The translations under genes were made by a program, and so were the position numbers. A DNA stretch of 64,000 nucleotides from positions 30,613 through 94,612 of the forward strand of contig ONSW01000002.1 of the NCBI GenBank assembly GCA_900320595.1, read 5' to 3'. Source of the DNA: an uncultured Eubacteriales bacterium. Its GTDB lineage: Bacteria; Bacillota; Clostridia; Oscillospirales; Oscillospiraceae. Below are positions 1 through 64,000 of this stretch, piece by piece; the first letter of the stretch is position 1; every line of letters starts with the position of its first letter. The notes beneath the pieces were generated by a model. That model was given only the letters and a program-made list of their open reading frames with translations. It was not told the origin of the DNA and searched no databases.

Positions 1-725
1 ACCATATGACAGATATATTCGATATTTCCCTCCGGTCCTTTGATCGGAGAATAATCCAGTCCATGCACAGAAAGACCGATCGTCGGCGCAAAGTCGAGGA
101 TCCCCTGCACGACCTCGCGGTGAACAGCCTCATCGCGGACGACGCCTTTTTTTCCGACTTCTTCACGCCCCGCTTCGAATTGAGGCTTGATCAGGCAGAC
201 GATATCCGCATCCTCCTTCAACAGCTCTTTTACGGCCGGCAGAACGAGACGGATCGAGATAAAGGAGACGTCCATGACCGCAAGATCCGCGGTCTCCGGG
301 ATCTGCTCATGTGTTACATATCGGAGATTGGTACGCTCCAGGTTGACAACACGCGGATCGACACGAAGCTTCCAGGCAAGCTGGCCATAGCCGACGTCGA
401 CGGCATAGACCTTCGCCGCGCCATGCTGCAGCAACACATCGGTGAAGCCGCCGGTCGACGCGCCGCAATCGATACAGACCTTATCCCTCGGATCGATCGG
501 AAAGACCTTCAAAGCTTTATCCAGTTTAAAGCCGCCGCGGCTGACAAAGGGGATCGCCTCACCGCGTACTTCGATCTGCGCGTCCTGTGCAACGGGCATA
601 CCGGGCTTATCGGCACGCTGTCCGTTGACAAAGACGAGGCCGCTCATGATCGTCGTCTTGGCTCTTTCCCGGCTTTCGGTAAAGCCCAGATCAAAAACGA
701 GCTGATCCAAACGAACTTTTTTCAT
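1..725 (-). CDS. tlyA: TlyA-family rRNA 2'-O-methyltransferase (3' end beyond window)
   Basis: TlyA enzymes methylate ribose 2'-hydroxyls of cytidines in 16S/23S rRNA using SAM. About 241 codons are visible and the C-terminus lies beyond base 1. The protein begins with an S4 RNA-binding domain (residues 1-60, MKKVRLDQLVFDLGFTESRE). A Rossmann methyltransferase of the FtsJ type follows, with SRGGFKLDKAL near 62-72 and the SAM loop CIDCGASTGGF near 84-94. The ATG at 725 starts one base after the dxs stop codon, so the two are translationally linked. It is the last gene seen of the nusB-xseAB-ispA-dxs operon, which is the usual clostridial place for tlyA. Confidence 0.93.
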   Translation of the reverse strand, partial: MKKVRLDQLVFDLGFTESRERAKTTIMSGLVFVNGQRADKPGMPVAQDAQIEVRGEAIPFVSRGGFKLDKALKVFPIDPRDKVCIDCGASTGGFTDVLLQHGAAKVYAVDVGYGQLAWKLRVDPRVVNLERTNLRYVTHEQIPETADLAVMDVSFISIRLVLPAVKELLKEDADIVCLIKPQFEAGREEVGKKGVVRDEAVHREVVQGILDFAPTIGLSVHGLDYSPIKGPEGNIEYICHM

Positions 726-726
726 C

Positions 727-2565
727 TTATTCCTCGCCTACAAGCGCCTTTGCGGATTGGGCGATGCCCTGTGCGTCGATCCCGCATAGATGACGCAATT
801 CCTCAACGCTCCCGTGCGGCACGATCCCATCGCCCAGGTTGAGAAGCCGGAAGGCAAAGCCATCCGACATCCCCGCGAGAGAGGAAAGGATCTGCGCTCC
901 CACGCCGCCAAAGGCACATACGTCCTCGACAACGACAAGTCGCTTTGTTTTTTTGACAGAAAGGCGCGTCTCGTCAAACCCGTTCGGACGGATGCGCCCG
1001 ATCTTGATGACCTCCGCCGAAACACCTTCAGGCGCAAGCTTGTCCGCAGCAGCAAGCGCCTCGTTGATCATCACGCCGTAACTTACGATCGTAATGTCGC
1101 GTCCCTCTCGCAATACGAACTCCGCCTCTGTATGGCAGTCTGAATAAGCGCCTTCTCCGCCGCGTGGATACCGGATCGCAACGGGGCCTTCACATCCGTA
1201 AAGCGCAAGCCCAAGCATCGCGTCCAGCTCGGCGAAAGATGCAGGCGCATAGATTGTCATGCCGGGAACCGCAGAAAGGAAGCTCACGTCAAACGCGCCC
1301 TGGTGCGTCTCACCGTCACGTCCGACAAGGCCGGCCCGGTCAACAGCAAAAACGGCATGCAGCTTCTGAAGAGAAATATCGTGGATCAGCATATCAAAGG
1401 CCCGCTGAAGGAAGCTGGAATACACCGCGAACACCGGAATCAGCCCCTGTTTTGCCATTCCGCCCGCCATGGAAGCAGCATGCTCCTCGGCAATGCCGAT
1501 ATCATAAAAACGCTCAGGGAAACGGGCGGCAAAACCTTCTAGTCCGGTCCCTCCCGACATCGCCGCAGTAATGGCGGCGATCTTCGGATCGCTCTCGGCA
1601 TAACGGCAAAGCAGGGCGCCGAAGCGAGAGCAGAAGCCCTCTTTTTCGGGCACAAGAATGCCTGTTTCCGGATCAAAGGGGCCGACCCCGTGATAAAGCT
1701 CCGGATTGGCCTCGGCATAAGCGCAGCCCTTCCCCTTTTTTGTAAGCACATGGATCAGAACCGGCTTTCGCATATCCCGCGCCCAGCGGATCACATTTTC
1801 CAAAGTGCGCAGATCATGCCCGTCGATCGGTCCAAGATAGTCAAAGCCCATCCCGGTAAACATATCATCCGGGATCAGATGCTCCTTGAGCCATTCCTTC
1901 ACATGATGGTTAAAGGTGTACAGTGCAGGAAGATGGCTGAAAAGCTTGCGGTAGTGACGTTTGAAATTAAGGTACGCCGGCTTCACGCGCATGGATTGAA
2001 GCAGCCTTGCCGTACCTCCGACGTTTTCGGCGATCGACATATTGTTGTCATTGAGAATAACAACAAGCGGCTCGCCGCTCATGGCAGCGTTGGAAAGTCC
2101 CTCGAAGGAAAGGCCTCCCGTCATGGCTCCGTCGCCGATCACGGCGCATATATCATAATCCTCGCCGGAGAGAGTTCTGGCATGCGCCATACCAAGCGCT
2201 ACAGACACGGAGTTTGAGGCATGTCCGGCGATAAAGGCATCATCCACTGCCTCATACGGTTTCGGGAAGCCGGAGATGCCGCCGAATTGACGGAGCGTGT
2301 GCAGCTTATCGCGCCGCCCGGTAATAATTTTATGCGTGTAACTTTGATGACCGACATCAAAGACGATGCGGTCGTGCTGCGTATCATACACGCGGTGGAG
2401 TGCCACCGTCAATTCCACCGTGCCCAGATTAGAGGCGAGATGTCCGCCCGTCTCGGAAACGGTCTGAATCAGGAAGGATCGGATCTCCTTGCACAAAACA
2501 GGCAGCTCTTCTGTATTTAATTGTTTGATATCGTTTGAAGAATGGATCTTCTCAAGGATACTCAA
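727..2565 (-). CDS. dxs: 1-deoxy-D-xylulose-5-phosphate synthase
   Basis: Condenses pyruvate and glyceraldehyde-3-phosphate to DXP, the first step of the MEP isoprenoid pathway, with thiamine diphosphate as cofactor. The 612-residue protein is close to the usual length. The TPP-binding signature starts at GDGAMTG (144-150) and ends in the NDNNMSI segment. The transketolase pyrimidine domain carries DRAGLVGRDGETHQG near residue 400, and a transketolase C-terminal domain follows. It sits directly downstream of ispA, so one operon supplies both the entry enzyme and the prenyl chain-elongating enzyme. The gap to tlyA is one base. Confidence 0.97.
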   Translation of the reverse strand: MSILEKIHSSNDIKQLNTEELPVLCKEIRSFLIQTVSETGGHLASNLGTVELTVALHRVYDTQHDRIVFDVGHQSYTHKIITGRRDKLHTLRQFGGISGFPKPYEAVDDAFIAGHASNSVSVALGMAHARTLSGEDYDICAVIGDGAMTGGLSFEGLSNAAMSGEPLVVILNDNNMSIAENVGGTARLLQSMRVKPAYLNFKRHYRKLFSHLPALYTFNHHVKEWLKEHLIPDDMFTGMGFDYLGPIDGHDLRTLENVIRWARDMRKPVLIHVLTKKGKGCAYAEANPELYHGVGPFDPETGILVPEKEGFCSRFGALLCRYAESDPKIAAITAAMSGGTGLEGFAARFPERFYDIGIAEEHAASMAGGMAKQGLIPVFAVYSSFLQRAFDMLIHDISLQKLHAVFAVDRAGLVGRDGETHQGAFDVSFLSAVPGMTIYAPASFAELDAMLGLALYGCEGPVAIRYPRGGEGAYSDCHTEAEFVLREGRDITIVSYGVMINEALAAADKLAPEGVSAEVIKIGRIRPNGFDETRLSVKKTKRLVVVEDVCAFGGVGAQILSSLAGMSDGFAFRLLNLGDGIVPHGSVEELRHLCGIDAQGIAQSAKALVGEE

Positions 2566-2603
2566 GTCGCACCTCTGAAAAAAAGAATAGATAAGCGCGA
2601 GTC

Positions 2604-3473
2604 TCAGTTAGTTCTGACAGCGAGGGAATCCGCCAGATCATCCAGGAACGCCGTATCGTCAAAGGCCTCGGCAAGTATCGATTTTGCCTGACCGGTAAGC
2701 GTTTCGATCATGGCGGCACATTTCTTTTCGCCGAAAAGCGCCATATATGTGTTTTTCTTCTCCTGCTCATCCGAGCCGATCGGCTTTCCGAGTTCCTGTT
2801 CCGTACTGAGTACGTCCAGCATGTCGTCACGGATCTGAAAAGCCGCTCCGATCGCCGCGCCGTAAAAGGACGCCGCGTCCAGCTGCCGTTCCGTTCCGCC
2901 GGCAGCCGCAACGCCCATCCGGCAGGCAGCGGTAAGCAGCGCGCCGGTTTTTCTTGAATTGATGTCCATCAGTTCCTGTTCGCTGAGTTCTTTCCCCTCG
3001 CCCAGCATATCCAGAAACTGTCCGCCGCACATGCCGTCCAGTCCAACGGCATCGGCGAGATACGCCGCACATTTTGCCTTTCGATCAGATGCAAGCTCAG
3101 AGCGCAGGATCGTCCCGAAGGCCTCAGCCTGCAGCGCATCACCTGCAAGCGTGGCGGTGCATTCGCCGTAAACGACATGGTTCGTCGGCCTGCCGCGCCG
3201 GAGCGTGTCATTGTCCATGCAGGGCAGATCATCGTGAATCAGACTGTATGTATGCAGCATTTCGATCGCGCAGGCGACAGGAAGCGCTTTTTCGATCGAG
3301 CCGCCGCAGATCCGGCAAAACTCCAGAACCAGGATCGGTCTGATCCGTTTTCCGCCTGCAAGCAGGCTGTAGCGCATCGCCTCGGCCAATCCCGCCAAAG
3401 GCAGCGAAAGGGCGCCCTTAAAGGATTCCTCAAGAGCGGCGTCGACGATTTTTTTATATTCCGTCTGCGTCAT
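2604..3473 (-). CDS. ispA: Farnesyl/geranyl diphosphate synthase (short-chain polyprenyl synthetase)
   Basis: Adds isopentenyl diphosphate to dimethylallyl or geranyl diphosphate. The 289-residue protein has both aspartate-rich motifs of trans-prenyltransferases. The first, DDLPCMDND (81-89), is followed by the RRGRPTNH loop. The second, DDMLD (216-220), is followed by GKPIGSD. Cys and Met lie between the aspartates of the first motif, the bacterial type II FPP synthase layout. The ATG overlaps the xseB stop by four bases (ATGA). Product chain length (C15 versus C20) cannot be settled from sequence alone. Confidence 0.95.
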   Translation of the reverse strand: MTQTEYKKIVDAALEESFKGALSLPLAGLAEAMRYSLLAGGKRIRPILVLEFCRICGGSIEKALPVACAIEMLHTYSLIHDDLPCMDNDTLRRGRPTNHVVYGECTATLAGDALQAEAFGTILRSELASDRKAKCAAYLADAVGLDGMCGGQFLDMLGEGKELSEQELMDINSRKTGALLTAACRMGVAAAGGTERQLDAASFYGAAIGAAFQIRDDMLDVLSTEQELGKPIGSDEQEKKNTYMALFGEKKCAAMIETLTGQAKSILAEAFDDTAFLDDLADSLAVRTN

Positions 3474-3703
3474 GTCTCTTCCTCAAAGGGCAGCTCGACC
3501 GGGTCTCCGTCAGTGCCTTTTTTCAACATGACGACTTTTTGCTCCGCATTGTCCAGCAGCTGGGTGCAATATTTGATCAGAGCCGTTCCCTCTTCAAAGA
3601 AGGTCAGAGACTGTGACAGCGGCATGTTCCCTTTTTCAAGGCTTTCAACGATTTCTCCCAGCCTGGCCACAGCCTGCTCATAGCTCATATCATTCTTTTT
3701 CAT
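3470..3703 (-). CDS. xseB: Exodeoxyribonuclease VII small subunit
   Basis: Small subunit of the single-strand-specific nuclease ExoVII, which works with XseA encoded immediately upstream. I place the start at the ATG at 3703 (MKKNDMSYEQAVARL), preceded by GAGGAG; this gives 77 residues, the family norm. An in-frame extension upstream has no support. The helical body (LGEIVESLEKGNMPLSQSL and FEEGTALIKYC) matches the XseB coiled hairpin. It overlaps the end of xseA by 14 bases and ispA by 4. Confidence 0.93.
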   Translation of the reverse strand: MKKNDMSYEQAVARLGEIVESLEKGNMPLSQSLTFFEEGTALIKYCTQLLDNAEQKVVMLKKGTDGDPVELPFEEET

Positions 3704-4916
3704 TTGCGTTCTCCTCGATGATTTCATTGACCGTGCAATTTGCGCTGCCGTCCGAAACACGCAGATGCAGCGTTTCGCCGCTGCGAAGTCGTTTTACGCT
3801 TCGAACGGTCTCGCCTCTGTCGTTCAAGGCGATGGCATAACCCCGCATCAGCACGCGAAGCGGGCTCATCGCGTCAAGCGAAGCGGCAAGCTTTGCCTGC
3901 TCACGCTGTTTCAGGCCAAGCTGTGCCTCCATAGAGGCGGCCAGTTTGTCGCGCATATGATCAAGCTCGATCCTTCTGTCGTCAAGATAAGCGCCGGCAT
4001 TCTGCATAACGCGGCGTGTCGAAAGATTATTGAGTTCTGTCCGCAGGTGCTTTACCCGTTTGTCCATCGCCTGGGAGGCTCGGATACCGAAGCTTTCCAG
4101 TGCCATTCTCTCCTCTGACGCGTCCGGTACCGCGATCTCGGCCGCATTGGACGGTGTCGAGGCTCTTTTGTCCGCCACATAGTCGGAAATCGTAACATCC
4201 GGCTCGTGTCCGACAGCGGAGATAACGGGGATCGTTGATTCATAGATCGCGCGGGCAACACGCTCGTCGTTAAACGCCCACAAATCTTCGATCGACCCGC
4301 CGCCCCGTCCGGTAATGATCAGGTCGGCCAGCTCATGCCTGTTTGCGTATCGAATGGCCCCGGCGATCTCGGCTGGAGCTTCCGTCCCCTGCACACGCAC
4401 GGGAAGAAGCATCACCTTTGTCATCGGCCAGCGATGTGACAGGATCCGGATCATATCGTGCACGGCAGCCCCGGCAGAGGATGTGATAACAGCAATCTTT
4501 TCAGGGTACGTCGGCAGCGGCTTTTTATGGGAAGGATCGAAGAGGCCTTCTTCATCTAGCTTCTTTTTCAGCTGTTCAAAGGCGACCTGAAGATCGCCCG
4601 TTCCCTCCGGCATCAGAGCGGAGCAGTATAGCTGATAGGCACCGTCGCGCGGGTAGACGGAAATGCGGCCGAATGCCGTGACGCTCATGCCGTTTTCCGG
4701 TTTAAAGCGCAGCTTGACGGCGCTGCTTTTGAACATGACGCACTTTAAGCTGCTCTCGCTGTCCTTCAGCGTAAAATAGTGATGCCCGGAAGGGTACACC
4801 TTATAGTTTGACAGTTCCCCTCTGACCGCGATCTGCAGAAAAAGGGGCGTTGCGTCGAACAGCTCTTTGATCAGTCCGTTCAATTCGCTGACGGAATAGA
4901 TCTTTTTTTCGGCCAT
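3690..4916 (-). CDS. xseA: Exodeoxyribonuclease VII large subunit
   Basis: Catalytic subunit of ExoVII, which degrades single-stranded DNA to oligonucleotides in repair. The 408-residue protein has an N-terminal OB-fold (residues about 4-100, SVSELNGLIKELFDATPLF). The ExoVII_Large core follows, with PEKIAVITSSAGAAVHDM, the RGGGSIEDLWAFNDE motif and GHEPDVTISDYVADKRASTPS. A long coiled coil follows, then a short C-terminal region. Its ATG overlaps the nusB stop by one base. Confidence 0.96.
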   Translation of the reverse strand: MAEKKIYSVSELNGLIKELFDATPLFLQIAVRGELSNYKVYPSGHHYFTLKDSESSLKCVMFKSSAVKLRFKPENGMSVTAFGRISVYPRDGAYQLYCSALMPEGTGDLQVAFEQLKKKLDEEGLFDPSHKKPLPTYPEKIAVITSSAGAAVHDMIRILSHRWPMTKVMLLPVRVQGTEAPAEIAGAIRYANRHELADLIITGRGGGSIEDLWAFNDERVARAIYESTIPVISAVGHEPDVTISDYVADKRASTPSNAAEIAVPDASEERMALESFGIRASQAMDKRVKHLRTELNNLSTRRVMQNAGAYLDDRRIELDHMRDKLAASMEAQLGLKQREQAKLAASLDAMSPLRVLMRGYAIALNDRGETVRSVKRLRSGETLHLRVSDGSANCTVNEIIEENANEKE

Positions 4917-5386
4917 TACTGATCTTCGGGTTCGGCCTTGCCGGCCATTTCGCCGCGCATGAACCCGCCGAGAACACCGTTGACAAACGCCACCGTTTCC
5001 GCATCGTCATAGCCCTTGTCCAGCTCGACAGCCTCGTTGATCGCGACAGCGGCGGGTATTTCATCCATATAGAGGATCTCACAAAGGGCGATGCGCAGGA
5101 TGGCGCGTGCCGTGCGGGAGATCCGTTCGGCCTTCCACCCATGGGCATAGCGCTCGATCAGGTCGTCAAGTTCTTCTCCCTTATCCCTGCTCAAATGCGT
5201 GAGGGTGCGGATGTAGGCAAGCTGCTTCTCGTCCGGCTTTGCGGAAAAAAGCTCGTCCTCGCCGGCAAGCGTCAGATAATGCTCGTCCGAAAAGAAAGAG
5301 TCTATCAGCTCGTCGATATCCGCTCCGTTTGCGGCAGCGGCAAAGCAAAGCTCAACGGCGATCTCCCGCGCTGTTTTTCTGTTCAT
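4916..5386 (-). CDS. nusB: Transcription antitermination factor NusB
   Basis: NusB pairs with NusE (ribosomal protein S10) on boxA RNA to promote antitermination of rRNA operons. The 156-residue all-helical protein starts MNRKTAREIAVELCFAA. It carries the family segments DKGEELDDLIERYAHGWKAERI, ARAILRIALCEILYMDEIP, AVAINEAVELDKGYDD and FVNGVLGGF. A somewhat acidic insertion sits near residues 20-55. Genes of this operon on both sides overlap or nearly touch it. Confidence 0.95.
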   Translation of the reverse strand: MNRKTAREIAVELCFAAAANGADIDELIDSFFSDEHYLTLAGEDELFSAKPDEKQLAYIRTLTHLSRDKGEELDDLIERYAHGWKAERISRTARAILRIALCEILYMDEIPAAVAINEAVELDKGYDDAETVAFVNGVLGGFMRGEMAGKAEPEDQ

Positions 5387-5406
5387 GTTGTGCTCCTTAA
5401 AGCTTT

Positions 5407-5769
5407 TTATTTATCAAAAGAAATACCGGCAACGTGCACGTTGACTTTTGCCTTTTCAATGCCCGTTACAGACTGTACCGTAGAGAGAAGCTTGTCCTGG
5501 ACTTCCTTCGCCACGGATACGATGCTGCTGCCGTAGCTGACATTGATGATCACGTCGACGATGATCGTATCGTCCTGAAAATCGACCTTTACGCCCTTGC
5601 TTACCGTCTTGATCCCGATCAGCTCGGCGAGCTCGGCTCCGGCCGCGTTGGACAGGCCGGATACGCCCTCGATCTCCGTGACAGCACTTTTGACGAGGCT
5701 GACGATAACATCTTCGGAAATATTGATGCTGCCCTTTTCTTCCTGGCAGGTGATGTAGTTTTCCGGCAT
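5407..5769 (-). CDS. Asp23/Gls24 family protein
   Basis: A 120-residue single-domain Asp23/Gls24 (YloU-type) protein. These small envelope-associated proteins are linked to alkaline or membrane stress and fatty-acid metabolism in Firmicutes, but the biochemical role is unclear. Family features visible are GSINISEDVIVSLVKSA at the N-terminus, EIEGVSGLS, and alternating beta strands (VKVDFQDDTIIVDVIINVSYG) followed by the helix VQDKLLSTVQSVTGIE. It is the first gene of the nusB operon, with a strong AGGAGG ribosome binding site. A transmembrane partner of the AmaP type is not adjacent. Confidence 0.9.
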   Translation of the reverse strand: MPENYITCQEEKGSINISEDVIVSLVKSAVTEIEGVSGLSNAAGAELAELIGIKTVSKGVKVDFQDDTIIVDVIINVSYGSSIVSVAKEVQDKLLSTVQSVTGIEKAKVNVHVAGISFDK

Positions 5770-5798
5770 AAGGAATACCTCCTAAAGTTAGTCATGAT

Positions 5799-5807
5799 AT
5801 TCTACCA
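5799..5807 (-). promoter_or_regulatory. Extended -10 promoter for the Asp23-nusB operon
   Basis: Reading the minus strand, TGGTAGAAT forms a TGn-extended -10 about 30 bases before the Asp23 start codon. No good -35 hexamer is present; the upstream DNA is a T-run. The leader then carries TAGGAGGT. This is the only plausible promoter in the gap between the spoIIIA terminator and the operon. Confidence 0.5.
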
Positions 5808-5899
5808 TGCAACGTGAAAAAAAGAAAGAGCAATCTGACACAAAAATGAATAAATGAATGAAAAATCCTCTTGATATTCAATTCTCTTTCCGCGTAAAG

Positions 5900-5926
5900 A
5901 AAAAAGCCCGGTTCATTCCGGGCTGA
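5900..5926 (-). terminator. Terminator of the spoIIIA operon
   Basis: The inverted repeat AGCCCGG-ttcatt-CCGGGCT is followed on the minus strand by a TTTTTT run. It lies just after the spoIIIAH stop codon and before the Asp23 promoter. Confidence 0.85.
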
Positions 5927-5932
5927 ATTGCG

Positions 5933-6463
5933 TCAGGCTTTGACTTCAATAATATTCAGTTGCGTCGCGTCATATTCCGTTTCTGCGCAGATGATGTCTG
6001 TGATCCGTGCGACCTCCTCTTCGGACAAACCGTCGATCGGCGCAGGGACAGCGACTGTTACGGCGCCGTTTCCGATGTACACGACACACTCGGAAAAATC
6101 TTTCGCCAACAAGAGATTTTCGATCTGCGTCTCTTGCATCGAGCATGTCGCCATAGCTGCGATCGCATTCATGGCGCTGTCAATGGTCTCCTGTGAGGCT
6201 GCATCAGCCGAGGCCGCCGACTGGAGAAGCTGCAGCGCTTCGTCCCGGGAAACCTGCCTCGTCAGCCTTGCCTCCGCGAAATACCCGGAATTGATCCTGT
6301 CCTGCACGGTGGCGTTTGCCTCAGCGATCTCGGCATCCTCAACGGCCACCATTTTACTGTCTGCTTTTCCCCAGCGGTTGTTGTATGACCAGTTCAGCAG
6401 CACTGCCGCGCAAACACACATGACCACCGCGAGAAGCGCTATGTTCCTCTTCCTGTTTTTCAT
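5933..6463 (-). CDS. spoIIIAH: Stage III sporulation protein AH
   Basis: SpoIIIAH is a mother-cell protein in the outer forespore membrane. Its extracellular YscJ-like domain binds forespore SpoIIQ to form the channel that feeds the forespore. The 176-residue protein has a basic N-terminus, one transmembrane helix (about residues 8-26, NIALLAVVMCVCAAVLLNW), a linker, and a C-terminal ring-building domain ending near LNIIEVKA. It is the last gene of the spoIIIA operon, 15 bases after spoIIIAG. Confidence 0.93.
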   Translation of the reverse strand: MKNRKRNIALLAVVMCVCAAVLLNWSYNNRWGKADSKMVAVEDAEIAEANATVQDRINSGYFAEARLTRQVSRDEALQLLQSAASADAASQETIDSAMNAIAAMATCSMQETQIENLLLAKDFSECVVYIGNGAVTVAVPAPIDGLSEEEVARITDIICAETEYDATQLNIIEVKA

Positions 6464-6478
6464 ATTCCTCTCCCTCCG

Positions 6479-6793
6479 CTACTTTGTTCCGTCCCGTTTG
6501 AGTATTGTTATCTTATCCGCGCCAAAACCTGTGTATGCCTTCACCGCCTCCGTTATTTCCATCCGGACTTTTGCATCCCGCGCCCCGTCGCATACAACGA
6601 CCACACCGTTTTCAGAAATAAGGACGCATGCCTCCCCCACTCCCTCTGTCAAAGAAAGCGCGTCTCCCAGCTCGCAGCAGCTCTCTGCGCCTGTCTTCTT
6701 CGCTCCCGATGGGATCAGCATCATAAGGATTCCGAGCAGCAGGATCAAAAGCGGGAACTTGAAGCGTCCGATTTTATCAAGGATCTGTTTCAT
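6479..6793 (-). CDS. spoIIIAG: Stage III sporulation protein AG, short form
   Basis: SpoIIIAG forms the large ring of the SpoIIIA-SpoIIQ channel. I choose the ATG at 6793 (MKQILDKIGRFKF); the longer open frame only runs into spoIIIAF. The 104-residue product has a membrane helix (about 13-30) and the C-terminal strand-helix GVVVVCDGA, VRMEITEAVKAYTGF, ADKITILKR. Known SpoIIIAG proteins are roughly twice as long, with a beta-triangle region between the membrane helix and the conserved end. That region is largely missing here. Identity rests on position between AF and AH plus the conserved C-terminus. Confidence 0.85.
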   Translation of the reverse strand: MKQILDKIGRFKFPLLILLLGILMMLIPSGAKKTGAESCCELGDALSLTEGVGEACVLISENGVVVVCDGARDAKVRMEITEAVKAYTGFGADKITILKRDGTK

Positions 6794-7265
6794 ATCTCCA
6801 CTCCTGTCGCGCCGCCTCGATTCCGAGCTCCGCTTCGATCCACGAAGCAAGCTTTGCCTCGGCATCCGCATTCCGTTCTGCCGTGATTAAAGCTCTTTCC
6901 GGTACCCAGACGCCTTCCTTCTTCCACGAGGCGCTGATCTCAACGCATTCGAGTTTCAGCCCGAGATCCGTGGCTTTGTCCATAATATATTCTTCGCACT
7001 CCTGTTCTATGACAAGTCTGCTGAGCCGATTACGGCTCTCCTCTGCGTTGCTTTCGATCACCGCCGCGGCATCGCGCGTCTCGGCCAGCGTAAGGGAATA
7101 ACCCTCCCAGTTTGTTGTCATCACAAGGGAGAGAAACATCGTCACAAGCGAGGCTGTTGCGCACAGAGATGCAATGCTACGCTCTTTTCCCTCCGGCAGC
7201 AGTATCAAAAGAATGCCGTAAACGATCGATGCGGCGCAGATCCCGCGCAGTGTGATCGCACTCAT
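6777..7265 (-). CDS. spoIIIAF: Stage III sporulation protein AF
   Basis: Membrane component of the SpoIIIA complex. The start is the ATG at 7265, overlapping the spoIIIAE stop by four bases; this gives 162 residues. Two transmembrane helices (about 5-25 and 30-50) precede a cytoplasmic region with a ring-building-type fold (ECEEYIMDKATDLGLKLECVEIS). SpoIIIAF normally has exactly this two-helix plus soluble-domain layout. It overlaps spoIIIAG by 17 bases. Confidence 0.9.
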   Translation of the reverse strand: MSAITLRGICAASIVYGILLILLPEGKERSIASLCATASLVTMFLSLVMTTNWEGYSLTLAETRDAAAVIESNAEESRNRLSRLVIEQECEEYIMDKATDLGLKLECVEISASWKKEGVWVPERALITAERNADAEAKLASWIEAELGIEAARQEWRYETDP

Positions 7266-8353
7266 GGGCTTACGGTTTTGATCGCCGCCATCAAAGAGAT
7301 AAACAGCATGATTGTCATGCATCCGAGTACGCCGAGCATCATCCCGAGCGCCGTTGAAAGATCGCCCAGCAGCATGGCAAGACGTTTTCCTTCGATTGCC
7401 GAAGCCACGGTGGCGCAAAGGCGGAACAGCAGCATCTTCACGCCGATCGCGAGAAACGGTGACAGGCAAAGCGCGCAGATACCGACGAGAGCATAGATCC
7501 CTGCCGAGTTTTTGATGACAGACGCACTTGCCAGAACGACAGACGCCGCATCGGACAAGATCCCTCCGACGACCGGCAGGGCGTTTGAAATGACCATCTT
7601 CCCTCCTTTTACCGCGATCGCATCTGCACCGGCCGTCAATGAACCGGTAAAGCCGATATACACGCTAATCACCGTTGTGAGAACGGTCATGCCTGTGATC
7701 GTGCACCATTTAACAACGGAAACCGCTGTATTCAGGACCGGATTTGGATACATGCTCCGACTCAAACATAAGGCAAGAAAGGCATAGATCAAAGGAACGG
7801 CGAGCCGAAGGAGCAGATCCATCAGGATATTCAGGCACAGCAGAACGGCAGCATACCTGGCGCCTGACGATACGACGGCGCCGCTGACCGCAGCCGCCGT
7901 ATAAACAACCGGCAGGACCGTTCCGGCATAACTGCCGAGCGTTCGGATCGTTTCGATCATCTGTCCCGCGAAGGAGTCGATCGAGCCCGTAACGGCAATT
8001 GCTGTCGCCGCGCAGGCACACAGCGAAACGACCTCCCTGATCCTTCCCTCCTGGCAAAGCGACTCTGCGATCGTGCATATGACAGCGATCATCATGATGC
8101 GAACGACATCTCTTGCTTCATCTTTCAATCGGTCTGCAGCTTGGCGTTTGGCGCGATCCACAAAGCGGCCGATCGCACCGCCGACGTCATAGCTTCCGTC
8201 TGTCACCAGCGATCCCGTGATTTCCCTTACGTCTGCAGGGAGCTCTTCTTCCGCGGCAGAAACGTCAAGCGGAAAATCCTCGGCATAGATGGGAGCGGCA
8301 AGAGCCAGGACCGCAGTCAATATAACAAGAAAGGCAGCAAAGCTTTTTTTCAA
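7262..8353 (-). CDS. spoIIIAE: Stage III sporulation protein AE
   Basis: Large polytopic protein of the SpoIIIA complex, 363 residues. The most likely start is a TTG at 8353 (MKKSFAAFLVILTAVLA). It has GGAG six bases upstream and overlaps the spoIIIAD stop as TTGA. The open frame continues upstream but that part is only a shadow of spoIIIAD. An N-terminal signal peptide cleaved near APIYAED is followed by about 100 extracellular residues and then seven or so hydrophobic helices. These carry family segments such as GSYAGTVLPVVYTA and NALPVVGGILSDA. Confidence 0.92.
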   Translation of the reverse strand: MKKSFAAFLVILTAVLALAAPIYAEDFPLDVSAAEEELPADVREITGSLVTDGSYDVGGAIGRFVDRAKRQAADRLKDEARDVVRIMMIAVICTIAESLCQEGRIREVVSLCACAATAIAVTGSIDSFAGQMIETIRTLGSYAGTVLPVVYTAAAVSGAVVSSGARYAAVLLCLNILMDLLLRLAVPLIYAFLALCLSRSMYPNPVLNTAVSVVKWCTITGMTVLTTVISVYIGFTGSLTAGADAIAVKGGKMVISNALPVVGGILSDAASVVLASASVIKNSAGIYALVGICALCLSPFLAIGVKMLLFRLCATVASAIEGKRLAMLLGDLSTALGMMLGVLGCMTIMLFISLMAAIKTVSP

Positions 8354-8736
8354 AGCATCTCTCCGATCGTATCGAGCATCATACGCAAAAGCGGCATTGC
8401 CGCAGCGATCGCGCACAGCACCCCTGTAAACTCTATGGCAGAAGCCGCTGCGCTCTGCGCCGCCTCGCGGCAGAGATCCGCGGTGACCCTTGCCGTGAAG
8501 GCCACGGCGCAGCATTTTATGACCGGCAGCAGATAACTGTCTCCTATGCCGTACAGGCTGCGCACCGTCTCTTTCAATTCGGCAACCGGTTTGAGCAGCG
8601 GAAAAGAGAGCATCAGGATTACGATCACCGTACACAGCCCGACTGCAAACGCGATCTCGGGATTGCTCCGCCGGATCATCAGCACCGCGCAAGCTGAAAT
8701 CAGCACAAGCCCGGATACCTTCAATAAGACTTCCAT
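8350..8736 (-). CDS. spoIIIAD: Stage III sporulation protein AD
   Basis: A 128-residue membrane protein with four hydrophobic helices (about 5-22, 27-50, 65-85 and 98-120) typical of SpoIIIAD. The segment MIRRSNPEIAFAVGLCTVIVIL is characteristic. It is related in sequence to SpoIIIAC and separated from it by four bases. Its stop overlaps the TTG start of spoIIIAE. Confidence 0.92.
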   Translation of the reverse strand: MEVLLKVSGLVLISACAVLMIRRSNPEIAFAVGLCTVIVILMLSFPLLKPVAELKETVRSLYGIGDSYLLPVIKCCAVAFTARVTADLCREAAQSAAASAIEFTGVLCAIAAAMPLLRMMLDTIGEML

Positions 8737-8740
8737 TTTC

Positions 8741-8935
8741 TTATAAATGAAAAAGTTCCTTGATCAGATCGAACAATTCACTGATTTTCTGCACGACCAT
8801 CATCAGCACGACAACAAGGGCCGCGATCGTCGTCATCAGGGCCTGTTCGTCCCGCCCCGACCGCTGAAGCAGAATATTCAACACGGCCACAAGGATCCCA
8901 ACGGCTGCCACTTTAAAGATAAGTTCAACGTCCAT
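8741..8935 (-). CDS. spoIIIAC: Stage III sporulation protein AC
   Basis: A 64-residue protein with two transmembrane helices (about 6-24 and 32-52) and the family sequence LNILLQRSGRDEQALM between them. The length equals that of known SpoIIIAC proteins. It lies between spoIIIAB (7 bases upstream) and spoIIIAD in the operon. Confidence 0.93.
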   Translation of the reverse strand: MDVELIFKVAAVGILVAVLNILLQRSGRDEQALMTTIAALVVVLMMVVQKISELFDLIKELFHL

Positions 8936-8942
8936 GTTTCTC

Positions 8943-9458
8943 CTATATCAGCAGGATTACCGCCATTGCGCCGAGCGAGAGCGGGATCCCGAAAGCGATG
9001 CGCCTGAAGTTGCCTTGTCTGTTTTCCAGTTGGGTGATCCTCTCTTCGATGGCGTGATCCGCTGCGTCGAGCGCTTCACACAGCGCTGCCGGATTGCTTC
9101 TGCCGAGAGCCTGTCCCAGCGGCAGGAAGATCTCCTTCTCCTGGTCCGAAAAAAGGAATAACCGCTTCCGGACGCAATCCTCCCAGATGACAGAAAACGG
9201 CTTTTCCCCAAGCCCGGACATCTCATCTCTCAATGTGCGAAAAAAGGAGCCGGCAATTTCATTTTCATTTTCGAATGCCAGAGTCTCGAAGCAACCCTTT
9301 AACGGGGCTCCTTTCTCTCCGATCTCACAGCTTAAATATGCAAGGCTTCTTTTCAGCGCTGCGAGCAGGCTGTACTGCTTCCGCTTTTCTTTCAGCAGCA
9401 TTCCGCTCGTCATCACGCTGGCTAAAAGGATCAAACAGGCTCCGCTCATCTTGATCAC
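8943..9458 (-). CDS. spoIIIAB: Stage III sporulation protein AB
   Basis: A 171-residue protein with a membrane helix at each end (about 4-20 and 155-171) and a helical soluble domain between. This resembles the GspF-like fold reported for SpoIIIAB, the predicted membrane partner of the SpoIIIAA ATPase. LKRSLAYLSCEIGEKGAPL and FLPLGQALGRSN are visible family segments. The ATG overlaps the spoIIIAA stop by four bases. Confidence 0.92.
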   Translation of the reverse strand: MIKMSGACLILLASVMTSGMLLKEKRKQYSLLAALKRSLAYLSCEIGEKGAPLKGCFETLAFENENEIAGSFFRTLRDEMSGLGEKPFSVIWEDCVRKRLFLFSDQEKEIFLPLGQALGRSNPAALCEALDAADHAIEERITQLENRQGNFRRIAFGIPLSLGAMAVILLI

Positions 9459-10303
9459 GCAAGACTCCTTATCTCATAATGCCGCTTTCCATCTTTCATT
9501 TGAATCAGAACCGCGTTTCGGAACACCCCTCCGTCTATGAGACGCCGATAGCCTTTCCTTCCCGTCAGGTCCTCTATGTCCTTCGCATGCGCCGTCGCGA
9601 TAAGTCCCGTTCCGCATCCGTAAACCTCCTCCATGGCCTGGATGTCCTCCGGAGAGGTGATCTCGTCTGCGGCTATGATTTCCGGCGTCATCGAGCGAAG
9701 GAGCAAAAGCGCGCCCGTGAGCTTATCGAGTCCGGATATGACGTCGCTGCATCGTCCGAGATCATAAACGTTTGCGGAAAGCTCGCCGCGTTCATCGATG
9801 ACGCCGATGCGTCTTCCCGAATCGGAAAGGCAGCGGATCACGTCCCGCAGAGCGGTCGTTTTTCCGCCGCCGGGCGGCGAAAGGATCAGCGTATTGGGGA
9901 AGGATGCTCCATTGAGTTTTGCCGCGATCGCCCCGCATACGCCGCGGCATTCCCGCGCAAGGCGCACGCAAAGTGAAGAATATCGCGCAAAGCCTGTCCC
10001 CCTTCTGTCCGGAGCTGTTTGTCCGCATACGCCGACGCGAAGACCCCCGGTACAGTAATACCCTTGTCTGATCGCCTGCGCAGCGCTGTACAAAGACGCG
10101 CCTGTCGCCTTTTGCAGGATCAGCAGCAGATCATCCTCCGAGACTTTTTCTATCGGCAGAAAATGCTCCTTCCCGCCATACACCAGCGATGGCGCTCTCC
10201 CGATCCGAAACCGCATCTCCTCTGGTCGAAATCCTCTGTGCCGTTCCACTGCCTGTACCATTTTTGCCGGAAGCAGCATCAGCAAATCATCAAATGCCTC
10301 CAT
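9455..10303 (-). CDS. spoIIIAA: Stage III sporulation protein AA (AAA ATPase)
   Basis: Secretion-type ATPase proposed to power the SpoIIIA-SpoIIQ feeding channel from the mother cell. The 282-residue protein has a Walker A motif PPGGGKTT at 143-150. A Walker B-like strand VIDERGEL and the segment PEIIAADEITS follow. It is the first gene of the eight-gene operon, which is complete here in the order AA, AB, AC, AD, AE, AF, AG, AH. Confidence 0.95.
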   Translation of the reverse strand: MEAFDDLLMLLPAKMVQAVERHRGFRPEEMRFRIGRAPSLVYGGKEHFLPIEKVSEDDLLLILQKATGASLYSAAQAIRQGYYCTGGLRVGVCGQTAPDRRGTGFARYSSLCVRLARECRGVCGAIAAKLNGASFPNTLILSPPGGGKTTALRDVIRCLSDSGRRIGVIDERGELSANVYDLGRCSDVISGLDKLTGALLLLRSMTPEIIAADEITSPEDIQAMEEVYGCGTGLIATAHAKDIEDLTGRKGYRRLIDGGVFRNAVLIQMKDGKRHYEIRSLA

Positions 10304-10321
10304 TTCCTCACTCCCGTGGAC

Positions 10322-10350
10322 AATATATGAACAGAGCGCGGAAATATTCT
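10322..10350 (-). promoter_or_regulatory. Sigma-E-like promoter of the spoIIIA operon
   Basis: On the minus strand AGAATATTT (10342-10350) is followed after 12 bases by CATATATT (10322-10329), about 20 bases before the spoIIIAA ATG. This matches the known mother-cell sigma-E pattern (-35 ending ATATT, -10 like CATACAAT) with the usual spacing. spoIIIA is a sigma-E operon in Bacillus. Confidence 0.7.
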
Positions 10351-10378
10351 TGAAAGTTATATCCCGTTGTGCTATGAT
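10350..10378 (+). promoter_or_regulatory. Sigma-A promoter for the gene at 10410
   Basis: TTGAAA (10350-10355), 17 bases, TATGAT (10373-10378). It is divergent from, and nearly overlaps, the spoIIIA sigma-E promoter. Confidence 0.75.
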
Positions 10379-10409
10379 TCAAAGGACAAAAAAACGGAGG
10401 ACGATCCCT

Positions 10410-10880
10410 ATGGCGATGAAAATCATGTGGGCTGCCGCTATTTTCTTCGGCGGCTGGCTTTTCTTCTATCTTTTTGGCAGACAGCTCGTTTTTAACTTTT
10501 CCGCCGCTTATCCGACGATCAAAAAAATGCGCGAGCAGGATAAAGAGCTGATTGCGCCCGGCGCAGACAAATACACCAACATTTCTGTTCTTGTCTGTGT
10601 TGTTACAATTGTGGTCGTGGCGGCTATCGTGATCCGCTTCTGCCCGCTTTACCTGATGATCAGCTGTGCCGTCGGCGCTGTTTCCGCCCTGCTCATGTAT
10701 CTGCCTCACGCAAAGGTCAGCGACCGCGGGACCTTTGATCTTTTCTGCTCGGCATATTCGCGTTTTGTGCCGGATGACGAGCTTCGTACCGCAATGTTCA
10801 ACCGCAAGCCGAAAGAGATCCGCAAGCGTGTTCGCGAAATGGGTCTAGATCCTGCCTTTGTTCCGATCTTTTCGGACTGA
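10410..10880 (+). CDS. Small membrane protein of unknown function
   Basis: I do not recognise a family. The start is the ATG at 10410 with GGAGG nine bases upstream, giving 156 residues. One hydrophobic helix spans about residues 4-20. Two closely spaced helices follow at about 65-80 and 83-105 (VCVVTIVVVAAIVI and YLMISCAVGAVSALLMYL). The C-terminal 45 residues are soluble and charged, with RKPKEIRKRVREMGLDPAF. It is a single-gene unit with its own promoter and terminator, divergent from spoIIIA. Nothing in the neighbourhood suggests a role. Confidence 0.75.
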   Translation: MAMKIMWAAAIFFGGWLFFYLFGRQLVFNFSAAYPTIKKMREQDKELIAPGADKYTNISVLVCVVTIVVVAAIVIRFCPLYLMISCAVGAVSALLMYLPHAKVSDRGTFDLFCSAYSRFVPDDELRTAMFNRKPKEIRKRVREMGLDPAFVPIFSD

Positions 10881-10897
10881 TGCACTCTTAATGATAA

Positions 10898-10932
10898 AAA
10901 AGTTCACGGTAGTGATACCGTGAACTTTTACT
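10898..10932. terminator. Bidirectional terminator
   Basis: The inverted repeat AAAAGTTCACGGTA-gtga-TACCGTGAACTTTT lies between two convergent genes. An A-run precedes it and a T-run follows it, so it can serve both strands. Confidence 0.85.
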
Positions 10933-10940
10933 TTATGTAT

Positions 10941-13370
10941 TTATTTGCAGAGCCTTCGGATCATCTTCAGGACGCGGCTCCCGCTGATCTCCAGCTGTCG
11001 GCGGGACAGCGTTCCGTCTTTCAGCGCTTTGATCACCGCCTTGTAATCTCCGCTGTTGCCCGGCATAAACAGATCTCCTCCCGCAGCCGCCACGTTCTGG
11101 GACTGGGCCTTTGGATAACGGCTTCCCATGTTTGGCATGTTCATGACCCAGTCGGTCATCACGATGCCCTCAAAGCCGTTTTCTGCGCGCAGGAAATCTT
11201 CTGTAAGCCCTCTCTGTTCCGAGCTGTGCACGCCGTTGATCAGATTATAGGACGTCATCAGCGCGCGAGGCTGCGATTCGCGGATGCAGAGCGCAAAGCC
11301 CTTCAGATAGATCTCTCGCAGCGTTCTTTCGCTTAAAATACTGTTGTTGAAATAGCGGTTGAGCTCCTGGTTGTTCGCTGCAAGATGCTTGATCGTCGTG
11401 CCGCATCCGGGATGCGCCTGAACGCCGTTTGTGATCGCCGCGGCCATGCGTCCGCTCAGGATCGGATCTTCGCTGAAATATTCAAAGTTTCGCCCGCAAA
11501 GGATGCTTCTGTGGATGTTCAGCGCAGGTGCAAGCCAGAGATGAACGCCGAATCGCTCCATTTCCTCTCCGACCAGGTCGCCGCAGAGCGCGGCGAAATC
11601 GAGATCCCAGCTCTGCGCGATCGCGGTTCCGATCGGGATCGCGGTGCAGTACTGATGCCGGATCTCTTTTCCCTTCGCCGTCTTTCCGCCGCCCATCACA
11701 AGCTTCGTCAGCGTTTTTGTGACAGGCCCCATCGCATCGAGGATGCTCTCGGGGAGCGTCGCGCCGCCGACTGTGCGGGCAAACTCTCCTTCCCTATAAT
11801 AGTCGCGGGAAAGGCGCAGACCCGCAGGACCGTCTGCCATGATAAGCGGCTTGAATTCTTTATTGGAAAGCTTTGAGGTCGTTTCACCCGCGGCGCCTGC
11901 CACATGGCTGGCCGCGTCACCGATCACCGAAGCAATCCCGCCTTTTTCCGAAAAAGCCCCGATGAACAGATAGGCAAGCTCGCTGTCCGAAAGTACTTTG
12001 ACCGCCTCGTCGACAGGCTCGTCTCTGTCATATACCGTCTCTTCCGTCACAATGCCGGAGGTATCGACACCGAAGCGCGGCAGATTCGGCGGCAGCTGCT
12101 CGCTTACCGTACGCTCATAACGCCGCTCTTTCAGATCCGTCTTTGGAATGATCGCTCTGACTTTTTTCAGAATGGCTTCCCCATCAAGGGAAAGGATCCC
12201 GATCGGCGCCGTGTCCGCACTGTTCGTACCGAGACGCAGGATATAATCGCCCGCTTCGAGGAAATAAACATGACGCTCTTCATCGAATGATGCAAGCTCT
12301 TTCAAATCAAAAGAAAGCGTAACAGCGGCGCTCTCTCCGGGAAAGATCTCCCCGGTCTTGGAAAAGGCGGCCAGATCCTGGAAGGGCTTTTTCAGTTTCC
12401 CCTCCGGAGCAGTCACATAGAGCTGAATGACCTCGCGGCCGGGACAATTCCCCGTGTTTGTCACTTCGGCATGAACGGTAACCGTTGTGCCATGCACACT
12501 AAGGGAAGATTCGCCCAGTTGAAAATCCGTATAAGAAATACCGAAGCCGAACGGAAAGAGCGGCTTTTTCCCGACCGTGTCAAAATAGCGGTAACCGACA
12601 TACACGCCCTCCGGATAAGTCGTATCCTCTTTGTTGCCGAACTCGATATTCGGGCAGTAATCTTCCCACGCAGCCCATGTCGTCGTCAGCTTGCCGGAGG
12701 GGTAAGTACGCCCCAGCAGCACGTCCGCCAGCGCGCTCCCCATCTCGGTGCCGAGCTGAGAGAGCACAAGGATATTCCCCACCGACATCACCGGGCTGAG
12801 ATCGACCGGACCGCCCGCATTGATAACAAGCATAAAATGATCGTACATCCGATCAAGTGTCAGAATATCCCGGATCTCGCTCTTCGTCAGAAGCACATCG
12901 CCAGCTACCGCTCTGCGGTCGTTTCCTTCGCCCGAAATGCGTGAAACGACATAGATCGCCGCATCGGCGCAGCAAACGACCGGGAGATCATATTCCGGCT
13001 CGGGCATAACAGCGCCCATCGCATACATGATCATATTCATGCCTGCTTCGTGCGCCTGCTGCTTCAGCGTCTTTTGAAACGCTTTTTTTGCTCTCGCCCG
13101 TTCACGGTCGTAGGCGTCGAGCCAGTTGCCGGTCGTGACGGTGAACCCTGCGTCGAGCAAGCCCTGCTCGATGTTGACAGAAAAGCGGGAATTGACCTCG
13201 CCCGAGCCTGTTCCGCCCTTTACGCTGTTACGCACACCGCACCCGTACGCCGCGATCGACGAGGCATAGGGCAGCGGGAACGCGCCGTTTTTTTTCAGCA
13301 GTACCATGCAGCCGCCCAGTTCTTTGCGAAGGCGTGAAAGGTGCTCTTTTTCATACGGATACAGTTCCAT
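10941..13370 (-). CDS. Glycoside hydrolase family 3 protein with swapped domain order
   Basis: Likely a beta-glucosidase-type enzyme, 809 residues from the ATG at 13370 (AAAGGAG upstream). The usual GH3 order is inverted. The alpha/beta sandwich (C-type) domain comes first (about 1-280), then a fibronectin III-like domain (about 285-380, TVHAEVTNTGNCPGREVIQLYV). The (beta/alpha)8 barrel comes last (about 430-800). The barrel carries APALNIHRSILCGRNFEYFSE, IKHLAANNQE and the nucleophile motif IVMTDW near residue 740. This inversion is known in some rumen and clostridial GH3 enzymes. There is no signal peptide, so it is probably cytoplasmic and acts on imported oligosaccharides. Substrate cannot be read from sequence. 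Confidence 0.9.
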   Translation of the reverse strand: MELYPYEKEHLSRLRKELGGCMVLLKKNGAFPLPYASSIAAYGCGVRNSVKGGTGSGEVNSRFSVNIEQGLLDAGFTVTTGNWLDAYDRERARAKKAFQKTLKQQAHEAGMNMIMYAMGAVMPEPEYDLPVVCCADAAIYVVSRISGEGNDRRAVAGDVLLTKSEIRDILTLDRMYDHFMLVINAGGPVDLSPVMSVGNILVLSQLGTEMGSALADVLLGRTYPSGKLTTTWAAWEDYCPNIEFGNKEDTTYPEGVYVGYRYFDTVGKKPLFPFGFGISYTDFQLGESSLSVHGTTVTVHAEVTNTGNCPGREVIQLYVTAPEGKLKKPFQDLAAFSKTGEIFPGESAAVTLSFDLKELASFDEERHVYFLEAGDYILRLGTNSADTAPIGILSLDGEAILKKVRAIIPKTDLKERRYERTVSEQLPPNLPRFGVDTSGIVTEETVYDRDEPVDEAVKVLSDSELAYLFIGAFSEKGGIASVIGDAASHVAGAAGETTSKLSNKEFKPLIMADGPAGLRLSRDYYREGEFARTVGGATLPESILDAMGPVTKTLTKLVMGGGKTAKGKEIRHQYCTAIPIGTAIAQSWDLDFAALCGDLVGEEMERFGVHLWLAPALNIHRSILCGRNFEYFSEDPILSGRMAAAITNGVQAHPGCGTTIKHLAANNQELNRYFNNSILSERTLREIYLKGFALCIRESQPRALMTSYNLINGVHSSEQRGLTEDFLRAENGFEGIVMTDWVMNMPNMGSRYPKAQSQNVAAAGGDLFMPGNSGDYKAVIKALKDGTLSRRQLEISGSRVLKMIRRLCK

Positions 13371-13393
13371 GACAGCAACTCCTTTATAATATT

Positions 13394-14410
13394 TCATAAT
13401 GCAAATAAGAAATACGCCCCGATCAGCAGACCGGTAAAAGCAAAATATCCGAGCAGCGAAATGACAAGGTACCGTTTTCTGCTGAATACGGCAGCGAATT
13501 CACGAATAGCAGCGTTCGGCCAATAATAGGCGGCCACCGGCGCTCCGAAGCCCTGGCAGCGGATCCCGAGCTCGTGTGCCTGGAGTAAGCACCGGAACAA
13601 ATGATAATCACTGGTGACAAGGGCGATTCGGGAGCGATCGACCCCGGGGAGCATTTCCATCGACATGAGGAGGTTCTCCTGCGTGGAATGACTGCGATCC
13701 TCCGGGATAATTCGTTTCTCCGGTATCCCCTTTTCCCGAAGATAACCGCGCATCGCCTCGGCCTCGGAAATGCTTTCGTCGTCTCCCCTTCCGCCGCTGA
13801 CAACGATTCTGGCCTTCTCCGCACCATAACGGTAAAGATGAATTGCGGTATCCAGCCGGGCTGCCAGGATCCTTGAGACCTGATCGCCGTGTATCAGCGC
13901 GCAACCGTGAACAAGAATCGCATCAAAGCTGTCGGCACGCGAAAAGCAAGGGAGGATCAGCAGATACAGCAAAAATGAGAAAACCAGCAGCGCACCGTAA
14001 ATCAAGCAGGCAGACCCGATCAGAAAAACGGTCAAGTCGGCATCCGGCGAGAAAACACCTTTTTGAAGCAGCGTAAATGCGAACAAAGCCACGCCCGCAA
14101 GAAGCAGGCCCAGGAAAAGCGTGCGCGCCTTGTATCCTCTTTCTGCTTCGCGTAACATCATGGCTGTGCCGCTTCCGATCAAAGAAAAAGCAACGGCCAG
14201 AAGCAGCACGAGGGCAAAAGCAAGGCAGATATATACGATTTCTTCAACAGAGGAAGAAACCGCTGTCGCCACAGCAAAAGCAGCAAATGCAGCGGCGAGC
14301 CCCAGCGCGGCGCAATTGCGAAGACGGTAGGGAGAAGATTTGACGGAAAAGAAGAAAACGATCAGGCAAGAAGCCGAAAGAACAACGAAGATCAAACAAT
14401 ATCGGTGCAT
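13394..14410 (-). CDS. YdcF/SanA-like DUF218 membrane protein
   Basis: A 338-residue protein with five or so N-terminal membrane helices and a soluble DUF218 domain (about 185-310). One more helix lies at the C-terminus. The DUF218 domain shows DAILVHGCALI, RLDTAIHLYRYG, VVSGGRGDDESISEA, PEDRSHSTQENL and VTSDYHLFRC, the conserved acidic and histidine positions of YdcF-like proteins. These are associated with envelope barrier function and vancomycin sensitivity in other bacteria, but the reaction is not established. I chose the ATG at 14410, with GGGAGG ten bases upstream, because the longer frame runs back into the tRNA gene. Confidence 0.85.
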   Translation of the reverse strand: MHRYCLIFVVLSASCLIVFFFSVKSSPYRLRNCAALGLAAAFAAFAVATAVSSSVEEIVYICLAFALVLLLAVAFSLIGSGTAMMLREAERGYKARTLFLGLLLAGVALFAFTLLQKGVFSPDADLTVFLIGSACLIYGALLVFSFLLYLLILPCFSRADSFDAILVHGCALIHGDQVSRILAARLDTAIHLYRYGAEKARIVVSGGRGDDESISEAEAMRGYLREKGIPEKRIIPEDRSHSTQENLLMSMEMLPGVDRSRIALVTSDYHLFRCLLQAHELGIRCQGFGAPVAAYYWPNAAIREFAAVFSRKRYLVISLLGYFAFTGLLIGAYFLFAL

Positions 14411-14519
14411 CTTCGGCATACCTCCCAGCGTTTTCTTCATTATAGCAGAAAGATGCATGCATGAAAAGGAAAAAACGAAACGATGAATCCCTGACCATGC
14501 TCTCCGGAGAAACAACAGA

Positions 14520-14547
14520 GCCCTGTATTCATTCGTGAATACAGGGC
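14520..14547 (-). terminator. Hairpin downstream of tRNA-Thr
   Basis: The perfect inverted repeat GCCCTGTATTC-attcgt-GAATACAGGGC starts seven bases beyond the tRNA 3' end on the minus strand. The following minus-strand sequence is only moderately T-rich, while the plus-strand side has CTTTT. Confidence 0.55.
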
Positions 14548-14553
14548 TTTTGC

Positions 14554-14629
14554 TGGAGCTGGCAATGTGACTCGAACACACGACCTGCTGATTACGAATC
14601 AGCTGCTCTACCGACTGAGCTATGCCAGC
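14554..14629 (-). tRNA. tRNA-Thr (anticodon CGT)
   Basis: A complete 76-base cloverleaf including an encoded CCA. The acceptor GCTGGCA pairs with TGCCAGC. The D arm is GCTC/GAGC. The anticodon arm GCTGA-TTCGTAA-TCAGC places CGT at 34-36, reading ACG threonine codons. The T arm contains GTTCGAGTC. A good promoter lies about 40 bases upstream and a hairpin directly downstream, so it is a stand-alone tRNA gene. Confidence 0.96.
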
Positions 14630-15043
14630 AATCATATGAAGCGGCGCCTTTTTCGCCGCAAGCGGTATTGTAGCATAAAAGGATCGTCAAGTCAACAAAG
14701 AAAATCACCAATTACAAATTGTATAAGCGTGTTACCATTTTTGATACTATTGAAAAGAACAATATTTTTTTGTGTAAATTTTAGCTCCATTCCCGGTGAA
14801 AAGCAGACTTTTCTTCGTGAGTTTTTTCTATGGAAACCCGTAAAAGACGCTACATAATTCGAAAATATAAAATGTTTGCAAATAGTTATCAACATTTCCA
14901 ACAGCTTTTTCAACATGCGAAAAAGCGTGAAATGGCAACGCTTTTACCCTTTTTTACCGAAAAATGTCGAAACCGCAAATGCATGTTGGTTACAAAAAAG
15001 AAACACCTTTTTGTTTACATAAAATCTTTTTCTCAATTTTGCT
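14630..15043. other. AT-rich gene-free stretch between radC and tRNA-Thr
   Basis: About 400 bases clearly richer in A and T than the surrounding genes. Short open frames here have no ribosome binding sites or recognisable composition. The only element I can support is the tRNA promoter at 14667-14695. The part nearest radC (about 14980-15035) has T-rich and A-rich blocks that could end radC transcription, but there is no GC-rich hairpin. Confidence 0.5.
14667..14695 (-). promoter_or_regulatory. Promoter of tRNA-Thr
   Basis: On the minus strand TTGACT (14690-14695), 17 bases, TACAAT (14667-14672). Both hexamers are near consensus and the spacing is ideal for sigma-A. Confidence 0.85.
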
Positions 15044-15718
15044 TCAGAGATAACCGGATTGGGCAAAAGATACATAATCCCCGTCCGCCACGATGATATG
15101 ATCCTTCAGATGAATGTCCATCAGACCGAGCGCATGCTTCAGTTCATGGGTAAAGGCGCGGTCTTCCGTTGACGGCAGAGCAAACCCCGCAGGATGGTTG
15201 TGCGCCAGTACGACGCTTGTACAATGGCAGCGCATCGCAATATCGACGATCTTTCGGATACTGACGTTGACGGTGGAAAGTGTGCCGGACGCGACCTCCC
15301 CGCAGTTGATGATCGCACCGCGGCCGTTCAGGCACATCAGATAAACCTTTTCCGTTGTCTCGTAGCGAAGCATCGGAACCAGGTATTTCCCCGCGTCCGA
15401 GGAGGAGAAGATATAATTTGTCTCTTTATTCGGCGAGGTGATATAGCGCTGCAGCGCTTCCCGGATCGTTTCGAGAAACAGCGCGGCGTTATCTCCGATT
15501 CCGGGAACCGTGATGAGATCGCCCGCGGGCGCGTCAAGTACGCCGCGGATCGATCCGTATCGATCCAGCAGCGCATGAGCCAGTTCGTTGGTATCCCGGC
15601 GAGGGATCGCATAATACAGCAGCATCTCCAGGAACTGAATATCATTCATCCCCAGACCGCCGTGCTCGGAGAATTGCTTTTTCAATCGATTCCGGTGGCC
15701 TTCATGTACCGAGCTCAT
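15044..15718 (-). CDS. radC: RadC family protein (JAB/MPN domain)
   Basis: A 224-residue protein starting at the ATG at 15718 with AAAGGAG upstream; the longer frame overlaps tsaD. The N-terminal helix-hairpin-helix region (about 65-85, ITVPGIGDNAALFLE) precedes the JAB metalloprotease-like domain. That domain carries the metal motif HNHPAG with a downstream PSTED acid. Despite its name, a repair role is not established for the family. It is the last gene of the uvrB-polA-rimI-tsaD-radC run. Confidence 0.92.
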   Translation of the reverse strand: MSSVHEGHRNRLKKQFSEHGGLGMNDIQFLEMLLYYAIPRRDTNELAHALLDRYGSIRGVLDAPAGDLITVPGIGDNAALFLETIREALQRYITSPNKETNYIFSSSDAGKYLVPMLRYETTEKVYLMCLNGRGAIINCGEVASGTLSTVNVSIRKIVDIAMRCHCTSVVLAHNHPAGFALPSTEDRAFTHELKHALGLMDIHLKDHIIVADGDYVSFAQSGYL

Positions 15719-15749
15719 CTTCCGCTCTCCTTTAATAAACGGTCTGTCT

Positions 15750-16769
15750 TTATTCTCCGTAAGAGGCATCCAGATCCATTGTCGCAAAGGCGTTCAAATC
15801 GCTTTGTGCACGTGTTCCCGCCAGAAACTCGTAATACCCCTGCGCGCCGATCATGGCGCCGTTATCGCCGCACAGCCGCAGCGGTGGGACAAAAAGCGTG
15901 AGGCCGTTCTCCTCGGCCGCCGCTTTAAAGTCGGCGCGGATCCTCGAATTTGCGGCCACGCCGCCTGCCACGACGAGCTTATCTCTTCCCTTTTCCCTAG
16001 CCGCGGCGATCGTGCGCGGTACAAGGCTGTCGCTGACTGCCTTGGTAAAAGAAGCCGCAAGAGATGCCCGGTCGAGCTCTTCGCCCTTTTGTTCGGCATT
16101 GTGTACCAGATTGATCACCGCCGTCTTCAAGCCCGAAAAGCTCATGTCATAGGGATGATCCGCCACATGCCCGATCGGGAAAACATATTTGCTGTCGTCT
16201 CCGCCTTTCGACAGATCGTCGATCGGCTTTCCGCCGGGATAAGGCAGCCCCAGCACGCGCGCCGTTTTATCAAAGCATTCGCCCGCCGCGTCGTCTCTCG
16301 TTTGGCCGAGGATCTCCATCTCCGTGTAATCCTTCACATCGACCAGCAGCGTATTGCCGCCCGAGATCGCAAGGCAGAGAAAAGGCGGTTCCAGTTCCGG
16401 ATAAGCAAGATAATTCGCCGCGATATGTCCGCGGATATGATGGACCGGGATAAGCGGCACGTTCAGTGCAAGCGACACCGCCTTTGCAAAATTAACGCCG
16501 ACAAGCACGGCGCCGATCAGTCCCGGCGCATAAGAAACGGCCACAGCGTCGATCTCGTCCTTCCCAATGCCCGCCGCCTCGATCGCCCTCTGGGCCAACA
16601 GAGAAATGGATTCCACATGACAGCGTGAGGCGATCTCCGGCACGACGCCGCCATAAACGGCATGCAGGTCGGCCTGGGAAAAAATCTGATCGGTCAGGAT
16701 CTTTCGTCCATCCTCCACAACGGCGACGGCCGTTTCATCACAGGTGGACTCGAATGCAAGAATCTTCAT
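15750..16769 (-). CDS. tsaD: tRNA N6-adenosine threonylcarbamoyltransferase
   Basis: TsaD transfers threonylcarbamoyl to A37 of ANN-decoding tRNAs, together with TsaB and TsaE. The 339-residue ASKHA-fold protein starts MKILAFESTCDETAVAVVEDG. The metal-binding pair is in VHHIRGH near residue 110, with ALAISGGNTLLVDV-type and VVAGGVAANSRIR segments further on. It overlaps rimI by four bases. TsaB and TsaE, often adjacent in other Firmicutes, are not in this window. Confidence 0.96.
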   Translation of the reverse strand: MKILAFESTCDETAVAVVEDGRKILTDQIFSQADLHAVYGGVVPEIASRCHVESISLLAQRAIEAAGIGKDEIDAVAVSYAPGLIGAVLVGVNFAKAVSLALNVPLIPVHHIRGHIAANYLAYPELEPPFLCLAISGGNTLLVDVKDYTEMEILGQTRDDAAGECFDKTARVLGLPYPGGKPIDDLSKGGDDSKYVFPIGHVADHPYDMSFSGLKTAVINLVHNAEQKGEELDRASLAASFTKAVSDSLVPRTIAAAREKGRDKLVVAGGVAANSRIRADFKAAAEENGLTLFVPPLRLCGDNGAMIGAQGYYEFLAGTRAQSDLNAFATMDLDASYGE

Positions 16770-17227
16770 CTTTCTTTTTCTTCCTTGTTGAAAAATAGCG
16801 TCATTAAGATCGCGTCCTCTCGCGGACGTTCATAATAGTTCCTTCTTCTTCCCACGGGAGCAAATCCCGCCTGTGAATACAGGGCGATCGCGCCGTCATT
16901 ATGCGCTCTCACCTCAAGCGTGACGAACATGAGCTGCCGACCTTCCGCCCGGCGCAGCATTTCTGCCACCAGCGCCCGTCCGATCCCCTGCCGTCTGAAT
17001 CGCGGAGAAACTGCAACGTTGGAGATATAGCCCTCGTCGAGCACGCACATCATCCCGACATAGCCGACGACATCGCCGTCAAGCTCCGCCGTCAGGAACT
17101 CATGTCTTTCATCCGGCAGTTCGCTCTGCAGCTGCTCGCGCGTCCAGGGGAGAGAGAAGCATTCCTTTTCGAGCTCCTCCAACGCGTCAAGATCGGTTGG
17201 GACTGCATCACGGATCAGCGCTTCCAT
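16766..17227 (-). CDS. rimI: GNAT N-acetyltransferase, RimI type
   Basis: Presumed N-alpha-acetyltransferase of ribosomal protein S18 or a related target. The protein has 153 residues from the ATG at 17227, which shares one base with the polA stop. The acetyl-CoA loop is seen in RFRRQGIGRALVAEML, and the late strand-helix in LEVRAHNDGAIALYSQAGF. The neighbourhood with tsaD is the common rimI-tsaD arrangement. A longer upstream frame lies inside polA and is not used. Confidence 0.9.
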   Translation of the reverse strand: MEALIRDAVPTDLDALEELEKECFSLPWTREQLQSELPDERHEFLTAELDGDVVGYVGMMCVLDEGYISNVAVSPRFRRQGIGRALVAEMLRRAEGRQLMFVTLEVRAHNDGAIALYSQAGFAPVGRRRNYYERPREDAILMTLFFNKEEKER

Positions 17228-19782
17228 CAGTGTGCCTCCGCCCAGTTTGTTCCGCTTTTGGCCTCGCAGGTCAGCGGAACGGACAGCTGGACTGCGCCTT
17301 CCATCTCTTCCTGCAGAATTCTCTTTACCTTTTCGGTCTCCTCCTCGGGGCACTCGGCGATAAGCTCGTCATGCACCTGCAGGATCAGCCGTGCCTTCAA
17401 GCCCTCCTCTCGCAGCCGCTTTGCGACGTTGACCATTGCGAGCTTGATAATATCCGCAGCGGTTCCCTGGATCGGCATGTTCAGCGCGACCCGCTCGCCG
17501 AACGCGCGCGTGTTGAAATTGCTGCTCTTCAGTTCGGGCAGATCGCGGCGGCGACCATAGAGCGTCGTCACATACCCGTCCTCTTTCGCCTGTTCGACGA
17601 CCTTCTTCATATAATCACGCACGCCGTGATATTTCTCAAGATAGGCATCCATATATTCCTTCGCCTCATAGGGGCGAACATGGATGTCCTGTGCCAGTGA
17701 AAATGCCGAGATCCCGTATACGATGCCGAAATTGACGGCTTTTGCCCGGCTTCGCAGTGTAGGCGTAACCTCTTCAAGGGGAAGGTTAAATACCTTCGAC
17801 GCAGTTACGGCGTGAAAGTCCTCCCCGCTCAGGAATGCTTCCTGCATCGCGGTATCGCCGGAAATATGCGCAAGCAGTCTCAGTTCGATCTGGCTGTAAT
17901 CGGCGTCGATAAGACTGTTGCCGGGCGCGGCGACGAACATCCGCCGGATCTGTGCGCCAAGCGATTTCCGGATCGGGATGTTCTGCAGATTCGGCTCGGT
18001 GGAAGATAGCCGTCCGGTAGCCGTTACAGTCATCTGGAAATTTGTATGGATCCTGCCGTCCGGAGCAATGACCTTCAAAAGCCCTTCGGCATACGTGGAC
18101 TTCAGCTTGGTCAGCATCCGGTATTCCAGAATTTCGCCGATAATATCGTGCTTTCCGATAAGCTTTTCCAGCACGTCAGCATTCGTACTCCACCCGGTCT
18201 TTGTTTTCTTGCCCGACGGGAGCATCAGCTCGTCGAACAAGACCTCGCCTAGCTGCTTGGGCGAATTAATATTGAACTCGTGTCCGGCTTGGCTCCAGAT
18301 GCTGTGCTGAAGCGAATCGATTTGGGAATTGAGGCTTTCACCGAATTCGTAAAGCGCCTTGCGGTCGACCAAAAATCCCGTCTGCTCCATCTCAGCCAGG
18401 ACGCGGCAGAGCGGAAGCTCGGCCTTTTCATAGAGCTCCGTCATGCCGAGCTCTTCGAGTTTTTTCTTCAACGGCTCGCAAAGCAGCCAGACCGCTTCCG
18501 CGCCGTCGCATTCAAAGCCGAGGTAGCGTGCACTGAGTCGGGCGAGAGAATAATCGCCGTCCGTGGCGTCGATCAGATAGCCGGCAAGCGCCGTGTCAAA
18601 GACGAAGCTGTCAGCCTCCAGTCCTTCGCCGAGCATCAGGCGCATGCAATCCTTGACATGATGGCCGCGGAGCTTTTTCTTTGCAAGAGCTCGCAGCAGT
18701 GCATTGTATGCCTCGCCGCAAGCAGTCCAGGATGCTGTGTAAACGGTCTCCCCATCACAGATTTCGACGCGTTCCAGTCCATCCATCGGGACAAAGGACG
18801 TCTCTTCACACGCACCAAGCTCCGCGATCAGTTTCTCCGTCTCCTCCGCAGAGGACAGTTCTATTCTGGCAAGCGAGCGGTGGGGCGTTTCCGCTGCCGC
18901 CGGTGTCTCGCCCGGTTCGACATGCCATTTTTCGATAAACTTGTTAAAGCCAAGCCTCTTGAACAACGGAAAGAGCTCCGCTTGATAATCTTCGTGCCAG
19001 ATGTTGTCCGCCGGCGCAAAATCAAACGGTACCTCGCGGAAGATCGTGGCAAGCCAGAAGGAATTGCGGGCGCTCGCCTCCCCTTCGGCCAGCTTTTTGC
19101 GCACGCCGTCCTTGATCTCCAGGGACGCAAGGTCTGCGTATATTTGATTGACTGTTCCATACCGCCGCACGAGATCCATTGCGGTCTTCTCTCCGATCCC
19201 CGGAACGCCGGGGATGTTGTCGGAGCTGTCGCCCATCAGCGCCTTCAGGTCTACCATTTTTTCGGGCGTGAAGCCGTACTCTTCCTCGAACCGCTGCGGC
19301 GTATAGAAAATGGTGTCTGTCTGTCCGCGCGCCGTGCGCACATTGCAGACCGTTGTCATATCGGAAATAAGCTGCAACGAATCCTTATCGCCCGTGACGA
19401 CCGTACAGCGCCAGCCGTTCTTCTCGCAGATCGCCGCAGCTGTTCCCATGATGTCGTCCGCTTCATAGCCGGAAACCTCATAGCGGCGTATTCCCATCGC
19501 GTCAAGGACTTCCTTCAGCACCGGCATCTGTGCCGCCAGGTCCTCCGGCATCGGCTTTCGCTGTGCCTTATACCCGGCATAAGCGCGATGACGAAACGTC
19601 GGGTCTTTCAGATCGAAGGCAACACAGAGCGCATCCGGCTTCACCTCGTCAAGGATCCGGCGCAGGATCGCGAGAAAACCGTATACCGCGTTTGTCGGCG
19701 TCCCGTCAGGCGCGGACAGCGGACGAACGCCGTAAAAGGCACGGTTGACGATGCTGTTTCCGTCCAGGATCATTAAGTTCAT
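17227..19782 (-). CDS. polA: DNA polymerase I
   Basis: Repair and Okazaki-fragment polymerase, 851 residues from the ATG at 19782 (GAGG upstream, preferred over an in-frame GTG four codons earlier). The 5' nuclease domain (1-290) has the expected acidic residues, DGNSIVNRAFYG, YEADDI and GDKDSLQL. The polymerase domain has DADYSQIELRLLAH, RSRAKAVNFGIVYGIS and the C-terminal QVHDEL. The intervening region (about 300-470) keeps the fold, but I do not see the DxE exonuclease motif, so 3'-5' proofreading is probably lost, as in Bacillus PolA. Confidence 0.96.
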   Translation of the reverse strand: MNLMILDGNSIVNRAFYGVRPLSAPDGTPTNAVYGFLAILRRILDEVKPDALCVAFDLKDPTFRHRAYAGYKAQRKPMPEDLAAQMPVLKEVLDAMGIRRYEVSGYEADDIMGTAAAICEKNGWRCTVVTGDKDSLQLISDMTTVCNVRTARGQTDTIFYTPQRFEEEYGFTPEKMVDLKALMGDSSDNIPGVPGIGEKTAMDLVRRYGTVNQIYADLASLEIKDGVRKKLAEGEASARNSFWLATIFREVPFDFAPADNIWHEDYQAELFPLFKRLGFNKFIEKWHVEPGETPAAAETPHRSLARIELSSAEETEKLIAELGACEETSFVPMDGLERVEICDGETVYTASWTACGEAYNALLRALAKKKLRGHHVKDCMRLMLGEGLEADSFVFDTALAGYLIDATDGDYSLARLSARYLGFECDGAEAVWLLCEPLKKKLEELGMTELYEKAELPLCRVLAEMEQTGFLVDRKALYEFGESLNSQIDSLQHSIWSQAGHEFNINSPKQLGEVLFDELMLPSGKKTKTGWSTNADVLEKLIGKHDIIGEILEYRMLTKLKSTYAEGLLKVIAPDGRIHTNFQMTVTATGRLSSTEPNLQNIPIRKSLGAQIRRMFVAAPGNSLIDADYSQIELRLLAHISGDTAMQEAFLSGEDFHAVTASKVFNLPLEEVTPTLRSRAKAVNFGIVYGISAFSLAQDIHVRPYEAKEYMDAYLEKYHGVRDYMKKVVEQAKEDGYVTTLYGRRRDLPELKSSNFNTRAFGERVALNMPIQGTAADIIKLAMVNVAKRLREEGLKARLILQVHDELIAECPEEETEKVKRILQEEMEGAVQLSVPLTCEAKSGTNWAEAH

Positions 19783-19790
19783 ATTGTTCC

Positions 19791-21761
19791 TCACTTTTCC
19801 CCGCGCAGACGGATGATCTCGTCACGCAACTGTGCGGCGATCTCGTATTCGAGCATCTTCGCCGCCTTGCGCATCTTGTTCTCGAGATCCTCGATCAGCT
19901 CGCGGCGTTCGCGCTCGGTCATCTTCACGCCGCCCTTCTTTGCGCTTGCTCCGGAAGAGGCAGACGACGAGATCTCAAGCAGTTCTCGCACATCCTTGGT
20001 GATCGTCTTCGGCGTGATGCCGTGTGCGGCGTTATATGCCATCTGTTTTTTCCGTCTGCGCTCGGTCTCGTCGATACAGGCGCGCATGGCGGGCGTGACG
20101 CTGTCGGCATACATGATAACAAAGCTCTCCGCATTTCTCGCAGCACGGCCGACCGTTTGGATCAAGCTGGTCTCGCTGCGCAGGAAGCCTTCTTTATCCG
20201 CGTCCAGAATCGCTACAAGCCCGACCTCGGGGATGTCCAGCCCTTCCCGCAGCAGATTGATGCCGACCAGCACGTCGAACTCGCCCATTCGCAGATCGCG
20301 GATGATCTCCATGCGCTCGATCGTGCCGATGTCACTGTGCATATAGCGGCAGCGGATCGACGAGTTGAGCAGATAGGCCGAAAGCTCCTCGGCCATCTTT
20401 TTGGTCAGCGTGGTGACCAGCACGCGCTGATGCTTTTCGATCTTTGCGTTGATTTCTCCGATGAGATCATCGATCTGTCCCTCAACGGGGCGGACAAAGA
20501 TCTCCGGATCAAGCAGTCCCGTCGGACGGATGACCTGCTCGGCGATCTGTCCGGCGCGCTCGCGCTCATACTCGGCAGGGGTGGCGGACACGTAGATCAC
20601 CTGATTGATCTTCTGGTTGAATTCATCGAATTTCAGCGGACGGTTATCAAACGCCGAGGGAAGCCGGAATCCGTAATCGACCAGGCTCTCCTTGCGGGCG
20701 TGATCGCCGTTATACATGGCGCGCACCTGCGGGACAGTGACGTGGCTCTCGTCGATAAAGAGCAGAAAATCCTTCGGGAAATAGTCCATCAGCGTCATCG
20801 GCGCGCTGCCAGGCGCACGGTTGGAGATCACCCGGGAATAGTTTTCGATCCCGCTGCAGTAACCGAGCTCCTGGATCATTTCGATATCGTAATCTGTGCG
20901 CTGGCGGATGCGCTGCGCTTCGATCAGCTTGTTATTATCCTTGAAATACTGTTCGCGTTCATCGCACTCGATGCGGATCTTTTCGATTGCGGCGTCGAGC
21001 TTATCCCGCGTCGTGACGTAATGGCTGGCGGGATAGATCGCCGCGTGGCTGAGATAGCGGACGGGAACGCCCGTGACCACATTGATCTCGCTGATGCGGT
21101 CGATCTCATCGCCGAAGAATTCAACGCGGATCGCGCGGTCATGAGCATAGGCCGGGAAGATCTCCACCGTATCGCCGCGGACGCGGAACATGTTGCGCTC
21201 AAAGGCAATGTCGTTGCGCTCATAGCGGATCTCGACCAGACGGCGCATCAGATCTCCGATGTCCCAGTTTTGCCCCGGGCGCAGCGATACGGTCATGCTG
21301 GCGAAATCGTCCGGCTCGCCGAGGCCGTAGATGCAGCTGACCGAGGAGACCACGATCACATCGCGCCGCTCGAGCAGCGAGCAGGTCGCGCTGATGCGAA
21401 GACGGTCGATCTCCTCGTTGGTAGACGCGTCCTTTTCGATATACGTATCTGTATGCGGGATATACGCCTCCGGCTGGTAATAATCGTAATAGCTGACGAA
21501 GTATTCGACAGCGTTTTCGGGGAAAAACTCCTTGAATTCACTGCAAAGCTGCGCGGCAAGCGTTTTATTGTGCGCCAGCACGAGCGTCGGTCGATTGACG
21601 CGCGCGATCACATTGGCCATCGTGAAAGTTTTGCCCGATCCGGTGACGCCAAGCAGCACCTGCTCGTCCAGACCGTTTTCCAACCCCGCGACAAGCTGTT
21701 CGATCGCCTCGGGCTGATCGCCCGTGGGCTGATAGGGCGATACCAGTTTAAACGTATCCAT
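19791..21761 (-). CDS. uvrB: Excinuclease ABC subunit B
   Basis: UvrB is the damage-verifying helicase-like subunit of nucleotide excision repair. From the ATG at 21761 (GGGAG upstream) the protein has 656 residues, the normal length. Visible features are the Walker [13 protein letters not shown], the beta-hairpin segment [21 protein letters not shown] and helicase motif [11 protein letters not shown]. The C-terminal UVR domain ([26 protein letters not shown]) binds UvrC. uvrA and uvrC are not in the window. Confidence 0.97.
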
Positions 21762-21792
21762 AGCTTCTCCCTGATCATACTTTAATAGATTT

Positions 21793-21821
21793 ATTATATC
21801 ACTCTGTTTCTTTATTCTCAA
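21793..21821 (-). promoter_or_regulatory. Promoter of the uvrB-polA operon
   Basis: Minus strand TTGAGA (21816-21821), 17 bases, TATAAT (21793-21798), about 30 bases before the uvrB ATG. No clear LexA/DinR box was recognised around it. Confidence 0.8.
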
Positions 21822-21874
21822 CCGCCCCGGTCGTATATTTTTCGGATTTGGACAGACCCTTCATCAAACGGCTG

Positions 21875-21904
21875 TAGACATGCTGCGGCATCGTGTGCTA
21901 AAAT
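21875..21904 (+). promoter_or_regulatory. Promoter of the PAP2 phosphatase gene
   Basis: TAGACA (21875-21880), 18 bases, TAAAAT (21899-21904), 30 bases before the ATG at 21935. Confidence 0.6.
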
Positions 21905-21934
21905 AGAAGAAATAAAAGAAAGGATCTCCACATC

Positions 21935-22585
21935 ATGACAGAAACCGCTTCGGCGCTTTGGATCAACAGTACCTTCGCCGGATTTGACATCGCCGTCACA
22001 ACAGCCATTCATCGTCTTTACGAGGTCGGCGGGGGCTTTTTCACGCCGTTTTTTGAATTTGTCTCTTTGCTTGGCAAGGGCGGAATCTTTCTGATCCTGC
22101 TCTCGCTGCTGCTGACATTTCACAAGCCTACACGCCGCTTCGGCACGGCCATGATGATCGGTCTTGCGCTCGGAACGCTGATGACCAACTGCATCCTCAA
22201 GGTGCTGATCGCACGTGCGCGCCCCTATGCCGATCAAAGCAGCATCTATTATCAGTTCTGGCAGCTTGTCGGCATGCACACCGAAAGCGACAAGAGCTTC
22301 CCGTCCGGGCATACTACGGCGGCCTTTGACGCCTGTGTGCCGGTTTTCCTGCTTGGGAAGAAGCGGGTGAGCTGGACGGCGCTGCTATTCGGCATTGCCA
22401 TGGGGATCGCGCGGATCTACCTGTGCGTCCATTTCCCCTCCGACGTTGTGGCGGGAATGCTTGTGGGAACCCTGGCAGGCTGTACCGCGGTGATTATTTC
22501 CTCCCGCATCCCGTCAAAATGGTATGAAGCAGAGTTTATCAAAAGGAAAGCAGGTGCTCACGAATGTTCGGATTCGGGAAAATAA
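21935..22585 (+). CDS. PAP2-family membrane phosphatase
   Basis: A 216-residue polytopic phosphatase of the PAP2/undecaprenyl pyrophosphate phosphatase-like family. The catalytic triad of motifs is complete: K89 to RP97 in KVLIARARP, PSGH at 123-126, and R160/H166/D170 in ARIYLCVHFPSD. About six transmembrane helices surround these motifs. Lipid diphosphates such as undecaprenyl or phosphatidylglycerol phosphates are the usual substrates. A dedicated UppP of the other family is also present at 27896. Its end overlaps the next gene by 22 bases. Confidence 0.9.
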   Translation: MTETASALWINSTFAGFDIAVTTAIHRLYEVGGGFFTPFFEFVSLLGKGGIFLILLSLLLTFHKPTRRFGTAMMIGLALGTLMTNCILKVLIARARPYADQSSIYYQFWQLVGMHTESDKSFPSGHTTAAFDACVPVFLLGKKRVSWTALLFGIAMGIARIYLCVHFPSDVVAGMLVGTLAGCTAVIISSRIPSKWYEAEFIKRKAGAHECSDSGK

Positions 22586-22959
22586 GGCTGCGCGGCGTCG
22601 ACCGTAAAGTCATCCGCGATGACGCACATGCCGAAGATTACAAGCTGGCCCCGGCGATCGGGCGCGTTCGTTTCGGCAAGCTCTGCTTTTACTATCGCGA
22701 TCTCGGTGTGAAATACTATGTCCCGTATGACTATATCGAACGTGCTTTTATCCGCATCAGCGAAACACAGCCGGATGACAGTCCCCCGATTTATTACTAT
22801 CGTCTGATCCTGATGCATGGGGAAAAGGAATTTGCAAACCTGATCTTCAACAAGGAGAAGGATGCAGACGACGCGCTGGCCAGACTCAGCGAGCTCGCGC
22901 CGGATATGGCAGTCGGCTATGTCGAGCCCGCTGGCGGCAAAAAGCCGAGTTTTCGATAA
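22564..22959 (+). CDS. Conserved protein of unknown function (copy 1)
   Basis: A 131-residue soluble protein I cannot name. It overlaps the PAP2 gene by 22 bases, so the two are co-translated. The core GKLCFYYRDLGVKYYVPY followed by ERAFIRISE is shared with the protein at 36927 (GVFYRDGFKTKYVPY, ERAFIRVQE), and so is the end DDALARLSE...AVGYVEP. The alternating strands and final helix suggest a small beta-rich domain, possibly PH-like; that is inference only. It has no signal peptide or membrane helix. Confidence 0.8.
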   Translation: MFGFGKIRLRGVDRKVIRDDAHAEDYKLAPAIGRVRFGKLCFYYRDLGVKYYVPYDYIERAFIRISETQPDDSPPIYYYRLILMHGEKEFANLIFNKEKDADDALARLSELAPDMAVGYVEPAGGKKPSFR

Positions 22960-23006
22960 CAAAAAAGACGTCTTTCTTTGCAAGCGCAGAGAAAGACGTC
23001 TTTTTT
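22960..23006. terminator. Bidirectional terminator
   Basis: The inverted repeat AAAGACGTCTTTCT...AGAAAGACGTCTTT lies between convergent genes, with an A-run on the left and a T-run on the right. Confidence 0.88.
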
Positions 23007-24721
23007 TAGGTTCTGAGGGTCTCTGCCAGCTTTTCGTCCGGGGCGACAAAAACTGTGGAATAATCGGTATACAGCACCGCGCCGGGCAAAGAACCTGCCG
23101 GTTTTTTTACGAATCGGATTTGTGTTATGTCAACCGGAACCTTGCCGGCCTCTCTCCCCTGTGAGTAATACGCGGCAAGCGAGGCGGCCTCTTCGATGCT
23201 CCGCAGCGGCGGCTCGATCCCGTCGGTTCGCAATACGACGTGGCTTCCGTGCAGCTTTTGCACATGCAGCCATAGATCCGTTCGGCGGGCAAGCTTAAAG
23301 CTAAGCTCATCGTTTTGCACATTGCTTCTCCCGACAAGGATCTCCAGTCCGTCTGATGAGATAAAACGCATCGGAGCCTGGGGTTTGGCGCGATCGGCCT
23401 TAGCGTTTTTGCTTTTTTTCAGATATCCGGTCTCCTTCAGTTCCCGGCGAATATCGGCAAGATCCCGTTCACTTTCGGCGCGCTCGATCTCATCGAGCAC
23501 AGCCGCAAGATAATCGCATTGCCTCTCCCCTTCGCTGATCAGCACCGTCAGATGCTCTTTTGCGGCTTTTTTTCGCGTAAATTCCTTATACAGAGCGGAT
23601 GCATTCTGCTGCGGTGTTTTCAGCGGATCGAGCGGTACATGGATCTGAGGATAGGTTTCCTCAAAATAATTCTCGCAGATGAGCTCAGACTGGCCTTTTT
23701 TTATGCGGTACATGTTTGCCGTGATCAGCTCGGCCTGTCGGCGGATCTCCTCACGGTTCTCTGTCTGTGCCAATTCCTCTTTTTGCACGGCAAGCTTTCT
23801 GACTGTACGCTCATACGCCGTCTTGACCGCTTTCATCAGTTCACGGCTGCGCCGCCTTCTGCTCTCCGCACGGTCGCGGCGCGCATAAAAGCTGTCGAGC
23901 AGTTCGGAAAAGCTGTCAAAGCGCTCGTTCCTCCCGGCCGCGCCGTATTGATTGATCGAAAGGAAAGAAAAATCTTTCGCCGCATCGTCCAGAGTGACAA
24001 GCGTCGGTGCATATTCGCCCGCAGCCACCGTCTCACGTAAAGACAGCGCGTTTTCCTCAAGCAAGTCTATTCTGTTATGGCTTCTGTAAGCGAGCTCGCG
24101 GCACACGAGCGGAGAGAGACCGGAAAAAGTATGCAATAACACTTTATCGAGTTCCCCGCCGTCATCCATTCCGCAAATCGCTTTTTGCAGTTCTTCCTCG
24201 CTACAAGCGAGAAAATGGATCTTTTCCTGCTTGGGCGGGAGCCGATAAATCATCCCGGGAAGCACGCCTCTGCCTTCGCCGCCGTATTCCATCCGGCGAA
24301 GGCAGTCGATAATGCGGCCGTCCGCGCCGACAAGGATCACGTTGGCGCTTCGCCCGATCATTTCGACGGCAAGGGTTTTCTCACTCTCATCTCCCATTTC
24401 GTCGCGTGTGTCGAGATGGATAAGCAGCATGCGCTCCCAATCCGGCTGTTCGATCTGCCGGATGCGGGCGCCGATCAGATGCTTTCTCAGCAGCATACAG
24501 AACATCGGCGGCTCTGCCGGATTTTCAAAGCTCTCGGCAGTGAAATGGACGCGCGCACCGGATGCAGATGCGCTGATCAAAAGGCGTCTGTTCCCTTCGC
24601 GCGTACGAAGGGCAAGAAGGATCTTATCTTTTTCTGGCTGCTGAACGCGGTCGATCCGCGCGCCCTCAGCGGTTTTCAGTTCTTCGCTGAGCGCATGCAG
24701 CGTGATGGCGTCAAGCGGCAT
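23006..24721 (-). CDS. rqcH: NFACT-family ribosome quality-control factor RqcH
   Basis: Rqc2/RqcH proteins bind obstructed 50S-peptidyl-tRNA complexes and direct C-terminal alanine tailing; they were formerly called fibronectin-binding protein A. The 571-residue protein has NFACT-N (1-170, MPLDAITLHALSEEL), then helix-hairpin-helix and a long coiled coil (about 270-430). The C-terminal NFACT-R domain (about 450-565) shows SDGLEILVGRSNVQNDELSF, LWLHVQKLHGSHVVLR and KPAGSLPGAVLYT. It directly follows mrnC, so both may be RNA/ribosome maintenance genes in one unit. Confidence 0.93.
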   Translation of the reverse strand: MPLDAITLHALSEELKTAEGARIDRVQQPEKDKILLALRTREGNRRLLISASASGARVHFTAESFENPAEPPMFCMLLRKHLIGARIRQIEQPDWERMLLIHLDTRDEMGDESEKTLAVEMIGRSANVILVGADGRIIDCLRRMEYGGEGRGVLPGMIYRLPPKQEKIHFLACSEEELQKAICGMDDGGELDKVLLHTFSGLSPLVCRELAYRSHNRIDLLEENALSLRETVAAGEYAPTLVTLDDAAKDFSFLSINQYGAAGRNERFDSFSELLDSFYARRDRAESRRRRSRELMKAVKTAYERTVRKLAVQKEELAQTENREEIRRQAELITANMYRIKKGQSELICENYFEETYPQIHVPLDPLKTPQQNASALYKEFTRKKAAKEHLTVLISEGERQCDYLAAVLDEIERAESERDLADIRRELKETGYLKKSKNAKADRAKPQAPMRFISSDGLEILVGRSNVQNDELSFKLARRTDLWLHVQKLHGSHVVLRTDGIEPPLRSIEEAASLAAYYSQGREAGKVPVDITQIRFVKKPAGSLPGAVLYTDYSTVFVAPDEKLAETLRT

Positions 24722-25141
24722 TTATCTGCTCTCCTTTTTCTCATAGCCGGAACAGATTTCACGAAACAGCTCGTTCAACCGCTCGGTCTTTCCCTGCAGA
24801 TACAGCCAGCCGAAGAGCGCCTCCAGCCCTGTTGCGGCATGATACTCTCCGACATGCGCGGCATGAGGGACTGAATTGACATGCGTATTCCGTCCGCGGC
24901 GGTAGATCGTGCTTTCCTCCTCAGTCAGAAGGGGCAGTATCCTTTCAGCCGCCGCAGCCTGCGCCGGGGCGTTGACGCGCCTGGTGGCAAGATGATGAAG
25001 CTCTCCCACCGCAGTATGTCCGTCCTCACAAAGACTCGCGCGTGTCATGAGCTCATACACGCCGTCTCCGATATGCGCAAGGCCGAGCATACTGATCTTA
25101 TTGACGTCTGCAAGCGTCATATTGGGTTTGAAATAGTCCAT
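24722..25141 (-). CDS. mrnC: Mini-ribonuclease III
   Basis: Mini-III trims 23S rRNA precursors; it has an RNase III catalytic domain but no dsRNA-binding domain. The 139-residue length fits. The catalytic acidic motif is in LAHIGDGVYELMTR, with EEESTIYRRGRN, HVGEYHAATGLEALFGWLYL and a charged C-terminus. It ends one base before rqcH. Upstream it is separated from ftsK by a terminator with only about 50 bases between, and I see no strong promoter there, so readthrough is likely. Confidence 0.93.
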   Translation of the reverse strand: MDYFKPNMTLADVNKISMLGLAHIGDGVYELMTRASLCEDGHTAVGELHHLATRRVNAPAQAAAAERILPLLTEEESTIYRRGRNTHVNSVPHAAHVGEYHAATGLEALFGWLYLQGKTERLNELFREICSGYEKKESR

Positions 25142-25160
25142 TTTACTCTCTTTTACTACG

Positions 25161-25188
25161 AAAAAAGGGCGCTGAAAGACGCCCTTTT
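25161..25188 (-). terminator. Terminator after ftsK
   Basis: GGGCG-ctgaaaga-CGCCC with flanking A/T pairs and a minus-strand T-run. It lies four bases after the ftsK stop codon and upstream of mrnC. Confidence 0.8.
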
Positions 25189-25191
25189 CCG

Positions 25192-27849
25192 TTATATTTC
25201 TTCGTTGTCTTCGTTCATATCTGCCGCGAGCGCAAGGTCGCTTTCAGACGCTAGTCCAAGCTGGAGCTGGATCTCGCGCCAGCCTTCTCGGTCGATCAGT
25301 ACACTGCGCGGCTTTGCGCCTTCGTAGGGGCCGACGATCCCCAGTTCCTCCATCTGGTCAACGATACGGGCCGCGCGGGAATACCCCAGCTTGACACGGC
25401 GCTGGAGCATGGAAACCGAGCACTGCTTGGTCTCCAGGATCGCCTCGACCGCCTGGGGCAGCATTTCATCGTAATCTCCGGCAGCGGAGGACGATTCGGC
25501 GTCTTTGTCTTTATCCTTGCCGGCGTCTTTGCTCTGCTCGGCTCTCGACATGTATTCGCCGATCTCCTGGTTGTTCTCCGGCTTGGCTGTCGGGTTGTTT
25601 TCCTTGATGAAATCGATCACGCGCTCACGCTCTTCATCGGAAACAAATGCGCCCTGAACGCGCGTGGGTTTTCCGGCGCCGAGCGGCGAATAGAGCATAT
25701 CGCCCATACCGATCAGCTTTTCGGCGCCGCTCTGGTCCATGATAATGCGGCTTTCCATCGCGGACGAGACCGCAAAGGCGATACGTGACGGGATGTTTGC
25801 CTTCATAAGGCCGGTGATGACGTCAGCGGACGGACGCTGCGTCGCAACGACGAGATGCATGCCGGCGGCGCGTCCCATCTGGGCAACGCGGCAAATGCTC
25901 TCTTCCACTTCCTTGGCGGCGATCATCATGAGGTCGGCCAGCTCGTCGATCACGACCACGACCTGAGGCAGCTTCGGCTCGCCCGTCAGCTCGCAGTGCT
26001 TGTTATAGCCCTCGATCTCGCGCACGCCTACCTCAGAGAAGAGACGGTAGCGTTTGAGCATCTCAACGACCGCCCACTGCAACGCACCGGCAGCCTTTTT
26101 CGGCTCGGTCACGACGGGTGTGAGCATATGCGGAATGCCGCTGTAAATACCAAGCTCGACCATCTTCGGGTCGATCATGATGAACTTTACCTCATCCGGT
26201 CTCGCTTTATAAAGAAGGCTCAGGATCAGCGAGTTCATGCAAACCGATTTGCCGGAGCCTGTGGTACCGGCGATCAGCATATGCGGGAGCTTGGCAATGT
26301 TGCCGACGATGCAGTCGCCGCCGATATCCTTGCCGACGGCGAAGGACAGACGCGATTTGGCCGTCTGGAAGCGCTGAGATTCCAGAATCGAGCGCAGATA
26401 AACCGTGCTGACGATCTTGTTCGGCACTTCAATACCGACGGTAGAGATCTTTTCGGGGATCGGCGCGATACGGACATTGATCACGCCCAGCGCAAGAGCC
26501 AGGTCTCCCGCAAGGTTGGTCACGCGAGCCAGCTTTACGCCCTGCTCCAGTTCAAAATCATAGCGTGTGACGGTAGGGCCGCGAATGACGCCCACGACAG
26601 AGGCGTTGATGCCAAAGCTGCGGATCGCGTTTTCGAGACGGTCACGGTTGATCGAGATCTCATCTCTGGCGTCGCCGGACGCGCTCGTTCCGGAATTAAG
26701 CAGATCGAGCGGCGGAAAGACGTATTCATCAGCGGCATCGCTGTCGGCCCTGATTGTCTGGGCAAAGAGTTCGGTCTCCTGCTCAACTTCCGCTTTCTTG
26801 ATCTTCTCAGGCTTCGGCGGGTCGGAGATCTCGGCTGTGACCGGTACGTTGGGACTGACCTTTGCCGCGGACGCCGTCTTGCGGGAAGAGCCGTATTCTT
26901 TCCATCCGTCGCCGATATCTCTGCCGGAAAGCGGCTGGACAACAGGTGCCTCATCCGTATCGCGAACTTCTGTCTTGACCTCGGAGACGGCCTTACGGCG
27001 CACCTTGGCGCGGCTTGTCCCCTTTGCCGCGAACGACTGGTCGGGGTAATCCTCAAGCTGACCGACGGTCAGCGGCTCCTCATCTTCGCCGATGGGAATA
27101 TCCGCGCTGTATGTACGGCGTTTTGGCATCGGCGATGTCGCGACAGCCGGATTGTTAACCCGCTGGGCCCGCGAAGCGCGCTGATCGCGCACAATCTTTT
27201 CCAGCAGCGCGGGTTCCTGGTTTTCATAGTCCGCCGGGTCGTAAGGAACATTTGCGCGTTCCTTGACCTTGTCATAGGCGTCGGACACATTGAAGTTTAC
27301 CGCCTTGACCAGGAAAAAAACAAACAGGATCAAAAAGATCACAAAAGGAAGCGCCTGATGCAGCCAAAGCTGCAGCAGCTGTGCGGGAAGACCGCCGACC
27401 ACCCCGCCGCTCGTTCCTTCCGTTCCCTGCTCCCACAGGTCAAGCATCATCTCTGCAAAATCAAGATGACCGGAGGGCTGATACTGAAACAGGTTGATCA
27501 TATTCGCAAGCAAAACCGGGAGGATCAGCGCGGAAAAGACGCGGAACTTGACCGGCATTCCCCGATGGAACAGCAGGATGAAGCCTGCAAGCACCAGACA
27601 GGCGGGCGAAAGCAGGTAGCCCCATTTTCCGATCATGCCCTTAAAAGCAAGCGTTACATAGCTGAAAAAACCGCCCTTGTCAAAAAAGCTCACGATCACT
27701 ACAGCCGCGACGAAGATCAGAAAAATGCCGCCGATCTCGCGGCGCAGCGGTGGCGCAGTCTGCTGCTTTTTCTCGGGAGTTTTCGTATTGTTTTTTTTGC
27801 TTTTGGACGCGGTGCTTTTTGTTTTCGCGCCCTTTTTGCTGTTAGCCAT
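25192..27849 (-). CDS. ftsK: FtsK/SpoIIIE DNA translocase
   Basis: Hexameric septal DNA pump that moves chromosomes during division and sporulation. The 885-residue protein has a lysine-rich N-terminus and four membrane helices (about 40-185). A variable linker (about 200-400) precedes the motor. The Walker A motif GTTGSGKSV lies near residue 530, followed by VVVIDELADLMM and ATQRPSADVITG. The C-terminal winged-helix gamma domain (about 800-865, MLQRRVKLGYSRAARIVDQM) reads orientation sequences. Neighbouring tepA and uppP recall the Bacillus spoIIIE-tepA neighbourhood. Confidence 0.96.
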   Translation of the reverse strand: MANSKKGAKTKSTASKSKKNNTKTPEKKQQTAPPLRREIGGIFLIFVAAVVIVSFFDKGGFFSYVTLAFKGMIGKWGYLLSPACLVLAGFILLFHRGMPVKFRVFSALILPVLLANMINLFQYQPSGHLDFAEMMLDLWEQGTEGTSGGVVGGLPAQLLQLWLHQALPFVIFLILFVFFLVKAVNFNVSDAYDKVKERANVPYDPADYENQEPALLEKIVRDQRASRAQRVNNPAVATSPMPKRRTYSADIPIGEDEEPLTVGQLEDYPDQSFAAKGTSRAKVRRKAVSEVKTEVRDTDEAPVVQPLSGRDIGDGWKEYGSSRKTASAAKVSPNVPVTAEISDPPKPEKIKKAEVEQETELFAQTIRADSDAADEYVFPPLDLLNSGTSASGDARDEISINRDRLENAIRSFGINASVVGVIRGPTVTRYDFELEQGVKLARVTNLAGDLALALGVINVRIAPIPEKISTVGIEVPNKIVSTVYLRSILESQRFQTAKSRLSFAVGKDIGGDCIVGNIAKLPHMLIAGTTGSGKSVCMNSLILSLLYKARPDEVKFIMIDPKMVELGIYSGIPHMLTPVVTEPKKAAGALQWAVVEMLKRYRLFSEVGVREIEGYNKHCELTGEPKLPQVVVVIDELADLMMIAAKEVEESICRVAQMGRAAGMHLVVATQRPSADVITGLMKANIPSRIAFAVSSAMESRIIMDQSGAEKLIGMGDMLYSPLGAGKPTRVQGAFVSDEERERVIDFIKENNPTAKPENNQEIGEYMSRAEQSKDAGKDKDKDAESSSAAGDYDEMLPQAVEAILETKQCSVSMLQRRVKLGYSRAARIVDQMEELGIVGPYEGAKPRSVLIDREGWREIQLQLGLASESDLALAADMNEDNEEI

Positions 27850-27895
27850 TTGATGATCCTTTCGTGTTGAAAAGCCGTTTGCAGCGGCGGAGAAA

Positions 27896-28729
27896 TCAGA
27901 AAATCACGGTAAGAATGATGCTGAGCACGCCGACGACCCAGCAGTAATAGGCAAAGCCGCCGAATTTCCCTTTGGATGCGATCCGCTTGAGAAGACTGAT
28001 TGAAGCGATACCCGACAGGATTGCCACTACCGTCCCCACAAGATAAGCCGGAAGACAGGACCAGTCGATCCCGTTCTTGATTGCCTTGGCAAAGGCAAGG
28101 ATGTTGGCCCCGAGCACTGCGGGTAGGGATAACAGGAAGGAATACTTAACGGCAAAATCGCGTCTCAGGCCGGTTGCGAGTCCGGCGGTGATCGTGGTTC
28201 CCGAGCGGGAGAGGCCGGGGATCGTTGCGACAGCCTGGCACAGGCCGATGATGATCGCATCGAGCATGCCCATGTTCTTCTCGGTTTTTTTCCCCTGCTG
28301 CATTTTGTCCGCTATGTACAGGATACAGCCCGTGAGAACAAGCATGATCCCGATAAAAACGCTCTTGTAGTATAAGCCCTCCATCATGTCGTTTATCGGC
28401 AGAATCAGGAACAGCGGCAGCGTACCGAGCACGATCATCAAAAACAGTCGCGCCGCAGGATAGTGCTGTCTATGTTCGTTCGCAAGAGGGCCGACATGCA
28501 AAAAACCGAGAACTTCATAAAACATGTCTACGATGTCCTGCCAATAGACCACACAGACTGAAAACAGCGTGCCGAGGTGCAGCAGCACATCAAAAAACAT
28601 GTGGCCGTCTTCTGTAGTTGTCATACTGAAAAGGTTGTTGAGGATGGAGAGATGCCCGGACGAGGAAATGGGCAAAAACTCGGCAATACCCTGGATCAGT
28701 CCGAGTATCATGGCATTGAGAAGTGACAT
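27896..28729 (-). CDS. uppP: Undecaprenyl-diphosphate phosphatase (UppP/BacA)
   Basis: Recycles undecaprenyl diphosphate to the monophosphate for cell-wall synthesis and can confer bacitracin resistance. The protein has 277 residues from the ATG at 28729 with many membrane helices. The family motifs are complete: GIAEFLPISSSGHL near the N-terminus (the E and SSSGH residues) and the second motif PGLSRSGTTI. An in-frame TTG seven codons earlier is an alternative start. Confidence 0.95.
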   Translation of the reverse strand: MSLLNAMILGLIQGIAEFLPISSSGHLSILNNLFSMTTTEDGHMFFDVLLHLGTLFSVCVVYWQDIVDMFYEVLGFLHVGPLANEHRQHYPAARLFLMIVLGTLPLFLILPINDMMEGLYYKSVFIGIMLVLTGCILYIADKMQQGKKTEKNMGMLDAIIIGLCQAVATIPGLSRSGTTITAGLATGLRRDFAVKYSFLLSLPAVLGANILAFAKAIKNGIDWSCLPAYLVGTVVAILSGIASISLLKRIASKGKFGGFAYYCWVVGVLSIILTVIF

Positions 28730-28762
28730 CCTGAAAACCCCCAAGATCAATCTAACTTTATT

Positions 28763-28791
28763 ATTTTAACACAATATTCTGCATAAAACAA
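28763..28791 (-). promoter_or_regulatory. Promoter of uppP
   Basis: Minus strand TTGTTT (28786-28791), 17 bases, TAAAAT (28763-28768), about 35 bases before the uppP ATG. Confidence 0.65.
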
Positions 28792-28825
28792 GGGCTTTTG
28801 ATACATTACGTAAACCGGCAAACTC

Positions 28826-29470
28826 TCATTCCGCTTCGATTTCACGGTGAAGATACGCAAGCGCATCTGAAAGCGTCCCGAGCGAGTCGATCAGCCCCTT
28901 TTCAACCGCCTCTTCCCCATTGATTACGCTTCCGACATCGTTTGCAAGCTCGTCCGTGTTTTCCATCAGGCGCAGATACTCCTCACGCGTGCACCGGGAA
29001 TGCGCTGTGACGAAGCGAACGATCCTGTCCTGGATGCGTGAAAAATAATGATACGTCTGCGGCACACCGATCACGACGCCGTTGAGCCGCACGGGATGGA
29101 TCGTCATGGCGGCAGACGGTGCAATGAAGCTGCGTCTCGCCGCCACGGCGAGCGGAACGCCGATCGAATGTCCACCGCCGAGTACAAGCGAGCAGTTCGG
29201 TTTTTTCATGCCGGCGATCAACTCCGCGATCGCAAGGCCGGCTTCCACGTCTCCGCCCATGGTATTAAGCAGGATCAGCAACCCCGCAATCTCCTCCGAT
29301 TCCTCGATCGCAGCCAAAAGCGGCAGCACATGTTCGTACTTTGTTGTTTTCAGGTCTTCTCCAAGCGTCTGATGCCCTTCGATCTGGCCGATAATGGTGA
29401 GACAGTGAATACTGCCGGCTCTTAAAGATCCATACTCTTTGAGTTCATCCGATTTGTTTTGTTCTTCCAT
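28826..29470 (-). CDS. tepA: ClpP-like serine protease, TepA type
   Basis: A 214-residue member of the ClpP/crotonase superfamily resembling Bacillus TepA (YmfB), a cytoplasmic protein found next to spoIIIE. The start is the ATG at 29470 with GGAGG nine bases upstream. The oxyanion segment LLNTMGGDVEAGLAIAE, the nucleophile region GGGHSIGVPLA and the histidine in MTIHPVRLNG are in the expected order. No signal peptide. Its substrate is unknown; roles in presecretory protein or spore-protein degradation have been proposed for the family. Confidence 0.85.
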   Translation of the reverse strand: MEEQNKSDELKEYGSLRAGSIHCLTIIGQIEGHQTLGEDLKTTKYEHVLPLLAAIEESEEIAGLLILLNTMGGDVEAGLAIAELIAGMKKPNCSLVLGGGHSIGVPLAVAARRSFIAPSAAMTIHPVRLNGVVIGVPQTYHYFSRIQDRIVRFVTAHSRCTREEYLRLMENTDELANDVGSVINGEEAVEKGLIDSLGTLSDALAYLHREIEAE

Positions 29471-29507
29471 GTTTTCTCGCCTCCAGCTTCTAGCATGTCC
29501 GTTGAGG

Positions 29508-29546
29508 CGCAAAAAAACCGGTCTGCAAATGCAGACCGGTTTTTGA
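29508..29546 (-). terminator. Terminator of the rnf operon
   Basis: AAAACCGGTCTGC-aaat-GCAGACCGGTTTT, a near-perfect stem with a minus-strand T-run, starting 15 bases after the rnfB stop. Confidence 0.9.
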
Positions 29547-29560
29547 AAACAAAGGAAAGG

Positions 29561-30364
29561 TTATTGCGCTTTACCGAACCAGCGGATGACCTGGCGCGGG
29601 CAAACGTCGACGCAGTGGCCGCAGCCTACACACCTGTCGCTGTCTACAACAGCAAGGTTGTCGATGACCTTGATCGCGTCGGCCGGGCACTCACGCTGGC
29701 ACTTCATGCAGCCGATGCAGCCGTAATCGCACATCTTCATGACCTTGCCGCCCTTGTCCTTGTTCGAGCAGCCGGGCTCGACACGCTGGCTTTCGGGCAG
29801 GAGCTTGATGATGCTCTTCGGGCAGGCGTCAGCGCAGGCGCCGCAGCCGACACACTTGGAGCGATTGACCTGAGCGATGCCGTCGACGATGTGCATGGCG
29901 TCGAACTTGCACGCTCTCGTGCAGTTGCCAAGCCCGATGCAGGCAAAGGTACAGGTCTTGTTGCTCTTTCCGCCGAACAGCATCGCGGCACGGCAGTCCT
30001 GAGGGCCGGTATAGTTGAAGCGCTTTTCGGCATGGCCTTCACAGCCTGAGCATGGGACGAACGCGACCTTGCGCTCCTCCGCACCGGCGGAGACGCCCAT
30101 GATCTCGGCGACCTTGGCAGCAGTTTCGGCGCCGCCCGCAACACACTTGTTGGTCGGAGCCTGGCCAGCCGCGACAGCAGCTGCATAGCCGTCACAGCCG
30201 GGATAACCGCAGCCGCCGCAGTTCGCGCCAGCGAGACATTCGCGGACAGCCGCCTGCTTGGGGTCGACCTCAACGTGGAACACCTTGGAGGCAATGGCGA
30301 GCAGCGCGCCGAGAATAGCGCCCATCACGCCGAGAACGATAACAGAAAGAAGAATGGTATTCAT
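29561..30364 (-). CDS. rnfB: Rnf complex subunit B (iron-sulfur)
   Basis: RnfB receives electrons from reduced ferredoxin for the membrane-bound ferredoxin:NAD+ oxidoreductase. The 267-residue protein has an N-terminal membrane helix (about 4-25). A four-cysteine [4Fe-4S] domain follows (CLAGANCGGCGYPGC). Two or more ferredoxin-type cluster motifs come next, e.g. CVGCGACADACP, CIGCMKCQRECP and CVGCGHCVDVCP. It is the last gene of the operon, the usual clostridial order C-D-G-E-A-B. Confidence 0.96.
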   Translation of the reverse strand: MNTILLSVIVLGVMGAILGALLAIASKVFHVEVDPKQAAVRECLAGANCGGCGYPGCDGYAAAVAAGQAPTNKCVAGGAETAAKVAEIMGVSAGAEERKVAFVPCSGCEGHAEKRFNYTGPQDCRAAMLFGGKSNKTCTFACIGLGNCTRACKFDAMHIVDGIAQVNRSKCVGCGACADACPKSIIKLLPESQRVEPGCSNKDKGGKVMKMCDYGCIGCMKCQRECPADAIKVIDNLAVVDSDRCVGCGHCVDVCPRQVIRWFGKAQ

Positions 30365-30381
30365 GATCGTTCCTCCTTCTC

Positions 30382-30966
30382 TCAGAAGATCTGCATGCCG
30401 CTGAAGCCCATGAACGCAAGCGCGACCAGAGCGGCGGATACAAGACAGATCGGGAAGCCTTCAAAGCATTCGGGATAATCGGCAAACTGAACGCGCTCAC
30501 GCACCGAGGCGAAGAGAACGATCGCCAGCAGGAAGCCGATGCCGCCGGTGATGCCGTAGACGACAGACTCGATGAAGTTGTAGTGATTCTGGACGTTCAG
30601 CAGCACCACGCCGAGCACCGCACAGTTGGTGGTGATCAGCGGCAGATAAATTCCGAGCGCGCTGTAAAGCGCGGGGACGGATTTTTTCAGGAACATTTCG
30701 ACCAACTGGACAAGCGCTGCGATGATCAGAATGAACGCCAGCGTCTCGAGAAAAGCCAGACCGAGCGGCACGAGGATATAGGTGTCGATCAGCCAGCAGA
30801 TCGCCGATGCCATGCCCATGACAAAGATAACGGCGACGCCCATGCCGAACGCGGTGTCGGTCTTGTTCGAGCAGCCCAGGAACGGGCAGCAGCCGAGGAA
30901 CTGGGAGAAGATAAAGTTATTGATCAAGATCGCGCCGAGCGAGATGGAAATGATGTTGAACAGCAT
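30382..30966 (-). CDS. rnfA: Rnf complex subunit A
   Basis: A 194-residue membrane protein with six hydrophobic helices. NNFIFSQFLGCCPFLGCS holds the cysteine pair that binds a membrane-embedded [2Fe-2S] with RnfE. ITTNCAVLGVVLL is the equivalent half-motif on the other repeat. RnfA and RnfE are related and inserted in opposite topology. The ATG overlaps the rnfE stop by one base. Confidence 0.96.
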   Translation of the reverse strand: MLFNIISISLGAILINNFIFSQFLGCCPFLGCSNKTDTAFGMGVAVIFVMGMASAICWLIDTYILVPLGLAFLETLAFILIIAALVQLVEMFLKKSVPALYSALGIYLPLITTNCAVLGVVLLNVQNHYNFIESVVYGITGGIGFLLAIVLFASVRERVQFADYPECFEGFPICLVSAALVALAFMGFSGMQIF

Positions 30967-31667
30967 TATTCTTCAACCTCCTTTTCCTCTTCGGCCGCCT
31001 TGGCGGCAAGCTCTTTCTTTTTAGAAGACTTTTTCAGCGCATACTGCATGACGGCGATCAGCACGCCGAGCGTCAGGAAGCCGCCGAAGGGCATCGTCAG
31101 GATCGTCGCGCCGTATTCGCCCGAAAAGATCTTGATGCCGGCGCCGGAGCCGTCAAGCGTCAGACGGAAGCCGTTCGCGACGTCGATCAGACCGCCGCCG
31201 AAGGTGCCCTTGCCGAGAAACTCGCGCACGATGGACATGACAAGCAGCACGCAGGTGTAGCCAAGTCCCTGGAAGATACCGTCGAAGAACGAAGCGCCGA
31301 CCGTGTTCTTCTGACAGAAGGCCTCAGCGCGGCCGATGATGATGCAGTTGACGACGATCAGCGGAATGAACACGCCGAGCGCCGAGGAAAGTGCGGGAAT
31401 AAAGGCCTGAAGCAGCAAATCGACGATCGTGACGAAGCCCGCAATGACCACGACGAAGATCGCAAGACGGATCTCCTCGGGGATGATCTTGCGGATCATC
31501 GAAACGACGACGTTGCAGCAGGTCAGGATGATCAGGACGGAGAGGCCCATGCCCAGGCCGTTGAACAGCGAGGTCGTAATCGCCATTGTGGCACACATGC
31601 CGATCTGCTGGACAAGGACGGGGTTGTTGGTGATAAGGCCTTCCTTAAACTGTTTTTTGATGTTCAT
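30966..31667 (-). CDS. rnfE: Rnf complex subunit E
   Basis: A 233-residue membrane subunit homologous to RnfA, with six helices and the paired motif LIVVNCIIIGRAEAF plus MCATMAITTSLFNGLGMG. The C-terminus has an unusual charged lysine/glutamate tail (KKSSKKKELAAKAAEEEKE), cytoplasmic by prediction. It lies 12 bases after rnfG. Confidence 0.95.
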   Translation of the reverse strand: MNIKKQFKEGLITNNPVLVQQIGMCATMAITTSLFNGLGMGLSVLIILTCCNVVVSMIRKIIPEEIRLAIFVVVIAGFVTIVDLLLQAFIPALSSALGVFIPLIVVNCIIIGRAEAFCQKNTVGASFFDGIFQGLGYTCVLLVMSIVREFLGKGTFGGGLIDVANGFRLTLDGSGAGIKIFSGEYGATILTMPFGGFLTLGVLIAVMQYALKKSSKKKELAAKAAEEEKEVEE

Positions 31668-31679
31668 ATCATGCCCTCC

Positions 31680-32219
31680 TTAACCCAAAGCCTTGACAGC
31701 CTCGATCGCGGTGGCAACGGCGCCGGTGACCGCTTTGGAGGTAATCGTCGCGCCGGTGATGGCGTCGATGTCGCCGATCGTGATGCTTTCATCCTTGCCG
31801 ATGAAGGATTTACGGAAGCTCACGCCGCGCTCGGAAGAGCTCGCGGCAACCTCGCCGAGACCGGAGGTTTCCGAATGCTTGATGATGGAGATGCCGGCAC
31901 ATTTACCGTCGCTGTCGACGCCGACAGCCATTGTGATCGAGCCCTGCGCGCCGGAGAAGGTCGTCTCGACGACATGGCCAGCGCCGTTATCTGCCGTCGA
32001 GATCTTATCGATCGTGGCCTTGTACGCAGCAAATGCGGCCGGGTCGACCTCGGTAAACGCATCCGCGTAAGGGAGAACGGCTTTATACGCCTTTTCGGTT
32101 TTCTCTCTCTGCTGGGTCTCGATGGGGCCTTTTGTAACTTCGTTCACCGCACCGAGAACCGCGGAAACGATCGCGCAGATCAGAAAAAGGACAACGGTAA
32201 GCTTGACGATCTTATTCAT
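31680..32219 (-). CDS. rnfG: Rnf complex subunit G (covalent FMN)
   Basis: A 179-residue protein with one N-terminal membrane anchor (about 5-25) and an extracytoplasmic FMN-binding domain. The flavinylation motif is visible as TGATITSKAV near residue 155, where the second threonine would carry FMN by phosphoester bond. An ApbE flavin transferase would be required and is not in this window. It overlaps rnfD by four bases. Confidence 0.95.
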   Translation of the reverse strand: MNKIVKLTVVLFLICAIVSAVLGAVNEVTKGPIETQQREKTEKAYKAVLPYADAFTEVDPAAFAAYKATIDKISTADNGAGHVVETTFSGAQGSITMAVGVDSDGKCAGISIIKHSETSGLGEVAASSSERGVSFRKSFIGKDESITIGDIDAITGATITSKAVTGAVATAIEAVKALG

Positions 32220-33244
32220 TTCGCCGCCTCCTTTGCCGCCTTTTTCGCCGCTTTCTCGGCCGCGATGTCTTCCTTCGTCACGCCGAACTGGTGACGGCGG
32301 AAAGCCTTGTCGATCGCCCAGGTGCAGATGTTCATGATCAGGATACTGTAAGTAACGCCCTCGGGGTAACTGCCGAAATAGCGGATCAGCACCGTCAGCG
32401 CGCCGCAGCCCACGCCGTAGAGAAGCTGGCCGGGGAGCGTAACGGGACTTGTCGCGTAGTCGGTTGCCATGAAGAATGCCGCCAGGATCAGGCCGCCGGA
32501 GAGGATGTTGTACATCATCCAGGAGAAGTTGTCATATCCCTCGTGGCCGAAGATAAGCGTCAGAACAGCGACCGTGCCGATGTAGCTGACCGGGATGCGC
32601 CAGGATATGATCTTGCGGATGATCAGATACAGACCGCCGAGCAGCAGCGCGAGCTTGCAGGCTTCGCCGAAGCAGCCGGGCATGATGCCGAGGAAAAGAT
32701 TGCGGTAACTGTAATACTCCGGCATCGGTTCGCCCGCGAAAAGATAGCTCATAGGCGTGGCCATCGCCACGGCGTCAAGCCCCATTGCGCGGGGAGAAAC
32801 CCAGTTGGTCATGATGCCAGCATAGGAGGCGATCAGAAAAGCACGGGAGGCAAGCGCCGGGTTTACGAAGTTCTTGCCAAGTCCGCCGTAGAGCTGCTTG
32901 ACGATGACGATGGCAAAGAAGTTGCCGATCAGCGGCAGCCACCAGGGGGCCGACGTGGGAAGCGTCATCGCCACGAGCATACCGGTGAGGCAGGCGGAGA
33001 AATCAAAAATGGTGGAAGACTTTTTCAGCAGTCTGCGATATGCCCATTCATAGAACACCGCCGAGCACATCGAAACGATGACCATCAGAACGGGCTTGAA
33101 GCCGAATTCATAGGTAGCCGCAAGCAGCGAGGGAAGCAGCGCCAGCATGACGTTGAGCATGATGCGCTTGGTGTCCATGTTGGTTCTGACCTGCGGCTGA
33201 TACGCTACATCCAAAACGATTTTGGGGCTTTCGTTTTTAGCCAT
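32216..33244 (-). CDS. rnfD: Rnf complex subunit D (covalent FMN)
   Basis: A 342-residue membrane protein with about nine helices. The segment ATDYATSPVTLPGQLLYG contains the threonine expected to bind FMN. Like rnfE it ends in a lysine/alanine-rich tail. It is part of the ion pump that couples ferredoxin oxidation to Na+ or H+ export; which ion cannot be told from sequence here. It begins two bases after rnfC. Confidence 0.95.
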   Translation of the reverse strand: MAKNESPKIVLDVAYQPQVRTNMDTKRIMLNVMLALLPSLLAATYEFGFKPVLMVIVSMCSAVFYEWAYRRLLKKSSTIFDFSACLTGMLVAMTLPTSAPWWLPLIGNFFAIVIVKQLYGGLGKNFVNPALASRAFLIASYAGIMTNWVSPRAMGLDAVAMATPMSYLFAGEPMPEYYSYRNLFLGIMPGCFGEACKLALLLGGLYLIIRKIISWRIPVSYIGTVAVLTLIFGHEGYDNFSWMMYNILSGGLILAAFFMATDYATSPVTLPGQLLYGVGCGALTVLIRYFGSYPEGVTYSILIMNICTWAIDKAFRRHQFGVTKEDIAAEKAAKKAAKEAAK

Positions 33245-33246
33245 TC

Positions 33247-34596
33247 TTATTTCGCCTCCTTTGCAGCCGCAGCCTCAGCCGCGGCCTTTTCCTTGGCGGC
33301 CTTGGCCTGGAACATCAGCTTTGCGGTTTTGAATGCATGCGTCAGCGGCATGCGCGCCGGGCAGTTGAATGAGCAGGAGCCGCACTCGAAGCAATCGGTG
33401 ATGTGGTACTTCTGCATCATGTCAAAATCGCCCTTGGAGTAGTACATATACATAAAGACGGGCTCAAGGTTCATCGGGCAGACCGTGATGCACTTGCCGC
33501 AGCGGATGCAGCTGGGATTCTCGACGGTTTTATCTTCCTTTTCCGTGAAGAAGAGGACACCTGCCGTACCCTTGATCGTCGGCGCATCAAAGCTCGTTGC
33601 GCAGATGCCCATCATCGGGCCGCCCAGGACGATCTTACGCGGCGTGACGGCAAAGCCGCCGCACTGCTCGGCAAGATACCCGAGAGGCGTGCCCACGCGT
33701 GTGAGAGCGTTGGCCGTCTGGTTCATCGCGCTGCCCGCGACCGTGACGATACGTTCGATAACGGGCTTTCCTTCATAGCAGGCCTGATACACCGCATAGC
33801 AGGTACGGGTCGAAACAACGTTCGCGCCAACGCCGGAGGGGATGCCGCCCGGCTTGACTTCCCTGCCCGTGACCGCCTTGACTTGCATCTTCTCGGCGCC
33901 CTGGGGGTATTTGACCTTTTCGGGAACGATCTCGATGCCGTACTTCTCCGGATGGAGGGAGTTGAGCAGCGCAATTGCGTCCTTCTTGTTAACCTCGATA
34001 CCGTAATAGGCTTTCTCAACGCCGCTAGCGATACGGACGAGCTCGATGCCCTTTAAAAGCTGCTCGGGGAAGTTGAGCATCGTCAGATGGTCGCCGTTTA
34101 AGTACGGTTCGCACTCGGCACCGTTGATGACGAGCTTATCGACCTTGCCGATACCGCCGCGGATCTTGAACGCGGTCGGGAACATGGCGCCGCCCATGCC
34201 GACGACGCCGGCCTCGCGGATGCGCGTCAGGATCGCGTCGGGATCCTTCAGCTCCTGTTCCGTCAGAGGCTGAAGATCCTCGCACGGCGTGTCCTGATAG
34301 TCGTTTTCGATCACGACGGACATGATCATATCGCCGAGCGGATGCGGCCGCGGCTCAACAGCGACGACCTTGCCGGAGACAGAGGCGTGAACCGGTGCGG
34401 AGACGGGCGCGGGATTTTCGCCGATCTTCTGCCCCATCTTCACGTAATCTCCGACGGCGACAAGCGGCTTGTCAGGCGCGCCGATATGCTGCGCCATGGG
34501 AATGATCACCTGAGGAGGCGGCGTGACCACAGAGATCGGGATCTCCGGGGCCTTCATATAATTCGGGTGTACGCCGCGCTTGAAAGTATGGGTCAT
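33247..34596 (-). CDS. rnfC: Rnf complex subunit C (NADH-binding, iron-sulfur)
   Basis: A 449-residue peripheral subunit that reduces NAD+. The start is the ATG at 34596 with GAGGTG upstream. The N-terminal RnfC barrel segment (FKRGVHPNYMKAPEIPI) precedes the flavin/NADH-binding region (VVGMGGAMFPTAFKIRGG). Two [4Fe-4S] motifs, CIRCGKCITVCPMNL and CFECGSCSFNCPARMPL, lie near the C-terminus. An alanine/lysine-rich tail ends the protein. It is the first gene of the operon. Confidence 0.96.
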   Translation of the reverse strand: MTHTFKRGVHPNYMKAPEIPISVVTPPPQVIIPMAQHIGAPDKPLVAVGDYVKMGQKIGENPAPVSAPVHASVSGKVVAVEPRPHPLGDMIMSVVIENDYQDTPCEDLQPLTEQELKDPDAILTRIREAGVVGMGGAMFPTAFKIRGGIGKVDKLVINGAECEPYLNGDHLTMLNFPEQLLKGIELVRIASGVEKAYYGIEVNKKDAIALLNSLHPEKYGIEIVPEKVKYPQGAEKMQVKAVTGREVKPGGIPSGVGANVVSTRTCYAVYQACYEGKPVIERIVTVAGSAMNQTANALTRVGTPLGYLAEQCGGFAVTPRKIVLGGPMMGICATSFDAPTIKGTAGVLFFTEKEDKTVENPSCIRCGKCITVCPMNLEPVFMYMYYSKGDFDMMQKYHITDCFECGSCSFNCPARMPLTHAFKTAKLMFQAKAAKEKAAAEAAAAKEAK

Positions 34597-34628
34597 AAAC
34601 GCTTCACCTCGCATTTTTATACCCGCAT

Positions 34629-34658
34629 ATCATAACACAATCTGTCACAAAATGTCTA
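34629..34658 (-). promoter_or_regulatory. Promoter of the rnf operon
   Basis: Minus strand TAGACA (34653-34658), 18 bases, TATGAT (34629-34634), about 30 bases before the rnfC start. A TTGTG direct repeat lies between and before the boxes; it is not a palindrome and I could not match it to Rex. Confidence 0.65.
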
Positions 34659-34767
34659 TGCTTTCAGGGGCGAAATCCGTCGAAATCCATAGTCAAGTTT
34701 CTAACAAGCCCGTTAAAAGCTTGTCAATTCCGTCATTTTGAACAGAAATGTCAAAATATGAGCATAA

Positions 34768-34800
34768 AAAAGTCGGGACAGGTTTCTGTCCCGACTCAGA
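34768..34800 (-). terminator. Terminator of the flavodiiron gene
   Basis: AGTCGGGACAG-gttt-CTGTCCCGACT with a minus-strand TTTTTT run, just after the stop codon at 34811. Confidence 0.92.
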
Positions 34801-34810
34801 TCTTATAAAG

Positions 34811-36817
34811 TTATTGCTCCGCTCTCTCGAAGTCCTCGCGCGGGTGTTTGCACAGCGGGCAGGTGTAGTCCTCCGGCAGCTCGCCATCGCAGGGCTCAAA
34901 GTGTCCGCAGATCTTGCAGACATATCCTTTCTGCTTCGGTTTGAGATCGGGCACGACGTGCTCGAAATCCTCTTTGCCGTGCTTGCACAGCGGGCAGGTG
35001 AAGTCGTCGGGCATCTCCGCGCCTTCGTATACATAGCCGCACACCTTGCAGACCCAGCACTCCTTCTGCTCGGGCGCGGGGTTCTTCTTGGGCTTGATGT
35101 GGGCATGATAGTAACCGTAGGTGCAGCTGGGCGCGTTCGATAGCACCTTGGCCTCGACGACGTTGGCGATATAGAGCATCTGGGTCTCGAGGTCATAATG
35201 CTCGATCACCTCACAGGAGAGAACGGCGTTGGTATACTGCGGGATATAGCGGATGCCGTTCGCCATGCGGTCTTCATAGGGCACATCGGCAAACTTGTCC
35301 ACATCGCGTCCGCTCTGGAAACCGAAGTGCTGGAAAACGGAATACGGCGTATCCTCGGTCAGGATGGAAATGTTGAACTTCCCTGCCTTCATGACCATGT
35401 CGCAGGTATTGTTCTTCTTGATCACCGAGATCGTGATCTTCTTCGGATCGCCCGCGGCGACCTGGCCGGCGGTGTTGATGATACAGCCGTAGTCCTTGCC
35501 GTCGACGCGCGTGGTCAGAACCTCTACGCCGTAGCTGAACTTGTTGAATACTTTTTTATCCACCGCATCCGGGGAGAAAACGCTGGCTTCGGCGGCGGGA
35601 GCGGCCACAGCGGGAGGCGGGCAGAGCTCGGCGGCAAGCGTGTCGGCCAGTGCGTCTAGGTCGGCAAGCTGTCCTTCGGCCAGAGCGGATTTGAGCGTGA
35701 TATTCTCGCCGATAAACTCGGTGTTCTTAAGTCCCGAAAGGATCTCGCGCATGACCTTGCCGCTCATGGGAGCCCAGCTGCCGTTTTCGATCAGGGCGAT
35801 CTTGCGGTTCTGGAGATTGTGCGCCGCGATATCGTGCAGCAGGTTTTCCATCGTCACGAAAACACCCGCGTTGTAGGTCGTGGCCGCAAAGACAAGATGG
35901 CTGCAGCGGAATGCGTCGGAGACGATGTTGCTGGCCGGGATGACGGAGGTGTCGTGCATGCGGACGCGCACTCCCCTCTCCGCCAGCTTGGCAGCGAGAA
36001 TATTGGCGGCGTTCTCCGTATGACCGTAGACGGAAGCATATGCGATCAGGACGCTCTTTTCTTCGGGCGTGTAGCTGCTCCAAAGGAGATACTTCTCGAG
36101 AAAATCGCCGAAATGACTGCGCCAGACGAAGCCGTGCAGCGGGCAAACATACTTGATGTCAAGCCCCGCCGCCTTTTTCAGCACGCTCTGCACCTGCGGG
36201 CCGTATTTGCCGACGATATTGGTATAATACCGTCTGGCCTCATCCAGATGCTCGGTAAAGAAATCGGTCTCATCAGCAAAAAGTCTGCCGTTGAGCGCGC
36301 CGAAAAGGCCGAAAGCGTCGGCCGAAAAGAGGATGCCGTCGGTACTCTCATACGTCATCATGACCTCGGGCCAGTGCACCATCGGCGCGTTGACAAAGTT
36401 CAGTACATGGCGGCCGCAGGAGAAGGTGTCGCCCTCCTTGACGAGCACGATACGGTCGGAAAGGTCGCGGGCAAAAAACTGGCCCAGCATGGTTTTGATC
36501 TTTGCGTTGCAGATGATCTGCACGTCGGGATAGTGGACGATCAGATCGCCGATCGTATAGGCGTGGTCCGGCTCCATGTGGGAGATGACCAGATAATCGA
36601 GCTTCCGTCCGCCGAGCGCAAACTCGACGTTTTCAAAGAAGGTCTGATAGACAGCCTTGTCGACCGTGTCGAACAGCACGGTCTTTTCATCGAGCATGAG
36701 ATATGAGTTATAGGAAACGCCTTCCGGTACGCTGTAAACGCCCTCAAAGCAGCTCAGACGCCGGTCGTCCGCGCCGACCCAGATCAGGTCGTCGAGAACC
36801 TTTCTTGTGCAGTGCAT
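34811..36817 (-). CDS. Flavodiiron protein fused to flavin reductase and two rubredoxin domains
   Basis: Reduces O2 (or NO) to water in anaerobes. The protein has 668 residues from the ATG at 36817 (GGAGGG upstream). Domain 1 (1-250) is a metallo-beta-lactamase-like diiron site with HMEPDH, the VHWPE histidine, SADAFG and PLHGFVW. Domain 2 (about 253-395) is a flavodoxin (LIAYASVYGHTENAA). Domain 3 (about 430-585) is a flavin reductase-like FMN-binding domain. Domains 4 and 5 are rubredoxins with CKVCGYVYEG/CPLCKHGKEDF and CKICGHFEP/CPLCKHPREDF. The chain thus carries its own electron-transfer modules. It is monocistronic between rnf and a divergent unknown gene. Confidence 0.93.
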   Translation of the reverse strand: MHCTRKVLDDLIWVGADDRRLSCFEGVYSVPEGVSYNSYLMLDEKTVLFDTVDKAVYQTFFENVEFALGGRKLDYLVISHMEPDHAYTIGDLIVHYPDVQIICNAKIKTMLGQFFARDLSDRIVLVKEGDTFSCGRHVLNFVNAPMVHWPEVMMTYESTDGILFSADAFGLFGALNGRLFADETDFFTEHLDEARRYYTNIVGKYGPQVQSVLKKAAGLDIKYVCPLHGFVWRSHFGDFLEKYLLWSSYTPEEKSVLIAYASVYGHTENAANILAAKLAERGVRVRMHDTSVIPASNIVSDAFRCSHLVFAATTYNAGVFVTMENLLHDIAAHNLQNRKIALIENGSWAPMSGKVMREILSGLKNTEFIGENITLKSALAEGQLADLDALADTLAAELCPPPAVAAPAAEASVFSPDAVDKKVFNKFSYGVEVLTTRVDGKDYGCIINTAGQVAAGDPKKITISVIKKNNTCDMVMKAGKFNISILTEDTPYSVFQHFGFQSGRDVDKFADVPYEDRMANGIRYIPQYTNAVLSCEVIEHYDLETQMLYIANVVEAKVLSNAPSCTYGYYHAHIKPKKNPAPEQKECWVCKVCGYVYEGAEMPDDFTCPLCKHGKEDFEHVVPDLKPKQKGYVCKICGHFEPCDGELPEDYTCPLCKHPREDFERAEQ

Positions 36818-36852
36818 GGCAAGCCCTCCGTTAATGAAAGAATTGTGATTTG

Positions 36853-36881
36853 ATTTTATCATATTGTGATAGCGCATGCAA
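36853..36881 (-). promoter_or_regulatory. Promoter of the flavodiiron gene
   Basis: Minus strand TTGCAT (36876-36881), 17 bases, TAAAAT (36853-36858). The divergent gene at 36927 has its own TATGAT (36892-36897) on the plus strand, so the two promoters are interleaved. Confidence 0.55.
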
Positions 36882-36926
36882 GAAATATGTGTTATGATAC
36901 AGGAAATGAAACCGGGAGGGATTCTC

Positions 36927-37289
36927 ATGTCAGATAAAAAATTCACAACACCGTCCGGCAACGTAAGCGATCCGGCTGTAACGGCCGATTATGACAGCGC
37001 GAAGCGTTTTGACAAGGTGCTTGTCGGCTCGCTCGGCGTGTTCTACCGCGACGGATTTAAAACGAAATATGTTCCTTACAGCCAGCTGGAGCGCGCTTTT
37101 ATCCGCGTGCAGGAGGTCAACGGGCGCATGTGCTGCGGAAAAGCTGTGTTCCATTATTTCCGTCTTGTCTTTGTCGTGGGCGGCAAGGAATGGGGCGATG
37201 TGATCAGCGAGGATGAAAGAGCGACGGACGACGCCCTTGCCGAGATTGCGCGACGCTCCCCTGCCACCGCGATCGGCTTTGTAAAATAA
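36927..37289 (+). CDS. Conserved protein of unknown function (copy 2)
   Basis: A 120-residue soluble protein homologous to the one at 22564. Shared features are GVFYRDGFKTKYVPYSQLERAF-type core positions, a central strand pair (VFHYFRLVFVVGGKEW) and the C-terminal TDDALAEIARRSPATAIGF. The start is the ATG at 36927 with GGGAGGG eight bases upstream. It is divergent from the flavodiiron gene and ends in its own terminator. Function unknown; copy 1 sits with a PAP2 phosphatase, so the two contexts do not agree on a role. Confidence 0.8.
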   Translation: MSDKKFTTPSGNVSDPAVTADYDSAKRFDKVLVGSLGVFYRDGFKTKYVPYSQLERAFIRVQEVNGRMCCGKAVFHYFRLVFVVGGKEWGDVISEDERATDDALAEIARRSPATAIGFVK

Positions 37290-37300
37290 TCGCGGTATCC

Positions 37301-37333
37301 CGATCCGCTTCCCACACGGAGGCGGATTTTTTT
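37301..37333 (+). terminator. Terminator after copy 2
   Basis: ATCCGCTTCC-caca-CGGAGGCGGAT, one internal mismatch, followed by TTTTTTT. Confidence 0.85.
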
Positions 37334-37341
37334 ATGATCAG

Positions 37342-37372
37342 GTGTAAGATTCTTCCGCTCTTTGCGACATAT
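37342..37372 (+). promoter_or_regulatory. Probable ECF-type promoter of sigma/anti-sigma pair 1
   Basis: GTGTAAGATTCTTC, then CGACATATAT 23 bases from the first G. The block matches, at the same spacing, the one before pair 2 (38839), suggesting recognition by an ECF sigma factor and autoregulation. Confidence 0.5.
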
Positions 37373-37400
37373 ATGGTGAGGCGGAAAGGAAGTGACGCAT

Positions 37401-37958
37401 ATGGAAGACAGCGCGATTATCGACCTGTTCTTTGAGCGCTCGGAGCAGGCCGTTGCGGAGCTGGAACAAAAATACGGCGCCGCCGTCAGAAAGACAGCGG
37501 GCAATCTTCTTCGTGACCGTCAGGATGCCGAGGAATGCGCAAACGATACCTATCTCAGAGTCTGGAACAGTATTCCGCCTCAGCGTCCCGACTTTTTGGG
37601 CAGCTTCGTTTGCCGTATCACCCGCAACCTGGCCGTGTCGATGCTGCGCAGCAAAACGGCGGCAAAGCGAAACCGCGAGCTTGATCTCGTCCTCGACGAG
37701 CTGGAGGCCTGTATTCCCTCCCCCTTCAATGTGGAGGCCGATTATGAGCTAAAAGAACTTACAGAGGAGATCAACTGTTTTCTCTCGCGTCTTTCGTACT
37801 TCGACCGTTTTTTGTTCGTCCGGCGGTATTGGTACGCCGATTCCGTCGGTGATATCGCCGCGGAAATGCAGATACCCGAAAACCGTGTCTCCGTGCGTCT
37901 TTTCCGCCTCCGTGAGAAATTACGGAAGACTTTGCAAAAGGAGGGCTTGCTTGCATGA
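37401..37958 (+). CDS. ECF-type RNA polymerase sigma factor 1
   Basis: A 185-residue sigma-70 family factor of the extracytoplasmic-function type. Region 2 is seen as DRQDAEECANDTYLRVWNSI and FLGSFVCRITRNLAV. Region 4 covers about 120-180, with YFDRFLFVRRYWYADSVGDIAAEM and a recognition helix near VSVRLFRLREKLRKTL. The ATG at 37401 is preferred over a GTG three codons earlier by comparison with the paralogue at 38904 (both begin MEDxAI). It overlaps the downstream anti-sigma gene by four bases. Confidence 0.92.
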   Translation: MEDSAIIDLFFERSEQAVAELEQKYGAAVRKTAGNLLRDRQDAEECANDTYLRVWNSIPPQRPDFLGSFVCRITRNLAVSMLRSKTAAKRNRELDLVLDELEACIPSPFNVEADYELKELTEEINCFLSRLSYFDRFLFVRRYWYADSVGDIAAEMQIPENRVSVRLFRLREKLRKTLQKEGLLA

Positions 37959-38767
37959 AACGGGAAAATCTGTTCCGGGCGATCGCCGATATTGACGACC
38001 GCTTTATCACCGAGGCGATCCGATATGCTCCCCCGTCTGCATCCGGCTCTTCGGGAAGGATCGTACACTTGAACAAGAAAAAAATCATCTCCTTCGCGCT
38101 GGCCGCCGTTCTGCTCCTCGCTCTCGGTGTCACGGCCTTCGCTGTATTTTCGACCTATTCCACCCGTGTCCCCGAGCCGGAGGAAACCTTCCGGATCAGG
38201 TGGGAAGAAAACGCCAGCGGCTACATTGATTGGTCAGATGCCAAGCTTGCCGTGACGTTCTCCGAAACAGCCGAAAGCAAAGAAATTGAGTTTCGCCCCG
38301 GATGGCTGCCTGAAGAACTTGCATCGCTTAAAACCGATACATGGATAGATCGCCTGACTGCCGAGCAGTTTGCGGACAAATACCCTGATATGACCGCCAG
38401 CCAGCCGTTGCTGATCGAGACCTATTCCATGTCGATGTTCAATGACGGCGGCGCACTGTTGCTTCTCTATTACACGCCGGAGGATATCATTGAGGAACAC
38501 TGGGACGAGAACGATGTCGACGTCATGCGGTTCCATTGTACAGAGATACTGGAGGCAAACGCCTACGCCCCTGAGCGGAAGCTTGAGCAAGACATTATCC
38601 TGATGTCCAATTCCGAGGAAGGCTGGGTCGTTCGTCTTTGCGGGGAAATCGGTATGGACAAGCTTATCAGAGTCGCCAAGAATCTGGAGATTCGCGAGAC
38701 CGGAAACGTGCTGACATACGACGATTTTGAAAGCCACTACACCTTCATGGACGGCGGCGTAGGGTGA
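37955..38767 (+). CDS. Membrane-anchored anti-sigma-like protein with DUF4367-type domain
   Basis: A 270-residue protein with a short cytoplasmic N-terminus (1-45). One membrane helix follows (about 48-68, IISFALAAVLLLALGVTAFAV), then an extracytoplasmic domain of about 195 residues. The outer domain (FRPGWLPEELASL, IRVAKNLEI) resembles DUF4367, often seen in proteins encoded after ECF sigma factors in Clostridia. The four-base overlap with the sigma gene supports a regulator pair. A zinc-binding anti-sigma motif is absent from the short N-terminus, so the inhibition mode is unclear. Confidence 0.8.
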   Translation: MKRENLFRAIADIDDRFITEAIRYAPPSASGSSGRIVHLNKKKIISFALAAVLLLALGVTAFAVFSTYSTRVPEPEETFRIRWEENASGYIDWSDAKLAVTFSETAESKEIEFRPGWLPEELASLKTDTWIDRLTAEQFADKYPDMTASQPLLIETYSMSMFNDGGALLLLYYTPEDIIEEHWDENDVDVMRFHCTEILEANAYAPERKLEQDIILMSNSEEGWVVRLCGEIGMDKLIRVAKNLEIRETGNVLTYDDFESHYTFMDGGVG

Positions 38768-38779
38768 CCACGTATAACG

Positions 38780-38815
38780 GCAGGGACTGTCTTTCCGACA
38801 GTCCCTGTTTTTTTT
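38780..38815 (+). terminator. Terminator of pair 1
   Basis: CAGGGACTGTC-tttcc-GACAGTCCCTG followed by TTTTTTTT, 12 bases after the stop codon. Confidence 0.93.
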
Positions 38816-38838
38816 GTGGTATAATTTTATGGTGGATT

Positions 38839-38869
38839 GTGAAACCTTCTCCATCTTTTTTCGTGTATA
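38839..38869 (+). promoter_or_regulatory. ECF-type promoter of sigma/anti-sigma pair 2
   Basis: GTGAAACCTTCTCC with -35-like GAAAC, 16 bases, then CGTGTATAT. The AAC-N16-CGT arrangement is typical of ECF promoters. It aligns base for base in spacing with the block before pair 1. Confidence 0.6.
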
Positions 38870-38903
38870 TGGGTGAGAGCTCTTCAAACAAAGGAGGTAC
38901 AGT

Positions 38904-39461
38904 ATGGAAGACGCAGCAATCGTTGATCTGTACTGGCAGCGTTCCGATAGGGCCATATCGGAAACAGAAAAGAAATACGGCCGATATTGCCACTCGATCG
39001 CCTTTCACATCTGCGGATCGGGCGAGGACGCGGAGGAATGCGTGAATGACACCTATCTGCGCGCCTGGAACCGCATGCCGGAAGAACGGCCAAATATGCT
39101 TGGTACCTTTCTCGGCCGTATCACACGAAATCTCGCTCTTGACCGCATCAAGGCGAGCAAAGCCGCCAAGCGCGGCGGAGGCCAGACTCTCCTTGCGCTC
39201 GAAGAACTGGAAGAGTGCGTTCCCGGTCATTCGAATCCGGAGACCGAGCTGGAGCAAAAGGAACTGGAAGCGGTGATCGGGCATTTCGTCGCCGCCTTGC
39301 CAAAGACGGAAAAGCTTGTTTTCGTTTTGCGCTATTTTTATTTGGCACCGATCGACGAAATCGCCGAGAAGCTGCACTTCAGCTCGGGTAAAGTCAAAAG
39401 CATGCTGTTCCGCAGCCGAAGAAAGCTGCGGGCATGTCTGGAAAAGGAGGGTCTGATGTGA
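38904..39461 (+). CDS. ECF-type RNA polymerase sigma factor 2
   Basis: A 185-residue paralogue of sigma factor 1, with DAEECVNDTYLRAWNRMPEERPNML-type region 2 positions and FLGRITRNLALDRI. Region 4 contains KTEKLVFVLRYFYLAPIDEIAEKL and the recognition helix SSGKVKSMLFRSRRKL. AAAGGAGG precedes the ATG. It ends in TGA overlapping a GTG start of the next gene. The length equals factor 1, consistent with duplication of the whole sigma/anti-sigma unit. Confidence 0.93.
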   Translation: MEDAAIVDLYWQRSDRAISETEKKYGRYCHSIAFHICGSGEDAEECVNDTYLRAWNRMPEERPNMLGTFLGRITRNLALDRIKASKAAKRGGGQTLLALEELEECVPGHSNPETELEQKELEAVIGHFVAALPKTEKLVFVLRYFYLAPIDEIAEKLHFSSGKVKSMLFRSRRKLRACLEKEGLM

Positions 39462-40309
39462 ACGCAATGAGGCTTCTGCGCGCTATGGACGGCATTCATG
39501 AGGAGGATGTCATCATGGCAGGAAAACAGTATTTCAACAGTACACGGAAAGTTCCGATCCGGGCAAAGCGGCTCGTCGCCTTTGCCATTGCCGCCGTCTT
39601 GATGCTATCACTCGGTATCGCGGCCTATGCGACCTACAACGCGATCTCGACGCCACAGGCAGCGGAAAAGGTCGCACAGGAGCAGCTTGCGCAGTGGCGC
39701 GAGCTCGGTCTTCTGCCGCCTGACGCGGTATTTGAGGGGAAGGCGGATCAGATCGTCGAGATCGAGGGATATCCTGGCGGCGCTGCCTGGTTCGGCCGGT
39801 TTTTCCCGCACAGCTTCGACGTTCGCTGGTATTCCGGCGATCGAAAATATCGCTGCAACGTGAACATCGACACGCTTGAAGGAAAGATCCAGTATGGGAA
39901 CTTCACCGCCTTCCCGGATGAAAATGACGTGCCGACCGGTGAAATCGAGCTCACCGTCGGACCGGATGGGGAAACAAAGACCTTTTATTACTATGAGATT
40001 TTTGATGATCTGGTCGGCTCAGAGCAGACCGTGGACGGCTTCTGCTCGGCTCTGACCACCTACTGGGGCTTTAACGGCTACCGTCTGGCTGACCGGGGCG
40101 ATCCGATCTATACCGAGGAATATGCCTCTAATTTCGGCGCTGTCGACGGCTCGACACGTCTCCTTGATGTGCCGTGGGATAATAGCGGACACAATTTCCT
40201 CGCGGTCTATTTTGACGGAGATGCGGATCAGGCGCCGATGTATCTTGATCTGATGCAGTACCCGGGATACGTCGGGATGGACGTCGGTATCCATCATCCG
40301 GTCGGATAA
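39458..40309 (+). CDS. Membrane-anchored anti-sigma-like protein, pair 2
   Basis: A 283-residue product from a GTG at 39458 that overlaps the sigma stop (GTGA), with AAAAGGAGG seven bases upstream. It has a short cytoplasmic N-terminus, a membrane helix (about 37-55, LVAFAIAAVLMLSLGIAAYA) and a 225-residue outer domain. The outer domain is not clearly alike to that of pair 1; it has IEGYPGGAAWFGRFF and a repeated aromatic/acidic character. Function as anti-sigma is inferred from position and topology. Confidence 0.75.
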   Translation: MNAMRLLRAMDGIHEEDVIMAGKQYFNSTRKVPIRAKRLVAFAIAAVLMLSLGIAAYATYNAISTPQAAEKVAQEQLAQWRELGLLPPDAVFEGKADQIVEIEGYPGGAAWFGRFFPHSFDVRWYSGDRKYRCNVNIDTLEGKIQYGNFTAFPDENDVPTGEIELTVGPDGETKTFYYYEIFDDLVGSEQTVDGFCSALTTYWGFNGYRLADRGDPIYTEEYASNFGAVDGSTRLLDVPWDNSGHNFLAVYFDGDADQAPMYLDLMQYPGYVGMDVGIHHPVG

Positions 40310-40354
40310 AACAAAGCGCGTCTCTTCAAGTAAGAAGAGACGCGCTTTGTTTCT
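40310..40354. terminator. Bidirectional terminator
   Basis: AACAAAGCGCGTCTCTT-caagtaag-AAGAGACGCGCTTTGTTT between convergent genes, with a stem of 16 or more base pairs. Confidence 0.92.
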
Positions 40355-41091
40355 TATCTTCTTTTCAGCAAAAACGGCATCCCCTCGCCGTAGGGCGAAC
40401 CGCGGAGCCCCTTTTCCACCCGCTCGCGCATCGCGCCGCGATCGGCAACCGCCATACCCGCGATCCGGTCAAGCCCAAAATCCAGGAGTTCCGGGCAGAA
40501 CGGGACGGAGGGGCCAGTCAGGATCGTGAGCGCATTTTGGCTCAGCTCAAGAAGATGTGGCAGCGTCTTGTTGATAAGCGAGCTCCCTGTGATGATCACA
40601 AGGTCGCATTGCGGCAGGATCCAGTCGCAGGCACTGTCCGGATAGTCGCCCTCCAGCGGCGCACGTTCGAGGATGTACACCGCTTTTGCCTGCTCCTGCA
40701 AGCCCTTCGGACCATGCATATGGCCGATGAGCGCGACGGTTTTTCCTCTCAGATCGATCCCGTCTGTGTAAAAAACATCCATCGAGACCCCGACTCCGCT
40801 GGCCTCTATCCGCTCCGGCGTGTTATAAAACGCGTTCGCCGCCGCAAGTCCGAGCGACGCCTCCTCGAGGTTCCAGCTCTTCACGGCCTGCGCCGCCTCA
40901 GCCAGGCTCAGTCCCTCCAGCGTCGGATAAAGCGGCGGTATCGTGCTGCCCGCGGTAAACATCGCAATGCCGGAGGAAGACGCCGTCTCGGCAAACGCCC
41001 AGCGCTCGCCGGATATTGTCTTTTTAATTGTTTCTCCGCCCGCTACGCCGGCGCAAAGCGCGTCATAGAGCGCAAAATATCCTTTTCTCAT
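40354..41091 (-). CDS. DUF4213/DUF364 family protein (copy 1)
   Basis: A 245-residue protein of the putative heavy-metal-chelation family DUF364 with its N-terminal DUF4213 part. The start is the ATG at 41091 with GGGGAG upstream. Visible blocks are SWNLEEASLGLAAANAFYN, GKTVALIGHMHG, CDLVIITGSSLINKTLPHLLELS and LTGPSVPFCPELLDFG. These align with the second copy at 53640 (SWNMEEASEAFAAVNAFYN, CDLVIITGSAAINKTMPRLLELS). The active chemistry of the family is unproven. Here it is a single gene with its own promoter, away from the metal cluster. Confidence 0.85.
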   Translation of the reverse strand: MRKGYFALYDALCAGVAGGETIKKTISGERWAFAETASSSGIAMFTAGSTIPPLYPTLEGLSLAEAAQAVKSWNLEEASLGLAAANAFYNTPERIEASGVGVSMDVFYTDGIDLRGKTVALIGHMHGPKGLQEQAKAVYILERAPLEGDYPDSACDWILPQCDLVIITGSSLINKTLPHLLELSQNALTILTGPSVPFCPELLDFGLDRIAGMAVADRGAMRERVEKGLRGSPYGEGMPFLLKRR

Positions 41092-41123
41092 ATGGATCAT
41101 CTCCCCTGCTGCGGATCGTTTTT

Positions 41124-41152
41124 ATCATATCACAGCATCTGACGGATTTCCA
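41124..41152 (-). promoter_or_regulatory. Promoter of DUF364 copy 1
   Basis: Minus strand TGGAAA (41147-41152), 17 bases, TATGAT (41124-41129). Confidence 0.5.
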
Positions 41153-41156
41153 TAGA

Positions 41157-41190
41157 AAAACGGGATGCCTCCCTTGGGAAGCATCCCGTT
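41157..41190 (-). terminator. Terminator of the amino-sugar operon
   Basis: AACGGGATGC-ctcccttgggaa-GCATCCCGTT with an inner CCC/GGG pair and a minus-strand TTTTT run, 14 bases after the glmM stop. Confidence 0.9.
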
Positions 41191-41204
41191 CGATTTATAC
41201 CGGA

Positions 41205-42551
41205 TCAGGCCAGGTGGCCCTTTTGTTCAATGACGGCAATGACGCTGTCAACATACTTTTCGCAGATCTCCTTTGTGCCGGCCTCGACCATCACGCGGAT
41301 GACAGGCTCGGTGCCGCTCTCACGAACAAGGATACGGCCGGTATCGCCCAGCTCCTCAGCCACCTTTGCGACGGCCGCCTGCACGTCGGGGTCGTTCTGT
41401 GCGTCGGGCTTGGACTTAACGCGGACGTTTTTCAGAACCTGCGGGTAAAACACGACGGGTGCCGCGAGCTCGCTCATGGGCTTTTCCTTTGCCAGCATGA
41501 CTTCCATCAGCTTCAGCGCCGTCAGGATGCCGTCGCCGGTCGTCTCGTACTTGAGGAAGATCGTGTGTCCGCTCTGCTCGCCGCCGAGACGGTTGCCGGT
41601 CTGGACCATGTTCTCATAGACATACTTGTCGCCGACCTTGGTCTTGTCATATTCGATCCCGACCTTGTCGAGCGCTTTATAAAGGCCGAAGTTGGACATA
41701 ACGGTCGTGACGACCTTGTTGTTGAGAAGCTTGCCGCGCTCCTTCATATAGAGACCGTAGATGTACAGCACATGGTCGCCCGTGACGACGTTGCCCTTTT
41801 CATCCACGCACAGGCAGCGGTCCGCGTCACCGTCAAAGGCAAAGCCAATATCGAGGCCGTTGTCAACGACATACTTCTGCAGATGCTCGATATGGGTACT
41901 GCCGCAGTTCGTGTTGATGTTATAGCCGTCCGGCTCGGCGTTGATGACATAGGTCTTGGCGCCGAGCGCGTCGAACACGGCCTTTGCGATCTGCCAGGAG
42001 GCGCCGTTGGCACAGTCGAGACCGACCTTGACGTCCTTGAAGCTGTATTTCGACATAGAGATCAGATGACCGATATAGCGGTTGCGTCCGGCGACGTAGT
42101 CGACCGTGCGGCCGATGGCGTCGCGCTCGGAAACCGGGATCTCCAGCTTGCCGTCGATATAGTCCTCGACCTCGAGGATGGTCTCCTCGTCCATCTTTTC
42201 CCCGTTGCCGTTGAGCAGCTTGATACCGTTGTCATAGTAAGGATTGTGGGATGCGGAGATCATGATGCCGCAGTCGAAATCGTCCACACGCGTGATATAC
42301 GCGACAGAGGGCGTGGTCGTTACATGCATGATATAGGCGTCGGCGCCAGAGGCCATCAGACCCGTGCAGAGCGCGTATTCAAACATATAGGACGAGCGGC
42401 GGGTATCCTTGCCGATGACGACCTTTGCCTTTTTGTTCAGCCGGGCGCCATAGTACCAACCGAGGAAACGGCCGATCTTGATGGCATGGTCAAAGGTCAG
42501 GTCTTTATTGGCTTCACCGCGAAAGCCGTCCGTTCCGAAATACTTGCCCAT
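41205..42551 (-). CDS. glmM: Phosphoglucosamine mutase
   Basis: Converts glucosamine-6-phosphate to glucosamine-1-phosphate for UDP-GlcNAc synthesis. The 448-residue alpha-D-phosphohexomutase starts MGKYFGTDGFRGEAN. It has the phosphoserine loop ISASHNP near residue 100, the magnesium-binding DGDADR, the sugar-binding GGEQSGH and the phosphate-binding RESGTEPVIRVM. The FGTDGFRG start and GEQSG are typical of GlmM rather than ManB/PGM. It begins one base after nagB, last in an operon led by a glmS ribozyme. Confidence 0.95.
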   Translation of the reverse strand: MGKYFGTDGFRGEANKDLTFDHAIKIGRFLGWYYGARLNKKAKVVIGKDTRRSSYMFEYALCTGLMASGADAYIMHVTTTPSVAYITRVDDFDCGIMISASHNPYYDNGIKLLNGNGEKMDEETILEVEDYIDGKLEIPVSERDAIGRTVDYVAGRNRYIGHLISMSKYSFKDVKVGLDCANGASWQIAKAVFDALGAKTYVINAEPDGYNINTNCGSTHIEHLQKYVVDNGLDIGFAFDGDADRCLCVDEKGNVVTGDHVLYIYGLYMKERGKLLNNKVVTTVMSNFGLYKALDKVGIEYDKTKVGDKYVYENMVQTGNRLGGEQSGHTIFLKYETTGDGILTALKLMEVMLAKEKPMSELAAPVVFYPQVLKNVRVKSKPDAQNDPDVQAAVAKVAEELGDTGRILVRESGTEPVIRVMVEAGTKEICEKYVDSVIAVIEQKGHLA

Positions 42552-42552
42552 C

Positions 42553-43344
42553 TTACAGCCTCTCTTTTCTCTCGATGTCGAGGAAATACTTATACGTGTC
42601 GACGGTCAGCTCGCCGCAGGCCGCTTCATCGCAGGCGATGATTGCGCCGTTGTGCATCTGCAGAGCGCTGCAGGTCCACTTGTGGCTGACGTTACCCTCG
42701 ACCGTGGCCGCGAGCGCACGCGCCTTGTTGTGGCCGGAGATGAGCACGAGGACTTCCTTGGAATCGGTAACGGTGCCGATGCCGACGGACAGCGCCTGTG
42801 CCGGGACCTTTTCGGGGTCTCCGCCGAAGAAGCGGCTGTTGACAATGCGGGTGTCGGTCGTCAGATCGCGCAAACCGGTTCTGGACGTAAGGGACGTAAA
42901 GGGCTCGTTGAACGCCAGGTGGCCGTCAACACCGATACCGCCCATGAAGAGGTCGATGCCGCCGTAGGAGGCGATCTTTTCCTCATAGCGGGCACACTCG
43001 CCCACGGGATCATCGGTCATGCCGTTGAGGATATTGATATTCTCCGGCTTCATATCGACCAGATGATCGAAGAAGTTGTCGTGCATGAAGTACCAGTAGC
43101 TCTGGTCATGCTCGTGCGGCAGGCCGAGATACTCGTCCATGTTGAAGGTCACAACGTTGGCAAAGGAAACCTCGCCCGCCTTGTTCAGGCGGATCAACTC
43201 CTTGTACACGCCGATCGGGGAAGACCCCGTCGGAAGGCCGAGGATAAAGGGGCGGTCTTCCTTGTGCGCGTTGATCTTCGCGGCGATGTAGTGTGCGGCC
43301 CAAAGGCTCATTTTATCGTAATTGTCCTGAATAACGACTCTCAT
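42553..43344 (-). CDS. nagB: Glucosamine-6-phosphate deaminase/isomerase
   Basis: Interconverts glucosamine-6-phosphate and fructose-6-phosphate plus ammonia; the reaction is reversible. The 263-residue protein shows LGLPTGSSPIGVYKEL near 35-50, TFNMDEYLGL with the catalytic aspartate, MGGIGVDGHLAFNEP and a SALQMHNG end. This is the NagB pattern, not the glutamine-dependent GlmS, since no glutaminase domain is present. Its place between a hexapeptide protein and glmM, behind a glmS ribozyme, suggests it may run in the aminating direction to make glucosamine-6-phosphate. That direction is inference. Confidence 0.95.
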   Translation of the reverse strand: MRVVIQDNYDKMSLWAAHYIAAKINAHKEDRPFILGLPTGSSPIGVYKELIRLNKAGEVSFANVVTFNMDEYLGLPHEHDQSYWYFMHDNFFDHLVDMKPENINILNGMTDDPVGECARYEEKIASYGGIDLFMGGIGVDGHLAFNEPFTSLTSRTGLRDLTTDTRIVNSRFFGGDPEKVPAQALSVGIGTVTDSKEVLVLISGHNKARALAATVEGNVSHKWTCSALQMHNGAIIACDEAACGELTVDTYKYFLDIERKERL

Positions 43345-43379
43345 GGTAATCTTCTCCTTAAATCAGAATGGCAGCACGC

Positions 43380-44039
43380 TTATTCGTGCTTTTCGACGAT
43401 GACGCCGTTGTCCTTGAAAATGCTGTTCTCGGGGACGACGCCGCGGACGCAGGACGTGGGGTAGATGTTGCTGTGACGACCCACGACAGTGCCGGGATTG
43501 CAGACGCTGTTGCAGCCTACCTCGACATAATCGCCGAGCATGGCGCCGAATTTCTTGATGCCGGTCGCGATCTGCTCCGTACCGTTGTGAACGATGACGA
43601 GCTTTTTGTCAGACTTCACATTGGACGTAATGGAGCCCGCTCCCATATGGGAGTAATATCCGAGGATCGAGTCGCCGACATAGTTGTAGTGCGGCGTCTG
43701 GACGTGATCGAACAGAATCACGTTTTTCAGTTCCACGCTGTTTCCGACGACACAGTTCGCGCCGACGAGCGCGCTGCCGCGGATAAAAGCGCAGTGCCGC
43801 ACCTCGGTATCGGGGCCGATGATGCAGGGCGCACCGAGATAAGCGCTCGGAAAGACCTTGGCCGTCTTATGTACCCAGACATGCTCGGATACCTCCTCAT
43901 AGTCCTCCCCCAGCGTCGGGCCGAGCTGAAGGATCAGTTCCTTGATCCCCTTCAGCGCTTCCCAGGGATAGGTGAATTGCAGGAGATACTCTTTGGCCAG
44001 CGTATGGTCCAGGTCATAGAGATCTTTTATCGTATACAT
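43380..44039 (-). CDS. Left-handed beta-helix (hexapeptide) protein, GlmU C-terminal-like
   Basis: A 219-residue hexapeptide-repeat protein with an N-terminal helical part (1-50) and a beta-helix from about 55 to 205. Repeat blocks include VFPSAYLGAPCIIGPDTEVRH, RGSALVGANCVVGNSVEL and AMLGDYVEVGCNSVCNPGTVVG. The segments resemble the acetyltransferase half of GlmU and clostridial proteins annotated as UDP-GlcNAc pyrophosphorylase-like. The nucleotidyl-transfer domain of GlmU is absent. As first gene of an operon with nagB and glmM it may acetylate glucosamine-1-phosphate, but the catalytic residues were not verified. Confidence 0.82.
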   Translation of the reverse strand: MYTIKDLYDLDHTLAKEYLLQFTYPWEALKGIKELILQLGPTLGEDYEEVSEHVWVHKTAKVFPSAYLGAPCIIGPDTEVRHCAFIRGSALVGANCVVGNSVELKNVILFDHVQTPHYNYVGDSILGYYSHMGAGSITSNVKSDKKLVIVHNGTEQIATGIKKFGAMLGDYVEVGCNSVCNPGTVVGRHSNIYPTSCVRGVVPENSIFKDNGVIVEKHE

Positions 44040-44067
44040 GAAATACTCCTTATTTAAAATGATCCCA

Positions 44068-44100
44068 CCGGAACCGCGTCAAAAATTATCGCGTTTCCGG
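44068..44100 (-). other. Stem-loop between ribozyme and start codon
   Basis: On the minus strand CCGGAAACGCG-ataatttttga-CGCGGTTCCGG, an 11-pair stem ending about 20 bases before the ribosome binding site (GGAG at 44046-44049). There is no T-run after it, so it is not a terminator. It could act with the ribozyme or protect the 5' end of the processed message. Confidence 0.6.
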
Positions 44101-44112
44101 CACTGGACGGTA

Positions 44113-44247
44113 TCGGAAGAGCCTCTGTTACAGTGTTGATTCTGCTTTTTCTTCTCTTCCTGACGGCTTACCGCATCAGCCGTGACAGCATCCGCCGAGT
44201 CTTTCGACAACTGCCATTCCTCGTCACCCTTTATCGGGCCAGGCGCT
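44113..44247 (-). ncRNA. glmS ribozyme (glucosamine-6-phosphate-activated)
   Basis: Self-cleaving RNA that uses glucosamine-6-phosphate as cofactor. The minus-strand sequence has every conserved block in order: AGCGCCTGG at the cleavage site (between A 44247 and G 44246), the short P2 CCC-gataaa-GGG, then TGACGAGG and TGGCAGTTGTCGAAAG. CTCGGCGGATGCTGTC follows, then P3 (ACGGC-tgatgcggtaa-GCCGT) and P4 (GGAAGAG...CTCTTCC). It aligns almost without gaps to the published Thermoanaerobacter and Bacillus ribozymes as I remember them. Unusually, the next genes are a hexapeptide protein, nagB and glmM rather than glmS. Confidence 0.93.
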
Positions 44248-44285
44248 AATAACGTTCCCAGCTTCTCCTTTCGAGGAGCGTTATT
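44248..44285 (-). other. Hairpin directly 5' of the ribozyme
   Basis: Minus strand AATAACG...CGTTATT encloses a smaller CTCCT-cgaa-AGGAG hairpin. The outer stem abuts the cleavage site and may insulate or position the ribozyme. Confidence 0.6.
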
Positions 44286-44293
44286 TTACTCAT

Positions 44294-44327
44294 AGAGAAC
44301 GATTACCGCAAAAGGCATCGTTTCTCT
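44294..44327 (-). other. Leader hairpin near the transcription start
   Basis: Minus strand AGAGAAACGAT...ATCGTTCTCT, a ten-pair stem with one bulge, beginning a few bases after the predicted transcription start. No T-run follows. Confidence 0.5.
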
Positions 44328-44336
44328 TTGCGAATT

Positions 44337-44365
44337 ATTATAGTCTCAGCACGGGTAAAAATCAA
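44337..44365 (-). promoter_or_regulatory. Promoter of the ribozyme-controlled amino-sugar operon
   Basis: Minus strand TTGATT (44360-44365), 17 bases, perfect TATAAT (44337-44342). The resulting 5' leader is about 290 bases long. Confidence 0.85.
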
Positions 44366-44436
44366 CAAATATCTTTGTCGCAAGCACAGAAGCTTGTGGT
44401 CAATCGAAAACAATATCAGCAAAATACACAAAATCT

Positions 44437-44467
44437 GCGCCGGAAACTGTTTCCGGCGCAGATCGGA
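44437..44467 (-). terminator. Terminator of the DUF1015 gene
   Basis: ATCTGCGCCGGAAA-ct-GTTTCCGGCGCAGAT on the minus strand, followed by TTTTGTGTATTTT. Confidence 0.9.
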
Positions 44468-45664
44468 TCACGGTATGATTTTTCTGCACTCAAGATAGTA
44501 GCGCTTTTCACGGGCATGCCCGATGGAAAAGGTCTTGCGCGGCAGAACGCCGCTTTGCGCGATCGTACGGAACAGATCGTTCTTTTCGATCTCGGGCAGA
44601 ATAAAAGCAACAGAGCGCTCTTCTTCGGCGAGACGGACGGCGACCTCCGCCCCGTGGATATAGTCGATATCGCCGCCCTTCTCCGCGATAAAGGCATCAA
44701 GCTCTCGCTGAAGTGCGCCGATCGGCAGAATACCGGGACCGAAGGTCAGAGCTCCGCTTTCGACTCCTGCGATCCATTTGACCGCCTCGCCGCCCGGAGA
44801 GCAGTGCCGTTCCATCGTTTCGATCAGCTCTTTGGGATCAACGCCGCGCACGATGCGGTGAATTGGCTCAAATTGCTGGGCAGTGTCGAACAGGTTTTCC
44901 AGCTCGACCATTGCATATCGCGCAGGATGGCGGACAAGCCGGTCGGCGCTTTGCTGTTTTTTGATCTTCTCCCAGCAGCTTTTCGCCGCTGCCAGCGAAT
45001 GATTCCCGTCGCCCACGGCAAAGCAGAAGCCGTCCTTTTTCTCGGCGATATAGGCTTTCAACGCCGCATCAAAACGGTCTGCCCTTTCACCGCTCACGAG
45101 CCAGCCCGTCAAATGACCGCCGCCCATCATGAGATCCAGATCATATAACATCTCTCCGCGCTCCACGCCGCCGATAAGATTGTCGGTCGGATCGCTGCAC
45201 AGCAGCAGCACATGGGAGCTTTCGAGGCAGGCGCCCTCTCTGATTTTGACACGCGCCGGAATACGGGACACGACGGTTTTTTCCGTCGCACGAACAGGGG
45301 TATGCGCCCTGTCTGCAAAATCGTATGCTTCCAGATCCAGCAATCCGACGATCCCTTTTCGTATCGACCCGTTCTGGAGCGTGCGCTCGACATAAATATA
45401 GCTGGCCGGAAATGGACGCAAGATCCCATCGGAGAGATACCGCTCCATCGTCCTGTCGACCCGCGCAATGCGGGCTTCCTCATCTGTGCCGAGTTCTGCT
45501 TCGGGGAAGATCAGGCGGTAGGTCGAGGGTGCCTGCCCGACAAGGCGCGCAGTCTGCTCCCAGTACTCCGGCTCGGCGGTGAACTGGTCGCAGGCAATGA
45601 CCGGCCATTTTGCCATATATTCCTCTTGTGGGATCAACAGATCTCCGCGCTGGAAAACCGTCAT
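44468..45664 (-). CDS. DUF1015 family protein
   Basis: A 398-residue cytoplasmic protein of the DUF1015 family, whose role is unknown. Family blocks are WPVIACDQFTAEPEYWEQ near the N-terminus, YIYVERTLQNGSIRKGIVGLLDLE, AVGDGNHSLAAAKSCWE and RYAMVELENLFD. The start is the ATG at 45664 with a weak AGAGAG. The longer frame upstream runs into the intergenic region. DUF1015 genes often sit with serine or D-lactate metabolism genes; nothing here supports that. Confidence 0.87.
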   Translation of the reverse strand: MTVFQRGDLLIPQEEYMAKWPVIACDQFTAEPEYWEQTARLVGQAPSTYRLIFPEAELGTDEEARIARVDRTMERYLSDGILRPFPASYIYVERTLQNGSIRKGIVGLLDLEAYDFADRAHTPVRATEKTVVSRIPARVKIREGACLESSHVLLLCSDPTDNLIGGVERGEMLYDLDLMMGGGHLTGWLVSGERADRFDAALKAYIAEKKDGFCFAVGDGNHSLAAAKSCWEKIKKQQSADRLVRHPARYAMVELENLFDTAQQFEPIHRIVRGVDPKELIETMERHCSPGGEAVKWIAGVESGALTFGPGILPIGALQRELDAFIAEKGGDIDYIHGAEVAVRLAEEERSVAFILPEIEKNDLFRTIAQSGVLPRKTFSIGHAREKRYYLECRKIIP

Positions 45665-45701
45665 GCAGTGTCTCTCTTTTCGTTTCAGATCATTTGCCGC
45701 T

Positions 45702-45710
45702 ATTATACCA
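45702..45710 (-). promoter_or_regulatory. Extended -10 promoter of the DUF1015 gene
   Basis: Minus strand TGGTATAAT. A TTGACA lies only 7 bases before the TATAAT, too close to act as its -35, so activity would rest on the extended -10. Confidence 0.5.
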
Positions 45711-45788
45711 TTGCTGTCAAGGCACAGCTTCCGATGAAACAGATACAAAACTGCCGCGCGGTCTACCCGTGCGGCAGTCAATTGTTCT

Positions 45789-46856
45789 TTATCTTTTTGC
45801 GATCATGCCCATTGTGACAGATTCCGGGAAAAGAGGCAGGAACACATAACCCTGATCCATCAGTTCGGGAATCGCTGTCTTCATGGCAACAAGCGTATTG
45901 GCATTCCAGTCGTGACCCAGGATCATCGCGATCGGTTCCTCCGGGATCTGGGTCAGCGCGCGGGTAATCTCCAAGCCGGAAGACGGCAGATTTTCAGGCG
46001 CACCGGCATCGTACAGGTTGCAGTTCCAGTCGACCCACTGATAACCGAGCTCCTCGATCACATCCGTAGCGCCGGGGAGAAGATCCCGTCCCCACGCAGA
46101 ACCGCCCGGGAAACGGAAGATCATAGGATGGAAGCCCGTGACCTCATAAAGCCAGTCGTCCTGAAGCTGGATTTGCTCCTTAAAACTGTCGAGCGATCGA
46201 TATACGCTCCCCCCCGCGGTGGTAACGTGCGCGAAGCTATGGTTCTGTACACTGTGGCCGCTCGCCATCTCTCGGCGCAGCATTTCTTCCTCGTTCGGCG
46301 AATCGTTGGCAAGATTCGCAGTAAAGAACGTCACATGAACATGGTCACCCATTTCATCTAACGCATTGAGAAAATTCTCGGTTATGTAGGTCGGGCCGTC
46401 ATCCATCGTCCAGTAGCAGATACGGACTTCCGTTTCTCCGTTCTGGATCTTTTCCTCCAGTTCACGGATCTTTTCGGCATATTCCTTGCGCGCTTTTTCC
46501 ACGCTTCCCGGCATATCCTCAAGAAGAGCGACGGTCAAGTCCAGTTCCGCGAGATCGGTACGCTTGGCTTCAACCTCCCTCTGGAGAGTTTCCTTGTGCT
46601 CGGCCAGTTCTACGCCCTCGTCTCCGAGGTTGCGAGCATCCTCGCGCATCAGAGCAAGGCGCTCCTCGCCATCTTTCAGTGCGGCTTCGGTATCCGCCTT
46701 TGTCTGTTCCGTCAGAGTTTTGATTTCGGTGATCTGTGCCTCATGTTCGGCCGTGGGATAATTCTTGACGGAATAAACCATGTATCCGCAGAAGGCAGAC
46801 GCTATCAGAGCTACCGTAAAGAAAATGCTGTTAATGATCCGAAAGAAGCTCCTCAA
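45789..46856 (-). CDS. Membrane-anchored polysaccharide deacetylase with coiled coil
   Basis: A 355-residue protein. The best start is a TTG at 46856 with GGAGGGAG five to ten bases upstream; an ATG at 46877 lacks a ribosome binding site. A membrane helix (about 5-27) is followed by a coiled coil (about 40-145) rich in Glu and Lys. A NodB-type deacetylase domain (about 150-350) completes it. The metal motifs are WTMDDGPT (Asp-Asp) and HSFAH, with RFPGGSAWG and ILGHDW further on. It probably removes acetyl groups from peptidoglycan or another wall glycan outside the membrane. It overlaps the upstream gene by 26 bases, and the two share a membrane-coil design. Confidence 0.88.
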   Translation of the reverse strand: MRSFFRIINSIFFTVALIASAFCGYMVYSVKNYPTAEHEAQITEIKTLTEQTKADTEAALKDGEERLALMREDARNLGDEGVELAEHKETLQREVEAKRTDLAELDLTVALLEDMPGSVEKARKEYAEKIRELEEKIQNGETEVRICYWTMDDGPTYITENFLNALDEMGDHVHVTFFTANLANDSPNEEEMLRREMASGHSVQNHSFAHVTTAGGSVYRSLDSFKEQIQLQDDWLYEVTGFHPMIFRFPGGSAWGRDLLPGATDVIEELGYQWVDWNCNLYDAGAPENLPSSGLEITRALTQIPEEPIAMILGHDWNANTLVAMKTAIPELMDQGYVFLPLFPESVTMGMIAKR

Positions 46857-47586
46857 CGTACTCCCTCCCTTCCACATATTCGTCGTAGATCGCCTTATAG
46901 TAATCGAAGTCTTCGACTCCTTCGATCTCTTTCAGCTTTTCTTCCCGCTCGCGGATCGATGCGTCAAGCTCGTTCTTTTCGCTTTCCATTTGCGCGACCT
47001 GCTCACGTATATCGGCGAGAAGGACGTCCTTCAGTTCGTCGCGCACAGCAACGTTGGCCGGTGAATCCGGGTCGGCGAGCGCGTACTCTTTCTGCGCTTC
47101 GACAAGCTCGGCGGAAGCGGCATCCCGCGCCGCATCGAACTGATCATTCATGGCATGAAACCGCTCGTAATATACCATGCCGTAATAGCCCGCGCCGAGA
47201 ATGATGCCGATCAAAAGGAACATAAAGATCAGTCCGAAGACAGGGAAACGCTTGCTTTTCTTTTTGCGGTGAGGCTTTTCAACGTCCTCGTCGTCCTCGT
47301 CGTCCTCGTCATCCTCGTCGTCCTCGTCGTCCTCATCATCGTCGTCTTCTTCGTCCTCGTCGTCTTCTTCGTCCTCGTCGTCCTCATCATCTTCGTCGTC
47401 GAAGTCTGCCTCAGATCCGGTGTTTCTTTTCGAAGTCTCGGCCGCAGCAAGGATTTCCTCTTCCCCGCGAGCTGTTTCCTCTTCTTCCGATTCTTCGTTT
47501 TCTTCTATTTCATCCCATTCTTCTTCAGCCGCTTTGATCTCGCTCTTTTTCTTTTTGGAAGCTTTGCGGCCTTTGAATAAGCTCAT
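46831..47586 (-). CDS. Acidic-repeat, single-pass membrane protein with coiled coil
   Basis: No family recognised. The 251-residue protein has a lysine-rich start (MSLFKGRKASKKKK), a Glu-rich stretch and a run of about 40 Asp/Glu residues (about 62-101). A basic HRKKKSKR block precedes a membrane helix (about 115-137). A 110-residue coiled coil (EAQKEYALADPDSPAN, QMESEKNELDASIREREEKL) completes it. Topology predicts the acidic part inside and the coil outside. It overlaps the deacetylase gene; the two coils could interact, which is inference. The Asp/Glu run is encoded by a short tandem repeat. Confidence 0.8.
   Translation of the reverse strand: MSLFKGRKASKKKKSEIKAAEEEWDEIEENEESEEEETARGEEEILAAAETSKRNTGSEADFDDEDDEDDEDEEDDEDEEDDDDEDDEDDEDDEDDEDDEDVEKPHRKKKSKRFPVFGLIFMFLLIGIILGAGYYGMVYYERFHAMNDQFDAARDAASAELVEAQKEYALADPDSPANVAVRDELKDVLLADIREQVAQMESEKNELDASIREREEKLKEIEGVEDFDYYKAIYDEYVEGREYVEELLSDH
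47283..47402. repeat. Tandem trinucleotide-type repeat encoding Asp/Glu
   Basis: About 120 bases of degenerate CGTCCT / CTTCGT units (plus strand), i.e. repeated GAC-GAG-GAC codons on the coding strand. Several 9-base blocks (TCGTCGTCC) are perfect copies, so slippage in steps of three or nine is plausible. Confidence 0.85.
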
Positions 47587-47629
47587 ATCGAATAACCCTC
47601 TTTTCTGTCTGTCGACCTGAATCTTTGGT

Positions 47630-47658
47630 ATTATACACTGCCTGTTTGATTTTGAAAA
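47630..47658 (-). promoter_or_regulatory. Promoter of the acidic-repeat/deacetylase operon
   Basis: Minus strand TTTTCA (47653-47658), 17 bases, perfect TATAAT (47630-47635). Confidence 0.7.
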
Positions 47659-47701
47659 GACTTTTCTGCCGTTTTTTCGCTGAAAAATGTTCCAGAACGC
47701 G

Positions 47702-47739
47702 AAAAAACGGGCGATGACAAATACATCGCCCGTTTTCGG
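47702..47739 (-). terminator. Terminator of the adenosine-deaminase fusion gene
   Basis: AACGGGCGATG-acaaata-CATCGCCCGTT with a minus-strand TTTTTT run, about 40 bases after the stop. Confidence 0.9.
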
Positions 47740-47779
47740 AAAGGCTGCTGTCCTCGTTCATTCTGCTCCCGCAGGGTTT

Positions 47780-50224
47780 TTAATCGTCTGAATCCGATGC
47801 GGAAAAGAGCTGCTCCGCTTCCTGAAGCGGACGCACATAGCCCTCAAGCATTTTGGCCTTCGCCGCAAGACCGCGTGATCTCGGATTAAGATAAATACGG
47901 CACTTCATTCTGCCGTTTCGCGCCTCCTGGATCAGATTCTGCACGGCCGAATTCCCGTCGAAGGCCAGTAGAGCCGACGGCATGCGTCTGAAGATCTCAT
48001 AGGAGAAGCTTTTATACAGCCCCATGGCCGAGCTCTCGATCGAAACAATGACACCGACGCCTGCAAACAGGAGTCTTGTGCGAACTGCTTTTGTGATCTG
48101 ACTCGGAACGATGGCGATCACGCGAAAGCGCCCCTTTGCCTTTTTTGCCAGATATCCCTCCTGCGCACTGAGACTGTGCCCTACTACGAAAACATGTTTT
48201 TCGGGATCAGCCTGTTCGAGCAGCCTGTCGATCAATTTTCTGTCTTCATCGTGCAAAACCGTGCGATGGCTGTCGTTATTAAAGCTGCCGCCTGCAACGA
48301 CGACCGGGAACACGTTCTCCGGCAGTTCGGTGATCTGCCCGCGCAGCGCTTCCTGCGCATCGAGCTTTTCCGATCCCTGCCAGAGCTCGTCGGACGTCTG
48401 TTCGGCCTGTTCAAGGCAGGAGCGGTAAAACCGCTCAACATCTCCGCCGGGGAACGCTGAGGCAAATGCCGCTTCCCGCTCATGAAATACACGCAGGCTT
48501 TCTTTAAGAATCCCCTCCTCCGCTCTGCGCATCTCGCAGAGTTCTTCATGTGTCAGCCCGAGCAGCTTTTCCAGACTCAGCTCCTCGTCAATCGAATTGG
48601 TCCCATACAGTGCGCTGCCGTCCGTTCCCTGCACACATTTCACGCCGGCGCGCAAATAGGCGCGAAGCGGATGGCGGTCAAGATGGCTCAAATTGTTCAG
48701 TCTGACGTTGGATGTGATCTGAAATTCGAGCGTAACGCCGTATCGGCACATATCCGCTAGCAGTTTCTGTCCTTTGGCGCTCCTAAGGTCGCTGGTATAT
48801 AGTCCATGGCCGAGCCGTACAGGCGGGAACGGTTGCCCCTCCTCCAGCGATTCAGCAACGCAGCGGATACTGTTGGCAACGTTGTCGCGAAGACTGTCGT
48901 TTTCTCCCGCGTGGATCCGGATCACAAAACCGGGTTGCTCCCCCGCGATCCGCACGAGCTTTTCGATTACGCTCCGCAGTTCGAGGATATCGTTGATCTC
49001 CTCGCCGATGATGTCGCTGCCAGCCACATAGGGGTCGGACGCGATCACCTGCAGACAGCGCAGGTTTTCCGCCAGATAATCGTTGGGCGTAACCTTGTCG
49101 CGAACAATGGTGAGCGGGATACGACGTATGCCGGCGAGGAACCGCAGAAGCACCCCCGTTTCGCGGGTAATGTTCGGCATCACTTCATGGATCTGTCTCA
49201 GCCGTGAGGGAAACTCGCTGCGGTTCAATAGCGCGGTATCGGTAATCTCGACATATTCGATCCCGTGCTTTTCATATTCCCGCGCGATCCAGAGCAGCAG
49301 ATCCTGATAGAGCGTGTTGCCTCTGTATCGGTCATCCTCGCGGTCGCGGCGCATCCGCTCGGCATAGGCGCGCACCTCCCGGTCAGGGATGCGCGCAATG
49401 TTGACGCCGGAAAAAAGCTCCTCGGATCTGACGCCTTTTGTGAAAACATAGCGGTACAAATAGACCTTTTCCAGGTCGGCGAACACCGCCTGACCGTCCT
49501 TCGGGATCGTAAGAGAATTGCGGATCTGCTCGATATTATAGGCACTCTCGTCCGGGTTGCCGAGGATGAGTTCGGCGAAATTAAGGAAGGTATAGTCGTC
49601 GATGCGTCTCTCGCGATGTTTGCCGCTCAGAGGGATCTGACCCATTCCGGCTTCCGTTTCAGCACGTTTTTTCTCAAGCAGGGCGATCTGCTCTTTCGTG
49701 CAGCGGAGAGAGAGCTTTTTGATATAGTAATATGGATAGCGGATCTGGTGGATGATGCCGAGCGCGATCAGCGCGTCCGGAGGCAGGATACCGTTCATAT
49801 GGGTGTGCAGATCCGTTCGGAACTTGCAGTCAGAGCGGATATATGTCTTGACGATCGTTTTCTCAACACCGAGACGGTAATCCTTTGTTTGGCTCATCAG
49901 CGTTTTGGAAATGGCCGGAATCGAGGCTTTCAGCTCCACCCTGCCGTCGGGATAGATGTTGGCGATTTTGGTATTGCCAAGACGCAGGATATACATACTG
50001 CGGTTCTCCCCGTCCACGTAACAGGGAATCTCGTCGCGGATCACCTTAAGTCCTTTATCATCCAGGCTTGTCTTCAGTTCACAGAGCTTGGCAAGGTTTG
50101 TGATCAGATTGCCTGTGTGGTGGTTTGGCGTTCGGATGACATAGAACATCCTTGTCCCATCGAGATAGAGTTCTACGGCAATATCCTTTTCCCGATCCAG
50201 ATAAAACTGCTGAAAAAAGATCAC
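47780..50224 (-). CDS. Adenosine deaminase-like metal hydrolase with extra N- and C-terminal domains
   Basis: An 814-residue protein from a GTG at 50224 with AGGGGAGGAG upstream; an ATG 14 codons earlier sits at the predicted transcription start. The N-terminal 140 residues have no family I know. The central part (about 140-600) is an adenosine/AMP deaminase barrel with all zinc and catalytic residues: HTHMNG, RIHAGEND, TSNVRLNNLSH and GTDGSALYG. The last 200 residues look like a Rossmann nucleotide-binding fold of SLOG/LOG type (VVVAGGSFNN, VFVVGHSLSAQEGYLA, FDGNSAVQNLIQEA). It is far longer than housekeeping deaminases (about 340). Substrate unknown. The divergent genes include a nucleoside phosphorylase, so purine nucleotide metabolism or signalling is plausible. 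Confidence 0.82.
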   Translation of the reverse strand: MIFFQQFYLDREKDIAVELYLDGTRMFYVIRTPNHHTGNLITNLAKLCELKTSLDDKGLKVIRDEIPCYVDGENRSMYILRLGNTKIANIYPDGRVELKASIPAISKTLMSQTKDYRLGVEKTIVKTYIRSDCKFRTDLHTHMNGILPPDALIALGIIHQIRYPYYYIKKLSLRCTKEQIALLEKKRAETEAGMGQIPLSGKHRERRIDDYTFLNFAELILGNPDESAYNIEQIRNSLTIPKDGQAVFADLEKVYLYRYVFTKGVRSEELFSGVNIARIPDREVRAYAERMRRDREDDRYRGNTLYQDLLLWIAREYEKHGIEYVEITDTALLNRSEFPSRLRQIHEVMPNITRETGVLLRFLAGIRRIPLTIVRDKVTPNDYLAENLRCLQVIASDPYVAGSDIIGEEINDILELRSVIEKLVRIAGEQPGFVIRIHAGENDSLRDNVANSIRCVAESLEEGQPFPPVRLGHGLYTSDLRSAKGQKLLADMCRYGVTLEFQITSNVRLNNLSHLDRHPLRAYLRAGVKCVQGTDGSALYGTNSIDEELSLEKLLGLTHEELCEMRRAEEGILKESLRVFHEREAAFASAFPGGDVERFYRSCLEQAEQTSDELWQGSEKLDAQEALRGQITELPENVFPVVVAGGSFNNDSHRTVLHDEDRKLIDRLLEQADPEKHVFVVGHSLSAQEGYLAKKAKGRFRVIAIVPSQITKAVRTRLLFAGVGVIVSIESSAMGLYKSFSYEIFRRMPSALLAFDGNSAVQNLIQEARNGRMKCRIYLNPRSRGLAAKAKMLEGYVRPLQEAEQLFSASDSDD

Positions 50225-50275
50225 GATACTCCTCCCCTGTTCACTCGTTTCCACGCTGTCTTTCATGTTTTCTTT

Positions 50276-50304
50276 ATTTTGTCATTCCCCGCCGCGCTTG
50301 TCAA
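50276..50304 (-). promoter_or_regulatory. Promoter of the adenosine-deaminase fusion gene
   Basis: Minus strand TTGACA (50299-50304, consensus), 17 bases, CAAAAT (50276-50281). Transcription would start near the upstream ATG, favouring the GTG at 50224 as start codon. Confidence 0.6.
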
Positions 50305-50334
50305 CAAAATCATTCCTCTCTCTTGCGCGCAACC

Positions 50335-50363
50335 TTGTAAGTGTCCGCTTCAAATGGTATACT
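50335..50363 (+). promoter_or_regulatory. Promoter of the DUF402-GNAT gene
   Basis: TTGTAA (50335-50340), 17 bases, TATACT (50358-50363), 40 bases before the ATG at 50403. Confidence 0.7.
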
Positions 50364-50402
50364 GTCGTCAGCGTATCCAAACGCGAAAAGAGGTGTATCG
50401 GC

Positions 50403-51419
50403 ATGGTCACAAAGGACATGGCCCGCAGTGAGTGGACACGCATCCGTTCGAAAGAGCAGGTCATTCTCCCCTGCACCTGCGAAGGTCTGCACGGGAAGAT
50501 CTCGCTTCTGAAAATGCTGGACGTCAGTGAGCCCTTCCGTCGTGTTTATGACGGCGAGGAGATCGTTCTTGCTGACAACGGCTTTTACTGGCTGCAGCTT
50601 GCCATGGAGGGCGAACACGCCTGGTTTACCGTCATGTTCGACGATCAGGGAAATCTGCTTCAGATCTATGTCGATGTAACGAACGGCAACCATACCGATG
50701 TAGACGATCCGACCTTTGAAGATCTGTTTCTGGACTATGTCGTATACGGAGAGAACATTCATGAGCTCGACCGGGACGAGCTTGACGCTGCTTATGCCTC
50801 CGGTTCTATCACGAAAGAGCAGTTTGACATCGCCCAAAACAGCGGAAAAGCGATCCTTCAATTTCTGACAAAACATCTCACAGAAGCGAAAGCTTACTTT
50901 ATCAAGCGTTTTGACGAACTGAAGGCAGAACTCGACCGTACGAAATCCCTTGAGAGAGGAAAAACCGCGAAAGAGAGAGCGGTCGATTCCGAAATTACGC
51001 TCATCCCCTATTATCCAAACAGCGACGTTACGCTCGCGTGGTATCAGGATCCGGATGTATGCCGGCAGGTCGATAATATCGACCACACCTACTCCCTTGA
51101 TCTTCTAAACGGGATGTATTCATACTTGAGCACGCACGGCGAGTGTTATTATATCTGTTACTGCGGCGGCCTGGTGGGCGACGTCTCCCTGCAGGACAAC
51201 GGCGAAGTGAGCATCGTGGTCTGTAAAGAGTTTCAAAACCGCCACATCGGACGCAGATGTATCGCCGCGATGCTCGATCTGGCAAAAGAAAAAGGCCTGC
51301 GGGAAGTCAGGGCACACATATACAGCTTCAACACACAAAGTCAGAGAATGTTCGAAGCAGCCGGCTTTCGAAAAACGGCAGACGAATGGTATTTCTTCCA
51401 CCTTGACGCGGAAGGATGA
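50403..51419 (+). CDS. DUF402-GNAT fusion protein
   Basis: A 338-residue two-domain protein; the ATG at 50403 is preceded by GAGGTG. The N-terminal half (about 1-170) is a DUF402 barrel-type domain. It shows LADNGFYWLQLAMEGEHAWFTVMF and the acidic pattern YVDVTNGNHTDVDDPTFEDLFLDYVVY, seen in nucleoside tri/diphosphatase and FomD-like proteins. The C-terminal half (about 195-338) is a GNAT acetyltransferase with RHIGRRCIAAMLDLA and NTQSQRMFEAAGF. A basic linker (SLERGKTAKERA) separates them. The fusion is unusual to me. The phosphorylase gene follows after 48 bases. Confidence 0.82.
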   Translation: MVTKDMARSEWTRIRSKEQVILPCTCEGLHGKISLLKMLDVSEPFRRVYDGEEIVLADNGFYWLQLAMEGEHAWFTVMFDDQGNLLQIYVDVTNGNHTDVDDPTFEDLFLDYVVYGENIHELDRDELDAAYASGSITKEQFDIAQNSGKAILQFLTKHLTEAKAYFIKRFDELKAELDRTKSLERGKTAKERAVDSEITLIPYYPNSDVTLAWYQDPDVCRQVDNIDHTYSLDLLNGMYSYLSTHGECYYICYCGGLVGDVSLQDNGEVSIVVCKEFQNRHIGRRCIAAMLDLAKEKGLREVRAHIYSFNTQSQRMFEAAGFRKTADEWYFFHLDAEG

Positions 51420-51467
51420 CCGCCGGATACTTTACTCTCTGCCCCACGTCAAAGAAGGAGAACGCAC

Positions 51468-52244
51468 ATGATCATAAACAGCTTCGATCCCAGCAGCCCG
51501 GAGATTGTCAGGGCGAAGGATACGATCCCGCAAAAAGACAAAGAATTGGCTCGCACGTTTTCTATCGACACCTTTATTCTGACCTTTTCAGGGAAACTGA
51601 TCGACGCTTTGCTGAAGGATAGTCTGATCGAGCCGCTGAATAAAAACCTGACGATCGGTTCGGCGGCGTATAGAAGCCCTGTTTTTCATATTTCCGACAC
51701 TTCCGTCGGTGTTGTTCTGTCCGGAATAGGGGCACCCATGATCGCAGCCATTCTTGAAGAGCTGGCGACCTTGTTTCACGCTCGCAATTATATAGTATTC
51801 GGCTCCTGCGGAGCCCTGACGGCTCTGCCCGAGGGACATATCATCGTGCCGACCCACGCTTACCGGGATGAAGGAACCAGCTATCATTACACGGAGGCAG
51901 GTGACTATATCGAAATCAGAAATGCGGCGAAACTTGCGCAGATCTTGGATAAACTCGGCGTTGACTATGTGGAGGGTAGGGCCTGGACAACGGACGCCTT
52001 TTACCGGGAAACGGAGCGCAACCGGGAAAAGCGCGTAGCGGAAGGCTGTCTTTGCGTGGAAATGGAGTGCAGCGCGGCGCAGGCCGTATGTGATTACAGG
52101 GGTCTTGAGCTGTATCAATTCGTATATGCGGCGGATTCACTGGACGGCGAATGGGCGCGCCGCATTCTGGGCGATCTTGAGATGGACGCCCGGATGCGAT
52201 ATTTTTTCCTCGCCCGGGAGATCGCAAAGCATATTTCACAATAA
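51468..52244 (+). CDS. Nucleoside phosphorylase-family protein
   Basis: A 258-residue member of the PNP/UDP phosphorylase superfamily, which cleaves nucleosides to base and ribose-1-phosphate (or hydrolyses them). Family blocks are VVLSGIGAPMIAAILEEL, YIVFGSCGALTALPEGHIIVP and the ribose/phosphate motif CLCVEMECSAAQAVCDYRG, with late YAADSLDGEWARR. It resembles uridine phosphorylase-like enzymes more than MTA/SAH nucleosidase, but the substrate is uncertain. The ribosome binding site AAGGAGAA precedes the ATG. It is cotranscribed with the DUF402-GNAT gene, with a terminator after it. Confidence 0.88.
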   Translation: MIINSFDPSSPEIVRAKDTIPQKDKELARTFSIDTFILTFSGKLIDALLKDSLIEPLNKNLTIGSAAYRSPVFHISDTSVGVVLSGIGAPMIAAILEELATLFHARNYIVFGSCGALTALPEGHIIVPTHAYRDEGTSYHYTEAGDYIEIRNAAKLAQILDKLGVDYVEGRAWTTDAFYRETERNREKRVAEGCLCVEMECSAAQAVCDYRGLELYQFVYAADSLDGEWARRILGDLEMDARMRYFFLAREIAKHISQ

Positions 52245-52286
52245 AGCAGATGTAATACGGCATGATAAAAATCGACGCGAAAAAAT

Positions 52287-52324
52287 GAACAGGAGCGAGA
52301 AGAAAAGCTTCTCGCTCCTGTTTT
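52287..52324 (+). terminator. Terminator of the phosphorylase operon
   Basis: AACAGGAGCGAGAAG-aaaag-CTTCTCGCTCCTGTT followed by TTA. Confidence 0.88.
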
Positions 52325-52327
52325 AAT

Positions 52328-52364
52328 TGGTGGAGAGTTGCGGGATCGATCCGCTGACCTTTCC
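52328..52364 (-). pseudogene. Degenerate tRNA 3' end (first copy)
   Basis: Minus strand GGTCAGCGGATCGATCCCGC followed by AACTCTCCACCA resembles a tRNA T-arm, acceptor 3' strand and CCA. The T-loop is damaged (ATCGATC instead of TTCGA) and no matching 5' half exists. It is about 85 percent identical over 30 bases to the copy at 52489. Confidence 0.55.
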
Positions 52365-52455
52365 GGCGGTAAACGCCGGAAAGCCCGCCGGAGGCGGGTT
52401 TTGATTAAAACGCAAGAGATCAGCGGCTGCACGAACCCTGGTTTCTACCAAACAA

Positions 52456-52487
52456 AAAAACCGAGGATCAAAGTCCTCGGTTTCTGT
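52456..52487 (-). terminator. Terminator behind the tRNA-Ala remnant
   Basis: AAACCGAGGA-tcaaag-TCCTCGGTTT with a minus-strand TTTTTTT run, three bases beyond the CCA of the remnant at 52489. Confidence 0.8.
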
Positions 52488-52488
52488 T

Positions 52489-52534
52489 TGGTGGAGATAA
52501 GCGGGATCGAACCGCTGACCTCTTGAATGCCATT
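52489..52534 (-). pseudogene. tRNA-Ala (GGC) 3' half, truncated
   Basis: Minus strand AATGGCATTCAAGAGG, then TCAGCGGTTCGATCCCGC and TTATCTCCACCA. This equals the anticodon loop (GGC), T arm and acceptor 3' strand of a Firmicutes tRNA-Ala, with CCA and a terminator. Upstream, GCGCTC replaces GCGCTTG, and the D arm and 5' acceptor strand cannot be found. It is therefore a broken gene or the displaced tRNA end left by an integration event. Confidence 0.75.
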
Positions 52535-52941
52535 GAGCGCCTCGCAACTTTTGGCGGTGAAAAAGTTCGCGAAATCGCAAATATCAAATCATTTTAAAAA
52601 CTATTTTTAATGGTCAGAACATTGTGTTTCTTCTTCATTCCAGTCAAATTTACAGTCGGGAATTTTGGCTTATATATAAGTATATAGAGGCTCCCGAAGC
52701 CCGTAGAAATCCGACTGGAATCATCTATCAGGCAACAATTATGGGCAGTACAGAATTGAATCCCAGGTTTTCATTCAAGAGGTCACCCGACTTGGTTTTT
52801 GAAATGCTTCCTGCATAGGGAGTAAACATGAAAATCTAATGTGTCTGGAAGAAATGACTGTAAAAATGACTGGAATTGATTCGTACCTAACAGGATATTC
52901 AACTGGAATAACCTATAGAGTTTTAGAAGGAGACAACTATA
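52535..52941. other. AT-rich non-coding scar
   Basis: About 400 bases with no convincing gene. Its base composition is clearly more AT-rich than its surroundings. The word ACTGGAAT recurs three times (near 52710, 52870 and 52903). It contains the leader and ribosome binding site (GAAGGAG) of the TnpV-like gene. It looks like the remains of inserted DNA beside the truncated tRNA. Confidence 0.5.
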
Positions 52942-53292
52942 ATGACCATCCAATACCATAAATCCGGAGATTATTATCTCCCCAATCTTGTGTTTGAAGA
53001 TACCGAAGTACAGCCTATTGGCAAGTATGGCCGGATGCGCAAATGCTATTTGAAGGAGCACCGTCCGGCACTGTACTCCAATCTGCTTCTGTCCGGGAAG
53101 TTGTTTCAGCATTTGGCCGAAATCGACGGAGCCTGTGAGGAGCGCTTGGAACTGCTTATCCGGCAGATGACCAAACAAGAAGGTGTGACCGAAGCGCTCA
53201 AGGCCACTGATCAGATGGAATGGGTGCGCCGCATGAACAGCATCCGCAGTCGGGCGGAGGAGATCGTGCTGAGCGAACTCGTATACTGCTGA
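52942..53292 (+). CDS. TnpV-like transposon-encoded protein
   Basis: A 116-residue protein resembling TnpV, a small protein of unknown role carried by clostridial mobilisable transposons. The recognisable pattern is YHKSGDYYLPNL, a KCYLKEHRPALYSNLLLSGKL helix, QMTKQEGVTEALKA and MEWVRRMNSIRSRAEEIV. No recombinase or relaxase gene is nearby, so it is an orphan. AAGGAG lies before the ATG. It marks former mobile DNA at this site. Confidence 0.82.
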   Translation: MTIQYHKSGDYYLPNLVFEDTEVQPIGKYGRMRKCYLKEHRPALYSNLLLSGKLFQHLAEIDGACEERLELLIRQMTKQEGVTEALKATDQMEWVRRMNSIRSRAEEIVLSELVYC

Positions 53293-53305
53293 TGGAGGTG
53301 TCGAG

Positions 53306-53587
53306 ATGCTGATTCTGGAAGATCTTTACCTCGGCGATGTTCGCCCCAGCGAGCGCAGCTTCAAGCGCAACAGCCAGTACGCCAAGGCGTTGGACGAAGT
53401 TGTGAGAGCCGGGGACGCGCTGACCGACACCCTCACCGAAAAGCAGAAGGAAATGTTCGAGGACTACATGACCGCCCAGCGGGAGGTCAATGTGCTCACC
53501 GATTGTGAGACTTTTATCTACGCTTTCCGTCTGGCCGCAAAGATCATGATCGATGTGCTGACCAACGGGACGATGAAGGAAATCTAA
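53306..53587 (+). CDS. DUF6809-like small protein of mobile elements
   Basis: A 93-residue helical protein starting MLILEDLYLGDVRPSERSF and ending FRLAAKIMIDVL. This pattern, LYxGxxRPSE at the start and FxxxFRLxxxIMI near the end, is common in small proteins of clostridial mobile elements (annotated DUF6809 as I recall). GGAGG precedes the ATG, and it lies 13 bases after the TnpV-like gene. Function unknown. Confidence 0.75.
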   Translation: MLILEDLYLGDVRPSERSFKRNSQYAKALDEVVRAGDALTDTLTEKQKEMFEDYMTAQREVNVLTDCETFIYAFRLAAKIMIDVLTNGTMKEI

Positions 53588-53598
53588 ATCATTCAAAG

Positions 53599-53630
53599 CG
53601 AGGATGGGACGATGATCCCATCCTCGTTTC
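53599..53630. terminator. Bidirectional terminator
   Basis: CGAGGATGGGA-cgatga-TCCCATCCTCG followed on the plus strand by TTTCCTTTTT, between the convergent DUF6809-like and DUF364 genes. Confidence 0.85.
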
Positions 53631-53639
53631 CTTTTTCCG

Positions 53640-54413
53640 TTACACCTGCACGCACTCGTCTTTTCCGGGGAAAGGCTGTTGCCGATGTTTCAGGGAACCT
53701 GATACGCCCTCGGAGAAGCGGTTGACCGAGGTGCGCTTTTCCACGATGGCTTTCAGCATGGCGTCGCTTTCCGTGATGACACGGCCGCTTAGTCTGCTGA
53801 TACCCAACTTCAGCAGTTCCGGGCAGCAGGTGACCGTCGGCCCGGTAAGGATGACCTCGGCGTTCCGGCTCAGTTCCAGAAGGCGCGGCATGGTCTTGTT
53901 GATGGCCGCACTGCCGGTGATGATCACGAGATCGCACAGCGGCAGATAGAACTCGCTTGCGCTGTCCGGCAGGGCTCCGGCTTTTTCTTCCCGGTCCATG
54001 ATGTACAGCTTCTTGGCGGAGATAAAATCCTCCTGCGTCATGTTGCTGTGGCCGATCATCATGCCCACCATCCCCACCGTGCGGCCGCGGATCTCGACGC
54101 CGTCCAGCGTTTTGGCGTCAGTCTTTACAAAGCCGCAGCCGTCGTGGTTATAGAAGGCGTTGACCGCGGCGAAGGCCTCGCTGGCCTCCTCCATATTCCA
54201 GGAGAGCATGGCCTGTCCGGCCTGACTGAGCGGCAAGCCGAGCAGACTTTCAAACATCCGCGGGACCGTCTCGCCCGGGGTGTGCATGGCGACGCCCGTC
54301 CGGCCGTCGCTGAGCACCGCCGCCGTCCAGGAGATCCCGTTCACCAGCTTTTGAACCGTCAAGTTCCCCGGCAGACCTGTCTGGAGGATTTCGTAATAGG
54401 ACGTGTCGATCAT
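53640..54413 (-). CDS. DUF4213/DUF364 family protein (copy 2)
   Basis: A 257-residue protein of the putative heavy-metal-chelation family, clearly homologous to the one at 40354. Blocks include SWNMEEASEAFAAVNAFYN, GRTVGMVGMMIGH, CDLVIITGSAAINKTMPRL and LTGPTVTCCPELLKLG. The C-terminus extends past the copy-1 end with HRQQPFPGKDECVQV. It starts one base after hypB and belongs to the exporter-hypB operon behind G/C-tract operator A. A metal-related role is inferred from family naming and this context. Confidence 0.87.
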   Translation of the reverse strand: MIDTSYYEILQTGLPGNLTVQKLVNGISWTAAVLSDGRTGVAMHTPGETVPRMFESLLGLPLSQAGQAMLSWNMEEASEAFAAVNAFYNHDGCGFVKTDAKTLDGVEIRGRTVGMVGMMIGHSNMTQEDFISAKKLYIMDREEKAGALPDSASEFYLPLCDLVIITGSAAINKTMPRLLELSRNAEVILTGPTVTCCPELLKLGISRLSGRVITESDAMLKAIVEKRTSVNRFSEGVSGSLKHRQQPFPGKDECVQV

Positions 54414-54414
54414 C

Positions 54415-55083
54415 TTACCGGATCCAGTTCAGCGTCTGCTCCCGCAGCCAGTCGGCCCACTCCTGCACGCCCTCGCCGGTCTTAGCGCAGATGGGAATGA
54501 CCTTCATGTTTGGATTCAGGCGCCATACATACTCCTTGCACTTCTCAAGATCAAAGTCAAACACGTTCATCACGTCGATCTTGTTGATGAGCAGCACGTC
54601 GCAGATCGTGAACATCAGCGGGTATTTCAGCGGCTTGTCATGGCCTTCCGGAACGGAGAGGATCATGGCGTTCTTGACCGCGCCGGTATCAAACTCCGCC
54701 GGGCAGACCAGGTTGCCGATGTTTTCCAGAATGGCCAGGTCCACGTCCTCTGTGCCGAGATTTTCCAGTCCCTGCCGTGTCATGTGCGCATCCAGATGAC
54801 ACATGCCGCCGGTGTGGAGCTGAATCACCTTGACCCCGGTCTTTTCAATGGTGGCCGCGTCCACGTCCGAGTCGATATCGGCCTCCATGACGCCGATGCG
54901 CAGCTCGTCCTTCAGCGCCTCGATGGTGCGGCGCAGCGTTGTGGTCTTGCCCGAGCCGGGAGAGGACATAAGATTGAGCAGAAAGGTTTTGTCCGCTTTC
55001 AGCTCTTTTCTGAGTTCCTCCGCCCTCCGGTCGTTGTTTTCCATCACGCTCTGTTTGACTTCGATGACTTTGAATTCAGGCAT
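54415..55083 (-). CDS. hypB: Nickel-insertion GTPase HypB
   Basis: HypB is a SIMIBI GTPase that delivers nickel to [NiFe]-hydrogenase (and urease-type) maturation with HypA. The 222-residue protein has Walker A MSSPGSGKTTTL (about 38-50), the metal-site segment GGMCHLDAHM with the conserved Cys and His, ENIGNLVCPAEFD and the guanine motif NKID. The N-terminal CxxCGC nickel motif and histidine stretch are absent. No hypA or hydrogenase gene is in the window. It sits with a DUF364 protein and downstream of a broken MATE gene whose frame overlaps its start by about 40 bases. Confidence 0.95.
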   Translation of the reverse strand: MPEFKVIEVKQSVMENNDRRAEELRKELKADKTFLLNLMSSPGSGKTTTLRRTIEALKDELRIGVMEADIDSDVDAATIEKTGVKVIQLHTGGMCHLDAHMTRQGLENLGTEDVDLAILENIGNLVCPAEFDTGAVKNAMILSVPEGHDKPLKYPLMFTICDVLLINKIDVMNVFDFDLEKCKEYVWRLNPNMKVIPICAKTGEGVQEWADWLREQTLNWIR

Positions 55084-56379
55084 TTTCGTTTCCTCGCTAT
55101 TTTTTGTTTTTTGTATTCACGATAGTAGTATACGCACATGCCGAGAGCTGTGAGTCCCCAGGTGATCGGATAGGCCGCGGCCACGCTTTGGATGCTGCGG
55201 GTGTGCGGGACGATCCAAAACAGGAGTGCCGAGCGGATCAGGCAAAGGTTGACCAGCACGATCAGCATGGGTGCCTTTGTTTTGCCCTGACCGCGCAGAC
55301 CGTCGCCCAGGATCTGGTGGATCGGATACAGCACGTAAAACGGAAACGTGACCGCGATGATTCGCCGTCCCAGGGCAATGACATACGGCTCTTTGATAAA
55401 CAGACGAAACAGCGCCCCGCCGAAGAGCAGCGACACGGCTGAAAGGATCGCCGTCAGTCCCAGCGAGATCAGAAGGCTGTCGCGCGTACCCCTTCGGATG
55501 CGTGCAAGCTGCCCGGCGCCGCTGTTCTGCCCGCTGAAGGTCATGATCGCCTGGCCCAGCGCCATGATCGGCAGATAGATGATCAGTTTCTACCTTGAAA
55601 TACGCGGTAAAGGCCGCAATCGCATCGGCGCCGAAGGAATTGATATGCGCCTGCACCACCACGTTGGACAGCGTGATCACCAGTGCCTGCGCTCCGGCCG
55701 GCAGACCGATGGCGACGGTCTTTTTCAGCAGTGCCGGATCGAAGCGGATCCCCCGGAGGCGCAGCGCAAAGGCGTTATCCAGTCGGCACAGCTTCCGCGC
55801 AACCAGCGCCGCCGCTACGGTCTGGGAAAAGAGTGAGGCCCAGGCCACGCCCACAACGCCGTTTGCCAGCACGCGAAGCAGCAGCCAGTCGGCCGCCACA
55901 TTGACAAGGCCAGCGCACGAAGCATTCCCGCACCGAAATTATAGGCGATGATCGAGGGCAGCGAGAGGAAATAGATCCGCAGGTAGACCTCCGCGTTTGC
56001 ACGGATCTCCTCCGGCGTGCGGATCAGGCGCAGATAGCCCGGCGCCAGCAGCCAGCCGAGCAGGGCGAGTACGACCCCGCCCGCCAGCGCAAGCGCCGCC
56101 GTGTTGCCGATCGCGCGACGCAGTTTGTCCACGTCACGCTCGCCCCTGCTCTGTGCGATCACAACGCCTGCGCCCACGGCCAGACCGCCGAAGAAGCCGA
56201 TCAGGCAGGTGATCAGCAGCGTGCTGGCTCCGATCGCCGCAGAAGCCGTTGCCTACAAAGATTAGATCGACGGTGCTGTATAACTGCTGCACCAGCGTCC
56301 CCAACAGCAGCGGGAGGGCGAAGCGCAGCAGCTTTTGTATGATCGGGCCGGTTGTCAGGTCCTCGTTTCTTTGATTCAT
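55044..56379 (-). pseudogene. MATE-family efflux transporter, frameshifted
   Basis: The sequence of a multidrug/metabolite MATE transporter (about 440 residues expected) is spread over different frames. The N-terminus is intact (MNQRNEDLTTGPIIQKLLRF, VDLIFVGN). The frame is lost near 56255, where ASAAIGASTLLITCLIGFF continues in another frame. It is lost again near 55910 after GMLRALA, with material missing before LVNVAADWLLLRVL. A third loss lies near 55590 (AYFKVE / LIIYLPIMALGQAIM). The C-terminal part runs to 55044, overlapping hypB. At least three lesions make it non-functional unless they are sequencing errors. It is the first gene after operator A. Confidence 0.88.
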
Positions 56380-56536
56380 GGCATGAAGTTGATCTTAACA
56401 GTATGATAGCCCCCCGAGTGACCGGCTCGGAGGGCTATAGCAAGAGAGATCCTCGGCTGCCTTTGTGTCGGAGAGGTGAAAGAGACACGTGGATTGAGGG
56501 GATCCAGGCAACCGATCAAGCATCTGATCTGATAAG
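56380..56536 (-). other. Structured 5' leader of the exporter-hypB operon
   Basis: About 150 transcribed bases before the MATE start codon. Stems on the minus strand: 56506-56514 with 56454-56462 (nine pairs), enclosing 56491-56505 (GGAT/ATCC) and 56465-56488 (GTGTC/GACAC) as a three-way junction. A strong hairpin at 56406-56438 (ATAGCCC.CCGAG) follows, without a T-run. I could not match it to a known riboswitch. Confidence 0.55.
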
Positions 56537-56580
56537 AGCATAACAGAATTCTCGGCCGTGCGGAAGCCCCCCTGGGGGAT
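56537..56580 (-). promoter_or_regulatory. Operator/promoter A (exporter-hypB-DUF364 operon)
   Basis: Minus strand ATCCCCCAGGGGGGCTT (56564-56580). Its last TT begins the -35 TTCCGC (56560-56565), followed by 17 bases and TATGCT (56537-56542). Same layout as sites B, C and D. Confidence 0.8.
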
Positions 56581-56602
56581 GAAATTTGAAAAATGACTTG
56601 TT

Positions 56603-57178
56603 TTATTTCGCCGTGCCGGAAAGCAGAAACAGCGAGTCGTTATCACAGATACAGTCGATCGCGAAGAATTCCCGCCAGAATTTGGCTTCCTCCTCCGCAG
56701 GGAGCAGCTGCCTTGCAAGGCCGCCCGGCATGATGCTGCCGAGCGTGTTCATCCGGTCGCGGCCAAAGGGAAACGCAACGGTAAGCCTCCCACGCGGCAG
56801 CAGAAGCTCTCGCGCTTTTTTCAGAAAGTCACGCGGCTGAAGGAAGTGGTGATAGGCGTTAAAAGACACGATCACCTCGTAGCCGGGCTGCTCAAGCTGC
56901 AGGAAGTCAGCCTGGGTCAGGTGGATGCGCGGATCGGCACCGTACTTTTTCTGCGCCAGACGGATCATTTCTCCAGAGATGTCCACACCCTCGATCTCAC
57001 AGGCTCCGCCGTCCATGAGATCGGCAAACATCGCACCGCTGCCGCAGCCGACGTCCATCACACAGGCACCGCCCCGGTGGATCGAGACCATGGCCGTGAC
57101 GATGCGGGCGGCCTTGGCCTCGGCGTAATCGTCGTCCCAGATCGGCGCGACGGAATCATAGTATTCGGCGATCTGCAT
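56603..57178 (-). CDS. Class I SAM-dependent methyltransferase (1)
   Basis: A 191-residue small-molecule-type methyltransferase. The SAM-binding motif I is VMDVGCGSGAMFADL near 41-55. An acidic residue after GVDIS, the motif ADFLQLEQPGYEVIVSFNAYHHF, and a LLPRGRLTVAFPFGRDR strand follow. It is the last gene of the importer operon, 36 bases after the second ATPase, so it is expected to be expressed together with the transporter. A methylated metal chelator or modification of the imported compound is possible; the substrate is unknown. Confidence 0.88.
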   Translation of the reverse strand: MQIAEYYDSVAPIWDDDYAEAKAARIVTAMVSIHRGGACVMDVGCGSGAMFADLMDGGACEIEGVDISGEMIRLAQKKYGADPRIHLTQADFLQLEQPGYEVIVSFNAYHHFLQPRDFLKKARELLLPRGRLTVAFPFGRDRMNTLGSIMPGGLARQLLPAEEEAKFWREFFAIDCICDNDSLFLLSGTAK

Positions 57179-57214
57179 GAGCTTCCTCCCTGCATAAAAA
57201 CACGGGCCATTTCC

Positions 57215-57964
57215 CTAATCTTTGATTTCCAGGACAGAATCGACCAGCTTTTTTGTATAAGCCTCTCTGGGCTGACGGATCATCTGTGCCGCCGGGCCTT
57301 CCTCCACGAGCGCGCCGTCCCGCATGATCATCACCCGGTCGCACAGGCAGCGGATCACCGCCAAATCGTGGGAGACAAAGATCGCGGAGGTATGGCTCTC
57401 GCGGCAGATGCCGGCAAGCAGATGCAGAATCTGCGCCTGGGAGGATACGTCGAGCGCGCTGGTGATTTCGTCGCAGAGCAGGATCTCCGGCTCGACGGCC
57501 ATGGCGCGGGCGATCGCCATACGCTGGCACTGCCCGCCGCTGAGCTGGCGGGGCGTGCGATCCATCAGTTCCCGCTGAAGCCCCACCCGATCAGCCAGCG
57601 AGGCCAGGTCGAGCGGCGCGTTTCTTCCGCGCAGACTGCGGACCGACTCGGTGATCGAATCCGCGATCGTGCGGCGGGGATGGAAAGAGGCCGGTGCGTT
57701 CTGAAAAATCATCTGCATCGTCCGGTATTCTTCTTTGGTGCGCCGGGGCGAGAGTTCTTTTCCATGGAGCAGGATGCTGCCCGCGCTGGGCGCTTCCAGG
57801 CCGGAAATAAGCTTTAGGAGCGTGGACTTACCGCTGCCGCTCTCTCCCGCAACGCCCAGGATCTCCCCGCTCTCGAGGCGAAAGTCGACTCCGCGCAGCG
57901 CGTGGATCACGGTGCTTTGCTGCTCATAGCGCTTGGCAAGGCTTTTTCCTTCCAGAATGATCAT
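57215..57964 (-). CDS. Nickel/peptide-type ABC transporter ATP-binding protein (2)
   Basis: A 249-residue ATPase starting at the ATG at 57964, overlapping the stop of ATPase 1 by four bases. Walker A is GESGSGKSTLLKL (about 38-46). The Q-loop is IFQNAPASF, the signature LSGGQCQRM, Walker B ILLCDEITSALD and the H-loop VSHD. It is the shorter of the two ATPases, as NikE/OppF partners are. Together with ATPase 1 it powers import through the two permeases. Confidence 0.92.
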   Translation of the reverse strand: MIILEGKSLAKRYEQQSTVIHALRGVDFRLESGEILGVAGESGSGKSTLLKLISGLEAPSAGSILLHGKELSPRRTKEEYRTMQMIFQNAPASFHPRRTIADSITESVRSLRGRNAPLDLASLADRVGLQRELMDRTPRQLSGGQCQRMAIARAMAVEPEILLCDEITSALDVSSQAQILHLLAGICRESHTSAIFVSHDLAVIRCLCDRVMIMRDGALVEEGPAAQMIRQPREAYTKKLVDSVLEIKD

Positions 57965-58914
57965 GGAATGGCCTCCTTCCCGCCGCAGCAGGAGACGAAA
58001 TGGCCGTCTCCTGTCTGCCGCATGGTATAAGGCGCATGCACACAGGCTTCCGCCGCCTGCGGGCAACGGTCGCAAAACTCGCAGCCACGCTCCGCAGGGC
58101 CGGTCATCGGCGGGCTGCCAGGCAGGCCGTCGGGCATTGTTCCGTCAAGACTCGGGATCGCCGCGCGCAGACTTTTGGTATAGGGGTGCTGCGGATCGCA
58201 CAGCACGTCACAGGCCCGGCCGAACTCCACCAGCCGCCCGGCGTACATGACGCCGATATGGTCGGCCAGGAAATGGGCCAGCGCCAGATTATGGGTCACG
58301 ATGATCTGTGTCACGCCGTTTCTGTCGCGCAGCCGTTTGAGCTCCTCGGCCACCTGCAGCTGGATCGTGGCGTCCAGCGCGCTGGTCGGCTCGTCGCAGA
58401 GCAGGATCTCCTGCTCCAGCAGCAGGGCCAGCGCAAGCGCCGCGCGCTGGTTCATGCCGCCGCTGAGAGCGAAGGGGCATTCCCCCAGGACGCGCCGCCA
58501 GTCGCCGAGCTCCACCTTGGCGAAAGCCTCCGCCACCTGTGTGTCAAAGGTTTTCGGATCGTATTTCCCGTGACTTTTGAGCGTTTCGATAAACTGCTTT
58601 CGATAGCTGCGGATGGGGTTGAAGGTCGCCTCCGGCGTTTGGAAGACGATGCCCATTTTTTCGCAGCAGAGCTTGCGCCGCTGTTTTGGAGGGAGGGCAG
58701 AGAGCTCTGTGCCCTCCAGCGTGATAGAGCCGGAGAAAAGCCGAATCTCCGGCGCGGCCATCAGGGCCTTGAGCAGGGTGCTCTTGCCGCAGCCGCTCTC
58801 CCCCACGAGGCAGAGGATCTCGCCCCGCTGCAGGGAAAAGGACACGTCCGCGGCGGCGGGACGGTCGCCGTATCCGACACAGAGACGGTCGAGCGTGAGG
58901 ATCGTGTCGCTCAT
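57961..58914 (-). CDS. Nickel/peptide-type ABC transporter ATP-binding protein (1)
   Basis: A 317-residue ATPase from the ATG at 58914, overlapping the upstream permease stop. Walker A is GESGCGKSTLLKAL, the signature LSGGMNQRAAL, Walker B ILLCDEPTSALD and the H-loop VTHNLAL. It ends with the oligopeptide-type C-terminal cysteine region (GCEFCDRCPQAAEAC), which in related ATPases binds an iron-sulfur cluster. Family: NikD/DppD. Confidence 0.92.
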   Translation of the reverse strand: MSDTILTLDRLCVGYGDRPAAADVSFSLQRGEILCLVGESGCGKSTLLKALMAAPEIRLFSGSITLEGTELSALPPKQRRKLCCEKMGIVFQTPEATFNPIRSYRKQFIETLKSHGKYDPKTFDTQVAEAFAKVELGDWRRVLGECPFALSGGMNQRAALALALLLEQEILLCDEPTSALDATIQLQVAEELKRLRDRNGVTQIIVTHNLALAHFLADHIGVMYAGRLVEFGRACDVLCDPQHPYTKSLRAAIPSLDGTMPDGLPGSPPMTGPAERGCEFCDRCPQAAEACVHAPYTMRQTGDGHFVSCCGGKEAIP

Positions 58915-59747
58915 GTCTCCGCCTCCTTTGCTTCCAGCGCGTCGCGCACGCAATCGCCCAGATAGTTGAAAATCATCACCGTGATGATCGTGGCAACAGC
59001 CGGGGCGAGCACCGCCCAGGGGGCCAGCTGCAGATACGCGCGGGAGGTGTTGATCATGCTGCCCCACTCCGCCTGCGGCTCGATCACACCGATGCCGAGG
59101 AAGGAGAGGCCCGCGATGCCGATCATCATGACGCCGATCTGGGTCGCCGCCGTGACGAGCAGCGGCCCGAGCATATTGGGCAGCAGCGTTTTACTCATGA
59201 TCGTCCAGCCGGAGCAGCCGGAAAGCCGGGCGGCGTGGACGTAAGGTTCTTCTTTCAGGCTCAGCACCTGGGCCCGGGCCAGGCGCGCATAGAGCGTCCA
59301 GCCGCTGATGCCCATGGCAAGCATGGCGTTGCCCATGCCGCCTCCCAGGATGCCCGCCACCGCGATGGCCAGCACCATCTGCGGGAAGGCCAGCATCACA
59401 TCCGCAAGGCGCATGATCAGCGTGTCGACCACGCCGCCGTACCAGCCGGCCAGCAGGCCGAGCACGGAGCCGGCGAGGAAGGTGAGCCCCACCAGTGCGA
59501 CAGCGGAAAAGATGGAGGTTCTCGCCCCCATCAGCACGCGCGAGCAGACACAGCGGCCGTAGCGGTCTGTGCCGAAGGGATACTGCGCGCAGGGCGCGCG
59601 GTTCATATCCGCGGCAGAAGTTGCATAGGGGTCGTTGGGACAAATGAGCGGTGCGATCAGGCTGATGACGACCAGGATCCCGGCCAGGGCCAGAAAGACG
59701 ATCGCGCGGCTGCGGATGCGCTCGGGTGTTTTGACCCGCTTTTTCAT
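58911..59747 (-). CDS. Nickel/peptide-type ABC transporter permease (2)
   Basis: A 278-residue permease from the ATG at 59747, overlapping permease 1 by four bases. It has an N-terminal helix, then the motif PFGTDRYGRCVCSRVLMGAR typical of NikC/DppC. About six membrane helices follow in all, with the EAA-like loop HAARLSGCSGWTIMSKTLLPN that docks the ATPases. FLGIGVIEPQAEWGSMI near the end is characteristic of DppC-type permeases. Confidence 0.92.
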   Translation of the reverse strand: MKKRVKTPERIRSRAIVFLALAGILVVISLIAPLICPNDPYATSAADMNRAPCAQYPFGTDRYGRCVCSRVLMGARTSIFSAVALVGLTFLAGSVLGLLAGWYGGVVDTLIMRLADVMLAFPQMVLAIAVAGILGGGMGNAMLAMGISGWTLYARLARAQVLSLKEEPYVHAARLSGCSGWTIMSKTLLPNMLGPLLVTAATQIGVMMIGIAGLSFLGIGVIEPQAEWGSMINTSRAYLQLAPWAVLAPAVATIITVMIFNYLGDCVRDALEAKEAET

Positions 59748-60682
59748 GCGCCGCCCCCCTTTCTGCGAAGCCGGGGATCGATCCATGCATAGCAGATGTC
59801 GATCAAGAGGTTGATGACGACATACACCGTGGAGGTAAAAAGCACAAAGCCCTGGATCACCGGGTAGTCGCGGTTGCTGATCGCGTCCATGGCAAGCTTC
59901 CCCAGGCCCGGCCAGCGGAAAATGGTCTCGATAACGACACTGCCGCCAAAAAGCGTGCCGATGGAAAGTCCCACGATCGTAAGGATGGAGATGGAGGCGT
60001 TGTGCAGCACGTTTTTCAGCACATAGCGTTCCTTTACGCCGCGCAGTCTGGCGCCGGAGACATAGGGCTTGCCCAACTGCTCGAGGACCTCCGCCCGAAA
60101 CTGGCGGATAAAGCGCCCGCAGATCGGGATGGAGAGCGCCAGGCAGGGCATCACGAGCCCCTTCGCGCTCTCCTTCGCCGTCAGCGGCAGCAGATGCGCC
60201 TTGACGCACAGAAAGTACATCAGCAGCACGGAGATCAGAAAGTTCGGCAGCGAGTTGCCGGCGAAGCTGAAAAGCCGCGTGATATCATCCAGCAGTGAGT
60301 CCTTGTGGAGTGCTGTGAGGATGGCAAGCGGAAGCGCCACCAGGAAGGCCAGCGCCAGGCTCGTCAGCGCGAGGATCGCCGTGTAGCGCAGCGCCTTGAT
60401 AAGCTTCCCCGCCACAGAGAAGCCGTCCTTATAGCTCTCGCCCAGATCAAAGCGCAGGGCATGGAGCGCCCAGTCTCCGTACTGCACCAGGAAGGGCCGG
60501 TCAAGGCCCATGCTTTCTCTTGTTTTCTCGATGATCTCCTCCGAGACGGCCACGCCCTGGGCGTTGAGCTTTTTCATCGCCGCGTCGCCGGGCGAGAGAT
60601 ACATCAGCAAAAACGTCAGGAAACTGACGGCGATCAGGATGCCGACAAGGTGCAGCAGTCGTCTGCCTATGTATTTGGCCAT
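59744..60682 (-). CDS. Nickel/peptide-type ABC transporter permease (1)
   Basis: A 312-residue permease of NikB/DppB type with GGAGG before the ATG. It has an N-terminal helix with SFLTFLLMYLSPGDAA, an extracellular segment (LGLDRPFLVQYGDW-like MGLDRPFL) and five more helices. The coupling loop GARLRGVKERYVLKNVLHN and the closing motif FRWPGLGKLAMDAISNRDYP follow. It begins the permease-ATPase block 70 bases after the binding-protein gene, behind an intergenic hairpin. Confidence 0.92.
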   Translation of the reverse strand: MAKYIGRRLLHLVGILIAVSFLTFLLMYLSPGDAAMKKLNAQGVAVSEEIIEKTRESMGLDRPFLVQYGDWALHALRFDLGESYKDGFSVAGKLIKALRYTAILALTSLALAFLVALPLAILTALHKDSLLDDITRLFSFAGNSLPNFLISVLLMYFLCVKAHLLPLTAKESAKGLVMPCLALSIPICGRFIRQFRAEVLEQLGKPYVSGARLRGVKERYVLKNVLHNASISILTIVGLSIGTLFGGSVVIETIFRWPGLGKLAMDAISNRDYPVIQGFVLFTSTVYVVINLLIDICYAWIDPRLRRKGGGA

Positions 60683-60711
60683 CGGTCAGTTTCCTCCTTT
60701 CATGCAATTTG

Positions 60712-60737
60712 GGGCCGGTGTAGACGCACCGGCCCCA
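60712..60737 (-). other. Intercistronic hairpin after the binding-protein gene
   Basis: GGGGCCGGTG-tagacg-CACCGGCCCC, a ten-pair GC stem without a T-run. Such stems often raise binding-protein yield over permeases by protecting the upstream mRNA. Confidence 0.7.
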
Positions 60738-60752
60738 TCGGATCATTGGGTT

Positions 60753-62330
60753 TTATGCGATATCCGTCTCAGGCGTGAGGCCATAGAAGTCGAAGGGGAT
60801 GTCCTCCGAGAATCCGGTGACGCCGGGCCTTGCGACAGAGACCTTGTTGAACAGGCCGACGTAGCCGAAGGCGTTGTCGTCGATGCTCATCTGGACGATC
60901 TGGTTGGCAAGTGCGGCACGCTGATCGATATCGGTCTCAAACTGGAGCTGATTGATCAGCGCCTCGGTCTCGTCGCTGGGGAAGCCGGCCTTGGCCCACT
61001 TGCCGCTCTGGCGGTACAGAGCATCGACGCAGTAGTAGGGATCGCCGCCTGTATCGGCGATCATGCAGTAGAGCGCGATGTCATAGTCGCCGGTCGCCAC
61101 ATAGCCGGCGTCCGGATCTTCCTGCACGACCAGCGTCGCCTTGACGCCGATCTTCTCGAGCTGCTCCTTCATCAGCAGGGCGAGGTCGGGCAGCTGGCGT
61201 GATTTGTAGTGGGCGATGGTCAGCTCAAGCACCTTGCCGTCCTTTTCATAATATCCGTCCTTGTTCAGCGTGTAGCCGTCCGCTTCGAGCAGGGCTTTGG
61301 CCGCGGCGGGATCGGGTGCGGGCTTTGTGACCTGGCCATAGGGCGCGGAAGCAATGAAGGGACCGACAGCCGCGGAGGTCGTGCCTTTGAGATAATCGGC
61401 AATGGCCTCGCAGTCTACCGTCAGGTTGATCGCCGCGCACACGCTGTCGTCGAGGCGCGTCTGGTTGATCACGTAGAATTGCATGCGGGTGCCGGGAATG
61501 ACCGTGAGATTGTAGCTGGCCGGATCGGCTTCGTAAATCTCCTTGGCGGCCGCGTCCACGCTGGTGTAGCAATCGATCTCCCCGGCCTGCATGGCCAGGA
61601 GCTTAGAATCCGCATCCGGCATATAGAAGAGCGTGGCGCCGTCGAGCTTGACCTCGCCGTTCCAGTACTTGTCGTTCCGCACGACCTCCACGTCTCCCTC
61701 CGGCTGGAAGGACTGGATCACAAAAGGTCCCGTGCAGATGGGCGCATTGTCAAAATCTGTGGTGGCGTCCAGATCCATGATCGCAAACTCGGGGTCCGTC
61801 AGCGCGACGAGCATGGTCGGGAAGACGTCCGGGGTCGTGATGACAAAGGTCTTTTCATCCTCAGCCGTGAAGGTGAAGTCCGCCCAGTCGTCGTAGCGTT
61901 CGTTGACCTCGATCAGACGCTGGAAGTTGCGCGCCACCATGTCGGCGGTGACGGGATTGCCGTTGGAGAAGCAGGCGTCCGCCAGCGTAAAGGTCCAGGT
62001 CAGGCCGTCTTCGCTGACGCTGGAATCCTTCGCCAGCAGCGGGCTGACAGACATATCCGCGTCGATCCGGTACAGCGTCTCGGTCATGCCGTAGATCTGG
62101 GTGTACCAGCCGTAGTAGTCCTTATGGGCGTCCAGGCTGGGATAGGCGAAGTTTGTGGCCATCCGCAGCCATTTGGTTTCCTGCTGAGCCGGCGCGGTGT
62201 CCGCTGCAGGCGCGGCAGGAGCCGGTTCGGCAGCCGGAGCCTCGGCCGGTGCCTTCTGACCGCAGGCCGCGAGGGCAAGGATCATGCACAGTGCAAGCAG
62301 AAGCGCAAGAGTCTTTTTCAGATTCTTCAT
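60753..62330 (-). CDS. Extracellular solute-binding lipoprotein (family 5, nickel/peptide type)
   Basis: A 525-residue family 5 binding protein. The N-terminus is a lipoprotein signal with lipobox LAAC (cysteine near residue 23), then an Ala/Pro/Glu-rich linker (about 25-52). Two lobes follow with family segments DGLTWTFTLADACFSNGNPVTADMV and APICTGPFVIQSFQPEGDVEVVRNDKYW. Nickel binders of this family (NikA, CntA) and peptide binders cannot be separated by eye. The context of HypB, DUF364 and the G/C-tract operator favours a metal or metal-chelate ligand. First gene of the importer operon behind operator B. Confidence 0.9.
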   Translation of the reverse strand: MKNLKKTLALLLALCMILALAACGQKAPAEAPAAEPAPAAPAADTAPAQQETKWLRMATNFAYPSLDAHKDYYGWYTQIYGMTETLYRIDADMSVSPLLAKDSSVSEDGLTWTFTLADACFSNGNPVTADMVARNFQRLIEVNERYDDWADFTFTAEDEKTFVITTPDVFPTMLVALTDPEFAIMDLDATTDFDNAPICTGPFVIQSFQPEGDVEVVRNDKYWNGEVKLDGATLFYMPDADSKLLAMQAGEIDCYTSVDAAAKEIYEADPASYNLTVIPGTRMQFYVINQTRLDDSVCAAINLTVDCEAIADYLKGTTSAAVGPFIASAPYGQVTKPAPDPAAAKALLEADGYTLNKDGYYEKDGKVLELTIAHYKSRQLPDLALLMKEQLEKIGVKATLVVQEDPDAGYVATGDYDIALYCMIADTGGDPYYCVDALYRQSGKWAKAGFPSDETEALINQLQFETDIDQRAALANQIVQMSIDDNAFGYVGLFNKVSVARPGVTGFSEDIPFDFYGLTPETDIA

Positions 62331-62373
62331 CTTGTTTCCTCACTTTCTTTTGCCTTTTGGGCTTCTGGAAAAC

Positions 62374-62417
62374 AGTATAGACCCTTGAAAAACGCAGCGT
62401 AAGCCCCCCTGGGGGAT
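62374..62417 (-). promoter_or_regulatory. Operator/promoter B (importer operon)
   Basis: Minus strand ATCCCCCAGGGGGGCTT (62401-62417). Its TT opens the -35 TTACGC (62397-62402), then 17 bases and TATACT (62374-62379), about 45 bases before the binding-protein ATG. Confidence 0.85.
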
Positions 62418-62439
62418 GCAAAATTCAACAATTTTTACA

Positions 62440-63043
62440 CTACTTGTAGGCGGCGAGGCAGAAGATCGGCGTCGGATTGAAGAATTCGTCGATCTCGGCA
62501 TAAATACGCCGGTAGGCGCCCATATCCACCGAGACGCGTTCAAAGCCCGCTTCGATGAGCAGCTGTACGTCCCATTGCGGTCGCGGCCCGTGATAGGCGC
62601 CGACCTCCATGGTGATCGCCTCGTTCTCAGCCTTCATGTATTCCGGCACCAGCTTGTGCGCGTGGTTTTCCGGCAGCTCTGAGATTGCGCGTCACCAGCA
62701 CGTCAAAGCTCTCCGGCGCAAAGTCCGGCTCCTCGGCGTCCATGACGGCAAAATCCGCTTGCAGGCCGAGGATCTCCGCCGTCTGCCTGGCCCGGTCGAT
62801 CATGTCCGGCGTCAGGTCGATGCCCGTGGCCTCGTGTCCCTCGGCCGCGAAAACGAGAGCGAAAAAGCCCGTACCCGTTCCCAGATCCAGCACGCGCAGC
62901 GGACGGTCCTGCGGGATATAGCGATGATATTCTTTGAGCCAGCGCTCGTGCTTTTCATCTTCAAATTCCCGGATGCGCTGGGTCTGAAAGGCCTCCGCCC
63001 GGTGAGACCAGTAATGGGTGATGCGGTGCTTGATAGGTTCCAT
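62440..63043 (-). pseudogene. Class I SAM-dependent methyltransferase (2), internally deleted
   Basis: The N-terminal part is intact from the ATG at 63043: MEPIKHRITHYWSHRAEAF, LRVLDLGTGTGFFALVFAAEG, GIDLTPDMIDRARQT, MDAEEPDF, DVLVTRNL. The frame then changes near 62680. The C-terminal part (ELPENHAHKLVPEYMKAENE, GPRPQWDVQLLIEAGFE, FFNPTPIFCLAAYK) continues in another frame. In intact relatives I recall about 30-40 residues between these blocks, so a deletion of roughly 100 bases with frame loss is likely. Promoter C in front is intact. Confidence 0.85.
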
Positions 63044-63091
63044 AGGTCGTTCTCTCTCCGTTTCTTTTGCTTGCTCCCGGCTGTTTTCTGT

Positions 63092-63135
63092 ATTATAAGG
63101 GTTCTCTTTTTCCCACGGAAGCCCCCCGGGGGGAT
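63092..63135 (-). promoter_or_regulatory. Operator/promoter C (methyltransferase 2)
   Basis: Minus strand ATCCCCCCGGGGGGCTT (63119-63135). Its TT opens the -35 TTCCGT (63115-63120), then 17 bases and a perfect TATAAT (63092-63097). Confidence 0.87.
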
Positions 63136-63193
63136 AATCCTTTATTCTGAAAAATCCCTGCCTTTCTGCGCCTTTCCGCATTTTTCGCCGCGT

Positions 63194-63237
63194 ATCCCCC
63201 CGGGGGGCTTGTGGCGTGCCGCCGCGCATGATACTTT
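63194..63237 (+). promoter_or_regulatory. Operator/promoter D (aspartoacylase-like gene)
   Basis: Plus strand ATCCCCCCGGGGGGCTT (63194-63210). Its TT opens TTGTGG (63209-63214), then 17 bases and TACTTT (63232-63237). It is divergent from site C, 58 bases away. Confidence 0.8.
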
Positions 63238-63263
63238 GTAAAAAAAGATGATCGGAGGCATCT

Positions 63264-64000
63264 ATGCAGATCAAAAGCATTGCCGGGCATGAACTGACGC
63301 CCGGCAAAACCGTCAAAGATCATATCCATGTGGAGGGCACCGAACTGCACGTGCCCCATGTGCTGCTCTGCGGCGAGCAGCCGGGGCCGACCGTCCTGAT
63401 CTCCGCCGGCATCCATAATGCGGAGTACGTGGGCATCCAGGCGGCCATCGAGCTGTCGAACGAGCTGGACGTCTCCGAGCTGTGCGGCAACGTGATCCTG
63501 CTGCCGCTGGCCAATCGCTCCGGCTTTGAAAACCGCACCATGTCCATGGTCTTTGAGGACGGGAAAAACCTCAACCGCGTCTTCCCCGGCGACCGGGAGG
63601 GCAGTGAGGCCGACAAGCTGGCGCATATGCTTTTTGAGGTGTTCATCCGAAATGTGGACGCCTACATCGACCTGCACAGCGGCGACGGGTACGAGGCGCT
63701 GATCCCCTATGCCTACTATCTGGGCGACACGCCAGCTGAAGAAATTGCCCGGCGGATGGTAGACTGTGTCAACGTGAAATATGTGGTCCGTTCCCGCTGC
63801 CGCACCGGCGGAGCGTATAATCTCGCCTCCGTCCACGGCGTCCCCAGCGTGCTGATCGAGCGCGGGCAGCTCTCCCTTTTCAGCCGTGAGGAGATCGAGG
63901 CGGACAAGGCCGACGTGCGAAATATTCTCCGCTGTCTGGGCGTTCTGCCGGGTGAGGCCGTCAGATATCCCAAGACGCAGCTGCTGGAATACAGCGACGA
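63264..64000 (+). CDS. Aspartoacylase/succinylglutamate desuccinylase-like zinc enzyme (3' end beyond window)
   Basis: An open frame of about 245 codons to the window edge, starting at an ATG with GGAGG five bases upstream. It is an M14-like AstE/AspA family protein. The zinc motif HNAE follows ISAGI near residues 55-58, and the third ligand is in YIDLHSGDGYE. NRSGFENRTMSM and GKNLNRVFPG are substrate-side loops. These enzymes cleave N-acyl amino acids or related amides. Control by operator D puts it in the same regulon as the importer. It could release the metal or ligand from an acylated carrier; that is speculation. Confidence 0.88.
   Translation, partial: MQIKSIAGHELTPGKTVKDHIHVEGTELHVPHVLLCGEQPGPTVLISAGIHNAEYVGIQAAIELSNELDVSELCGNVILLPLANRSGFENRTMSMVFEDGKNLNRVFPGDREGSEADKLAHMLFEVFIRNVDAYIDLHSGDGYEALIPYAYYLGDTPAEEIARRMVDCVNVKYVVRSRCRTGGAYNLASVHGVPSVLIERGQLSLFSREEIEADKADVRNILRCLGVLPGEAVRYPKTQLLEYSD

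Follow-up and report, generated by a model that had tools for sequence, protein, structure and literature searches.

Gene Content and Transcription Signals of the Locus

We analyzed a 64,000-nucleotide stretch of DNA (here, the window) from an uncultured Oscillospiraceae bacterium, whose genome is available as a 2.07-Mb assembly of 107 contigs (92.65% complete, 3.36% contaminated). Its minus strand carries a glmS ribozyme followed by three genes, hex, nagB, and glmM. In transcriptional order, the features are as follows; handles beginning with G, C, and L denote genomes, contigs, and loci.

44432..44464, minus: terminator-like hairpin 3' of the upstream DUF1015 gene (scan and folding)
44337..44365, minus: sigma-70-like promoter, TTGATT-17-TATAAT (consensus scan, 10/12 matches)
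44248..44285, minus: leader hairpin P0 (44285-44279 pairs with 44254-44248; AAGGAG loop at 44270-44265)
44105..44258, minus: glmS ribozyme (RF00234, 60.9 bits, cut-off 37; covariation in 24 nagB-type sequences including the window's)
43380..44039, minus: hex, GlmU-C-like hexapeptide acetyltransferase, 219 aa (archaeal-type GlmU model, C-terminal half)
42553..43344, minus: nagB, glucosamine-6-phosphate deaminase/isomerase, 263 aa (TIGR00502, 372 bits, cut-off 236.9)
41205..42551, minus: glmM, phosphoglucosamine mutase, 448 aa (TIGR01455, 547 bits, cut-off 447.55)
41158..41191, minus: operon-end terminator-like hairpin, then TTTTT (folding of 41140-41200, -29.6 kcal/mol)

The three genes are separated by gaps of 35 and 1 bases. 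Since a terminator-like hairpin follows the upstream DUF1015 gene, the operon is probably a separate transcription unit, and this hairpin (44464-44432) together with the promoter (44365-44337) likely marks its start. A promoter ahead of the ribozyme had been proposed in the first-pass annotation, and the consensus scan returned one, a result that is weak by itself given 2 sites in 801 bases against 1.0 in shuffled sequences. The strong hairpin at 41191-41158 emerged from folding and is missing from the consensus terminator scan. Directly after it lies a DUF4213/DUF364 gene (putative heavy-metal chelation; 40354-41100, minus). Further along, at 37392-40309 (plus), two tandem ORF pairs resemble, judging from their translations, an ECF-type sigma factor with a membrane-anchored partner, and the pairs appear to be paralogous.

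Profile matches bear out all three gene assignments of the first-pass annotation. Hex matches the C-terminal half of the archaeal-type GlmU model (TIGR03992) at 7.2e-41, below the curated two-domain cut-off, and is the best GlmU C-terminal match of its own genome (45 bits, versus 25 and 22 for the next ones). Its alignment with PDB 5z09/2ggo, which we take to be ST0452, covers the C-terminal half of that protein and includes the motif PH..YVGDS; unlike that archaeal-type protein, hex stands alone, with no nucleotidyltransferase half. The motif, which presumably holds the catalytic histidine, is kept in 40/40 hex matches. No bifunctional GlmU scored over the cut-off in any of the 11 genomes searched (control 9/14). 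The gene behind the C-terminal match (model positions ~297-434) was established for six of these 11, and in each (the window's genome, G000, and G004, G036, G060, G199, and G220) it is the operon's hex.

The window NagB has PDB relatives with matches to 4.3e-100 and, aligned with the Escherichia coli enzyme, keeps the catalytic motifs FNMDEY and DGH.AFNEP. If NagB runs towards glucosamine-6-phosphate (GlcN6P), the operon would encode successive steps: fructose-6-phosphate (F6P) to GlcN6P by NagB in reverse, to glucosamine-1-phosphate (GlcN1P) by GlmM, and to N-acetylglucosamine-1-phosphate (GlcNAc1P) by hex.

A Conserved glmS Ribozyme Precedes the Operon

The RF00234 match spans 44105-44258 (minus) and the full length of the model (1-167), scoring 60.9 bits (gathering threshold 37; E-value 1.5e-11). 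It is the sole match in the genome, all contigs having been searched. The complete ribozyme that the first-pass annotation had drawn at 44113-44247 (minus) holds up, its start agreeing with the cleavage site predicted from the RF00234 alignment, between A44247 and G44246. We compared it with other ribozymes found ahead of nagB operons (nagB-type) and of glmS (glmS-type). The core motifs A/GCGCC (the slash marks the predicted cleavage site), ACGAGG, TCGA, and TCGGCGG, which we take to form the cleavage site and catalytic core, are invariant in 23 aligned sequences; in another alignment of 24, they are invariant save for one A-to-G change in TCGA (L144).

To this conservation is added covariation. 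We used 24 of 49 nagB-type ribozymes, picked from the set that lacks a long P3 insert (G178 was counted once, as L105). In a six-helix structure, 96.4% of the cells are paired, and 16 of 30 pairs, in P1, P2, P3, and P4, show changes on both sides. The covariation score is 0.441, compared with 0.215 for shuffled and at most 0.145 for slid versions, and none of 500 shuffles reached it; we drew the structure manually, guided by the Rfam layout and the same sequences, and it is therefore favored over the slid versions. The strands of the putative double-pseudoknot core hardly vary, and covariation is uninformative there. Score, conservation, and covariation together rule out a chance covariance match, and on this evidence the element at the locus is a genuine and conserved glmS ribozyme.

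The nagB-linked ribozymes score from 33.6 to 73.4 bits, and the glmS-linked ones of the family up to 95.4. Low values come from G004 (42.4) and G131 (33.6, below the cut-off); degeneration is unlikely in these two, given that, by eye, both have a lengthened P3 with a P4-like segment beyond it. In nagB-type ribozymes, P1 is mostly short and the end loop of P4 is unlike that of the glmS-type.

The leader contains a further element. In the window and 46 other nagB-type leaders (47 of 49, with G036 and the duplicate L105 omitted), the 3' arm of the P0 hairpin ends exactly at the cleavage site, and 31/47 have a helix of at least 6 pairs. The arms covary: the longest helix averages 6.34 for a leader's own arms versus 5.26 for cross-paired arms, with none of 300 permutations as high. 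A Shine-Dalgarno-like GGAGG is found in 31/47 nagB-type leaders, and 22 of the 31 have it at -19 or -20; among glmS-type leaders, 14/17 have AGGAG (13% expected), at -26 to -30 in 12. A translated upstream ORF behind this motif is not a general feature, as an ATG lies 4-11 bases after AGGAG in 5/17 glmS-type and 0/49 nagB-type leaders.

The nagB-type thus shares with the ribozyme of glmS leaders its core sequence, cleavage site, and P1/P2/P3/P4 layout and, we presume, its ligand, GlcN6P, and its output, mRNA decay. It differs in controlling nagB, hex, and glmM and in having a leader hairpin that abuts the cleavage site. Instead of the canonical feedback unit, in which the ribozyme is followed by glmS, the order here is ribozyme-hex-nagB-glmM, and the RNA seems a typical member of its family put to a new use.

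The Linkage of Ribozyme and nagB Recurs in Related Genomes

The glmS ribozyme, a metabolite-dependent self-cleaving riboswitch, lowers expression at high GlcN6P (PMC11477304), and two reviews link it with glmS or with GlcN6P-forming genes (PMC11477304, PMC10043782). Among the matches listed, we recognized no published glmS ribozyme on nagB, a comparison that left out the two exceptions in McCown et al. 2011. All but two of the 463 glmS ribozymes in that survey reportedly lie in glmS leaders.

Within the family, a ribozyme is present in 27 of 200 genomes sampled (26 over the cut-off). Seventeen of these loci lie before glmS and ten, including the window's, before a nagB operon that has nagB first or runs hex-nagB-glmM (window) or glmM-hex-nagB (G036). 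For eight of the nine relatives, NagB is 87-92% identical to the window's; the NagB of G036 is distant (35% identity).

We then scanned a genome collection by NagB alignment and took the best 80 loci among the matches listed. The ribozyme core signature lies 5' of the operon in 39 of these 80; signature matches within hex (L143) or far from the operon (L112, L118, and L147) were set aside. RF00234, glmS, and nagA were searched in the genomes of 50 of the 80 loci, namely all 39 with the signature and 11 of the 41 without. RF00234 matched in 39/39 of the former (38 over the cut-off), every one at the operon, and in 0/11 of the latter. Since L105 and G178 are one genome, 48 distinct genomes carry a ribozyme-nagB locus. 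The comparison across relatives that the first-pass annotation had called for thus returned a recurrent linkage.

Gene order varies among the 39 loci, in counts that include some contigs ending early. The genes sought 3' of the ribozyme read nagB-hex-glmM in 20, nagB in 8, hex-nagB-glmM in 4, hex-glmM-nagB in 2, nagB-glmM in 2, and nagB-hex in 1, and one operon each reads hex-nagB-glmM-glmS and glmM-nagB-glmS. The two operons with glmS as the last gene found come from G227 and G238. Hence nagB is the first sought gene after the ribozyme in 31/39 and the sole one found in 8. That the linkage has outlasted such reshuffling points to selection, and judged from these genomes the nagB operon is a genuine target of the glmS ribozyme, and a conserved one. 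A quick NagB tree with weak support shows clustering of the ribozyme label (14 changes versus 31.7 in shuffles), which is compatible with one or with several origins of the linkage.

One genome, G226 (L137), has two glmS ribozymes (C22:2945-3098 and C11:26064-26215), one on nagB and one on glmS. This pair and the glmS genes inside the operons of G227 and G238 are expected if both enzymes supply GlcN6P.

Among the same best 80 loci of the matches listed, a ruminant sample is named in 32 titles, and a further 35 carry RUG/RUI codes, which we take to be rumen series; the ammonia-rich gut habitat suggested in the first-pass annotation agrees with these largely ruminant-gut titles. One locus (L125) belongs to Ruminococcaceae bacterium P7, an isolate by title, with a ribozyme-nagB-hex-glmM operon.

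A Ribozyme-Free glmS among Nitrogen Genes

The first-pass annotation had described the operon as standing instead of glmS, which is true of the genes 3' of the ribozyme; elsewhere in the genome, on contig C71, there is an intact glmS (model positions 1-607, 775.5 bits), at which RF00234 finds no match. The operon's description as a GlmS-independent route is not supported as worded, as this genome keeps a full glmS, as do 36 of the 48 ribozyme-nagB genomes. At C71 (L055) 2659-11649, glmS lies among genes for a type III glutamine synthetase (GSIII), NAD synthase, an Amt-PII fusion, and asparagine synthase, with a putative CTP synthase, judged from sequence, further off. Contamination is an unlikely source of this contig: G200, whose NagB (L101) shares 95% identity with that of the window, carries on a 296-kb contig a glmS-GSIII-AsnB-LysR-CTP synthase run that is 93-97% identical to that of C71, with neither Amt-PII nor NAD synthase in the stretch fetched.

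We examined 20 further glmS regions besides L055, using neighbor-gene queries taken from the window's own genome. G109 (no ribozyme), G226 (own ribozyme on glmS), and G227 (glmS in the operon) were dropped, and G220, one of whose two glmS genes adjoins GSIII, was counted once, so that 17 of the 36 ribozyme-nagB genomes with glmS entered the count. GSIII or Amt lies within 3 kb of the ribozyme-free glmS in 10/17 and is absent nearby in the other 7, compared with 0/17 for all ribozyme-led glmS loci of the family sample (2 with short flanks), two of which have a synthetase ~3.5-4 kb off; the contrast (Fisher 3e-4) is indicative. This association of glmS with GSIII or Amt is what leads us to propose a division of labor by ammonia supply.

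Evidence on the Direction of NagB

A catabolic nagAB operon pairs nagB with nagA. We found no nagA match in the window's genome (control positive 14/14). The family search covered 54 chosen genomes: all 27 with the ribozyme, those with a type I nagB, and those lacking glmS at >=90% completeness, where types I and II are split by TIGR00502 score (>=358 versus <=317 bits). NagA is over the cut-off in 3/10 family ribozyme-nagB genomes (G174, G181, and G090) and 16/39 signature-positive ones, or 19/48 overall. Yet none of the 20 genomes that have both (16 of the loci genomes; G181, G174, and G090; and the ribozyme-free G073) places nagA on the same contig as its ribozyme-led or type I nagB, whereas in 15 of 22 other genomes with both the two genes are at most 2 kb apart. 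Both tallies were made by hand, and the contrast (Fisher 1.9e-6) is indicative, given related genomes and contig breaks. The biosynthetic setting claimed in the first-pass annotation is thus in keeping with the operon partners and the placement of nagA. That annotation had taken a low covariance score, or an intact glmS behind its own ribozyme together with a nagA partner, as counting against its reading; the window's genome shows neither.

The 36 genomes with glmS over the cut-off comprise 7/10 of the family and 30/39 of the others, with one duplicate (G181 is counted from its E-value of 8.1e-181); two more, G221 and G232, have large glmS fragments. Three of the 48 (G004, G131, and G215) have neither glmS nor nagA over the cut-off and no large glmS fragment. 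G004 is 94% complete and belongs to the window's genus, and G131 is given as 100% complete. G004 and G215 each have one PF02378 protein. In G131 there is no match for glmS, nagA, or the PF02378 PTS EIIC, and it is the clearest example, all three entries being absent at once from a genome called complete. The PTS search covered the PF02378 type; mannose-type PTS can also bring in glucosamine, and G131 may import it in this way.

Absence of glmS has to be read with care. Seven of the 39 genomes have neither glmS nor a large fragment of it; six of these seven carry nagA and could therefore live on scavenged GlcNAc. Within the family, glmS is below the cut-off or missing in 44/200 genomes, 41 of which have no ribozyme-nagB operon. 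Three genomes at >=90% completeness (G002, G126, and G177) have no glmS or nagA over the cut-off and no nagB, so that unseen routes or assembly gaps must exist and absence alone is weak evidence. Many glmS-less family genomes have nagA and nagB; dependence on amino sugars, or the use of other routes, may be widespread in this family.

We also compared the sequence of NagB itself. In the window protein, SRTGLR replaces the SRTRIK of E. coli, with G, R, and D at positions 158, 160, and 161, and SRTG.R is found in 94/94 NagB sequences, the window's included, with or without the ribozyme. In E. coli, R158, K160, and T161 of SRTRIKT presumably bind the activator GlcNAc6P. The substitution fits the loss of a catabolic signal without deciding direction, and the catalytic residues do not tell direction either. 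The genome also encodes a second NagB-like protein (L092, C20, 5726-6448; TIGR00502 113.7 bits, below the cut-off), with FAVCEF for FNMDEY and GDNARVGFNEP for GVDGHLAFNEP, which is probably not an active deaminase. With such motifs, and no nagA match in the genome, we discarded it as a catabolic partner.

Comparison with Known NagB Systems

The E. coli nagBAC operon and the type II nagB genes of the family that adjoin nagA have the same NagB family and catalytic motifs as the window. In contrast to catabolic nagAB operons, the window operon has no nagA neighbor, has biosynthetic partners, carries SRTG.R for SRTRIK, and has a reversed feedback sign.

Anabolic use of NagB has a precedent in Giardia lamblia, which is without GlmS and whose GlcNAc6P-insensitive NagB makes GlcN6P from F6P and ammonia, with a Km for ammonium of 19-23 mM (PMC4281351). 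The likeness lies in NagB as the maker of GlcN6P; Giardia differs in being a eukaryotic parasite, and the portions of that paper drawn on here mention no ribozyme or operon. Akkermansia muciniphila, a gut bacterium without GlmS, resembles the present case in having a GlcNAc6P-insensitive NagB. It differs in that it requires GlcNAc or GalNAc, and its NagB (Km of 41 mM for ammonium, a high value like that of Giardia, and 5.5 mM for F6P) was judged unable to aminate physiologically; such ammonium levels are said there to occur in the gut, with the Km for F6P rather high (PMC5902328). As both of these enzymes are GlcNAc6P-insensitive, a lost allosteric motif does not prove direction.

Proposed Mechanism and Alternative Explanations

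We consider it likely that a glmS ribozyme has been recruited to a GlcNAc1P operon, where it exerts product feedback on an ammonia-fed NagB, with a glutamine-fed GlmS alongside. At low GlcN6P, the mRNA would stay intact and NagB would join F6P with free ammonium to form GlcN6P, which GlmM would convert to GlcN1P and the hexapeptide protein would acetylate to GlcNAc1P. As GlcN6P builds up, it would act as the cofactor for self-cleavage, the operon message would be destroyed, and synthesis would stop; loss of the message would also prevent NagB from degrading the product of GlmS. Most ribozyme-nagB bacteria, the window's included, keep the second, glutamine-fed route, with a glmS that is usually ribozyme-free and often has a GSIII or ammonium transporter gene nearby. 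NagB would serve when ammonia is plentiful, and glutamine synthetase with GlmS when it is scarce. The ribozyme's most probable role at this locus is to place ammonia-dependent formation of GlcN6P by NagB under product feedback.

We extend this proposal more tentatively, with the case for it falling just short of evenly balanced, to a group of Clostridia from the ruminant gut: ribozyme-controlled reverse NagB could be the sole source of GlcN6P in bacteria such as G131 and elsewhere alternate with a GlmS coupled to glutamine synthetase and to the transport of ammonium, much like the pair of GDH and GS/GOGAT, here for amino-sugar nitrogen.

Other explanations read the same evidence differently. 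NagB might be catabolic, as it ordinarily is, with the ribozyme tuning GlmM and the acetyltransferase and nagB riding along as a passenger of the operon. The silence of the catalytic residues on direction would allow this, and nagA is indeed present in 19/48 ribozyme-nagB genomes. Yet a passenger would hardly be the first sought gene in 31/39 loci and alone in 8, nagA keeps off the contig of nagB where both are present, and G131 and G004 have neither nagA nor glmS. Moreover, for a deaminase a switch that turns off at high GlcN6P works in the wrong direction, since the enzyme would be off when its substrate abounds. We therefore find this explanation unlikely. Less probable still is that NagB works near equilibrium in both directions, as a homeostatic valve, and that the ribozyme keeps futile cycling with GlmS in check. 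The reaction is fundamentally reversible (PMC4281351) and both enzymes are present in most genomes, but the operon is kept in the glmS-less G004, G131, and G215, and such a valve leaves unexplained why glmM and hex share the ribozyme.

Finally, the ribozyme could be a decayed relic of a lost glmS leader that no longer regulates. The lower scores of nagB-linked ribozymes, against glmS-linked ones, are what decay would produce; the conserved core, the strong covariation, and the position ahead of varied gene orders are not, and in G004 and G131 the low values accompany a lengthened P3 that is followed by a P4-like segment. We regard a relic as very improbable.

In the reading we prefer, product feedback on a NagB running towards GlcN6P, a conserved second target would show what principle the ribozyme serves, namely regulation of GlcN6P supply, whichever enzyme provides it, and a ribozyme on nagB would give a rare regulatory argument for the direction of NagB in vivo. 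The isolate Ruminococcaceae bacterium P7, which carries the operon, makes the idea look testable at the bench. If it is true, bacteria have a de novo entry to amino sugars other than GlmS, which would matter for antibiotics directed at GlmS and at the ribozyme and for the way rumen bacteria use their ammonia.
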